Virus record (IMG/VR): IMGVR_UViG_3300009155_000247
Span: 1-24,713 of that record
Source of the DNA: a virus
DNA length: 24,713 bases
Reading direction: 5' to 3' (one strand)
Shown one piece after another: positions 1 to 24,713 of the stretch. Below the pieces are notes generated by a model. The model worked only from the letters and a program-made list of their open reading frames with translations, did not search any database and was not told the origin of the DNA. Within the stretch, counting starts at the first letter, position 1. The number at the start of each line of letters is the position of its first letter. Position numbers and translations under genes: made by a program.

Positions 1-881
1 CCTGCATCCGTGATCGTGATATAACCAGTCTGAGTGATAACGCTAGATGTGTACGTACCGAACTGGAGCGTTCCTGTACCTTTTGGAGTGAGACGGAGAT
101 TAATGTTCGTATCACTGCCTTCCGCAGAAACCACTGGTGATCCCCCGGTGGCCGCGCCAGTGACGGCCACGTAGTTAACGGCGCTTGCTGTGGAGTTAAC
201 TACGAATTGCATGAGAGTATCATTGGAAGCTGTACAGAATCGAATGCTTCCAGTTTCACAATTTATTCCTAAGTTAGACGACCCCACTACACCTATTTTT
301 TGGATATTAGAAGTTGTGTTTGCTGAAAATAATATATATTGGAGACGACTCGCTACCGGATTGATTCTGACCTGTTCGAAACCCGACGCGCCGCCCAAAA
401 GAGTTGACCCAGTACTTCTAAGCGTTGTGAATGCGCCCGTGGATTGTGTGGTGGCCCCTACACTACCATTGATATCGATCGAAGCAGTGCCAGTTAAGTT
501 AGTGACTGTTCCACTTGATGGGGTGCCCAAAGCACCGCCAACAGAATATTTACCATTAAAAGTGTTCCAATCGGCGCTAGTTAAGTACCCACTCACTGAG
601 CCAGTGGCTGCAGCCATTGAAATCGCGGGAGTAGCACCGCCGGATGACACGACAGGTGCTGTACCTGTGACTGATGTGACTGTTCCGGTCCCATACCCAG
701 CAGGGTTTGACGCAGGGTATGCACCCAAATTTGTCAAAGCACCACTTGCGCTCGTCGCGCCTGTACCACCTTGAGCGACCTCAACGACTCCACCTAAACT
801 ATGTGTGGCATTCCAAGCTGCAGCGCCAGTCGCGCTAAATGTACCATCGGCAGGAGTTGTATGAGTAATCGATAGCGTCAT
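1..881 (-). CDS. Tail fibre / appendage-like protein, C-terminus beyond window
   Basis: The reverse frame is open from an ATG at 881 to the left edge, giving about 293 residues with no stop, so the gene is 3'-truncated by the window. The product is Gly/Ser/Thr/Ala-rich. Residues about 31-53 contain the AQGGTGAT...NLG motif common in phage tail fibres. It is followed by low-complexity segments of fibre type (SADWNTFNGKY, LGTPSSGTVTNL, GSVGATTQSTGAFTTL). The role inferred is a trimeric receptor-binding or appendage fibre outside the capsid. The start codon overlaps the stop of the upstream gene by 4 nt (ATGA) and I see no good Shine-Dalgarno, so translation is probably coupled. The family assignment rests on repeat style, not on an enzymatic motif; a minor head or neck decoration protein is possible. 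Confidence 0.7.
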   Translation of the reverse strand, partial: MTLSITHTTPADGTFSATGAAAWNATHSLGGVVEVAQGGTGATSASGALTNLGAYPASNPAGYGTGTVTSVTGTAPVVSSGGATPAISMAAATGSVSGYLTSADWNTFNGKYSVGGALGTPSSGTVTNLTGTASIDINGSVGATTQSTGAFTTLRSTGSTLLGGASGFEQVRINPVASRLQYILFSANTTSNIQKIGVVGSSNLGINCETGSIRFCTASNDTLMQFVVNSTASAVNYVAVTGAATGGSPVVSAEGSDTNINLRLTPKGTGTLQFGTYTSSVITQTGYITITDA

Positions 882-1240
882 GATAAAAATTTAAGTCGGT
901 ATAAAGTTGATAGATATAAAGCAACGATTTCGTCGATCATATTATGGAGAGCAGTGTCTTTACGATCTACTACATCATACCGCACCGATTCGATTTCGTC
1001 AAGTTGGCTTTGTAGGAATTCGATCACATTACTAGTTTTTTTCGCGCTTTGAAGCGTAATGGGACCGATCATACCATGACGACCTTGATACGCTTCTGCG
1101 AAACTGTCCGTTAATGGCATGATACCTTCATAAAACTGATTCAAAGCCATGTGCTTTGAATAACTACGAGTATTCAGATGCACCGAATGCGTTATATCGC
1201 GCGCTAAAAAGAACAACCCTATAAATTCACACGGTTTCAT
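878..1240 (-). CDS. Conserved phage protein, DUF5856-like (120 aa)
   Basis: This 120-residue, probably all-helical protein has an N-terminal pattern (about residues 5-52: EFIGLFFLARDITHSVHL, then KHMALNQFYEGI and a D...AEAYQGRHG segment). I associate this pattern with a small phage family of unknown function (DUF5856). The spaced His, Glu and Asp residues in two helices recall ferritin-like or Dps-like helical bundles, but that is inference only. It lies between portal and fibre in the late operon and overlaps both neighbours by 4 nt (ATGA at each junction), so it should be co-translated with virion genes. It may be a minor structural or assembly protein. The function is not known to me. Confidence 0.75.
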   Translation of the reverse strand: MKPCEFIGLFFLARDITHSVHLNTRSYSKHMALNQFYEGIMPLTDSFAEAYQGRHGMIGPITLQSAKKTSNVIEFLQSQLDEIESVRYDVVDRKDTALHNMIDEIVALYLSTLYRLKFLS

Positions 1241-3405
1241 CCCTGTGCCCCCTGTTGCATCAATTCAGGATATTCGAGCGCGTTTGGGGCGTTTCCAGTT
1301 TCGTTAGGGTCACCGACTTTCAGATCATTTACGTCAGGCATGCCTCCAGCCACAACGTCCCCGACGTCCATGGCAGCGTGAAGCGTACCAAGCACTATGT
1401 CTTGAATTTGTTCAGGCGTCATAGACTCGGCCAACGCCGAAATGCGCTTCGTCTCAGCATCGAATGCTTTGATTCTAGCTTCGAAATCTTTACGCACTTG
1501 CTCTTGTACTTCGATTGATTTACTGGCATTCACAAGCATCTGGTGCATGTTTTCCATTTCTTGTGCCATTTGCTCAATCTGCTGCTGGGCCGCTTGCAAC
1601 GCCGGGTTGTCTTCTTCCCCGCCAAGCAGTTTCGGGTCAATGGTTTTGGCAAAACGTTTCGCTAATTCTTGGGCGCCCGGCCAATCCATGTTCTTGACAA
1701 ACAAGTCACCAGCCACAGCCCATAGCTCTTTATTGCCTTGAAGCAGTTGGGCCATAGCTTCCAACGCTTCTTGCCGCTTGGTGGCATATCCAGGACCGGT
1801 TACAACACGAACATCGTATTTACCGACTGACGGGTTGTAAATTTTACCGATCACGATACCTTGCTGATCAGTGATTTTTTTGACTGGAGCGTCTTGTTCA
1901 GGATCGATTTTCACATGGTCTGGCTCACCATCCTCACCAATGATCCGAGCAATCCGCTCAGTGTCGTAAATTTTTGGAATTAGATCCACTAATTGACGAG
2001 TAACATAGCGAACAGCACGAGCCAAATTATCCACATAATGGTAGGTCCCTACATCTGCTTCTTTTTGACGAGCAAGAATCGCTTTACCTGAACGCTCATT
2101 CGATACCATACCGAGGCTGGCATCAAATTGACCAGTGGTAGCTTTGATATCCTCTGACGCACCCATTTTAGCCTGGATGAGGCCCTGCTGCGCCATCGGA
2201 GGCATTGCGCGTTGCGGGAGAGGTAACACACTGCCTTGACCGTCTGTAACATCCGGGTTGACTTCAAGATAAGGCCAATTCTGGGTGTTGGCCGTTTTCC
2301 ATTGAGTTTCATACCCTTCAAATTGACCCCCATACCCGATGAATGGAGCTTTCGGGGCCAACGCCAACATTTCTGCCTCTTGACTGGTCCAATAATTGTA
2401 CATGCGTTGGGCGTCTTTTGAATTTCGCACCAGACCACTAACGTACACCTTACCTTCGACTTCGAATTCATTGCCGACTACACGAACCACCGGAATATAA
2501 CGCCCAGCCCATTCGGTTTCTTCTAAGATATCGTAACCATTGGTCTTGCACCATTTCACAATTTTCCGATCGGCGCGGCGGGTTTTCTTAGGATTGCCGT
2601 GCATTTCGCGCAACATTTTGTCTTGCGGCGTGCCTTCAAAAGCAGTCACATTACCCGGGTACATATTCAAGTTAACCGTGTCGTGATCGATATAATAATA
2701 CTCGGCGATCCGAACAGTATCATCATTTAACCACTGAGAGATGGACTGGTCACCGACACCCAGTGACATTAAAGTAGATAAAGGAGTAGCATTCGGCCAT
2801 ATCCGTTCATAATCCTCTTTAAGGATATCTTCGGTTATAAAACACCACTTAGCGTCTGCCCCGCACGGATCTTGGATCGTAGGGTCCATATATACTGAAA
2901 AACTGTTGCGGACGCGCCCAATTTTAATGTCTTGCTCAAACGTATTGGCATCACAATACTCGGTAAGGATTCGGATGTACCCTTCACCATAAGTGACTTG
3001 ATTTTCACATGCGGTATCGTACGCTACATCAGCATCAGAAATATACTCGATATGGCGTACGATACCATCAAATATCTCAGCCATCTCGATATCAGCATTG
3101 TCATCCGCTGGGATCACTTTGCCACTCGGACGATTCTGACGCTGATCATTAGTAACAGAACGAATGTGCTGAGGTAATTTGTTGATCGTCAGGCATGGCC
3201 GAGCGTTGATCGTCTGTCCCTGGACCGACCCACGAGTCGCTAAAACATCCGCAGGCCATTGCCAATGATTGTCTGGAGACCCAGCAAAAAACCGCAAATC
3301 GTCTAGTTCATCTTCACGAGATTCCGAATACGCCGCAATGGCTTGCTGAAGTCGGGACCTGACTGTAGCTAGCAATTCTTGGGTTTTCTGAGACTGTTTA
3401 GCCAT
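1237..3405 (-). CDS. Portal protein, P22-type (722 aa)
   Basis: The portal forms the dodecameric DNA channel at one capsid vertex, binds the terminase during packaging and later anchors the tail. The 722-residue length and the N-terminal layout match P22-like portals: a helical start, the acidic DDLRFFAGSP segment, then LTINKLPQHIRSVTNDQRQNRP at about residues 75-95. It continues with a long alpha/beta wing and stem (about 130-470) and a Gln/Glu-rich helical, probably coiled-coil, C-terminus (about 600-660). It begins 1 nt after the large terminase stop, in the usual packaging order. The ATG at 3405 is chosen because the MAKQSQKTQELL helix leads directly into the conserved region. The P22 type supports a short-tailed phage. 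Confidence 0.9.
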   Translation of the reverse strand: MAKQSQKTQELLATVRSRLQQAIAAYSESREDELDDLRFFAGSPDNHWQWPADVLATRGSVQGQTINARPCLTINKLPQHIRSVTNDQRQNRPSGKVIPADDNADIEMAEIFDGIVRHIEYISDADVAYDTACENQVTYGEGYIRILTEYCDANTFEQDIKIGRVRNSFSVYMDPTIQDPCGADAKWCFITEDILKEDYERIWPNATPLSTLMSLGVGDQSISQWLNDDTVRIAEYYYIDHDTVNLNMYPGNVTAFEGTPQDKMLREMHGNPKKTRRADRKIVKWCKTNGYDILEETEWAGRYIPVVRVVGNEFEVEGKVYVSGLVRNSKDAQRMYNYWTSQEAEMLALAPKAPFIGYGGQFEGYETQWKTANTQNWPYLEVNPDVTDGQGSVLPLPQRAMPPMAQQGLIQAKMGASEDIKATTGQFDASLGMVSNERSGKAILARQKEADVGTYHYVDNLARAVRYVTRQLVDLIPKIYDTERIARIIGEDGEPDHVKIDPEQDAPVKKITDQQGIVIGKIYNPSVGKYDVRVVTGPGYATKRQEALEAMAQLLQGNKELWAVAGDLFVKNMDWPGAQELAKRFAKTIDPKLLGGEEDNPALQAAQQQIEQMAQEMENMHQMLVNASKSIEVQEQVRKDFEARIKAFDAETKRISALAESMTPEQIQDIVLGTLHAAMDVGDVVAGGMPDVNDLKVGDPNETGNAPNALEYPELMQQGAQG

Positions 3406-3406
3406 A

Positions 3407-4933
3407 TCAAGCCCCCATCCAAGAAGTGGTCATGACTTTAGGCCCGTATGAATGAATATTTCGAAGCTTTTCTGAAAACTCCCGATGAGCCACTGGAAAC
3501 GCAAAAGTAACACAAAGGGCGTCAGCAGCATCCGGAGACGCTAACCCACGAGCTTTCATTTCTTTTTTACCTTCTAGATAAATAGTTCCAGCACTGTTCG
3601 GCTTTTTCGTGGGTCCGATCAAATCAACTTTTAACTGCCGATCATTAAGAACAGATGCAGTTTTGAGCCATTCACGCATGGCCCCCCACATTTCAGCGCG
3701 TTTGTTACCCCACACGACAGGTGATTTAGCTTTCCAGCCAAAATTCACACCCCGCACTTTATACCTTTGTTCATTTAGGCGGTCCAATATGCCATACCCT
3801 AAACCGCCTTCATCTATTACTGTAAGTGCGGGACTGTATTTTTCAATGGCCTCAATCACGTGCCCAACAGTAGCCATAGTGTCATCGCCCCGATAACGAT
3901 GCAAAGCAATGAGGTCCCGCCCCTGCCGAACTGCGATCACAGTGCTGTCTGCACCCCCGCGAGCAGGATCTACCCCGATCACGATAGGAGCTGTTTCATC
4001 TTTGTACCGAGGACGTTTAAATGCATCCTCCACTAGCATCGGAGTGATGAATTGGTCTTCTCCCGCCACAGGGAATTCACCGTAGACTTCGACCCGTGCT
4101 TGACTTGAATCTTCACCGTATTCCGCGATGATTTGTTCATAAATGGACGTGTCTGTGCCTTCAACTGTCCGAGCGTCGATCTGCAACCCGTCCCAAAAAT
4201 CCCGCTTCCCATGGAAAGTTTCAAAAAAATACCCAGTATTACGCCGAGGATTAGAGAAAGCAAACCAATACCGATCCGGGATATTTTCCGTGAAAAACCC
4301 AGCGGCCACAGACCAAATACTGTCAGGGATACCGGATGCTTCATCGAACACCACCATCATGCCATCATGATTGTGAACACCCGCGTACGCGTCTGGATTT
4401 TCTTCCGACCAAAGCTTGCCTTCGGCGGCCCAATAACGAGTACCTTTTTTCAAGTCGCGTTCAACCAACTCGGCAAGCCAGGGCTGTGGTAACAATTTCG
4501 TTGCCGACGGTTCCCACCAATGTGAGTTAATTGCCATCGCTACCCATTTGGTTAACTCACCCCAAGTAACTGAACGCAATTGATTTTCACTGTTCGCCGA
4601 TATGATTGCTGTTGACCCGATGCGCGTAGTGAGCATCCATATGATCAACCATGATACTAGTGCTGATTTACCGATCCCGCGTCCAGAAGCCACCGCCTGA
4701 CGCAAAGCATCCATGTCGGTTTTGCCTTTATTACTCGCCACATGGTCACGTATTTTACGCAAAATTTTGCGCTGCCATTCACGCGGCCCCTTGAAATTAG
4801 CGAGTGGGGTATTAGCTTGCCCCCACGGGAACACAAATAGTACGAATTTTTCAGGGTCGTTCGCCAACGTGGGCGCCCACAGCCGAGTCATCAACAGCTG
4901 CTCTTCTTCTGGCGTATATTTGAGCTTTTGCAT
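3407..4933 (-). CDS. terL: Terminase large subunit (508 aa)
   Basis: This is the ATP-driven packaging motor and headful or cos nuclease, acting at the portal on the prohead. The ATPase part shows Walker A GRGIGKSA (about residues 84-91) and Walker B VVFDEAS (D197, E198). The C-terminal RNase H-like nuclease shows the acidic triad: D322 in VIGVDPARGG, D374 in TVIDEGG, and D468/D471 in SPDAADAL. The length is typical. Its ATG overlaps the small-terminase stop by 1 nt (TAATG), which indicates translational coupling. The portal follows directly. No domain is missing. Whether it cuts at cos or pac sites cannot be decided here. Confidence 0.95.
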   Translation of the reverse strand: MQKLKYTPEEEQLLMTRLWAPTLANDPEKFVLFVFPWGQANTPLANFKGPREWQRKILRKIRDHVASNKGKTDMDALRQAVASGRGIGKSALVSWLIIWMLTTRIGSTAIISANSENQLRSVTWGELTKWVAMAINSHWWEPSATKLLPQPWLAELVERDLKKGTRYWAAEGKLWSEENPDAYAGVHNHDGMMVVFDEASGIPDSIWSVAAGFFTENIPDRYWFAFSNPRRNTGYFFETFHGKRDFWDGLQIDARTVEGTDTSIYEQIIAEYGEDSSQARVEVYGEFPVAGEDQFITPMLVEDAFKRPRYKDETAPIVIGVDPARGGADSTVIAVRQGRDLIALHRYRGDDTMATVGHVIEAIEKYSPALTVIDEGGLGYGILDRLNEQRYKVRGVNFGWKAKSPVVWGNKRAEMWGAMREWLKTASVLNDRQLKVDLIGPTKKPNSAGTIYLEGKKEMKARGLASPDAADALCVTFAFPVAHREFSEKLRNIHSYGPKVMTTSWMGA

Positions 4934-5409
4934 TAGTTTTGCCGTGGCGTGACGTCGATCACATCCGCCTCCACTAAACGTGAATTAGCCGCCGCTAACG
5001 CTTCAGTGATAGATACCGTACCGCCCACTTCGATTTTATTGACATAATACCCGGCGACCTTACCCCGCGCCTCTTCTGCATTTAAAGCAACTTTCAAAGA
5101 CCCGACCATTTTAGCCATATCCCGAATATTCGCTAACTCGATCAAATGAGACTCCATTGTGATTAAATGGGCATCAAGGATGACTCCATTTAACTCTTTA
5201 ACGCGGGCAGATACCTCAGGACGGGCAAGAAGAGCTTTTGCTTTTCCAGTCGCTTGAGGGTGTTCCCCAAACACGGAAACGTACGCTTGACGTAAATTCC
5301 CGCCCCACTCGATAACGGCTAAAGCAAAATTATCTTCATCCGTGGTAAGCGTTCGCGCTAATTCAACAGTGGCCCCTGAAAGAGAATCACAATGAGTACC
5401 CGCATACAT
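4933..5409 (-). CDS. terS: Terminase small subunit (158 aa)
   Basis: The small terminase recognises phage DNA and starts packaging. The product has an N-terminal helical segment typical of such proteins (TTDEDNFALAVIEWGGN, then the YVSVFGEHPQATGKAKALLARPEV helix-turn-helix-like stretch). It ends in a long helical region, and the stop overlaps terL by 1 nt. The frame stays open upstream to 5733, but that extension is Gly/Arg low complexity translated from the G-rich control region and is not believable. I chose the ATG at 5409; an in-frame ATG at 5466 would add 19 residues. A TGGTATAAT element lies just before 5409, so the extension probably covers a promoter. No Shine-Dalgarno precedes 5409. 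Identity is good; the exact start is moderate. Confidence 0.82.
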   Translation of the reverse strand: MYAGTHCDSLSGATVELARTLTTDEDNFALAVIEWGGNLRQAYVSVFGEHPQATGKAKALLARPEVSARVKELNGVILDAHLITMESHLIELANIRDMAKMVGSLKVALNAEEARGKVAGYYVNKIEVGGTVSITEALAAANSRLVEADVIDVTPRQN

Positions 5410-5424
5410 GCGCGGATTATACCA
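5409..5424 (-). promoter_or_regulatory. Extended -10 promoter for the leftward late operon
   Basis: On the - strand the sequence reads TGGTATAAT (5424-5416), a perfect extended -10 element. No good -35 is visible. The seventh base after the hexamer is the A of the terS ATG at 5409, so a transcript starting there would be nearly or fully leaderless. The extended -10 type resembles the element at 13223-13231. Activity is inferred from sequence only. Confidence 0.5.
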
Positions 5425-5542
5425 CGAACACGGCCCGAAAAGAATGTAGCGAAAACCATGGATCATGATTGATACCCCAAATTTTCCGAAATATAAAAGA
5501 AAGAAACAACCACCTCCGGTTCCGGTTCGCGACGCGCGTCGG

Positions 5543-5568
5543 CCCCGCCCCCCATACCCCCCCTCCCC
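5543..5568 (-). other. G-quadruplex candidate 1
   Basis: On the - strand four G runs of 4, 7, 6 and 4 are separated by loops of 1 (A), 3 (TAT) and 1 (C) nt. This satisfies the four-tract G-quadruplex rule with at least four tetrads and very short loops, which usually means high stability. It lies upstream of the leftward promoter, on the strand that is sense for the late operon. Confidence 0.7.
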
Positions 5569-5577
5569 GGGTAGCTG

Positions 5578-5611
5578 CCCCCCGGGCCCCCCATGCCCCC
5601 CATACCCCCCC
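5578..5611 (-). other. G-quadruplex candidate 2 with 9-nt periodicity
   Basis: On the - strand four runs of six or seven G are spaced by exactly 3 nt each (TAT, CAT, CCC). This makes a near-perfect 9-nt tandem array and a strong G-quadruplex candidate with 3-3-3 loops. The next C runs (5619 onward) could extend it. Such long mononucleotide runs are also prone to slippage, so exact run lengths may vary between isolates or be sequencing-sensitive. Confidence 0.7.
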
Positions 5612-5720
5612 TGACCTACCCCCCAGGCACCCCCCCCCAAACCGTACCGACCGACCAGAACCGACGCCCGCACCATGCAGCGATGCCCTGCGGTGCGGCG
5701 ATGCCCCTCCACGTGCGTGC

Positions 5721-5850
5721 CCCCCTCCACCACCCCTCCACCCCCTCGACCCCATCACCCCGTCCACACCGTCCACACCGTCCACACCCCGCCCCCCGCT
5801 ACCCACCGCCACCTCATCTAGAAAAAAAGGTGGAGGGGTGGTGGAGGGGG
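5721..5850. repeat. Perfect 22-bp inverted repeat with 86-nt loop
   Basis: The arms are 5721-5742 (C-rich, CCCCCTCCACC at its start) and 5829-5850 (its exact reverse complement). The arms pair over all 22 positions. Flanking pieces (CCCTCCACG near 5704 and CGTGGAGGG near 5874) are also complementary but slightly out of register, so the symmetry extends imperfectly outward. The loop holds three copies of a 9-bp direct repeat. The structure could be a cruciform, a replication origin element or a terminase recognition site; nothing in the sequence decides which. Confidence 0.85.
5761..5787 (+). repeat. Three tandem 9-bp iteron-like repeats (CGTCCACAC)
   Basis: Three perfect head-to-tail copies start at 5761, 5770 and 5779, centred in the loop of the 22-bp inverted repeat. 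The complementary strand reads GTGTGGACG, which shares the TGTGGA core with DnaA boxes but not their AT-rich end. Iteron function is inferred from arrangement only. Confidence 0.8.
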
Positions 5851-5960
5851 TGGCCCGCCCGACGGGGGCGGTGCGTGGAGGGGTCGCACGGAGGGGATCG
5901 GAGCGGGTGAAAGGAGGGGTATGCAATCTAGCAAGACTCGTGCCAGGCATATGGCCTAAA

Positions 5961-5997
5961 AGCGCCTGGAGGGGTAGGGGGTACTCCACCCGGCGCT
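5961..5997 (+). repeat. Interrupted hairpin in the control region
   Basis: AGCGCCTGGAG (5961-5971) can pair with CTCCA (5984-5988) and GGCGCT (5992-5997), leaving a 3-nt bulge and a G-rich loop. A further CCCCTCCA at 6006-6013 is an alternative partner for TGGAGGGG at 5967-5974. No T tract follows, so it is not a simple terminator for rightward transcription. Confidence 0.45.
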
Positions 5998-6116
5998 CTA
6001 CCTATCCCCTCCACCCAACGCCCAGCTTCAGCGCCCGCCCCCGCCCATGCGACAACCACCCGCTGTGCTGATAGTCCCCGGCTATCGACCAAACGATCGT
6101 CATTAAAAAGAACATA

Positions 6117-6145
6117 TTGACAGGCGCGCGGCAGCATGGTGTAAT
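6117..6145 (+). promoter_or_regulatory. Sigma-70 type early promoter
   Basis: A perfect -35 TTGACA (6117-6122) and a -10 TGTAAT (6140-6145, five of six consensus bases) are separated by exactly 17 bp. The predicted start is about 6152, immediately before a strong hairpin. It is positioned to drive the first rightward genes at 6204 onward using the host RNA polymerase. Confidence 0.8.
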
Positions 6146-6152
6146 ACATGGT

Positions 6153-6179
6153 GAGACGGGCGGATGGGCTGCCCGTCTC
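6153..6179 (+). other. 5'-leader hairpin of the early transcript
   Basis: GAGACGGGC (6153-6161) pairs perfectly with GCCCGTCTC (6171-6179) around a 9-nt loop. It begins within about one base of the predicted transcription start and has no T tract. An mRNA 5'-end stabilising stem-loop is therefore more likely than a terminator. Confidence 0.65.
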
Positions 6180-6203
6180 GTGATAGAGCATAGGAGAAAC
6201 GAA

Positions 6204-6770
6204 ATGGCTGCGGTAACTACGCTAAACGAAATACGCAAATGTCTAAAATACCCAGACGCTGCGGACAAGCGCATGCTGCGTAAACTAAAAAATGGCCGCA
6301 GCGGCGATGAGCCGCTGCCGATCGTAACGATCGTGGAAAATCACGGGGTAGAAAACGCGCTGCGGTGCATGAAAGCTGTGAAGGGGTACGACAAAATACT
6401 GAGACAATTCCCCGTGGCATGCGCCCGGGACGTGCAGCACATGATGACAAGTGATCAAAGCATAAACGCTCTAAATGTAGCTGACCTGTATGCGAAGGGG
6501 GAAAAAACAGACAGAGAACTGGGCGATGCAGAACAAGCCGCGTGGGCCGTGTGGATCAGCGCGCTAGACGCTGGAGATGATATCGCTGCGACCCGAGCGG
6601 CTGAAGCGGCGATGAGGGCGTGCAGCAGCGATGCAGTGTACGCCGCAATAGATACGTTCCGAGCTGCCGGATCAGCCCGAGTGCGCGCCGCCGAAACATC
6701 GTGCTGGACAAAAGAAGGCGCGGTAGCAAGAGAAAAGTATGCTAGCATGCTGTGTGCCCTGCTCGCCTGA
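6204..6770 (+). CDS. Conserved phage early protein of unknown function (188 aa)
   Basis: The ATG at 6204 follows an AGGAGA ribosome site by 6 nt; earlier in-frame starts would lie inside the promoter and leader hairpin. The N-terminal half has a pattern I recognise from many phage hypothetical proteins: a TLNEIRKC start, then IVTIVENHGVENALRCMKAVKGYD at about 41-64, then CARDVQHMMT and INALNVADLYAKGE at about 86-100. The C-terminal half is Ala-rich and helical (GDAEQAAWAVWISALDAGDD, AATRAAEAAMRA). No catalytic motif, signal peptide or membrane segment is visible. It is the first gene after the early promoter, so it is probably expressed immediately after infection. The function is unknown; host takeover is only a guess from position. 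Confidence 0.75.
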   Translation: MAAVTTLNEIRKCLKYPDAADKRMLRKLKNGRSGDEPLPIVTIVENHGVENALRCMKAVKGYDKILRQFPVACARDVQHMMTSDQSINALNVADLYAKGEKTDRELGDAEQAAWAVWISALDAGDDIAATRAAEAAMRACSSDAVYAAIDTFRAAGSARVRAAETSCWTKEGAVAREKYASMLCALLA

Positions 6771-6796
6771 AAAGCATAAACCATAGGAGAAACGAC

Positions 6797-7072
6797 ATGA
6801 AAAACGATGAAAAACGGCGCGCAGCGCTAGCAGCGGCTGTGAACGCATACGTGAACGGACTATGCGATAACGAAGCCGACATCGACTTCGAAGATGTGCT
6901 GGTCAGGCAGGGCGTCGTGCGGCCTGACGACGAAGTCGATGATATATGTGTGCTTGTAAACCCTGACAACGACACCATATTCGGTATCCAAGCAACGGTG
7001 GTCAACGAAAGCGGCAGGTACACCGCAGTCTTTATCGACGTGAATGGCCGCGTCACGCTAGGAAACGTTTAA
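6797..7072 (+). CDS. Hypothetical early protein (91 aa)
   Basis: The ATG at 6797 lies behind the same leader cassette (CATAGGAGAAAC) that precedes the genes at 6204 and 7210; the longer frame from 6752 would run into the previous gene. The product has a basic helical start (MKNDEKRRAALAAAVNAYV) and then a strongly acidic middle (NEADIDFEDVL, RPDDEVDDICVLVNPDND). It ends in a beta-rich segment of the type TVVNESGRYTAVFIDVNGRV. The acidic core could allow DNA mimicry or protein binding, but there is no motif to prove it. I do not recognise the family. Confidence 0.7.
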   Translation: MKNDEKRRAALAAAVNAYVNGLCDNEADIDFEDVLVRQGVVRPDDEVDDICVLVNPDNDTIFGIQATVVNESGRYTAVFIDVNGRVTLGNV

Positions 7073-7083
7073 CGACGCACGCC

Positions 7084-7099
7084 TGTTTCACGTGAAACA
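7084..7099. promoter_or_regulatory. parS: Perfect parS-like ParB binding site
   Basis: TGTTTCACGTGAAACA is a perfect 16-bp palindrome and equals the consensus chromosomal parS bound by ParB/Spo0J across bacteria. It sits 12 bp after the stop codon at 7072, outside any gene. No ParA or ParB gene is visible in the window, so the natural reader would be the host ParB, or a phage ParB outside the window. It has no loop and no T tract, so it is not a terminator. Confidence 0.75.
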
Positions 7100-7156
7100 A
7101 AAGCGACCCAAAACCCCAAAAACACGGCCCAGGTCTAGGCTATCTTGACCGTCAAA

Positions 7157-7177
7157 CCAAGCGGCTGCGCCGCTTGG
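7157..7177 (+). other. 5'-leader hairpin before the gene at 7210
   Basis: CCAAGCGGC (7157-7165) and GCCGCTTGG (7169-7177) form a perfect 9-bp stem with a 3-nt loop. No T tract follows, so it is not a typical intrinsic terminator. It may be an RNase barrier or a processed stem in the untranslated leader. Confidence 0.6.
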
Positions 7178-7209
7178 GCCGTCGTAATAACCCGCATAGG
7201 AGAAACAAA

Positions 7210-7857
7210 ATGGCAACCGCCCGTAAACCTGTAAAAGCCCTGAACAAAAGCGCGGATGTGATCAAAGCACAGGCCGCTGCTGAAAAAGCTCGCAAAGCCG
7301 CAAGCAAAAAAGCGCTTCGCGAAGCCACAAAAACGAGGCAACCCGACAAGACCACCGTGCCCACCTTGGCTGAGCCTCCTGCCCGCTTCGACCACCGTGC
7401 TGAAGACGCGGCGAATGCTTTAAAAACCGCCGCCGCAGACGCCAAAGCAACCGGGATCACGCTCCAAGCAATGCTCGAAGCCATGGGCATTGACGCCCAT
7501 GGCTACCCCATCGCCGTACCCGACAAAGCCCGGCCCAAGTACAGCGGTCCCATGCTGGCTCTTCGCGCTGCGGCCAAGGGATATGCAACCCCTGCGAACG
7601 GAAACGCGTGCTGCGGCGATCCCCTTGCGGCGGTGTGCGGCGATTTCGAGCGTAAAACCGTGGTCGCGGGCCTGCTTGATGCACTGGGCCTAAAGGCTAA
7701 CCCTTATGCGCATCTCAACCCGGGCCAACAGTCGATGAACCTGCGAAACAAAACCCGCGCGGCTCTGTCCGACGGGCGCGTCACTATGGCGCAGATCAAA
7801 GCGGCTTTGAATACAGCCAGCAAAGGTCTGGCGCAACCCGATCTGAAAAGGGGTTGA
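7210..7857 (+). CDS. Early basic protein, paralogue of the 8205 gene (215 aa)
   Basis: The ATG at 7210 follows TAGGAGAAAC and is preferred over the upstream in-frame start at 7174, which overlaps the leader hairpin. Residues 1-60 are Ala/Lys/Arg-rich and probably helical (KAQAAAEKARKAASKKALREA). The C-terminal domain (about 110-200) contains KYSGPMLALRAAAKGY, then NPYAHLNPGQQSMNLRNKTRAAL. The second paralogue at 8205 repeats this domain almost motif for motif. The basic nature suggests nucleic acid binding. I do not know the family's function. The stop codon overlaps the -35 of the consensus promoter at 7854. Expression is probably early. Confidence 0.75.
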   Translation: MATARKPVKALNKSADVIKAQAAAEKARKAASKKALREATKTRQPDKTTVPTLAEPPARFDHRAEDAANALKTAAADAKATGITLQAMLEAMGIDAHGYPIAVPDKARPKYSGPMLALRAAAKGYATPANGNACCGDPLAAVCGDFERKTVVAGLLDALGLKANPYAHLNPGQQSMNLRNKTRAALSDGRVTMAQIKAALNTASKGLAQPDLKRG

Positions 7858-7882
7858 CAGCGCCCCGCTCACGTACTATAAT
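7854..7882 (+). promoter_or_regulatory. Fully consensus sigma-70 promoter
   Basis: TTGACA (7854-7859), a 17-bp spacer and TATAAT (7877-7882) match the consensus at all twelve positions and in spacing. The -35 overlaps the TGA stop of the upstream gene. Start of transcription is expected near 7889, about 25 nt before the ATG at 7915. This should be among the strongest promoters of the phage in a host with standard sigma-70. Confidence 0.92.
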
Positions 7883-7914
7883 AAAACCTCAATAGTCCAC
7901 ATAGGAGTAACAAA

Positions 7915-8106
7915 ATGGATAGTAGCCCCCCTGAGCTCGAACTGCAATGCCCGAGCTGCAATGCCCAAGCTGAAAGCGACCAGCTCGCAGCCCGATTCGA
8001 GTGCTGGAACCAGCGAACGCTTGCCCGCTTCGCCGCTGATGTTTACATCGAGCACAACAGGCTTAAGGGCATGCATGCAGCCGTGCTCAAAATACTGACC
8101 CCTTGA
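7915..8106 (+). CDS. Small Cys-containing protein, possibly Lar-related (63 aa)
   Basis: The ATG at 7915 follows ATAGGAGTAAC and is the first gene after the consensus promoter, so high early expression is likely. The product carries CPSC near residue 12 and a third Cys in FECWNQR about 17 residues later, followed by a helical tail. The CPxC...WNxR order resembles a shortened restriction-alleviation (Lar-type) zinc ribbon, which normally has a second Cys pair that is missing here. The resemblance is weak and the assignment tentative. An alternative is a small zinc-binding regulator. Confidence 0.65.
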   Translation: MDSSPPELELQCPSCNAQAESDQLAARFECWNQRTLARFAADVYIEHNRLKGMHAAVLKILTP

Positions 8107-8204
8107 CCGCCCGATCCCAGCGGGCTGCAGAACTGCTGGCGTCTGCAATTCGCATACTAAAATCACCGCCAGCGCCTTTTTACTTAAGCTTTAGGAGTAT
8201 TGAA

Positions 8205-9002
8205 ATGGCAAAATTGAACCCTGAAAACCCCGCAGTCAAAAAGCGCGTAGGACGCCCCCCCAAACAAACCCGACCTACGGTACCTAATCCTGAAATCGCT
8301 GATAGTACCACCCAAGAAAATAGCTGCGGCAATGGCGGCTTTTCTATATTCAACCAGTCACCTATAAAGGACTCCTTCATGTCAGAAAAAGACTCTACCC
8401 CCAAGCGGGATATGGCAACCGTAAAAGCGCAAGCCGCTGCCCGCCGCGAAACGGCTGAACTCGCCAGGGCAGAACGCATTGCAGAACGCCAGCGCGTAAA
8501 AGATGCTCGTGACGCTGAAACAATCACCCGAAAACTTGCCCGCGCCGAAGCCTCTGCCCTTAAATCTCAGACCCGTGAGGCGGCCCGTCAAGCCGCGCTC
8601 GAAGCAGGAGGCAAGTACAGCGGCCCTATGCTCGGGTTGCGCGAAGCCAAAAAACGGTACGTGCGGGCTGCGAATGGCCGTCTACGTTCCACCGATCCGC
8701 TAGCAGAAGCGCTTGACGCCGTCGAACCCGACAGCGTGGTCTATATCGCCAAAACGGTTCTTGGGCTGGACAGCAGCCCCTATGCCCACCTGAACATGGG
8801 GCAGCAGTCGATGAACCTGCGCAACCGCGTGAGAACCGCCATCAAGTCAAGCGCCATCACTATCGAAGACGTGATCCGAGTTCGTGATGACAACGGACTA
8901 AAAATCTCGGAAGACATACTAGCGGCGCGCGAACAGCGTCGCGCTGCCGCTTCAGCCCGTAAAAGCGCTGCCGCTTCAGCCCGTAAAAGCGCTGCCGCTT
9001 AA
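8205..9002 (+). CDS. Basic protein with AT-hook-like motif, paralogue of the 7210 gene (265 aa)
   Basis: The ATG at 8205 follows TTTAGGAG by 7 nt; the frame is open further upstream but without a ribosome site. Residues 12-24 (KKRVGRPPKQTRP) resemble an AT-hook, a minor-groove binder of A/T-rich DNA. Residues about 70-125 are a highly charged Ala/Arg/Glu helix. Residues about 138-210 contain KYSGPMLGLREAKKRY and SPYAHLNMGQQSMNLRNRVRTA, shared with the 7210 product. The C-terminus is a repeated AAASARKS tail encoded by 24-bp repeats, similar in style to histone H1 or HU-like tails. DNA binding or nucleoid remodelling is inferred. A second in-frame ribosome site at 8366 may give a 207-residue form lacking the hook. 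Confidence 0.75.
   Translation: MAKLNPENPAVKKRVGRPPKQTRPTVPNPEIADSTTQENSCGNGGFSIFNQSPIKDSFMSEKDSTPKRDMATVKAQAAARRETAELARAERIAERQRVKDARDAETITRKLARAEASALKSQTREAARQAALEAGGKYSGPMLGLREAKKRYVRAANGRLRSTDPLAEALDAVEPDSVVYIAKTVLGLDSSPYAHLNMGQQSMNLRNRVRTAIKSSAITIEDVIRVRDDNGLKISEDILAAREQRRAAASARKSAAASARKSAAA
8366..8381 (+). promoter_or_regulatory. Internal in-frame ribosome site and start
   Basis: AAAGGA (8366-8371) stands 7 nt before an ATG at 8379 that is in frame with the 8205 gene. The short product would begin MSEKDSTPKRDM and start in the region corresponding to the N-terminus of the 7210 paralogue. Two products from one gene are plausible, with and without the AT-hook segment. Confidence 0.5.
8941..9000 (+). 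repeat. 24-bp in-frame tandem repeat, 2.5 copies
   Basis: Exact copies occupy 8941-8964 and 8965-8988, with a half copy at 8989-9000 ending at the stop codon. The unit encodes AAASARKS and builds the basic tail of the 8205 protein. Slippage could change the copy number between isolates. Confidence 0.9.
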
Positions 9003-9009
9003 AACTGCG

Positions 9010-9040
9010 GTGGACTGGCCCACCTAAGGAGCCAGTCCAC
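9010..9040 (+). other. Hairpin with an AAGGAG motif in its loop
   Basis: GTGGACTGGC (9010-9019) and GCCAGTCCAC (9031-9040) make a perfect 10-bp stem around an 11-nt loop. AAGGAG at 9026-9031 lies at the loop edge, but no start codon follows at a usable distance. No T tract follows. It could be an orphan ribosome site left by deletion of a gene start, or a transcript-processing hairpin. Confidence 0.6.
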
Positions 9041-9054
9041 AGTCTGCCCGACAA

Positions 9055-9285
9055 TTGAAGCTCGATAAACACTGTATAGTCCCAATGTTTATCACTGGCA
9101 GCTGTATTAAAGCTTTGCCCGAGTTGAATGGGGCGATGATCAGTGTGAGTAAAGACCGTTTCGCCGACCTCACACTGAAGGATGTAAATATTCAAAAAAG
9201 CAGTTTACAGGGCGGAATTGAATGGACAGACTACTAGCCGCTACGCGGTGAAGCACCGAAAATCAACCCAAGGAAACAGAAATGA
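9055..9285 (+). pseudogene. Degenerate gene interrupted by an in-frame TAG
   Basis: The frame starts at TTG 9055 (or ATG 9085, without a ribosome site) and stops at TAG 9235-9237. Its last residues, SSLQGGIEWTDY, match SNLQHGIFWTDYW in the intact gene at 10288. After the TAG the same frame continues as PLRGEAPKINPRKQK to a TGA at 9283-9285, parallel to PENARVPRINP in the 10288 protein. That TGA would overlap the next ATG (9282) as ATGA. The 10288 protein has Trp at the position of the TAG, so TGG to TAG is the simplest change. It is probably a decayed fragment. Other genes here end in TAG, so a recoded codon is unlikely. Confidence 0.6.
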
Positions 9286-9289
9286 ATAG
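9237..9289 (+). repeat. 53-bp direct repeat, copy 1
   Basis: It is identical to 9765-9817, 528 bp downstream. It covers the tail of the broken gene, the AAGGAAAC ribosome site and the first codons (ATG AAT AG) of the pentapeptide gene. The two copies frame the pentapeptide cassette. Confidence 0.95.
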
Positions 9290-9779
9290 TCAAAATGTAC
9301 TGAAACCCGTCAAGCCCGTAATCAAACACTGTGCCACAGACAAAGTTTTATATGAGGGCGATCCGGGCATGACACTCCGGCGATTACTTGAAAAAGAAAT
9401 CGCCGTCAGCGCGAACCTAAGCGGCGTGGATCTGCGCGGCGTGGATCTGCGCGGCGCGGATTTAGGTGGCGCGAATCTGTACGGCGCGGGTTTAGGCGGC
9501 GCGAACCTGAGCGACGCGGATTTAGGCGGCGCGGGTTTAGGCGGCGCGGATCTGCGCGGCGCGGATCTAAGCGGCGCGAACTTGGTCGGCGCGTATTTAG
9601 GCGGCGCGAACCTGTGCTGCGTAAACCTGTATGGTGCGAATCTGCGAGGCGCGAACCTGGTCGGCGCGAACCTGGTCAACGCGAACCTGCAAAACGCAAA
9701 CCTGCGAAACGCGATCCTGCGAGGCGCGAACCTGGACGGCGCGAACCTGGACAGCGCGAACCTGGCCGCTACGCGGTGA
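9282..9779 (+). CDS. Pentapeptide repeat protein (165 aa)
   Basis: After about 43 N-terminal residues (including KHCATDKVLYEGDPGMTLRRLLEKE) the protein is a continuous A(D/N)LxG array of about 24 pentapeptides up to residue 160. This predicts a right-handed quadrilateral beta-helix. Members such as MfpA and Qnr mimic DNA and bind gyrase, but many pentapeptide proteins have unknown targets, so a role here is not proven. The ATG at 9282 is preceded by AAGGAAACAG inside the 53-bp repeat. The stop codon lies inside the second repeat copy, read in a different frame than in copy 1. The gene therefore looks like an inserted cassette that took both its start and stop from duplicated sequence. Confidence 0.88.
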   Translation: MNSQNVLKPVKPVIKHCATDKVLYEGDPGMTLRRLLEKEIAVSANLSGVDLRGVDLRGADLGGANLYGAGLGGANLSDADLGGAGLGGADLRGADLSGANLVGAYLGGANLCCVNLYGANLRGANLVGANLVNANLQNANLRNAILRGANLDGANLDSANLAATR

Positions 9780-9817
9780 AGCACCGAAAATCAACCCAAG
9801 GAAACAGAAATGAATAG
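9765..9817 (+). repeat. 53-bp direct repeat, copy 2
   Basis: It is identical to 9237-9289. Here it supplies the last codons and stop of the pentapeptide gene, then the ribosome site and start of the next gene (9810). As a result both downstream proteins begin MNSQ. Confidence 0.95.
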
Positions 9818-10013
9818 CCAGAAAAACGATGAAAATGAGATGAATAATCAACACTGTTTAGAGTTAGCTGAGATGTTACTAAAGGTAGTGGACATGCTAA
9901 ATGAGCTAAATACTGCTTATGGTTTTGTCCCCATCACTGAATTGGCCGATCAGGCCTTATCTCTTATAGTTAGAATCAATGAGGAAAGAAAGCCTTGGCG
10001 GGTCAACAAATGA
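9810..10013 (+). CDS. Hypothetical small helical protein (67 aa)
   Basis: The ATG lies behind AAGGAAACAG of the second 53-bp repeat. The product is mostly helical (CLELAEMLLKVVDMLNEL, then ITELADQALSLIVRINEER) with a hydrophobic heptad-like spacing that suits dimerisation. No motif is recognised. The TGA overlaps the next ATG (10010) by 4 nt, so the pair is translationally coupled. This coupling supports the gene being real. Confidence 0.7.
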   Translation: MNSQKNDENEMNNQHCLELAEMLLKVVDMLNELNTAYGFVPITELADQALSLIVRINEERKPWRVNK

Positions 10014-10279
10014 GCAGCATTTTAGATATCGACAGTCAAAATTTGCTTGTGAATGGCATACTTCACGAAGCCGATATGATAAAAAGACATGTGTATATTA
10101 CGCTAGAGGAGTGCGCTAAGCCTAGTGTTATTTACAGACCCGACTTAACGTTTGACGGGTCTATGTGGTGCGCCATCTACGGGCGAAACTTACAAAATGG
10201 AGTAGCAGGGTTCGGCGTTAGTCCAGAAGAAGCTATGTGGGATTTTAATATTCAATGGTATAAAAAGAGTAGTAAATAG
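10010..10279 (+). CDS. Hypothetical protein (89 aa)
   Basis: The ATG at 10010 overlaps the previous stop (ATGA). The upstream TTG at 9995 is less likely. The product is mixed alpha/beta, with FDGSMWCAIYGRNLQNGVAGFG and SPEEAMWDFNIQWYKK near the C-terminus. This end looks like a small HicB-like or DUF-type fold in which a beta strand is followed by an EA..FN..W helix. The resemblance is loose and no partner HicA gene is seen. The function is unknown. Confidence 0.68.
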   Translation: MSSILDIDSQNLLVNGILHEADMIKRHVYITLEECAKPSVIYRPDLTFDGSMWCAIYGRNLQNGVAGFGVSPEEAMWDFNIQWYKKSSK

Positions 10280-10287
10280 GAGCTAAA

Positions 10288-10773
10288 ATGAACGATCGTG
10301 AGTGGCACTCTGGCCCGCCGCCGCACATTGGCTGGTGGAATGCGTCGATTACTCGTCATCAATGCCATTGGAGGTGGTGGGATGGAAAAGTCTGGAGTTT
10401 GCCGATTGACCCCCGGTTCTCGCGCATAGAAGCCGGGCGCTACGCCGCGCAAATAAGTAACCTACAACATGGCATTTTTTGGACAGACTACTGGCCGGAA
10501 AATGCGAGAGTACCAAGAATAAATCCAGGAACGGATAACCGCGAATGGCGCACGGGGCCACCACCATATCCTGGGTGGTGGAATGCTTCCGCCGTTAAAA
10601 ATCCCAACATGCTGCGATGGTGGGATGGGGAGGTCTGGAGCGAGGCAATTCGCGATACTCCGTCCCCGGCAACGCCCGAGTATTTTGCGTCTGTCGTAAG
10701 CTGTTTGCAACACTACGTCAAATGGACTTACCGTTGGCCAAAAAACGCCAGGGTTCCGAGAATAAAATCATGA
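10288..10773 (+). CDS. Internally duplicated Trp-rich protein, DUF2510-like motifs (161 aa)
   Basis: Two copies of a roughly 77-residue unit are visible (about 3-80 and 83-159). Each starts REW, then GPPP..GWWNAS, then RWWDG.VWS, and ends LQH...WT..WP.NARVPRI. The GWW...RWWDG.VW core resembles the short DUF2510 motif (GWY...RYWDG..WT) found in bacterial membrane-linked proteins, but no membrane segment is present here. The gene has a good AGGAG site 5 nt upstream. The broken frame at 9055 ends with the same C-terminal motif. The stop overlaps the next small gene by 4 nt. The function is unknown. Confidence 0.75.
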   Translation: MNDREWHSGPPPHIGWWNASITRHQCHWRWWDGKVWSLPIDPRFSRIEAGRYAAQISNLQHGIFWTDYWPENARVPRINPGTDNREWRTGPPPYPGWWNASAVKNPNMLRWWDGEVWSEAIRDTPSPATPEYFASVVSCLQHYVKWTYRWPKNARVPRIKS

Positions 10774-10871
10774 AGCATGTTAAACAAATCCTAACTTTTG
10801 TCGTGATAATTCACGAGGTTTTTTCTCTTACGCGATCCGTTAGTTCATACATTTGGAGATTGATAAAATGA
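10770..10871 (+). CDS. 33-residue coupled microprotein
   Basis: The ATG at 10770 overlaps the upstream TGA (10771-10773) and its own TGA (10869-10871) overlaps the next ATG (10868), so it has 4-nt ATGA junctions at both ends. The product begins MKHVKQILTFVVIIHEVFSL and ends with a basic tail. It has one short hydrophobic helix that could associate with membrane. Too short for standard gene calling, it is supported by its double coupling. It could also be only a coupling leader that carries ribosomes to the next gene. Confidence 0.5.
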   Translation: MKHVKQILTFVVIIHEVFSLTRSVSSYIWRLIK

Positions 10872-11437
10872 ATGATATTTTTACCGAGAACATTAAGGTT
10901 TGGCTCAACCCATGGAAAAGCCCAAGCAACAGCGATCCGTGCGAATTAGAAGAGATAAAAAAGTTGATTGCCAAAGGCAGTACAAAACAAGCGTTAGAGC
11001 GACTGTCTTTTTCCAGTGTGGGAATGGACGCTGCAGGGTGGCACAAAGTCGGCACAGCTGTAATCACTGTTGCTCTTCATAGAGACAACGACGATGTGGA
11101 GCCCGAAGAGTTGAAGCACTCATGGGATGCCGCAGACCGTCTGGCCCATAAAATCGCTTATGATCATGCGAGATTCACAGTAGAAACCACAGCGGTAGAT
11201 ATCATGCACCTTACGCCCGATGATATCGGAGAAAAACCCATGCCGATGTTCAATATCAGCGGATTGGCCAAGGAAGTGTACTTAGACCCTGATTGGGTGC
11301 TTCGCAGGACACGTGAGCTAAAACGCGCTGTTGCGTACCTAGACGAAATAGGCCAGTTACGCCGCCCGTTGCACGGGCGTGACCATATTGTATGTTTCAT
11401 GCCCACACCGAAGTGGGCAGATGCGGGCGACGTATGA
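10868..11437 (+). CDS. Hypothetical protein upstream of the helicase (189 aa)
   Basis: The ATG at 10868 has GGAG 9 nt upstream; the TTG start at 10853 would not. The product is mainly helical, with KKLIAKGSTKQALERL near residues 35-50 and a His/Asp-rich middle (HSWDAADRLAHKIAYDHARF). The C-terminal part (YLDPDWVLRRTRELKRAVAYLDEIGQLRRP) looks like a winged-helix or recognition-helix type sequence. It overlaps the helicase start by 4 nt. A replication accessory or DNA-binding role is possible from context, but no family is recognised. Confidence 0.7.
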   Translation: MNDIFTENIKVWLNPWKSPSNSDPCELEEIKKLIAKGSTKQALERLSFSSVGMDAAGWHKVGTAVITVALHRDNDDVEPEELKHSWDAADRLAHKIAYDHARFTVETTAVDIMHLTPDDIGEKPMPMFNISGLAKEVYLDPDWVLRRTRELKRAVAYLDEIGQLRRPLHGRDHIVCFMPTPKWADAGDV

Positions 11438-13212
11438 ATAACGATATAGTCGTCACATACGATAGCAAAACCCGGCGGCTTATCGTATCTACGCCGTTTC
11501 ATCTGGGGGATGCCATGCGGGGGTTTCCTTCGCGCCGGTTCGACCCCAGAATCAAAGCGTGGCGCTTACCGCTCGTTAAGTCTAACATCATTCACTTAAA
11601 GAAAGCCGAAGAAATTTATGCGTTCAAATACCATCCCGAAGCTGTCGATGCGATTGCGAATTACGCAAAGATTATGGCCGCTCCTAAGACAGTCCCATTT
11701 CCGGTTAACGCATACGATTTTACGAGATCCGCAGCCGGTTTTCTTCCGATGGAGCATCAGATACGGATGCTTGGTTTATCGTGGAAAAAACCCGCTTCTG
11801 CATGGTTTGCAAAAATGGGCACAGGAAAAACGTTTACGGCTATCCATCTTGCGATGGCCTACTGGATGGCGGGCGAAATTGATGCAGTGGTCATCATCTG
11901 TCCGTCAACGCTTCGTCGTACGTGGGCCAAAGAATTCGCTAAATACGCCACCGAACCCTATGACTTCTATATCCACGAAACCAATGCCAAACCCTACCAG
12001 AGATTTTGCGAACTTCGACCGACCGACACCCTTCAGGCCCTCGCCGTATCGGTGGAGGGGCTCGGCATATCGACGAAATCTTACGATAGCGTCTGCGCCT
12101 TCTACGGCAGCGGGCGTCGAATATTCACAATATGTGATGAATCTTCACGAATAAAGAACCCGGATGCCAGAAGAACCCAACGAACCATCCAACTTGGATC
12201 GGCATCAAAATATCGGCTTATTCTTAATGGTACGCCGATCGCTTTAGGGATTCAAGACCTTTGGAGCCAATATGAGTTTTTAGACCCTAACATCATTGGC
12301 ATGGGGGATTATTGGGCATTTAAAACCCAATATATTGTGATGGGGGGGTATGAGAACAAGCAAATCGTTGGCGTGAAAAACGTCGAGGAGTTGATGAACA
12401 ATATCATCCCATACACGTGTGAAGTCGGTAAAGAGGTGCTAAACCTACCACCTAAGATTCCGATGGAGCGTATAGTTACGATAACCGCCGAACAGCGCCG
12501 TTTACTTCGTATCGTGGTCAGGGGGGCCGATGCAGACCCTAACGCCCCACATATAAAAGTGGACAATGTTCTTGAGAAGATATTGCGGTGCCGCCAAATT
12601 ATTGGTGGCTGGCTTCCTAAGAGTACGATCACATGGAAAGAGATTGATGGGGTGCCGGTTGAAGAGACGCACACCGAGCTTATTCCGCTCGCAGAAAATC
12701 CGAAGCTTGAAAGCCTGCTAGAAATCATCGAAGATAATTATGCTGGAAGCAAATTCATCATCTGGTCCAATTTCGTTCACGAAATTGAAGCTATCCAAAA
12801 CGCCCTGCGTGAAAAATACGGCGAGCACTCGGTAGAGTGTTATTACGGAAGCACAGAGATGGGGCGCCGATCTGAAATCGAAGACCGGTACTGTAACGAC
12901 TCTACACTACACTTTTTTGTCGGTAACCCGACTGCGGCTGGGCTTGGTCTTACTCTCATATCAGGCCAAAACGACGTCATGGTGTACTATAGTGGCACCA
13001 ACGCTTTTATTGATCGAGCACAATCGGAAGACCGAGCCCACCGCATCGGGCAGAAAAATTCTGTTGCGGTCGTGGACATAATTGCGGAAGGGACAGTAGA
13101 CGAGATTATCGTGGCCTCGATTCGTGAAAAGACGGATGTTGAGACGTACGTTTACAGCCGAATAAAGGCGGGCATCAAGCTCGACGACATGCTGATGGGG
13201 GCTGGTGCGTGA
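11434..13212 (+). CDS. SNF2-family (SF2) helicase/ATPase (592 aa)
   Basis: This is an ATP-dependent DNA translocase, likely used in replication, recombination or remodelling at forks. The N-terminal part (about 15-47) resembles a HARP-like segment (GFPSRRFDPRIKAWRLPL). RecA lobe 1 has Walker A MGTGKT (128-133), the DEAH-box variant DESS (235-238) and LNGTP (264-268). Lobe 2 has FIIWSNF (about 441-447), GLGLTLISG and the SNF2 signature RAHRIGQ (534-540). The ATG at 11434 overlaps the preceding stop (ATGA). The upstream frame from 11392 is only an extension into the neighbour. All helicase motifs appear intact. Such helicases often accompany VRR-NUC-type nucleases in phages; one follows at 18742. 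Confidence 0.92.
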   Translation: MNNDIVVTYDSKTRRLIVSTPFHLGDAMRGFPSRRFDPRIKAWRLPLVKSNIIHLKKAEEIYAFKYHPEAVDAIANYAKIMAAPKTVPFPVNAYDFTRSAAGFLPMEHQIRMLGLSWKKPASAWFAKMGTGKTFTAIHLAMAYWMAGEIDAVVIICPSTLRRTWAKEFAKYATEPYDFYIHETNAKPYQRFCELRPTDTLQALAVSVEGLGISTKSYDSVCAFYGSGRRIFTICDESSRIKNPDARRTQRTIQLGSASKYRLILNGTPIALGIQDLWSQYEFLDPNIIGMGDYWAFKTQYIVMGGYENKQIVGVKNVEELMNNIIPYTCEVGKEVLNLPPKIPMERIVTITAEQRRLLRIVVRGADADPNAPHIKVDNVLEKILRCRQIIGGWLPKSTITWKEIDGVPVEETHTELIPLAENPKLESLLEIIEDNYAGSKFIIWSNFVHEIEAIQNALREKYGEHSVECYYGSTEMGRRSEIEDRYCNDSTLHFFVGNPTAAGLGLTLISGQNDVMVYYSGTNAFIDRAQSEDRAHRIGQKNSVAVVDIIAEGTVDEIIVASIREKTDVETYVYSRIKAGIKLDDMLMGAGA

Positions 13213-13222
13213 CCCCGTGCTG

Positions 13223-13231
13223 TGGTATACT
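13223..13231 (+). promoter_or_regulatory. Extended -10 promoter (TGGTATACT)
   Basis: TGG followed by TATACT (13226-13231) forms an extended -10; no convincing -35 is present. The start would be near 13238, about 24 nt before the ATG at 13262. It has the same type as the element before terS. Confidence 0.5.
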
Positions 13232-13261
13232 AGAGATTTAGAGATAGTTGATAGGGTAAAA

Positions 13262-13633
13262 ATGTCAATAGTATACATCATTAAAGAACAGATGGTTCGC
13301 AACGACATAGGCACGTCCCCCATGGATTACAGCGCGGCCATGGAGTACGGCGATATTGAGTTTATCACTTCTCATGACATGCCGATTTACAGTCGTTCGC
13401 TAGTTCAAGCGGCATGGAGCCGTGATGTCATGGGGTTCGTGAATAAATACGACCCAGAGTGTGATTTCATCGTTACTACTGGCCAGCCAATCGCCATATT
13501 TGCAGTAGGGTGGATGCTTGGTCGCTCGAATAAAATCCCCCGTTTTCTCGTATGGCGGCGCGAGGAAAACCGGTATCGTCCTGTTAATTTTGACGGTTCG
13601 ATGCCTGCCGATATGGTCGCTGGTTTTAAATAG
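13262..13633 (+). CDS. Conserved phage hypothetical protein (123 aa)
   Basis: The ATG at 13262 has an AGGG element about 7 nt upstream and lies behind the extended -10. The GTG start at 13205 would overlap the helicase end and the promoter. The product contains IIKEQMVRNDIGTSPMDYSAAMEYGDIEFIT and GQPIAIFAVGWMLG, then RFLVWRREENRYRPV. I associate these strings with an uncharacterised family found in replication regions of other phages. It is a compact alpha/beta protein without a catalytic signature, membrane segment or zinc site. The function is unknown. Confidence 0.75.
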   Translation: MSIVYIIKEQMVRNDIGTSPMDYSAAMEYGDIEFITSHDMPIYSRSLVQAAWSRDVMGFVNKYDPECDFIVTTGQPIAIFAVGWMLGRSNKIPRFLVWRREENRYRPVNFDGSMPADMVAGFK

Positions 13634-13642
13634 GATATCGAA

Positions 13643-14044
13643 ATGGACATGCAAGATTTGCGGGCGTTATGTACCCGAATGAAACTTCTGCAAGAGCAGA
13701 AAGAAAAAGCCGAAGAAGCATTATCTGCACTCAATGCAGATTACAATGATCTTCGGCTATATAAAATCCCTGAAATGATGGAAGCGTTAGGGCTTAAGAA
13801 TGCTACTTTCGAGGGCATGGGGCGCGTTCAGCTTGCCTCTGACCTCTATGCTTCTACTCGTACGGGGCAAAAAGAGGCCGCGATGACTTGGCTCAGGGAT
13901 TGCGGATATGCGGATATGATCACAGAGACATACAACGCAAGTAGCATCAAAGGGCTGTTTCGCCGCATGATCGCCGAAGGTACTGAAATCCCTGAGGAGA
14001 TTTTTAATGTCTCTCCGTTTGTTCGTGCTAGCATCGTTAATTAG
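13643..14044 (+). CDS. Conserved phage protein with coiled-coil N-terminus (133 aa)
   Basis: Residues 1-35 form a probable coiled coil (LCTRMKLLQEQKEKAEEALSALNADY). This is followed by KIPEMMEALGL, GMGRVQLASDLYAS and WLRDCGYADMI. The ending has the pattern SIKGLFRRMIAEG...FNVSPF.RASI, which recurs in phage replication-region proteins of unknown role. TAGGATA lies about 10 nt before the ATG. A terminator-like hairpin follows 10 nt after the stop. It may be a structural or scaffolding partner of replication proteins, but there is no direct evidence. Confidence 0.75.
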   Translation: MDMQDLRALCTRMKLLQEQKEKAEEALSALNADYNDLRLYKIPEMMEALGLKNATFEGMGRVQLASDLYASTRTGQKEAAMTWLRDCGYADMITETYNASSIKGLFRRMIAEGTEIPEEIFNVSPFVRASIVN

Positions 14045-14053
14045 TTCCTCCAC

Positions 14054-14092
14054 CCCTGCTATCCTGTATTAGGGCGCAGCAGCAGGGTTTTT
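14054..14092 (+). terminator. Intrinsic terminator, moderate
   Basis: CCCTGCT (14054-14060) pairs with AGCAGGG (14081-14087), followed directly by TTTTT (14088-14092). The 20-nt loop makes it a moderate terminator. It separates the 13643 gene from the next one (14115) and may only reduce read-through. Confidence 0.55.
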
Positions 14093-14114
14093 AACCGCCC
14101 GCAAAGGAAATGAA

Positions 14115-14873
14115 ATGGCCACAGCTAAAAAAGGTAACGAAGTTGCAGTAGAAAAATCTGGCGCGCTCCTGTTTGCACAGGAAAGCCCGGAGTACATCAA
14201 GAAAGGTGCGGGCCGTGGGTCTGAAGAAGTCACCACCACCGACATGGTATTGCCACGGCTAGAGATAGTGCAAGCTCTATCTCCCATCAAGGAGGTAGAC
14301 CCTGGTGTTAAAGATGGTCAACTGTTTAATAGTGTGACCCAAGAAATCATCGGCGATTTCTGTTACTTTGTGCCGGTATACTACCGCATGGAGTACCTCG
14401 TATGGAAGGACGCTGATCAGGGCGGTGGCTTTTTCGGGTCACATGCCACTGAGGCGGACGCTCAGGCTCGTGTGTCCCAAGAGGTTCAAGGCGGTGAAAA
14501 CCCCGATCATCTTGAGATCGTGGACACCCCAGTCCAATACGGGTTGCGTATCTTAGAGGACGGCTCCTATGAGCAGATCGTGATATCTATGGCTAAAACA
14601 AAGGCCAAAGTGTCGCGCAAGTGGAACGCTATGATCAGTATTGCTGGCGGCGATAGGTTCTCTCGTGTATACAAAATCAGCACGTTCCGCGACGAAAACA
14701 AGAAGGGACAAAAGTTCCATAACTACGTAGTCCAGCCTGCAGGGTTCACACCGAAAGATGTATATGAAGCGGCAGAAGTCGCGTACAATATATTCAAGTC
14801 TCAAGAGTTTCGCGTTGCCCACGAGACGGTCAGTACCGCAGATACAGGCACGACTGATCGCGGCGATATTTAA
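14115..14873 (+). CDS. Conserved phage replication-region protein (252 aa)
   Basis: The ATG at 14115 has AAAGGAAA upstream. Residues 40-75 (TTTDMVLPRLEIVQALSPIK) and 90-110 (GDFCYFVPVYYRMEYLVW) are strong hydrophobic strands. These are followed by a GGGFFGSH loop, ISMAKTKAKVSRKWN (about 160-172) and an aromatic VVQPAGFTPKDVYEAA segment. The pattern occurs in a broad group of phage proteins next to polymerases. A single-stranded DNA binding or recombination role is possible from position and the basic/aromatic middle, but I cannot confirm a fold. The acidic, flexible tail (STADTGTTDRGDI) resembles SSB-type tails. It is followed by a strong double terminator. Confidence 0.75.
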   Translation: MATAKKGNEVAVEKSGALLFAQESPEYIKKGAGRGSEEVTTTDMVLPRLEIVQALSPIKEVDPGVKDGQLFNSVTQEIIGDFCYFVPVYYRMEYLVWKDADQGGGFFGSHATEADAQARVSQEVQGGENPDHLEIVDTPVQYGLRILEDGSYEQIVISMAKTKAKVSRKWNAMISIAGGDRFSRVYKISTFRDENKKGQKFHNYVVQPAGFTPKDVYEAAEVAYNIFKSQEFRVAHETVSTADTGTTDRGDI

Positions 14874-14885
14874 CGCTTTCTCCTT

Positions 14886-14948
14886 CCCCGGTATGCTTTT
14901 TGGTTGCCGCCGGGGTTTACCCCCACCTTTCGGGGTGGGGGGTTTTTA
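14886..14948 (+). terminator. Double intrinsic terminator before dpoZ
   Basis: The first hairpin pairs CCCCGG (14886-14891) with CCGGGG (14910-14915). The second pairs CCCCCACC (14920-14927) with GGTGGGGG (14934-14941) around a 6-nt loop and is followed by GTTTTTA (14942-14948). The second is a typical strong intrinsic terminator. It lies only 12 nt before the dpoZ start codon, so the replication operon must use read-through, antitermination or a promoter overlapping this site. Confidence 0.85.
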
Positions 14949-14960
14949 TAGCTTAATAGA

Positions 14961-16790
14961 ATGACATTTCCCAATCTTTCGGCAGTTCGCGTTATCGGGT
15001 TAGACTATGAGACCACTGGTCTTAAGTATTGGGACCCAGATTTCCGTGTTTTAGGTGTCGGTATCGCAACAATGGATTCCCGTTGGTATTTCGATCTGCG
15101 CAGCACGCCAGGATTGATAGACTGGCTTCAAAGCACGCTGAAAGATAAGCGCGTTGCAGCGCAAAACGCGCAGTATGATTACCAGTGTACCCGTGTTCTC
15201 GGGATTGATCCTCGTGATTCCAAGTGGTGGTGTACAATGGTAAATGAATGCCTTATCGATGAGCACCAGCTAAAATATGACCTTGCTTCGATCGCTGACT
15301 ATCACATGATTGAGTCCCAAAAATCCGCACTGCTGGAGCAGATACGCATCGAGATGGGGTACGCGGACGCACGAGAGGTACTGCGGCGGGCTGCTGAGAT
15401 TCCGGCGGCCATACTAGCCCCGTACGGCGCATCAGATGCTTTCGATGCCATTCGGATATACGACAAACAGGTTTGCGAGATTGAACGTCAAGACCTACAC
15501 GCTGTATCAGAGCTTGAGGCGCGCCTGTTGCCCGTTTTGGCCGACATGTCTTGGGGGGGAGTTCGGGTTGACTTAGAAGCCGCGCATACCGCGATCCCTC
15601 GACTTGATGAGCGAGAGCAAATCCTACAAAGAGAAATTAACGATATCACAGGAACCAAGTTTAACGTTAATTCATCACCACAGGTGCGAGCGTTTTTTAA
15701 TCCGAAGCCTATCAATAAGTTTCAGTGGCGCCTTATCGACGGAACTATTGTCGGCCCCACGAAAACCGGCGGGGGTCCTTCGCTCGACCAGAGTGCCATG
15801 CGTGAAATTAAGCATCCATTGGCCGCGAAAATATTGGCACTACGGAAGACGATCAAGCTTCGTGATACTTTTGTTCGCGGTCACATCCTCGGTAGCGCAG
15901 ACGCTGATGGGTATGTCCACACCCAGTTCAATCAAACACGCAATGACGCGGACGCGGGGACTGTTACCGGGCGACTTTCATCCACCGACCCGGCTCTTCA
16001 ACAGATTCCAAAGCGCGACAGAGAAAACGCCGCAGTATTGCGCGCCATGTTCCTCCCCGATCGTGGTGACGAGTGGTTTTGTGCAGATTACAGTCAAGTA
16101 GATTTTCGCTGCGGGGCACATTTGCAAAATGACCCATCCATCATCGCCGCGTATATTGAAAACCCCGGACTCGATTATCACCAAGTCGTCAGTGATATGA
16201 CGGGCATTCCTCGAAACCCACCTTACGCAGGGGCACCTAATACTAAACAAGTAAATTTAGGGTTGTCGTTCGGGGCGGGACAAGGCAAATTGGCATTCAT
16301 GATGGGGATGCCTTATAGCGTCAAAGAGTACAAGGGTAAAATGACATATGTAGCTGGGCCAGAGGCTGTGGCGGTGTTCGAAATGTACCATAAACGATTA
16401 CCTGCCGTAAAAAGCTTCATGAAAAAAGCTGAGAGTATAGCTAGGGAGACTGGATTTGTTAAAACTCAAATAGGGCGGCGGCTTCGTTTTCCCCGGGGAG
16501 TGGGAACGCATAAAGCAGCAGGATTACTTTACCAGGCATATGCAGCGGATCTCCACAAGCAAGGATTGATCAATACTGACGCTGCGATTCGCGAGGGGAA
16601 ACTTCCGGCCCGTCTAATGGTCAGTGTTCACGACGAGATCGGCGTGTCTATGGCTCGCGATGAGGAAGTCAAGGCTCGCATCATGCATGAATACACAGAT
16701 TTCAATTCGGATTTTTCCCCCATCCGAATGAGAGTGCCAATCACCGCGTCTGGTGAGTATGGTATCAATTGGTGGGAAGCCAGTAAGTAG
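14961..16790 (+). CDS. dpoZ: Family A DNA polymerase of Z-genome type, DpoZ (609 aa)
   Basis: It replicates the phage genome with 2-aminoadenine in place of adenine. The 3'-5' exonuclease shows Exo I D15/E17 (GLDYETTG), Exo II NAQYD73 and Exo III YGASD159. The polymerase shows TGRLSS (336-341), motif A DYSQVDF (D376), motif B K429...F437G and motif C HDE (557-559). Motif A has Asp at 381 where most family A enzymes have Glu, and the Arg usually four residues before the motif B Lys appears to be Ala. The assignment as DpoZ rests on these motifs plus the adjacent purZ, mazZ and datZ. The ATG at 14961 lacks a visible Shine-Dalgarno, but an in-frame stop 10 nt upstream excludes an earlier start. 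Confidence 0.9.
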   Translation: MTFPNLSAVRVIGLDYETTGLKYWDPDFRVLGVGIATMDSRWYFDLRSTPGLIDWLQSTLKDKRVAAQNAQYDYQCTRVLGIDPRDSKWWCTMVNECLIDEHQLKYDLASIADYHMIESQKSALLEQIRIEMGYADAREVLRRAAEIPAAILAPYGASDAFDAIRIYDKQVCEIERQDLHAVSELEARLLPVLADMSWGGVRVDLEAAHTAIPRLDEREQILQREINDITGTKFNVNSSPQVRAFFNPKPINKFQWRLIDGTIVGPTKTGGGPSLDQSAMREIKHPLAAKILALRKTIKLRDTFVRGHILGSADADGYVHTQFNQTRNDADAGTVTGRLSSTDPALQQIPKRDRENAAVLRAMFLPDRGDEWFCADYSQVDFRCGAHLQNDPSIIAAYIENPGLDYHQVVSDMTGIPRNPPYAGAPNTKQVNLGLSFGAGQGKLAFMMGMPYSVKEYKGKMTYVAGPEAVAVFEMYHKRLPAVKSFMKKAESIARETGFVKTQIGRRLRFPRGVGTHKAAGLLYQAYAADLHKQGLINTDAAIREGKLPARLMVSVHDEIGVSMARDEEVKARIMHEYTDFNSDFSPIRMRVPITASGEYGINWWEASK

Positions 16791-16798
16791 GAGCAATC

Positions 16799-17863
16799 AT
16801 GCCACATCAAATTGATATGGTCATGGATTTCCAGTTCGGTAGCACCGGCAAGGGGTCCATTTGTGGGTATTTAGCGAAACGGGAAAAATATGACGTCGCG
16901 GTTTGTGCTTTTGCGACTAACGCCGGGCACACTTATATCGATAAACAACGCGGAATCCATGTGATGACGCAACAGTTACCAACTGCGCTTACTTCACCTA
17001 CTGTTCACACTTTGATGATCGGGCCAGGTGCAGCCATCCACATTGAAACACTTCGCGATGAATTACACCGGTACAGCAGTATCATCGGCGATAAGCGGAT
17101 CATGATCCACCCCCACGCCGCCGTGGTTGAAGACTACCACGCTACTTATGAATTAGTAGATGGACGAACTAAAATGGGATCAACAGCTAAAGGAGTGGGT
17201 GAGGCCTACATCGAGCGCATGCGCCGCAGTACGGGGGACAGCAACATAATCCAAAACCGAGTTAGTTACTCAGACCCGATTGCCGCCTATATCACTACCC
17301 CTGAAAAGTACCGAGATGCGTTGTATGCCGCCAATGCTGTGCTGATTGAGGGGGCACAAGGATTCGGACTATCGATGTACCATGGGTTTTACCCGTACGT
17401 TACTTCGCGGGATGTTACTCCATGGCAAGTTGCAGCCGATTGTGGGATTCCTTTTCAATGGGCGCCGTACATCATGCCGATCGGGACGCTGCGCACGTTT
17501 CCTATTCGTGTCAGTAACCGGGATGGTTCATCGGGACCCGGATATTGCGATCAGCGTGAAATGAAATGGGAGGAATTAGGGATAGAGCCGGAATTAACCA
17601 CCGTGACTAAGCTTCCACGCCGGATTTTCACATTTAGTCAGGATCAGCTTACTCAGGCCCATTTCCATTGCGGTGGATATTGGCGCACTCGTCTATTTTT
17701 AAATTTCGCCAATTATGTCAACACTAGAAGAGAGCTTCGGACGTTAATCGAAGAAATCGAACGACACCAACATCTCAGGCTTAACCCCCCCAAAGTTGAA
17801 TGGATCGGGTACGGTCCTGATGACAGAGATGTCATAACCCGTGCTGAATGGGAGAAAGCATGA
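16799..17863 (+). CDS. purZ: PurZ, N6-succino-2-amino-2'-deoxyadenylate synthase (354 aa)
   Basis: PurZ joins aspartate to dGMP using ATP or dATP. The host PurB and kinases then yield dZTP. It is a PurA homologue. The P-loop reads QFGSTGKG (12-19) instead of PurA's QWGDEGKG, so the catalytic Asp is Ser15, a change known in the PurZ group. The NAGHT motif with the general acid His44 is kept (41-45), as are GSTAKGVGEAY (127-137) and EGAQG (184-188) followed by HGFYPYVTS (195-203). It is shorter than bacterial PurA (about 430), as usual for phage PurZ. GTAGGAG lies just before the ATG. The stop overlaps mazZ by 4 nt. The identification is strong from motif and neighbours. Confidence 0.93.
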   Translation: MPHQIDMVMDFQFGSTGKGSICGYLAKREKYDVAVCAFATNAGHTYIDKQRGIHVMTQQLPTALTSPTVHTLMIGPGAAIHIETLRDELHRYSSIIGDKRIMIHPHAAVVEDYHATYELVDGRTKMGSTAKGVGEAYIERMRRSTGDSNIIQNRVSYSDPIAAYITTPEKYRDALYAANAVLIEGAQGFGLSMYHGFYPYVTSRDVTPWQVAADCGIPFQWAPYIMPIGTLRTFPIRVSNRDGSSGPGYCDQREMKWEELGIEPELTTVTKLPRRIFTFSQDQLTQAHFHCGGYWRTRLFLNFANYVNTRRELRTLIEEIERHQHLRLNPPKVEWIGYGPDDRDVITRAEWEKA

Positions 17864-18195
17864 AAGACGCGCATGACACGGTAACTCTTGAAATGGATAT
17901 AGGGTGGACTATAGACCACCTTGCCGCCTATGTGTTTCAATGGGCATCTTCCGTTTTCCCCGATCGCACGGACAGCAGTATGTTCATCAAGATTTTTGAA
18001 GAATTGGCTGAAGTGATTCGCTCTGATGGTGACGCTTTGGAAGTTGCAGATCTGTTTATCATGCTGCTTGACTACGCCAAACGTAAAAACATCAACATCG
18101 AAGAAGCGGTACGCCACAAATTAAGCATTAATAGGGACCGCAATTGGCGAATTAACGCTAACGGCACGATGAGTCACTATAACTCGGAGAAATAA
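17860..18195 (+). CDS. mazZ: MazZ-like MazG pyrophosphohydrolase (111 aa)
   Basis: In Z phages this all-helical enzyme converts dGTP (and possibly dATP) to the monophosphate, supplying dGMP to PurZ. The MazG metal-binding residues are E47/E48 and E51 in FEELAE, and E61 and D64 in EVADLF. The length fits the short phage MazG group. The ATG at 17860 overlaps the purZ stop (ATGA) and has GGAGAA upstream; the ATG at 17848 would be inside purZ. The placement between purZ and datZ supports the Z pathway. Without this context it would be called a generic MazG-like NTP pyrophosphatase, so substrate specificity is inferred. Confidence 0.85.
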   Translation: MKDAHDTVTLEMDIGWTIDHLAAYVFQWASSVFPDRTDSSMFIKIFEELAEVIRSDGDALEVADLFIMLLDYAKRKNINIEEAVRHKLSINRDRNWRINANGTMSHYNSEK

Positions 18196-18196
18196 C

Positions 18197-18745
18197 ATGA
18201 CACACCCATTCTATGTGAACCCCAACGGAGATCTTCACATCGAAGCTATCGTTCGGGCGCAGGCTGTGAAGCGTTGGCATATGATCGATACTACTCGGAT
18301 GCAATCGGTCGCGGAGCATTCAGCGAATGTGGCCATGCTAATGTATTATATCAGCCATCACGCTCCGCAGGCGTATTTTGGTTCCCCAGCGGGCGCGGCG
18401 CTTTCTGGATTGCTGCACGACATATCTGAGGCATTCACCGGGGATATCCCCGGACATACGAAGCGCGAGCTGCAAGGGATCGACGAGCTGGAGTCTCGTC
18501 TGACACCCCCCACATTAACTTATAAAGTTTCTGATTCGGTAGGTTTGCTCATGAAACTGTGTGATTTAGCCGACGGAGTGCGGTTCATCTCGGCCCATGG
18601 GGTTGGCACGGATGCTGGCTGGGCTCGTGATTGTTTGATTAAGAAATTAAATGACAAGAAAGCCCAAGCTACAGCAGAATGGCCTCAAGTGGTATATAAC
18701 AGTGTGGTCGCTAAGATAGATAATTACATATGGGGCTCGGCATGA
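18197..18745 (+). CDS. datZ: DatZ-like HD-domain dATP triphosphohydrolase (182 aa)
   Basis: DatZ removes dATP, as deoxyadenosine plus triphosphate, so that the polymerase meets Z instead of A. HD-domain residues are visible as H41 (VAEHSANV), H74 and D75 (LLHDISEAF), and D123 or D126 (LCDLADG). An RW pair at 26-27 is also conserved in the related YfbR nucleotidases. The length matches known DatZ and YfbR proteins. The gene begins 1 nt after mazZ and overlaps the next gene by 4 nt. YfbR-type 5'-nucleotidase activity is the alternative, but the purZ/mazZ/dpoZ neighbours favour DatZ. Confidence 0.87.
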   Translation: MTHPFYVNPNGDLHIEAIVRAQAVKRWHMIDTTRMQSVAEHSANVAMLMYYISHHAPQAYFGSPAGAALSGLLHDISEAFTGDIPGHTKRELQGIDELESRLTPPTLTYKVSDSVGLLMKLCDLADGVRFISAHGVGTDAGWARDCLIKKLNDKKAQATAEWPQVVYNSVVAKIDNYIWGSA

Positions 18746-19185
18746 ATAAATTAGAGTTAGAATTTCGCAGGGAGTTGGTCGAAAAAATGGGAGGGACATG
18801 GACCCCTACGATTCATGTGGAGAATCGTCTGAACCCGGGAGTTCCCGATATGTCGTACGTGATGACCCATTTAGGGTGTGAAACAGGGTGGCTTGAGTTA
18901 AAGGCTTACAGACTAGCGAGCGATAAGAGGGTGTCGATCAAGGTAGAACGTGGGCAACATGAGTGGATGGCAGCGCACGCTTACCGGGTTCCGGCGCATT
19001 TTTTGATTTCAATAGGAGAGTGGTGTTATTTGCTGCATGGGCGGCACCACCGTAGGTTAGCCGAAACACTTCGCCTTGAAAATGATTTTGTGCCCCTCGC
19101 TATGTCTATGTTTCATCGCAGTGATATTCGGGCGACACTGCCCGCAGCACTAATAGCTAACACTAATAGGAGGCGCAATGACTAA
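18742..19185 (+). CDS. PD-(D/E)xK endonuclease, VRR-NUC or resolvase-like (147 aa)
   Basis: The nuclease core is compact: E27, then PGVPD36, then LELK with E52 and K54, and a downstream Q/H helix (GQHEWMAAH). This matches the PD-(D/E)xK fold as in VRR-NUC and Holliday-junction-resolvase-like phage nucleases. It probably cuts branched or flap DNA arising in replication. The ATG at 18742 overlaps the datZ stop. Its last codons overlap the primase-helicase start by 8 nt. It is interesting in a Z genome because cleavage must act on Z-containing DNA. Exact specificity is unknown. Confidence 0.85.
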   Translation: MNKLELEFRRELVEKMGGTWTPTIHVENRLNPGVPDMSYVMTHLGCETGWLELKAYRLASDKRVSIKVERGQHEWMAAHAYRVPAHFLISIGEWCYLLHGRHHRRLAETLRLENDFVPLAMSMFHRSDIRATLPAALIANTNRRRND

Positions 19186-21733
19186 GTTTGACCCGTATAA
19201 AGGGGCAAAGCCAGTTACAGAGATCAAGGCCGTACTCGATCTGATCCATGACCCTGGTGAGGTGTTTGAAATCCGCATCCCTAAAACCAAAGCGGGGACT
19301 ATCAGCGGGTATTTTGATGATACGGGTAAGGCGGCAATATATGTCGCCAATAACTCCGGTAGACACCCCGCCATCTATGCCACAGTTAATCCAGTTCAGC
19401 CAGAGTTATTGGCGCGGATGGAGAACAAGTTAGCCATATCCCAAGTTACAACGACAGATGCCGAGATTATCCGCCGCCGCTGGTTTTTGTTGGACTTCGA
19501 CCCAATCCGCCCGCCCGGGATTTCATCGACCGATGCTGAAATGGCTGAGGCAAAAAGTCGCGCTGAGCAAGTAGAAGAGTGGTTATCTAGCATTGGGTGG
19601 CCCGCCCCCATCCATGCGAGCTCTGGTAATGGCTGGCATTTGATGTATCGGGTGGATCAACCAAATGATGATTTAACGCGAGTCAATTTTGAATTCGCGA
19701 CTAAGATGTTATCATCTATTTTTACTGACCAAAAGGTATCGATAGATGTGGCGGTTTTCAATGCGTCTCGTGTGTGGAAAGTGTACGGCACTTTAAGCAT
19801 GAAAGGGTCTTCGACTGAAGAGCGCCCACACCGTGTCGCCCATTTAGTAAAAGTCCCGGATGAGCGAGGTATTGTAACTGGCGATCAGATTGATAATGTG
19901 GCCCGCCCCCTGCGGGATGCCAAATCTGAAGAATTTAAAGACATGACCGGCGAATTTATCGCGGACATGGTTAAGTGGTTATCCGATCGCGGGCAGACTG
20001 TAATCAGCGGCCCCCGTCCAATGTTCGGCAACGAGGGCCAAAAATGGATCATATCGAAATGTCCATTCGACGCAAACCACGGATCACCGATGGTGGGGCT
20101 CGTGAACAACCGCCCTGTATACCGGTGTTTGCACAACTCATGCTCGCCGTACCGATGGAAAGAATACCGAGAAAAAATCGACCCGACATATAAAGACCCT
20201 GACACAGTATTCATGCGTTTAAAAGAATGGTGCCATGGAGAAGCCGAAAATGTCGATTTAGAGTTATTGCAATCTGCCGGGCAGCTAGGCAAAAAATTAC
20301 CCGGCGTTTTAAAAAAGTTAGCTAAAGAGGCCCCCCGCGCCCGCGTAGCACTTCTAGAACAAGAGGTCAAAGCATCTCGCCGCCAATTCATAAGGGAAAC
20401 AGTCGGCGAGAACAGTGAGAGGGGCAACATCGTCGGATTGATTAACCGTACTCGGGTCATGCAAGAAGATGGCGGGGTCCCGATGTATTGGATCGCTGAT
20501 TATGATCACCGGATTCGGGTCGGACCAGTGGGGGATGTAGAATGCTCTCGTGCCACTGATGCGGATGAGATCGCATTAATGGTGAAGTTTCACAGTGCGG
20601 GTGATTCTTGGGTTAAACAAACGCACACATCCCAAATCATCAAACATCTAGCAGAAGAATACCGGGTGAACCCGCTTAAAGTATTTCTAAAGAAAAAACG
20701 CTGGGACGGCACAAAACGCTTAGACACTTGGCTTCCCCATTACATGGGCACCAAAGATGACGAGTATACGCGGGCGATCGGACGAAAATGGATGATAAGT
20801 GCTGTGGCACGGGCCATGGAGCCTGGGTGCCAAGCCGACCACATGTTGATTTTTGAGGGCAAACAGGGCGTAGGTAAATCCCGCGCCGCTCGAATTCTTG
20901 GCGGCCAATTTTATGTTGAATACTCTGGCGGCGTTACCGGTTACTCTGCCGAAAGAGATCTGGTAGCGACAATCGTCGGTAAAATGGTGATCGAAATGTC
21001 AGAGTTGGCCACGATGCGCCGTGCCGATGTTGAATCGCTCAAATCTATGTTGACCAAGTGCACGGACGACGTACGACTTAGCTATGAACGAGACTCGAAG
21101 CCATACCCTCGGACCTGTGTATTTATCGGTACGACCAATGAAACTAAAGGGTCTTACATCGCTGATGAAAGCGGCGCGCGGCGTTTCTGGCCTTGCGTGG
21201 TAGGCGAATTCGGACCTGTACGCACTGACCTGTTATCCCAAGACGTGGATCAGTTATGGGCTGAAGCCACAGAAGCGTTCATGGATGGCGAAAATTGGTA
21301 TGACGTACCAATTTTCGCCACGCTCAAGGAACAATCCGATCGGCAGATGCTGCTTGAAGACTCTGACCCATGGTACATTCGTGTTAGAAACGCTTTAACT
21401 GACCCGGACAGCTATAGTGAAGTGTTCCATACCCATGATGAGTACCATAATGGTCAAAGTACTGGCCAATTTGTGGTCCGGGCAGGACCGATCAATACGA
21501 TTTTAGGGATCACTTTAGGTATAGATACATCACGGCAGACGACTCTTGATTCGAATCGGGTAAGAAAGATTCTGATGAGTATAGGGTTCAAGAAAGTCCG
21601 CCCTAGTAAAGGGTGGATGGGATCAACATACGCCTATGATCTTCCCCGTGAAGCACAGCCACACCTGTGGCCTGCCATCATCGCGGCCAAGGGCGCGGTA
21701 AAGTTTCCGAAATACGATTCCGAGAAAAATTGA
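19178..21733 (+). CDS. PrimPol/SF3 helicase fusion, VirE-like (851 aa)
   Basis: The N-terminal archaeo-eukaryotic primase domain shows D106/D108 (LLDFDP), SGNGWH (149-154) and D190 (VSIDVAV), the full catalytic set. A zinc-type cluster follows: C295, H301, C317 and C322. The C-terminal VirE/DUF5906-like helicase has Walker A GKQGVGKS (561-568), Walker B VIEMSE (604-609), sensor TTNE (652-655) and Arg residues in GARRFWP (668-669). It should make primers and unwind the template, replacing separate primase and helicase. GGAGG precedes the ATG. The gene ends at TGA inside TGATCA, whose other strand is the holin stop. All motifs look intact. Confidence 0.92.
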   Translation: MTKFDPYKGAKPVTEIKAVLDLIHDPGEVFEIRIPKTKAGTISGYFDDTGKAAIYVANNSGRHPAIYATVNPVQPELLARMENKLAISQVTTTDAEIIRRRWFLLDFDPIRPPGISSTDAEMAEAKSRAEQVEEWLSSIGWPAPIHASSGNGWHLMYRVDQPNDDLTRVNFEFATKMLSSIFTDQKVSIDVAVFNASRVWKVYGTLSMKGSSTEERPHRVAHLVKVPDERGIVTGDQIDNVARPLRDAKSEEFKDMTGEFIADMVKWLSDRGQTVISGPRPMFGNEGQKWIISKCPFDANHGSPMVGLVNNRPVYRCLHNSCSPYRWKEYREKIDPTYKDPDTVFMRLKEWCHGEAENVDLELLQSAGQLGKKLPGVLKKLAKEAPRARVALLEQEVKASRRQFIRETVGENSERGNIVGLINRTRVMQEDGGVPMYWIADYDHRIRVGPVGDVECSRATDADEIALMVKFHSAGDSWVKQTHTSQIIKHLAEEYRVNPLKVFLKKKRWDGTKRLDTWLPHYMGTKDDEYTRAIGRKWMISAVARAMEPGCQADHMLIFEGKQGVGKSRAARILGGQFYVEYSGGVTGYSAERDLVATIVGKMVIEMSELATMRRADVESLKSMLTKCTDDVRLSYERDSKPYPRTCVFIGTTNETKGSYIADESGARRFWPCVVGEFGPVRTDLLSQDVDQLWAEATEAFMDGENWYDVPIFATLKEQSDRQMLLEDSDPWYIRVRNALTDPDSYSEVFHTHDEYHNGQSTGQFVVRAGPINTILGITLGIDTSRQTTLDSNRVRKILMSIGFKKVRPSKGWMGSTYAYDLPREAQPHLWPAIIAAKGAVKFPKYDSEKN

Positions 21734-22132
21734 TCATTTGTGGGTAGTGGCCGCAACGCCGTTGATTTTCTCAACAGTCCGCAAACCCCCCATCCCGAGC
21801 AGTCCGCACAACAACGGCAGCATTTCAGACAGATCCGCCGGTTTGACCGGCAATGGGTGACCAAAATAAGTGGCGAGCGCAACTACTATCGGTAGCCCGA
21901 CCCAGTTCCAAGCGCAACCCATACCGCAAACCCATCCCACGAATGGTCGCCACCCCGATACGAAAACACTCGGGTTTTTCGCTTCTTCTTTATTCGCGTC
22001 AATTTGACCTTGAATCACCATTATGGCGGCAGCGAGTTGCTGTTTTTCCTGTTCTGATTTGTCCGGCCAAATCTTATTTATTACCGTATTGGCCAAATCA
22101 GCAATTGATCCTATCCCCGTTAAATCAGCCAT
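21734..22132 (-). CDS. Holin, 3TM family (132 aa)
   Basis: This is a small inner-membrane protein that times lysis and releases the endolysin. The N-terminal half is soluble, with a helical QEKQQLAAAIMVIQGQIDANKEEAK segment. It is followed by SGWRPFVGWVCGMGCAW, a motif I link to the GTA/phage 3TM holin family. Hydrophobic segments lie at about 65-90 and 104-118. The ATG at 22132 has GGAGT upstream. It overlaps the endolysin end by 8 nt, typical of a lysis cassette. The stop is adjacent to the convergent primase-helicase gene with no spacing. Confidence 0.85.
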   Translation of the reverse strand: MADLTGIGSIADLANTVINKIWPDKSEQEKQQLAAAIMVIQGQIDANKEEAKNPSVFVSGWRPFVGWVCGMGCAWNWVGLPIVVALATYFGHPLPVKPADLSEMLPLLCGLLGMGGLRTVEKINGVAATTHK

Positions 22133-22544
22133 ATGCTTTTACTCCATTTCTGTCGATAATTAATGTTTGCCGCGCTGCCCCATTGAAAGCGACGTGAACC
22201 CATCGATCGAATTCACGAATCAATTGTTGGTATTTAACTTGAGACTGAATGACAGCTTTCATCACCTCGTCTACTGTCCCGAAAGCGGGGCATGTAAAGT
22301 CTACTGCTAATCCAAGTAAATGAACACTAGTAGGCTTGGATCTGATTGCTTTATTCAATTTCGGGCATCGATACCATGAAGACACTAAAATAGGTTTATT
22401 ACCTAGCACCTGCCGTATCTGTTCCATGCCGTACGCCGCTTGCTCGACATTCACTAACAAGTCCGAGGGCACGCTATTATCGATCCCTAATCGCGCCGCC
22501 GTTTGGCTGTTTGTGACTTCATCGAAAGTAAAATTGGGTCCCAT
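22125..22544 (-). CDS. Endolysin, M15-type peptidase (139 aa)
   Basis: This is a peptidoglycan peptidase of the M15 (D-Ala-D-Ala carboxypeptidase/L,D-endopeptidase) group. Zinc ligands are visible as H75 and D82 in SVHLLGLAVDF and H117 in WVHVAF; YRCPKLN (58-64) is the usual upstream motif. There is no signal peptide, so release depends on the adjacent holin. The small single-domain form without a wall-binding domain suits a Gram-negative host. It starts 3 nt after the upstream gene's stop. Confidence 0.9.
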   Translation of the reverse strand: MGPNFTFDEVTNSQTAARLGIDNSVPSDLLVNVEQAAYGMEQIRQVLGNKPILVSSWYRCPKLNKAIRSKPTSVHLLGLAVDFTCPAFGTVDEVMKAVIQSQVKYQQLIREFDRWVHVAFNGAARQTLIIDRNGVKAYG

Positions 22545-22547
22545 ATA

Positions 22548-24713
22548 TTATTCAGCCAAAGTATTCTGGTTATTGCGATTGGCGTCTACCATAGCGTTTT
22601 TACCCGCTAAACTGGTTGAAGTAGCTAGCGACGTCTTCGACAATCCCCATTTACTGGGGTCAGACGCCCAGCTAGCGACTTTGCGCCGGTGTTCTGGAGG
22701 GAGGTTTTTAAGTAGATCTTCAAGGCCTTTTGCAGTTCGAGACGCTTTGGCGATTTCTAACATAGTTTCGCGACCAAGTTTTCTTTCAGCGGCTTCGATC
22801 GCTTCATTGATCGCGATAGTTTTATACCCAAGAGCCCAAGGCAAACGAAATTTTGAGGTGTTGGCCTCAAGTAATTCCAACAGTGCGGTCCGGCCTTGAC
22901 TAGCCTCTTCTGCGGATTTGGCACCGCGTTCAATAGTTGTAGCCTGCTTTTTTAACACGGCCATCGTTTCTTCCGCTAACTCTTGCCCGATATCATAGTT
23001 ACCTTTACCGAGAAATTTTTCGACCGTACCTACAGACTCGCCTTTGACCAATTTTACGAAATCTTCTGGAGATTCTTTAAACAAGCGTTGCGCTTCGCCG
23101 GTTAATTTGGTTTTGGCAATTTCTTGCGCTGATTCACTGTATTTGGCCAAATATCGTTTATAACCTTCACCCCCCGCTTCCTCAATGGCGTCTATGATTA
23201 CTGGTTTAATTTTTGACATGACCAGCGTCGTGGCTTGTTTTTGAGCAGTGGGATCACCTTTATGTAGGCTGTTGATCGCGGCGTTGACCGAATTTTTACG
23301 GATAGCGTCAAGAGCGCGGGCATCGATCGCACCTGTACTTGTTACCCATGTTTTGATATCAGCAGATAAGCGCTTTACTGCCGCCCTCATATCCGCATTG
23401 CCCGCTAACTCGGGATCTCTAAGGATGTTTTCAACGTTAGCGATTAACGACTCTGATTTCAATGGTGCGGCGCCAGTGTGTGAGGATTTTGCAGTCCTAT
23501 TAGCGAGTTTAACTGATTCAGACGCTTTTGTACCGGGAAAAACGACAGTCGCATAGTCCATTGCTTTAGTGCCATAACCTATATCACCCAAAACAGCATG
23601 GTCGTACCCCTTCGATCGAAGAGATTCAACTAACTGTTTCACTGGCCCGTCCCCGTGAATCTCAGAATCGAATATTGATGCCGGGGTCCCAGCGTTCGGG
23701 TCAATGCCGAACCGTTGAGCTTCTTTCTCAATTACATCCTGTGGTGCTTTATTAACTAACTGGGCTTCAAATTCAGATAATTTAGCCCCTTTGATCCCTC
23801 GTCCTGCCGCCGCTTTAGCGTAACTATTAGCAAAAGTTTTGTCCCACGACAGATATAGAGGGCGTGTTAACTCACCGCCGGTATATGACCCCCCGTGGTA
23901 ATATAATGCATTGGCTTCCTGGCCGGCGTTGATTTGACCCATGTTGGCCTGAAATAACGCGTTATTTTTGACCGGCTCTAGAGCGGCGCGCGCTTCCTTT
24001 TTGGCGGCTTCAGTCGCGGCCCGGGCTTCTGTCGCTGTGACCCCGCCGGACAATTGTACTAAAGCATTTGCCCCACTCTCTGTTTGAGCGGCAGTCACAC
24101 CAGGGACCTTACCGCCAAAATAATGCGGGTCGTAAGTCATGGCTCGTTTAACAAGTGCTTGTGCGGTCGGATTGCGAGAACCAGCCAACGCTTGGGCGCC
24201 TGTTAACCCTTCTGGCGCAGTCCGTAACGCGTTCAAAGCGTCTTCCATATGGCCTTCAACCGATTGAGCAGCCAATTTAGCGGCTTTCGCACGGGGGCGA
24301 TCGCGCCACCATTTGACACCGCCAGCGATCGCCCCCCCCAGCGCTTGTCCACCTGCTTCCCACGCTGCACCTTCTGCGATGTTCTTCAATGGCTCAGTGA
24401 CATTCTCCATGCCTTGCCGAGATTGCTTCCACCCCATTGCAGTATCCAGATATTCTAGCATTTCTTTCGAGATTCCGTATCCTAGCCCTGCACCCCCGAC
24501 GGCCCCAGCGACGGCTCCTGGGGGGCCTCCGAGCAGCGCTCCACTGCTCGCCCCTACTACCCCGCCGCCCACACTTCCGAGCATTTCGATCGTAGGCCCC
24601 ACGACATTTCGGATTTGGCGCCCAATAGACACTTCTGACTGATGGGGGATGGCCTTTCCTTTGAGATACGCATCTGGGTCAAACGCAGTTGATGTAGAGG
24701 TTTTCCCTTTGAG
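22548..24713 (-). CDS. Internal ejection-type virion protein with ART-like domain, N-terminus beyond window
   Basis: The reverse frame is open from the right edge to 22548 (at least 721 residues). A GTG at 24632 is only an internal codon, because 27 further sense codons precede it (LKGKTSTSTAFDPDAYLKGK and onward). Near visible residues 45-80 lies a Gly/Ala-rich hydrophobic glycine-zipper stretch that could insert in membrane. At about 270-394 (23530-23906) an ADP-ribosyltransferase-like domain is suggested by ALYYHGGSY, LYLSWDKTFANSYA, then KGYDHAVLG and YATVVFPG, similar to ART domains of polyvalent phage proteins. The rest is helical. The location before the lysis genes suggests an internal or ejected protein. 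ART activity is not shown. Confidence 0.65.
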   Translation of the reverse strand, partial: LKGKTSTSTAFDPDAYLKGKAIPHQSEVSIGRQIRNVVGPTIEMLGSVGGGVVGASSGALLGGPPGAVAGAVGGAGLGYGISKEMLEYLDTAMGWKQSRQGMENVTEPLKNIAEGAAWEAGGQALGGAIAGGVKWWRDRPRAKAAKLAAQSVEGHMEDALNALRTAPEGLTGAQALAGSRNPTAQALVKRAMTYDPHYFGGKVPGVTAAQTESGANALVQLSGGVTATEARAATEAAKKEARAALEPVKNNALFQANMGQINAGQEANALYYHGGSYTGGELTRPLYLSWDKTFANSYAKAAAGRGIKGAKLSEFEAQLVNKAPQDVIEKEAQRFGIDPNAGTPASIFDSEIHGDGPVKQLVESLRSKGYDHAVLGDIGYGTKAMDYATVVFPGTKASESVKLANRTAKSSHTGAAPLKSESLIANVENILRDPELAGNADMRAAVKRLSADIKTWVTSTGAIDARALDAIRKNSVNAAINSLHKGDPTAQKQATTLVMSKIKPVIIDAIEEAGGEGYKRYLAKYSESAQEIAKTKLTGEAQRLFKESPEDFVKLVKGESVGTVEKFLGKGNYDIGQELAEETMAVLKKQATTIERGAKSAEEASQGRTALLELLEANTSKFRLPWALGYKTIAINEAIEAAERKLGRETMLEIAKASRTAKGLEDLLKNLPPEHRRKVASWASDPSKWGLSKTSLATSTSLAGKNAMVDANRNNQNTLAE

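Follow-up and report, generated by a model that had tools for sequence, protein, structure and literature searches.

A lytic-type phage genome carries, between two of its early genes, a perfect copy of the parS site of bacterial chromosomes, and comparison with related genomes shows that parS is under selection in this phage group. We consider it probable that the 16-mer acts in cis as a functional chromosomal-type parS, at which host ParB would load and the phage genome would come to be positioned and organised like the host origin. The window, i.e. the whole stretch of DNA analysed (24,713 nucleotides, positions 1 to 24,713 of IMG/VR virus record IMGVR_UViG_3300009155_000247), is an incomplete genome, and the contig is phage throughout its length.

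The parS site and its genomic setting

The window encodes PurZ and DatZ together with DpoZ (Table 1), the set of genes that marks a Z-genome, and judging from this gene content the phage probably replaces adenine with 2-aminoadenine (Z) in its DNA. The solved structures matched best by the polymerase and PurZ are ones that we take to be phiVC8 DpoZ (7pbk) and phiVC8 PurZ (6tnh, 6fko and 6fm3), and the MazG-like pyrophosphatase gene is read as MazZ from gene order. Further genes code for a P22-like portal, TerL, an SNF2-type helicase and a VapE-like primase. The nearest relative by TerL, DSL-LC05, has a polymerase of a different type (annotated as family B) and is without parS.

Table 1. Coordinates of features in the window
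Feature	Coordinates	Strand	Remarks
TerL	3407-4933	-	
Terminase small subunit-like gene (TerS)	4933..5400	-	Assigned by position beside TerL; homologues in relatives
Small early gene, 91 aa	6797..7072	+	Just upstream of parS; family search without match
parS, perfect 16-base palindrome TGTTTCACGTGAAACA	7084..7099	.	Intergenic; equals consensus parS of PMC7383237
Early gene, 215 aa	7210..7857	+	Just downstream of parS; 'KYSGPML / GQQSMNLRN' family
Perfect sigma-70 promoter consensus TTGACA-17-TATAAT	7854..7882	+	~750 bases downstream of parS
Paralogue of 7210 gene	8205..9002	+	
DpoZ-like family A DNA polymerase	14961..16790	+	Best solved match 7pbk, E 2e-95
PurZ	16799..17863	+	6tnh/6fko/6fm3 (phage adenylosuccinate synthetase), E 1.8e-71; also PurZ 7odx
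MazG-like pyrophosphatase	17848..18195	+	PHROG matches
DatZ-like dATP triphosphohydrolase (HD protein)	18197..18745	+	DatZ 6zpa, E 1.1e-9

The sequence-only reading had taken the palindrome for a perfect chromosomal parS, and this was borne out, in that it has no mismatch to the idealised chromosomal parS of a ParB co-crystal, TGTTTCACGTGAAACA (PMC7383237). The site is present as a single copy in the 137-base gap separating genes 6797-7072 and 7210-7857, and there is no second match with three or fewer mismatches in the window, where 100 dinucleotide shuffles average 0.08 such matches. An exact occurrence of the 16-mer by chance in 24.7 kb is estimated at approximately 6e-6; because many motifs might attract a reader's eye, conservation is a better test than this estimate.

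At 7.1 kb, parS lies in the early region and near the minimum of cumulative GC skew of the window, at 9.1 kb. A scan for the sigma-70 consensus found only the one site in Table 1, and shuffles expect 1.6 at a looser scan threshold. The family to which gene 7210-7857 belongs occurs in other Z-phages too. A model of its product (pLDDT 71, pTM 0.42) has no match in a PDB search, and its structural matches are exclusively uncharacterised phage proteins, including those of Vibrio phage JSF9 and Alteromonas phage ZP6. This gene was considered as a general partner of parS and rejected, because ZP6 encodes such a protein yet lacks parS.

Several other features of the region were noted. Five early genes (6191, 6784, 7197, 7902 and 8192) have in common a similar start-codon leader, TAGGAGAAACRAAATG or near it. 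A C-rich block at 5500-6060 (GC approximately 0.6) separates divergent gene blocks and contains a perfect 22-base inverted repeat (5721-5742 and 5829-5850), and the pentapeptide-repeat gene at 9282-9779 has 71% DNA similarity to Caulobacter phages RW, KcrB and RLK.

It had also been claimed that no parA or parB is visible, and searches of the window, an incomplete genome, with PF02195 (ParB_N) and PF13614 (ParA) were indeed empty. ParB_N is similarly lacking in the site-bearing close relatives, and ParA in seven relatives and phages BUCT555, Barton and JeffCo; the parB and parA that accompany parS on the same replicon in a complete ParABS system were thus not found in the window, incomplete as this genome is. 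If host ParB and ParA can work in trans, an extrachromosomal element would need no more than an orphan parS for its partition, and host ParABS could in this way maintain a non-integrating phage as an episome; full ParABS systems are carried by phage-plasmids (PMC7157519). We regard such a carrier state as distinctly improbable here, since genes for plasmid replication or lysogeny were seen neither among the window proteins scanned, which represent part of the genome, nor in the annotation of BUCT555, where the only exception is the 'integrase' label of the gene that stands where the VapE-like primase is expected. Moreover, a DpoZ search of a bacterial genome collection gave a single distant match, a phage contig (L389) binned in a Verrucomicrobia MAG.

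Conservation among DpoZ relatives

Phages with a DpoZ at least 58% identical form a close group of 22, the window included, in which the 21 relatives are at 58-72% identity; 17 of the 22 are informative, five contigs that are cut short (L122, L123, L317, L319 and L329) having been left out. Exact cores, GTTYCACGTGRAAC, are present in 11 of these 17 (the window, L124, L125, L126, L127, L128, L322, L323, L326, L328 and L330). A search of relatives for the 16-mer had been proposed as a check, and rather than being absent from all of them, exact cores were recovered in 10 of the 16 informative phages other than the window. No exact core was found in 59 more distant DpoZ loci. Six contigs of the close group (L318, L320, L321, L324, L325 and L327) lack the site, with the stretch or most of the genome covered; L320 and L321 look like one type, and because five types thus have the region or a nearly whole genome without the site, parS is dispensable for the group.

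The sites of the carriers mostly lie in the stretch from TerS, the gene for which is its left border, to the early genes. That of L323 is just outside the stretch examined, and that of L326 is at the opposite contig end, a place that is upstream only in the case of a circular contig. In most carriers parS flanks or sits inside a homologue of the 7210-7857 gene, and it is variously upstream, inside or downstream of the neighbouring gene, at distances that vary among relatives. Alignments by blastn among relatives are patchy (approximately 65%) within genes and none spans parS, the flanking DNA having diverged.

Variants of the exact core in close relatives differ only at positions 1, 5, 12 and 16, namely position 5 (C or T) with its partner and the base at either end; variation among the homologous sites is confined to positions that ParB tolerates, as expected of parS. 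All 14-base palindromes whose halves have one free base between two fixed triplets (4096 half-sites) were ranked, and GTTNCAC, the parS half-site, comes first, being present in 9 of 18 genomes as against 3 for the runner-up. Of the 70 palindromes seen in this ranking 65 occur in one genome, and these counts are not independent events because the genomes share ancestry.

The location of the site raises the alternative that ParB, once loaded and spreading along the early operon, would repress its promoters or delay their firing, with no role for positioning. parS stands at the head of the early module; one gene follows after 110 bases and the perfect sigma-70 consensus after ~750 bases. Promoters beside parS3 and parS4 are reported to be repressed by P. 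aeruginosa ParB (PMC5521831). However, an operator would rarely allow the variation in placement seen among relatives, and a role restricted to early-gene switching is possible but rather unlikely. Because both the side and the distance to the adjacent gene vary, a ParB loading site fits better than an operator.

Loading of host ParB and the effect of Z

parS is read by ParB mainly via the major groove (PMC7383237). ParB is loaded in the form of a CTP clamp, which spreads and activates ParA (PMC12704722); it also recruits SMC at parS (PMC10197239), and during lytic infection it loads on lambda with an engineered parS (PMC13190303). In the mechanism that we favour, host ParB-CTP would load as a clamp at the 7.1 kb parS upon infection and would spread from there across the phage early region and the presumed origin. 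Through the loaded ParB, phage DNA would be linked, on entry and while replicating, to the host ParA gradient, to SMC loading or to both, the phage genome thereby being positioned and organised like the host origin, and the spreading ParB may also tune adjacent early promoters. The idea that the phage recruits host ParB, as put forward in the sequence-only reading, fits the orphan state of the site, its selection and its early-region position close to the GC-skew minimum, but none of the specific outcomes suggested there (positioning, silencing or titration) is singled out by these data. We infer that host ParB would bind the site, also with Z for A, and any effect of this, whether positioning, compaction, early-gene control or titration, is likewise a prediction.

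The further suggestion of a role for the site solely before or after replication is doubtful, as virion DNA and replicated DNA are both expected to contain Z, with no stage at which ordinary A would be present. The site would thus work only if ParB reads Z-parS, because incoming and newly made DNA should both contain Z; such binding is plausible because the amino group of Z is in the minor groove and ParB reads the major groove.

Compared with the chromosomal parS of bacterial ParABS systems, the phage site is an identical 16-mer, its variants in relatives match the parS code and it is near a presumed origin, but it is on a lytic-type genome without parA and parB, in DNA expected to carry Z for A. 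Filamentous phage CTXphi, which uses dif and host XerCD, likewise has in cis a site taken from host chromosome maintenance and depends on a host protein, although dif is for integration whereas a phage parS would be for ParB loading. The ParABS cassettes of phage-plasmids such as mycobacteriophage RedRock also place a centromere-like site on a phage genome, but include their own ParA and ParB with an unrelated direct-repeat parS and serve prophage maintenance (PMC7157519). Staphylococcus phage Lacachita, with ParB but no ParA, similarly has an incomplete partition system (PMC10286716), whereas the window phage has the site alone, without the protein. In the open full-text literature, which takes in neither preprints nor most subscription journals, we found no lytic phage described as having an orphan parS, and the novelty of such a site is provisional.

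Orphan parS sites in other phages

The exact 16-mer TGTTTCACGTGAAACA is present in at least 120 IMG/VR contigs, as is the natural variant TGTTCCACGTGGAACA, and at least 120 contigs likewise contain an 18-mer made of the exact 16-mer and two fixed flanking bases. Since 14 of the 120 exact-site loci listed share that flank, a rough extrapolation gives about a thousand contigs or more with the site. Control palindromes gave 2, 1 and 29 matches, the last being for TGTTGCACGTGCAACA, which has a transversion at position 5 (G5; loci L168-L196), and the background of similar palindromes is therefore not always near zero. Among the loci listed, 89 of 146 parS sites lie outside ORFs of at least 100 aa (30.4 expected), and two or more sites are found in 26 of 120 parS loci versus none of the 29 control loci.

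The earlier claim that chance is a very unlikely origin gains support from the recurrence of cores in relatives, the top rank of the palindrome and its excess over control palindromes. Although a very large collection is expected to yield orphan 16-mers at low frequency, conservation in relatives, enrichment over controls and a contig that is phage throughout make chance or host contamination extremely improbable. A merely parS-like palindrome serving another phage or host regulator would accord with the frequency that some palindromes reach for other reasons (as with the 29 matches of the G5 control), but the exact motif and the parS-specific C/T tolerance recur in unrelated phage groups, and no gene family near parS is common to all of these; we give this reading little credence.

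Of 162 IMG/VR records with parS that were searched in full, only 6 gave a ParB_N match over the cut-off; many of the 162 are fragments, such that some apparent orphans may have ParB elsewhere. A candidate for a missed ParB in L012, in which a PHROG 'ParB C-terminal domain' matched a large protein, was discarded because a Pfam scan shows no ParB_N.

A second phage group, making up 36 of the 120 loci listed, shares one TerL family (phrog_38, HTVC023P/HTVC027P-like). In many of these (L083, L093, L097, L120, L029, L019, L042, L101 and L119, among others) parS is 35-151 bases upstream of terL, a placement that would suit control of nearby promoters by spreading ParB. Pelagibacter phage HTVC027P is a cultured relative of this group (TerL identity 64%); its single exact core is intergenic and near TerS, and it has no ParB_N.

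Some contigs carry arrays, with five parS sites in L116 and twelve cores within 5 kb of a 117-kb contig (L087:8906-13878) that has no ParB_N and for which a near match among named phages was not found. Such arrays would be consistent with titration, in which replicated phage genomes soak up host ParB and either free the phage from host chromosome segregation or disrupt it. Most carriers, the window among them, have no more than two sites, however, and a single site would be a poor titrator early in infection, when host take-over matters; titration thus seems quite unlikely to be what parS is for.

Among cultured Z-phages, Stenotrophomonas phage BUCT555, whose DpoZ is 36% identical to that of the window, has five sites, three of them exact cores and two with one mismatch. 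They cluster in the early region that also contains parS in the window, and one of them lies upstream of the 7210-like gene of this phage. Acinetobacter calcoaceticus phages Barton and JeffCo (MW176032 and MW176034) each have two exact and seven one-mismatch sites spread genome-wide, at matching places in both and hence not independent of each other. The parS scan found none in Z-phages of A. baumannii (three tested), Salmonella, Klebsiella, Providencia, Vibrio (two), Alteromonas and Burkholderia, nor in PSA28. To our knowledge Salmonella, Klebsiella and Providencia are hosts without chromosomal ParABS, and absence from their phages favours recruitment of host ParB; counting against it, the site is also absent from the Z-phages of some hosts expected to have ParB, namely A. 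baumannii, Vibrio, Alteromonas and Burkholderia. A strict correlation with host was not established, given nine sites or near-sites in the A. calcoaceticus phages and none in those of A. baumannii.

A tag kept in relatives and present in many unrelated viruses suggests that viruses borrow a host chromosome-segregation protein. The broader proposition, that unrelated lytic lineages recruit host ParB (and via it ParA or SMC) by means of an orphan parS, and in Z-phages do so on Z-DNA, we judge to be evenly poised on the present genome comparisons. ParB-parS is among the most conserved bacterial chromosome-maintenance systems, and if true this would add a new layer of phage-host interaction, encompassing genome positioning, SMC loading and early-gene control. 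The predictions are directly testable in the cultured carriers HTVC027P, BUCT555, Barton and JeffCo, and the Z-phage carriers offer a test of a master DNA-binding protein reading a fully base-modified genome.

Three minor observations concern the sites themselves. The two bases 3' of the exact 16-mer are strongly T-rich (TT in 65 of the 120 loci listed, L002-L121), which suggests an extended phage consensus. The TGTTGCACGTGCAACA control loci, nine of which are intergenic versus 3.9 expected, may be sites of another protein. A spring-water podovirus (L148, MW202898) has sites at 1045, 3251 and 3680 in which one central base of parS is changed, GTTCCACATGGAAC once and GTTCCACGTAGAAC twice.

Follow-up and report, generated by a model that had tools for sequence, protein, structure and literature searches.

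Phages that build DNA with 2-aminoadenine (Z) in place of adenine rely on a known set of genes. The triad purZ-mazZ-datZ of cyanophage S-2L was reported to introduce Z into bacterial DNA (PMC8342488); according to the accounts of this phage in PMC8065100 and PMC8342488, it has no DpoZ and uses an unselective PrimPol, unlike the locus presented here, which does encode a DpoZ. For phiVC8, selectivity of DpoZ has been reported, together with a list of signature residues (PMC8599892). The S-2L reports further name residues of MazZ (metal ligands E35, E38, E50 and D53, the guanine-side I56 and D60, and R83; PMC8342488) and of DatZ (R19, K81 and K116; PMC8065100), which served as reference for our alignments.

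The Z gene module

The window, i.e. the whole stretch analysed, is a linear fragment, 24.7 kb long, from an uncultured tailed phage. Its ORF list contains four open reading frames on the plus strand within 14961-18745, in the order dpoZ-purZ-mazZ-datZ and with lengths of 609, 354, 115 (mazZ from its first ATG) and 182 amino acids:

14920..14941, plus strand: terminator-like hairpin of 9 pairs with a T run, directly upstream of dpoZ (consensus scan only)
14961..16790, plus strand: dpoZ, family A DNA polymerase with 3'-5' exonuclease, phiVC8-like (DpoZ-2); NF038380, 7pbk
16799..17863, plus strand: purZ, predicted succino-2-amino-deoxyadenylate synthase; PHROG_1211, 6tnh, residues, tree
17860..18195, plus strand: mazZ (MazZ-1 / DUF550), predicted (d)GTP diphosphohydrolase; PF04447, 7ody; second ATG preferred, first ATG at 17848
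18197..18745, plus strand: datZ, predicted HD-domain dATP triphosphohydrolase; PHROG_7076, 6zpa, residues

Judged from the ORF ends, dpoZ and purZ are separated by 8 nt and mazZ and datZ by 1 nt, with mazZ sitting between purZ and datZ. The overlap of purZ and mazZ amounts to 16 nt from the first mazZ ATG and to 4 nt (ATGA) from the second one at 17860, which has GGGAG upstream. Likewise, datZ overlaps the following nuclease gene by 16 nt, or by 4 nt if the nuclease ATG at 18742 is used, and the nuclease gene overlaps that of the primase-helicase by 8 nt. The initial annotation had described the four Z genes as lying head to tail on one strand, and this is what we find, with gaps or overlaps of 1-16 nt. 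A promoter consensus scan of the window was uninformative (14 matches versus 16.6 expected).

DpoZ passed the curated cut-off of the NCBIfam model NF038380 (500) with 832.8 bits (E 1.6e-250), and its top solved structure was the phiVC8 enzyme (7pbk, 2.1e-95). In the alignment it keeps the phiVC8 signatures R440, L455, F459 and G548 as well as the helix-O insertion, and the exonuclease acids D15, E17, D73 and D159 are invariant. The position of phiVC8 S583 is occupied by Glu, as in four of the nine named DpoZ aligned. The DpoZ tree places the window in a clade of 22 rows with a support of 99. This tree excludes the polymerases of DSL-LC05, ctNMl277 and OH phage; those of DSL-LC05 and ctNMl277 had been tried as tree rows and were rejected as not recognisably family A, with branch lengths of 10. 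By analogy with phiVC8, the window DpoZ is predicted to prefer dZTP over dATP opposite T.

PurZ matched PHROG_1211 (7.3e-71) and structure 6tnh (1.8e-71), while Pfam names it only Adenylsucc_synt. Ser15 replaces the catalytic Asp13 of PurA (Asp in E. coli PurA), T16 stands in for PurA Glu14, and the motif GSTGKG and the TTVT loop are present. That Ser15 is conserved in the 79 IMG/VR loci introduced below is partly built in, as one search pattern contained this residue. The protein reached 291.2 bits (E 8e-87) against NCBIfam NF038379 and so fell below the curated cut-off of 300, which is passed by the PurZ of S-2L, phiVC8 and Bm1 and even by PurZ0 of DrRobert. PurZ proteins of the window's own clade straddle this value (290.5 and 303.7), and since a sister protein scores 303.7 bits, the miss concerns the threshold of the model; such a cut-off guides annotation and does not define the enzyme. 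In a quick IQ-TREE phylogeny of 97 rows, the window fell inside PurZ and grouped with neither PurZ0 nor PurA: its 22-row clade had an SH-aLRT of 100, the split of the PurZ side from PurZ0 98, and that from the PurA side, consisting of two rows only, 100. The initial annotation had named a position inside PurA as the result that would speak against it; the window PurZ groups with phage PurZ instead and is predicted to use dGMP.

MazZ matched PF04447 (7.7e-7) and the MazZ structure 7ody (8.8e-16). Numbered from 17860, E48, E51, E61 and D64 are invariant and R94 is almost so, and I67 and D71 match S-2L in the alignment; all seven S-2L reference residues have counterparts in the window protein, which by its sequence can be assigned to the S-2L-like type MazZ-1.

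DatZ matched PHROG_7076 (2.6e-20) and the DatZ structure 6zpa (1.1e-9). Its HD metal ligands were compared with those of the S-2L enzyme. The metal and phosphate ligands R26, H41, H74, D75, K89, K120 and D123 are invariant in 13 aligned sequences, and W27 (W20 in S-2L) is kept and nearly invariant. Two positions adjoining the base depart from S-2L, P79 being His87 and I22 being Met29. His also occupies the P79 position in the DatZ of Bm1, and Leu replaces I22 in those of phiVC8 and 69E27.1.

Apart from the departures in DatZ and DpoZ noted above, diagnostic residues of all four proteins were found in the alignments, in agreement with the earlier statement that each gene keeps its catalytic motifs. 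Every point of the proposed Z-genome module that can be checked in the sequence holds, including the separation of PurZ from PurA, which confirms, at this level, that the module is complete for the known gene set.

The surrounding replication genes

The module is embedded in a larger replication block on the same strand:

11392..13212, plus strand: SNF2-type helicase; PF00176 (5.9e-22)
13205..13633, plus strand: Pam3 gp32-like protein; PF23992 (2.5e-14)
13643..14044, plus strand: Pam3 gp33-like protein; PF23984 (2.7e-30)
14115..14873, plus strand: Pam3 gp34-like protein; PF23977 (2.1e-59)
18742..19185, plus strand: VRR-NUC-like PD-(D/E)XK nuclease (first ATG at 18730); PHROG_2165 (7.8e-11)
19178..21733, plus strand: AEP primase-polymerase fused to a VapE-like (SF3-type) helicase; PF05272 (1.6e-64)

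For the nuclease, neither the Pfam search nor a single-sequence search of phage records gave a match, and the profile search returned no convincing solved structure. Compared with the nucleases of phiVC8, ZP6, Bm1, 69E27.1, BUCT555 and S-2L, it reached an hhalign prob of 98.0 (E 1.8e-13), with P32-G33-x-P35-D36 and E52-x-K54 invariant in the alignment. The clade profile of the primase-helicase matched the VapE structure 7pds (3.9e-44), and hhalign against the S-2L PrimPol gave a prob of 99.1 over the helicase part; a LigD_Prim-Pol match was weak and under its cut-off. The linkage of such a nuclease and a PrimPol/SF3 helicase to the Z genes, which the initial annotation had singled out for comparison, is indeed present. 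It is not special to this phage: phiVC8, ZP6 and S-2L carry such genes in another order. The idea that the linkage is unprecedented was also rejected, as phiVC8, ZP6 and Bm1 have a homologous nuclease after datZ, and phiVC8 encodes a primase of the PrimPol plus SF3 type (DUF5906) between dpoZ and purZ.

A clade of probable Z phages in IMG/VR

A profile scan of IMG/VR with PurZ yielded 397 relatives, and 79 loci were retained from these; a single-sequence PurZ scan of the same database found nothing. The window belongs to a PurZ clade of 22 members, the 21 others being IMG/VR contigs with one colinear replication block, to which the SNF2 helicase and the three Pam3-like genes also belong. The genes dpoZ, purZ and mazZ are colinear in all 21 loci and datZ in 20, the remaining datZ lying at the far end of its record (G001). 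Nuclease and primase-helicase are colinear in 19/21, the other two being cut by the locus end. Identities within the clade are lower for DatZ (36-53%) than for PurZ (57-70%) or DpoZ (58-72%). The phage collection holds no isolate of this clade: among its 206 records that match PurZ, identity stays below 60% throughout. With at least 21 further contigs sharing a colinear block, these probable Z phages make up a group of some size.

Stop codons were seen inside the best-match span of PurZ in two clade loci (L019 and L064) and of MazZ in a third (L022); outside the clade, the same was seen for PurZ in L072 and L090. The L019 record does hold a PurZ ORF of 348 aa.

Packaging genes and apparent exchange of replication blocks

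Two packaging genes at the left end of the window have a different kinship:

1237..3405, minus strand: P22-type portal protein; PF16510 (3.1e-171)
3407..4933, minus strand: terminase large subunit (TerL) of the DSL-LC05 type; 73.9% to OR003940, PHROG_5902 (1.9e-49), PHROG_2 (2.2e-46)

This terminase type was found in 0/50 searched Z records (of the 79 PurZ loci); in a control, the query matched 85 loci in the non-Z set and none in the Z sets. Conversely, none of the 83 records with or near this terminase type contained purZ, 13 of them being at least 35 kb long, while the shorter ones may be fragments. Matches of TerL and of the gene at the right end (22548-24632) lie in the non-Z group only, whereas those of the replication block lie in Z phages only. 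The portal and the small terminase have relatives in both groups, the portal with 70-77% to Z-clade and non-Z phages alike. A simple split of the window into a non-Z packaging half and a Z half was rejected, as several Z-clade phages share the portal type. The clade records G009 and G019 have a different TerL (PHROG_979).

In the portal trees, four Z-clade portals, picked after portal sharing had been seen, fall among those of non-Z phages. As short contigs cannot be assigned to ordinary DNA with certainty, the tree was repeated with near-complete records only (14 portals, leaving out G060 with 371 aa, G114 with 41% identity and three second copies); in this set, a single Z clade is rejected (AU p 0.0057). 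With few Z rows, label shuffles indicated neither clustering nor its lack, so that the AU tests and bootstraps alone speak. Given a terminase with non-Z kin and Z portals among non-Z portals, replication blocks of the two kinds appear to have been swapped within the P22-portal lineage. We lean towards the view that Z-type and ordinary blocks changed places more than once within this one lineage of podophages, that very similar portal and packaging proteins serve two DNA chemistries, and that the window combines a Z block with a terminase otherwise seen, in the records searched, only in purZ-less phages. If so, it becomes testable whether terminase, portal and ejection proteins must adapt to DNA with three-bonded Z:T pairs in place of A:T pairs, as close Z/non-Z pairs exist (portals 84% identical).

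Proposed mechanism and alternative explanations

With the genes, their residues and order, their kinship and their conservation in 21 relatives in hand, we consider it highly probable that the window belongs to an uncultured podophage of the P22-portal lineage, which produces ZTGC-DNA and replicates it. By analogy with studied homologues, MazZ would cleave (d)GTP to dGMP, which PurZ would join with aspartate to succino-2-amino-dAMP; host enzymes would complete dZTP, as reported for phiVC8. DatZ would remove dATP by conversion to deoxyadenosine, and DpoZ, aided by its own exonuclease, would take dZTP over dATP opposite T. PrimPol-VapE, the SNF2 helicase, the Pam3-like proteins and the VRR-NUC nuclease may form the remainder of the replication machine. 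For the virion, the most plausible prediction is that 2-aminoadenine stands in for most or all of the adenine, the probable benefit being resistance to host restriction enzymes.

It is unlikely that the module works but replaces adenine only in part, with dATP left in the pool by a DatZ whose base pocket has changed (His for P79, Met for I22). The two base-contacting differences from S-2L and the lower conservation of DatZ in the clade would fit such an outcome, but Bm1, phiVC8 and 69E27.1 vary at these same positions, the metal and phosphate ligands are invariant, and DpoZ would be a further barrier to A, its tested phiVC8-clade signatures being kept except for S583, which is variable among named DpoZ. 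That PurZ is an ordinary adenylosuccinate synthetase boosting AMP, with general nucleotide-pool enzymes of an adenine phage as neighbours, is hardly credible: the score below the NF038379 cut-off and the plain Pfam name stand against the substitutions Asp13 to Ser and Glu14 to Thr, the separation from the two PurA-side rows, and the high-scoring DpoZ (832.8 bits) in the same operon.

The contig itself could be an assembly chimera of a real Z module and packaging genes of an unrelated phage with ordinary DNA. The mutual exclusion of terminase type and purZ in the records searched (0/50 and 0/83), and the matches of TerL and the right-end gene to the non-Z group only, would fit a chimera. Yet the block has ordinary-type genes to its left and right, so that two joints would be needed; portal and small terminase have kin in both groups; and the portals of G009, G018 and G019 stand among non-Z ones, so that other contigs show such mixing too. 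We therefore regard a chimera as improbable and the genome of a Z podophage as the preferred reading.

Comparison with known systems

The uncultured podophage DSL-LC05 resembles the window in its terminase (74%), in its portal (76%) and, at 58%, in the gene that follows the portal, but has no match to purZ, dpoZ, mazZ or datZ; its polymerase shows a weak PolB-exonuclease match, and that of its IMG/VR kin G064 falls under PHROG_1252. In the Wayne-like PurZ0 actinophages (e.g. Arthrobacter phage DrRobert), a PurZ-family synthetase likewise adjoins a family A polymerase, but PurZ0 has GSEAKG in place of GSTGKG, the polymerase is without L455 and G548, and a dUTPase-like gene is found, with no annotated datZ or mazZ. 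Cyanophage S-2L shares the unfused MazZ-1, the order PurZ-MazZ-DatZ and a PrimPol with VapE-like helicase, whereas its PrimPol and VRR-NUC genes lie on the opposite strand.

Acinetobacter phage SH-Ab 15497, Salmonella phage PMBT28 and Pseudomonas phage PSA28 share the one-strand gene order DpoZ, PurZ, MazZ-1, DatZ, and among named phages their DpoZ (38%) and PurZ (up to 43%) come closest to those of the window. Unlike in the window, their MazZ carries a longer N-terminal fusion part, SH-Ab 15497 and PMBT28 have an annotated UvrD/PcrA-type helicase ahead of dpoZ, and PrimPol-VapE is unmatched in the genome stretches compared. The podophages Vibrio phage phiVC8 and Alteromonas phage ZP6 share the SNF2 helicase, gp33/gp34-like genes, DpoZ, PurZ and DatZ, the homologous nuclease after datZ and a PrimPol/SF3 primase within the block, with 29-44% protein identity in the genes in common. 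They differ in having MazZ-2 and in their primase, which lies between dpoZ and purZ and belongs to another family (hhalign prob 4.3). The gene set is therefore of a known kind and its chemistry already known, the module adding another complete example; it marks an undescribed phage group, and its novelty, modest as it is, lies in a clade without an isolate and in the apparent exchange of replication blocks.

Gene layout and assignment of the Z operon

The dpoZ, purZ, mazZ and datZ genes that the initial annotation had reported at 14961-18745 were confirmed there as plus-strand ORFs. Their tight packing was borne out: 8 nt separate dpoZ from purZ and 1 nt mazZ from datZ, and purZ overlaps mazZ by 4 nt if the second mazZ ATG (17860) is taken as start. 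Further upstream lie three Pam3-like genes and a gene for an SNF2 helicase, and a terminator-like hairpin perhaps separates the Z genes from these.

9282-9779, pentapeptide-repeat protein (PF00805, 3.2e-37), ahead of the replication block
14920-14941, strong terminator-like hairpin with T run (consensus match only), between the gp34-like gene and dpoZ
14961-18745, plus strand, dpoZ-purZ-mazZ-datZ
18742-19185, VRR-NUC-like nuclease, 3' of the Z genes and overlapping them
19178-21733, primase-helicase (PrimPol-VapE), 3' of the nuclease gene and overlapping it

The window PurZ matched PHROG_1211 (7.3e-71), with 6tnh and 7odx as top structures, presumably PurZ of phiVC8 and S-2L, respectively. MazZ matched PF04447 and structure 7ody (8.8e-16), DatZ PHROG_7076 and structure 6zpa (1.1e-9), which we take to be the S-2L MazZ and DatZ. 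DpoZ scored 832.8 bits against NF038380 (cut-off 500), and its top solved structure, 7pbk, is phiVC8 DpoZ according to the available text of PMC8599892. Counter to these results, the window PurZ remained below the NCBI cut-off (291.2 bits versus 300). With the same model, two PurZ relatives from the Z clade reached 290.5 and 303.7 bits, and the PurZ0 of actinophage DrRobert 366.4; as the Z-clade scores straddle 300 and this PurZ0 lies above, the cut-off does not discriminate between functions in this case.

Catalytic motifs had been described as intact in all four proteins. In PurZ, Ser15-Thr16 stand in place of the Asp-Glu of E. coli PurA and the TTVT loop is present; MazZ retains the metal ligands and guanine-side residues of S-2L. 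In DatZ the HD, Arg and Lys set is kept, but P79 is replaced by His and I22 by Met. In DpoZ, R440, L455, F459, G548 and the helix-O insertion are kept; S583 is Glu, as in four of nine named DpoZ proteins. Residue roles follow the available portions of PMC8342488, PMC8065100 and PMC8599892. In the alignment, Ser occupies the PurA Asp position in the window, 12/12 named PurZ, 3/3 PurZ0 rows and 79/79 IMG/VR rows, the last figure being partly by construction because one search pattern contained GSTGKG.

Judged by the activities of their homologues, MazZ, PurZ, host enzymes, DatZ and DpoZ would jointly yield Z-DNA. Host enzymes are reported to complete dZTP in phiVC8 (PMC8342488, in part), and Z-DNA has been linked to restriction resistance (PMC8599892 and PMC8515928, both in part).

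Phylogeny

In a quick IQ-TREE analysis of 97 PurZ rows, the window falls into a 22-row clade (support 100) with 21 IMG/VR loci of 57-69% identity. As the initial assignment implied, PurZ does not lie inside PurA: PurZ0 stands apart (98) and PurA farther out (100). The DpoZ tree groups the same 22 rows (99), and in neither tree does the clade include a named phage. A PurZ match was obtained in 206 phage records, always below 60% identity, a DNA-level search with the replication block gave no match, and a limited literature search found no description of the clade.

PurZ-like genes also occur in bacterial MAGs. Those of UBA6503 (L209:9968-11011, on a 994-kb contig) and OFTM141 (L207:9971-11008) have GSTGKG, with Ser for Asp13. 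The former is flanked by cytidylate kinase and Ham1/ribosomal protein S1-like S1 domain genes, and ORFs of similar size surround the latter. Each is the sole PF00709 gene found per 1.6-1.8 Mb genome, in MAGs that are possibly incomplete, and DpoZ, MazZ and DatZ were unmatched within 10 kb. Such a gene would encode an adenylosuccinate synthetase of the cell that carries Ser at this position, or else a cellular PurZ. A contig of 11.8 kb in a Candidatus Gottesmanbacteria bin (L232:332-9900) encodes PurZ, DatZ and an SNF2 helicase, together with a divergent DpoZ (26%) and a phiVC8-like primase (25%); it may come from a Z phage that infects Patescibacteria, or have been binned wrongly. Region L206:9276-14238, on a contig of a Deltaproteobacteria MAG, has a PurZ-like gene flanked by those for a gp32-like ssDNA-binding protein and a ribonucleotide reductase with an intein. 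The other Z genes were unmatched within 10 kb, and another contig of this MAG carries an ordinary PurA.

Mosaic context

The record is linear (24.7 kb) and both ends break off within minus-strand late genes, so, if the phage is DSL-LC05-sized, the record probably lacks around one third of it. The region 5001-9000 has 55-58% GC and an AT skew of 0.15-0.29, versus 46-52% GC elsewhere in the window; its ORFs are mostly short and without assigned function. Two adjacent ORFs (7174-7857 and 8103-9002) have a common domain around 'KYSGPM..NPYAHLN.GQQSMNLRN', with no Pfam match and weak PHROG matches at most; each has matches in 21 loci of the Z group and none among those of the non-Z terminase group.

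The window terminase shares 73.9% identity with its DSL-LC05 counterpart and 66.5% with the one in ctNMl277; purZ, dpoZ, mazZ and datZ were unmatched in both phages. PurZ was found in none of 83 records searched (80 from IMG/VR with terminases at 73-81% identity and three named; 13 are at least 35 kb), and the window-type terminase in none of 50 PurZ-bearing records searched; the Z-clade records G009 and G019 have another type. The right-end gene (22548-24632) is matched in 5/16 non-Z but 0/21 Z-clade records. Block 11392-21733 matches 25-29 Z-clade loci, overlapping stretches of some records being counted twice, and no non-Z locus; another comparison gave an SNF2 match of 22-23% in G052, G064, G103 and DSL-LC05.

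The window record might join two phages through an assembly error, which would involve two joints. The portal conflict, however, holds independently of any such error. The portal is common to Z and non-Z phages, that of the window being 72-77% identical to those of the Z-clade records G009, G018 and G019 and 70-76% to those of the ten non-Z phages retained. For 14 portals from near-complete records, the window's being one, the share of 200 bootstrap trees that united the four Z portals was 0%, and the AU test gave p 0.0057 (p 0.0013 in a 70-row tree). The portals of G019 and G064, the latter a record without a purZ match, share 84% identity. Parsimony favours a Z-DNA podophage descended from phages that swapped either their replication blocks or their portal and terminase genes with phages of ordinary DNA, in either direction. 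The general idea of such sharing is already in print: among NCBI genomes, five of seven Z-phage groups are reported to have many genes in common with canonical-DNA phages that infect related hosts (PMC12884076, available text).

The replication block and known Z phages

DpoZ, PurZ and MazZ were found in 21/21 Z-clade loci, DatZ in 20/21, VRR-NUC and PrimPol-VapE in 19/21. Missing genes fall at locus ends, and the record behind one such locus (G001) carries them at its opposite end. The primase-helicase was matched in two of 58 other PurZ loci, there upstream of the SNF2 gene, and the order DatZ, VRR-NUC, PrimPol-VapE is thus a mark of the Z clade. Linkage of a VRR-NUC-like nuclease and a PrimPol/SF3 helicase to Z genes, singled out as noteworthy at the outset, has precedents. 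In phiVC8, ZP6 and Bm1, datZ is followed by a nuclease homologous to the window VRR-NUC protein, and the available text of PMC8515928 describes the VRR-NUC and primase of ZP6. In phiVC8 a Prim-Pol/DUF5906 primase sits between dpoZ and purZ, and the PrimPol of S-2L comes with the same VapE-like helicase as in the window.
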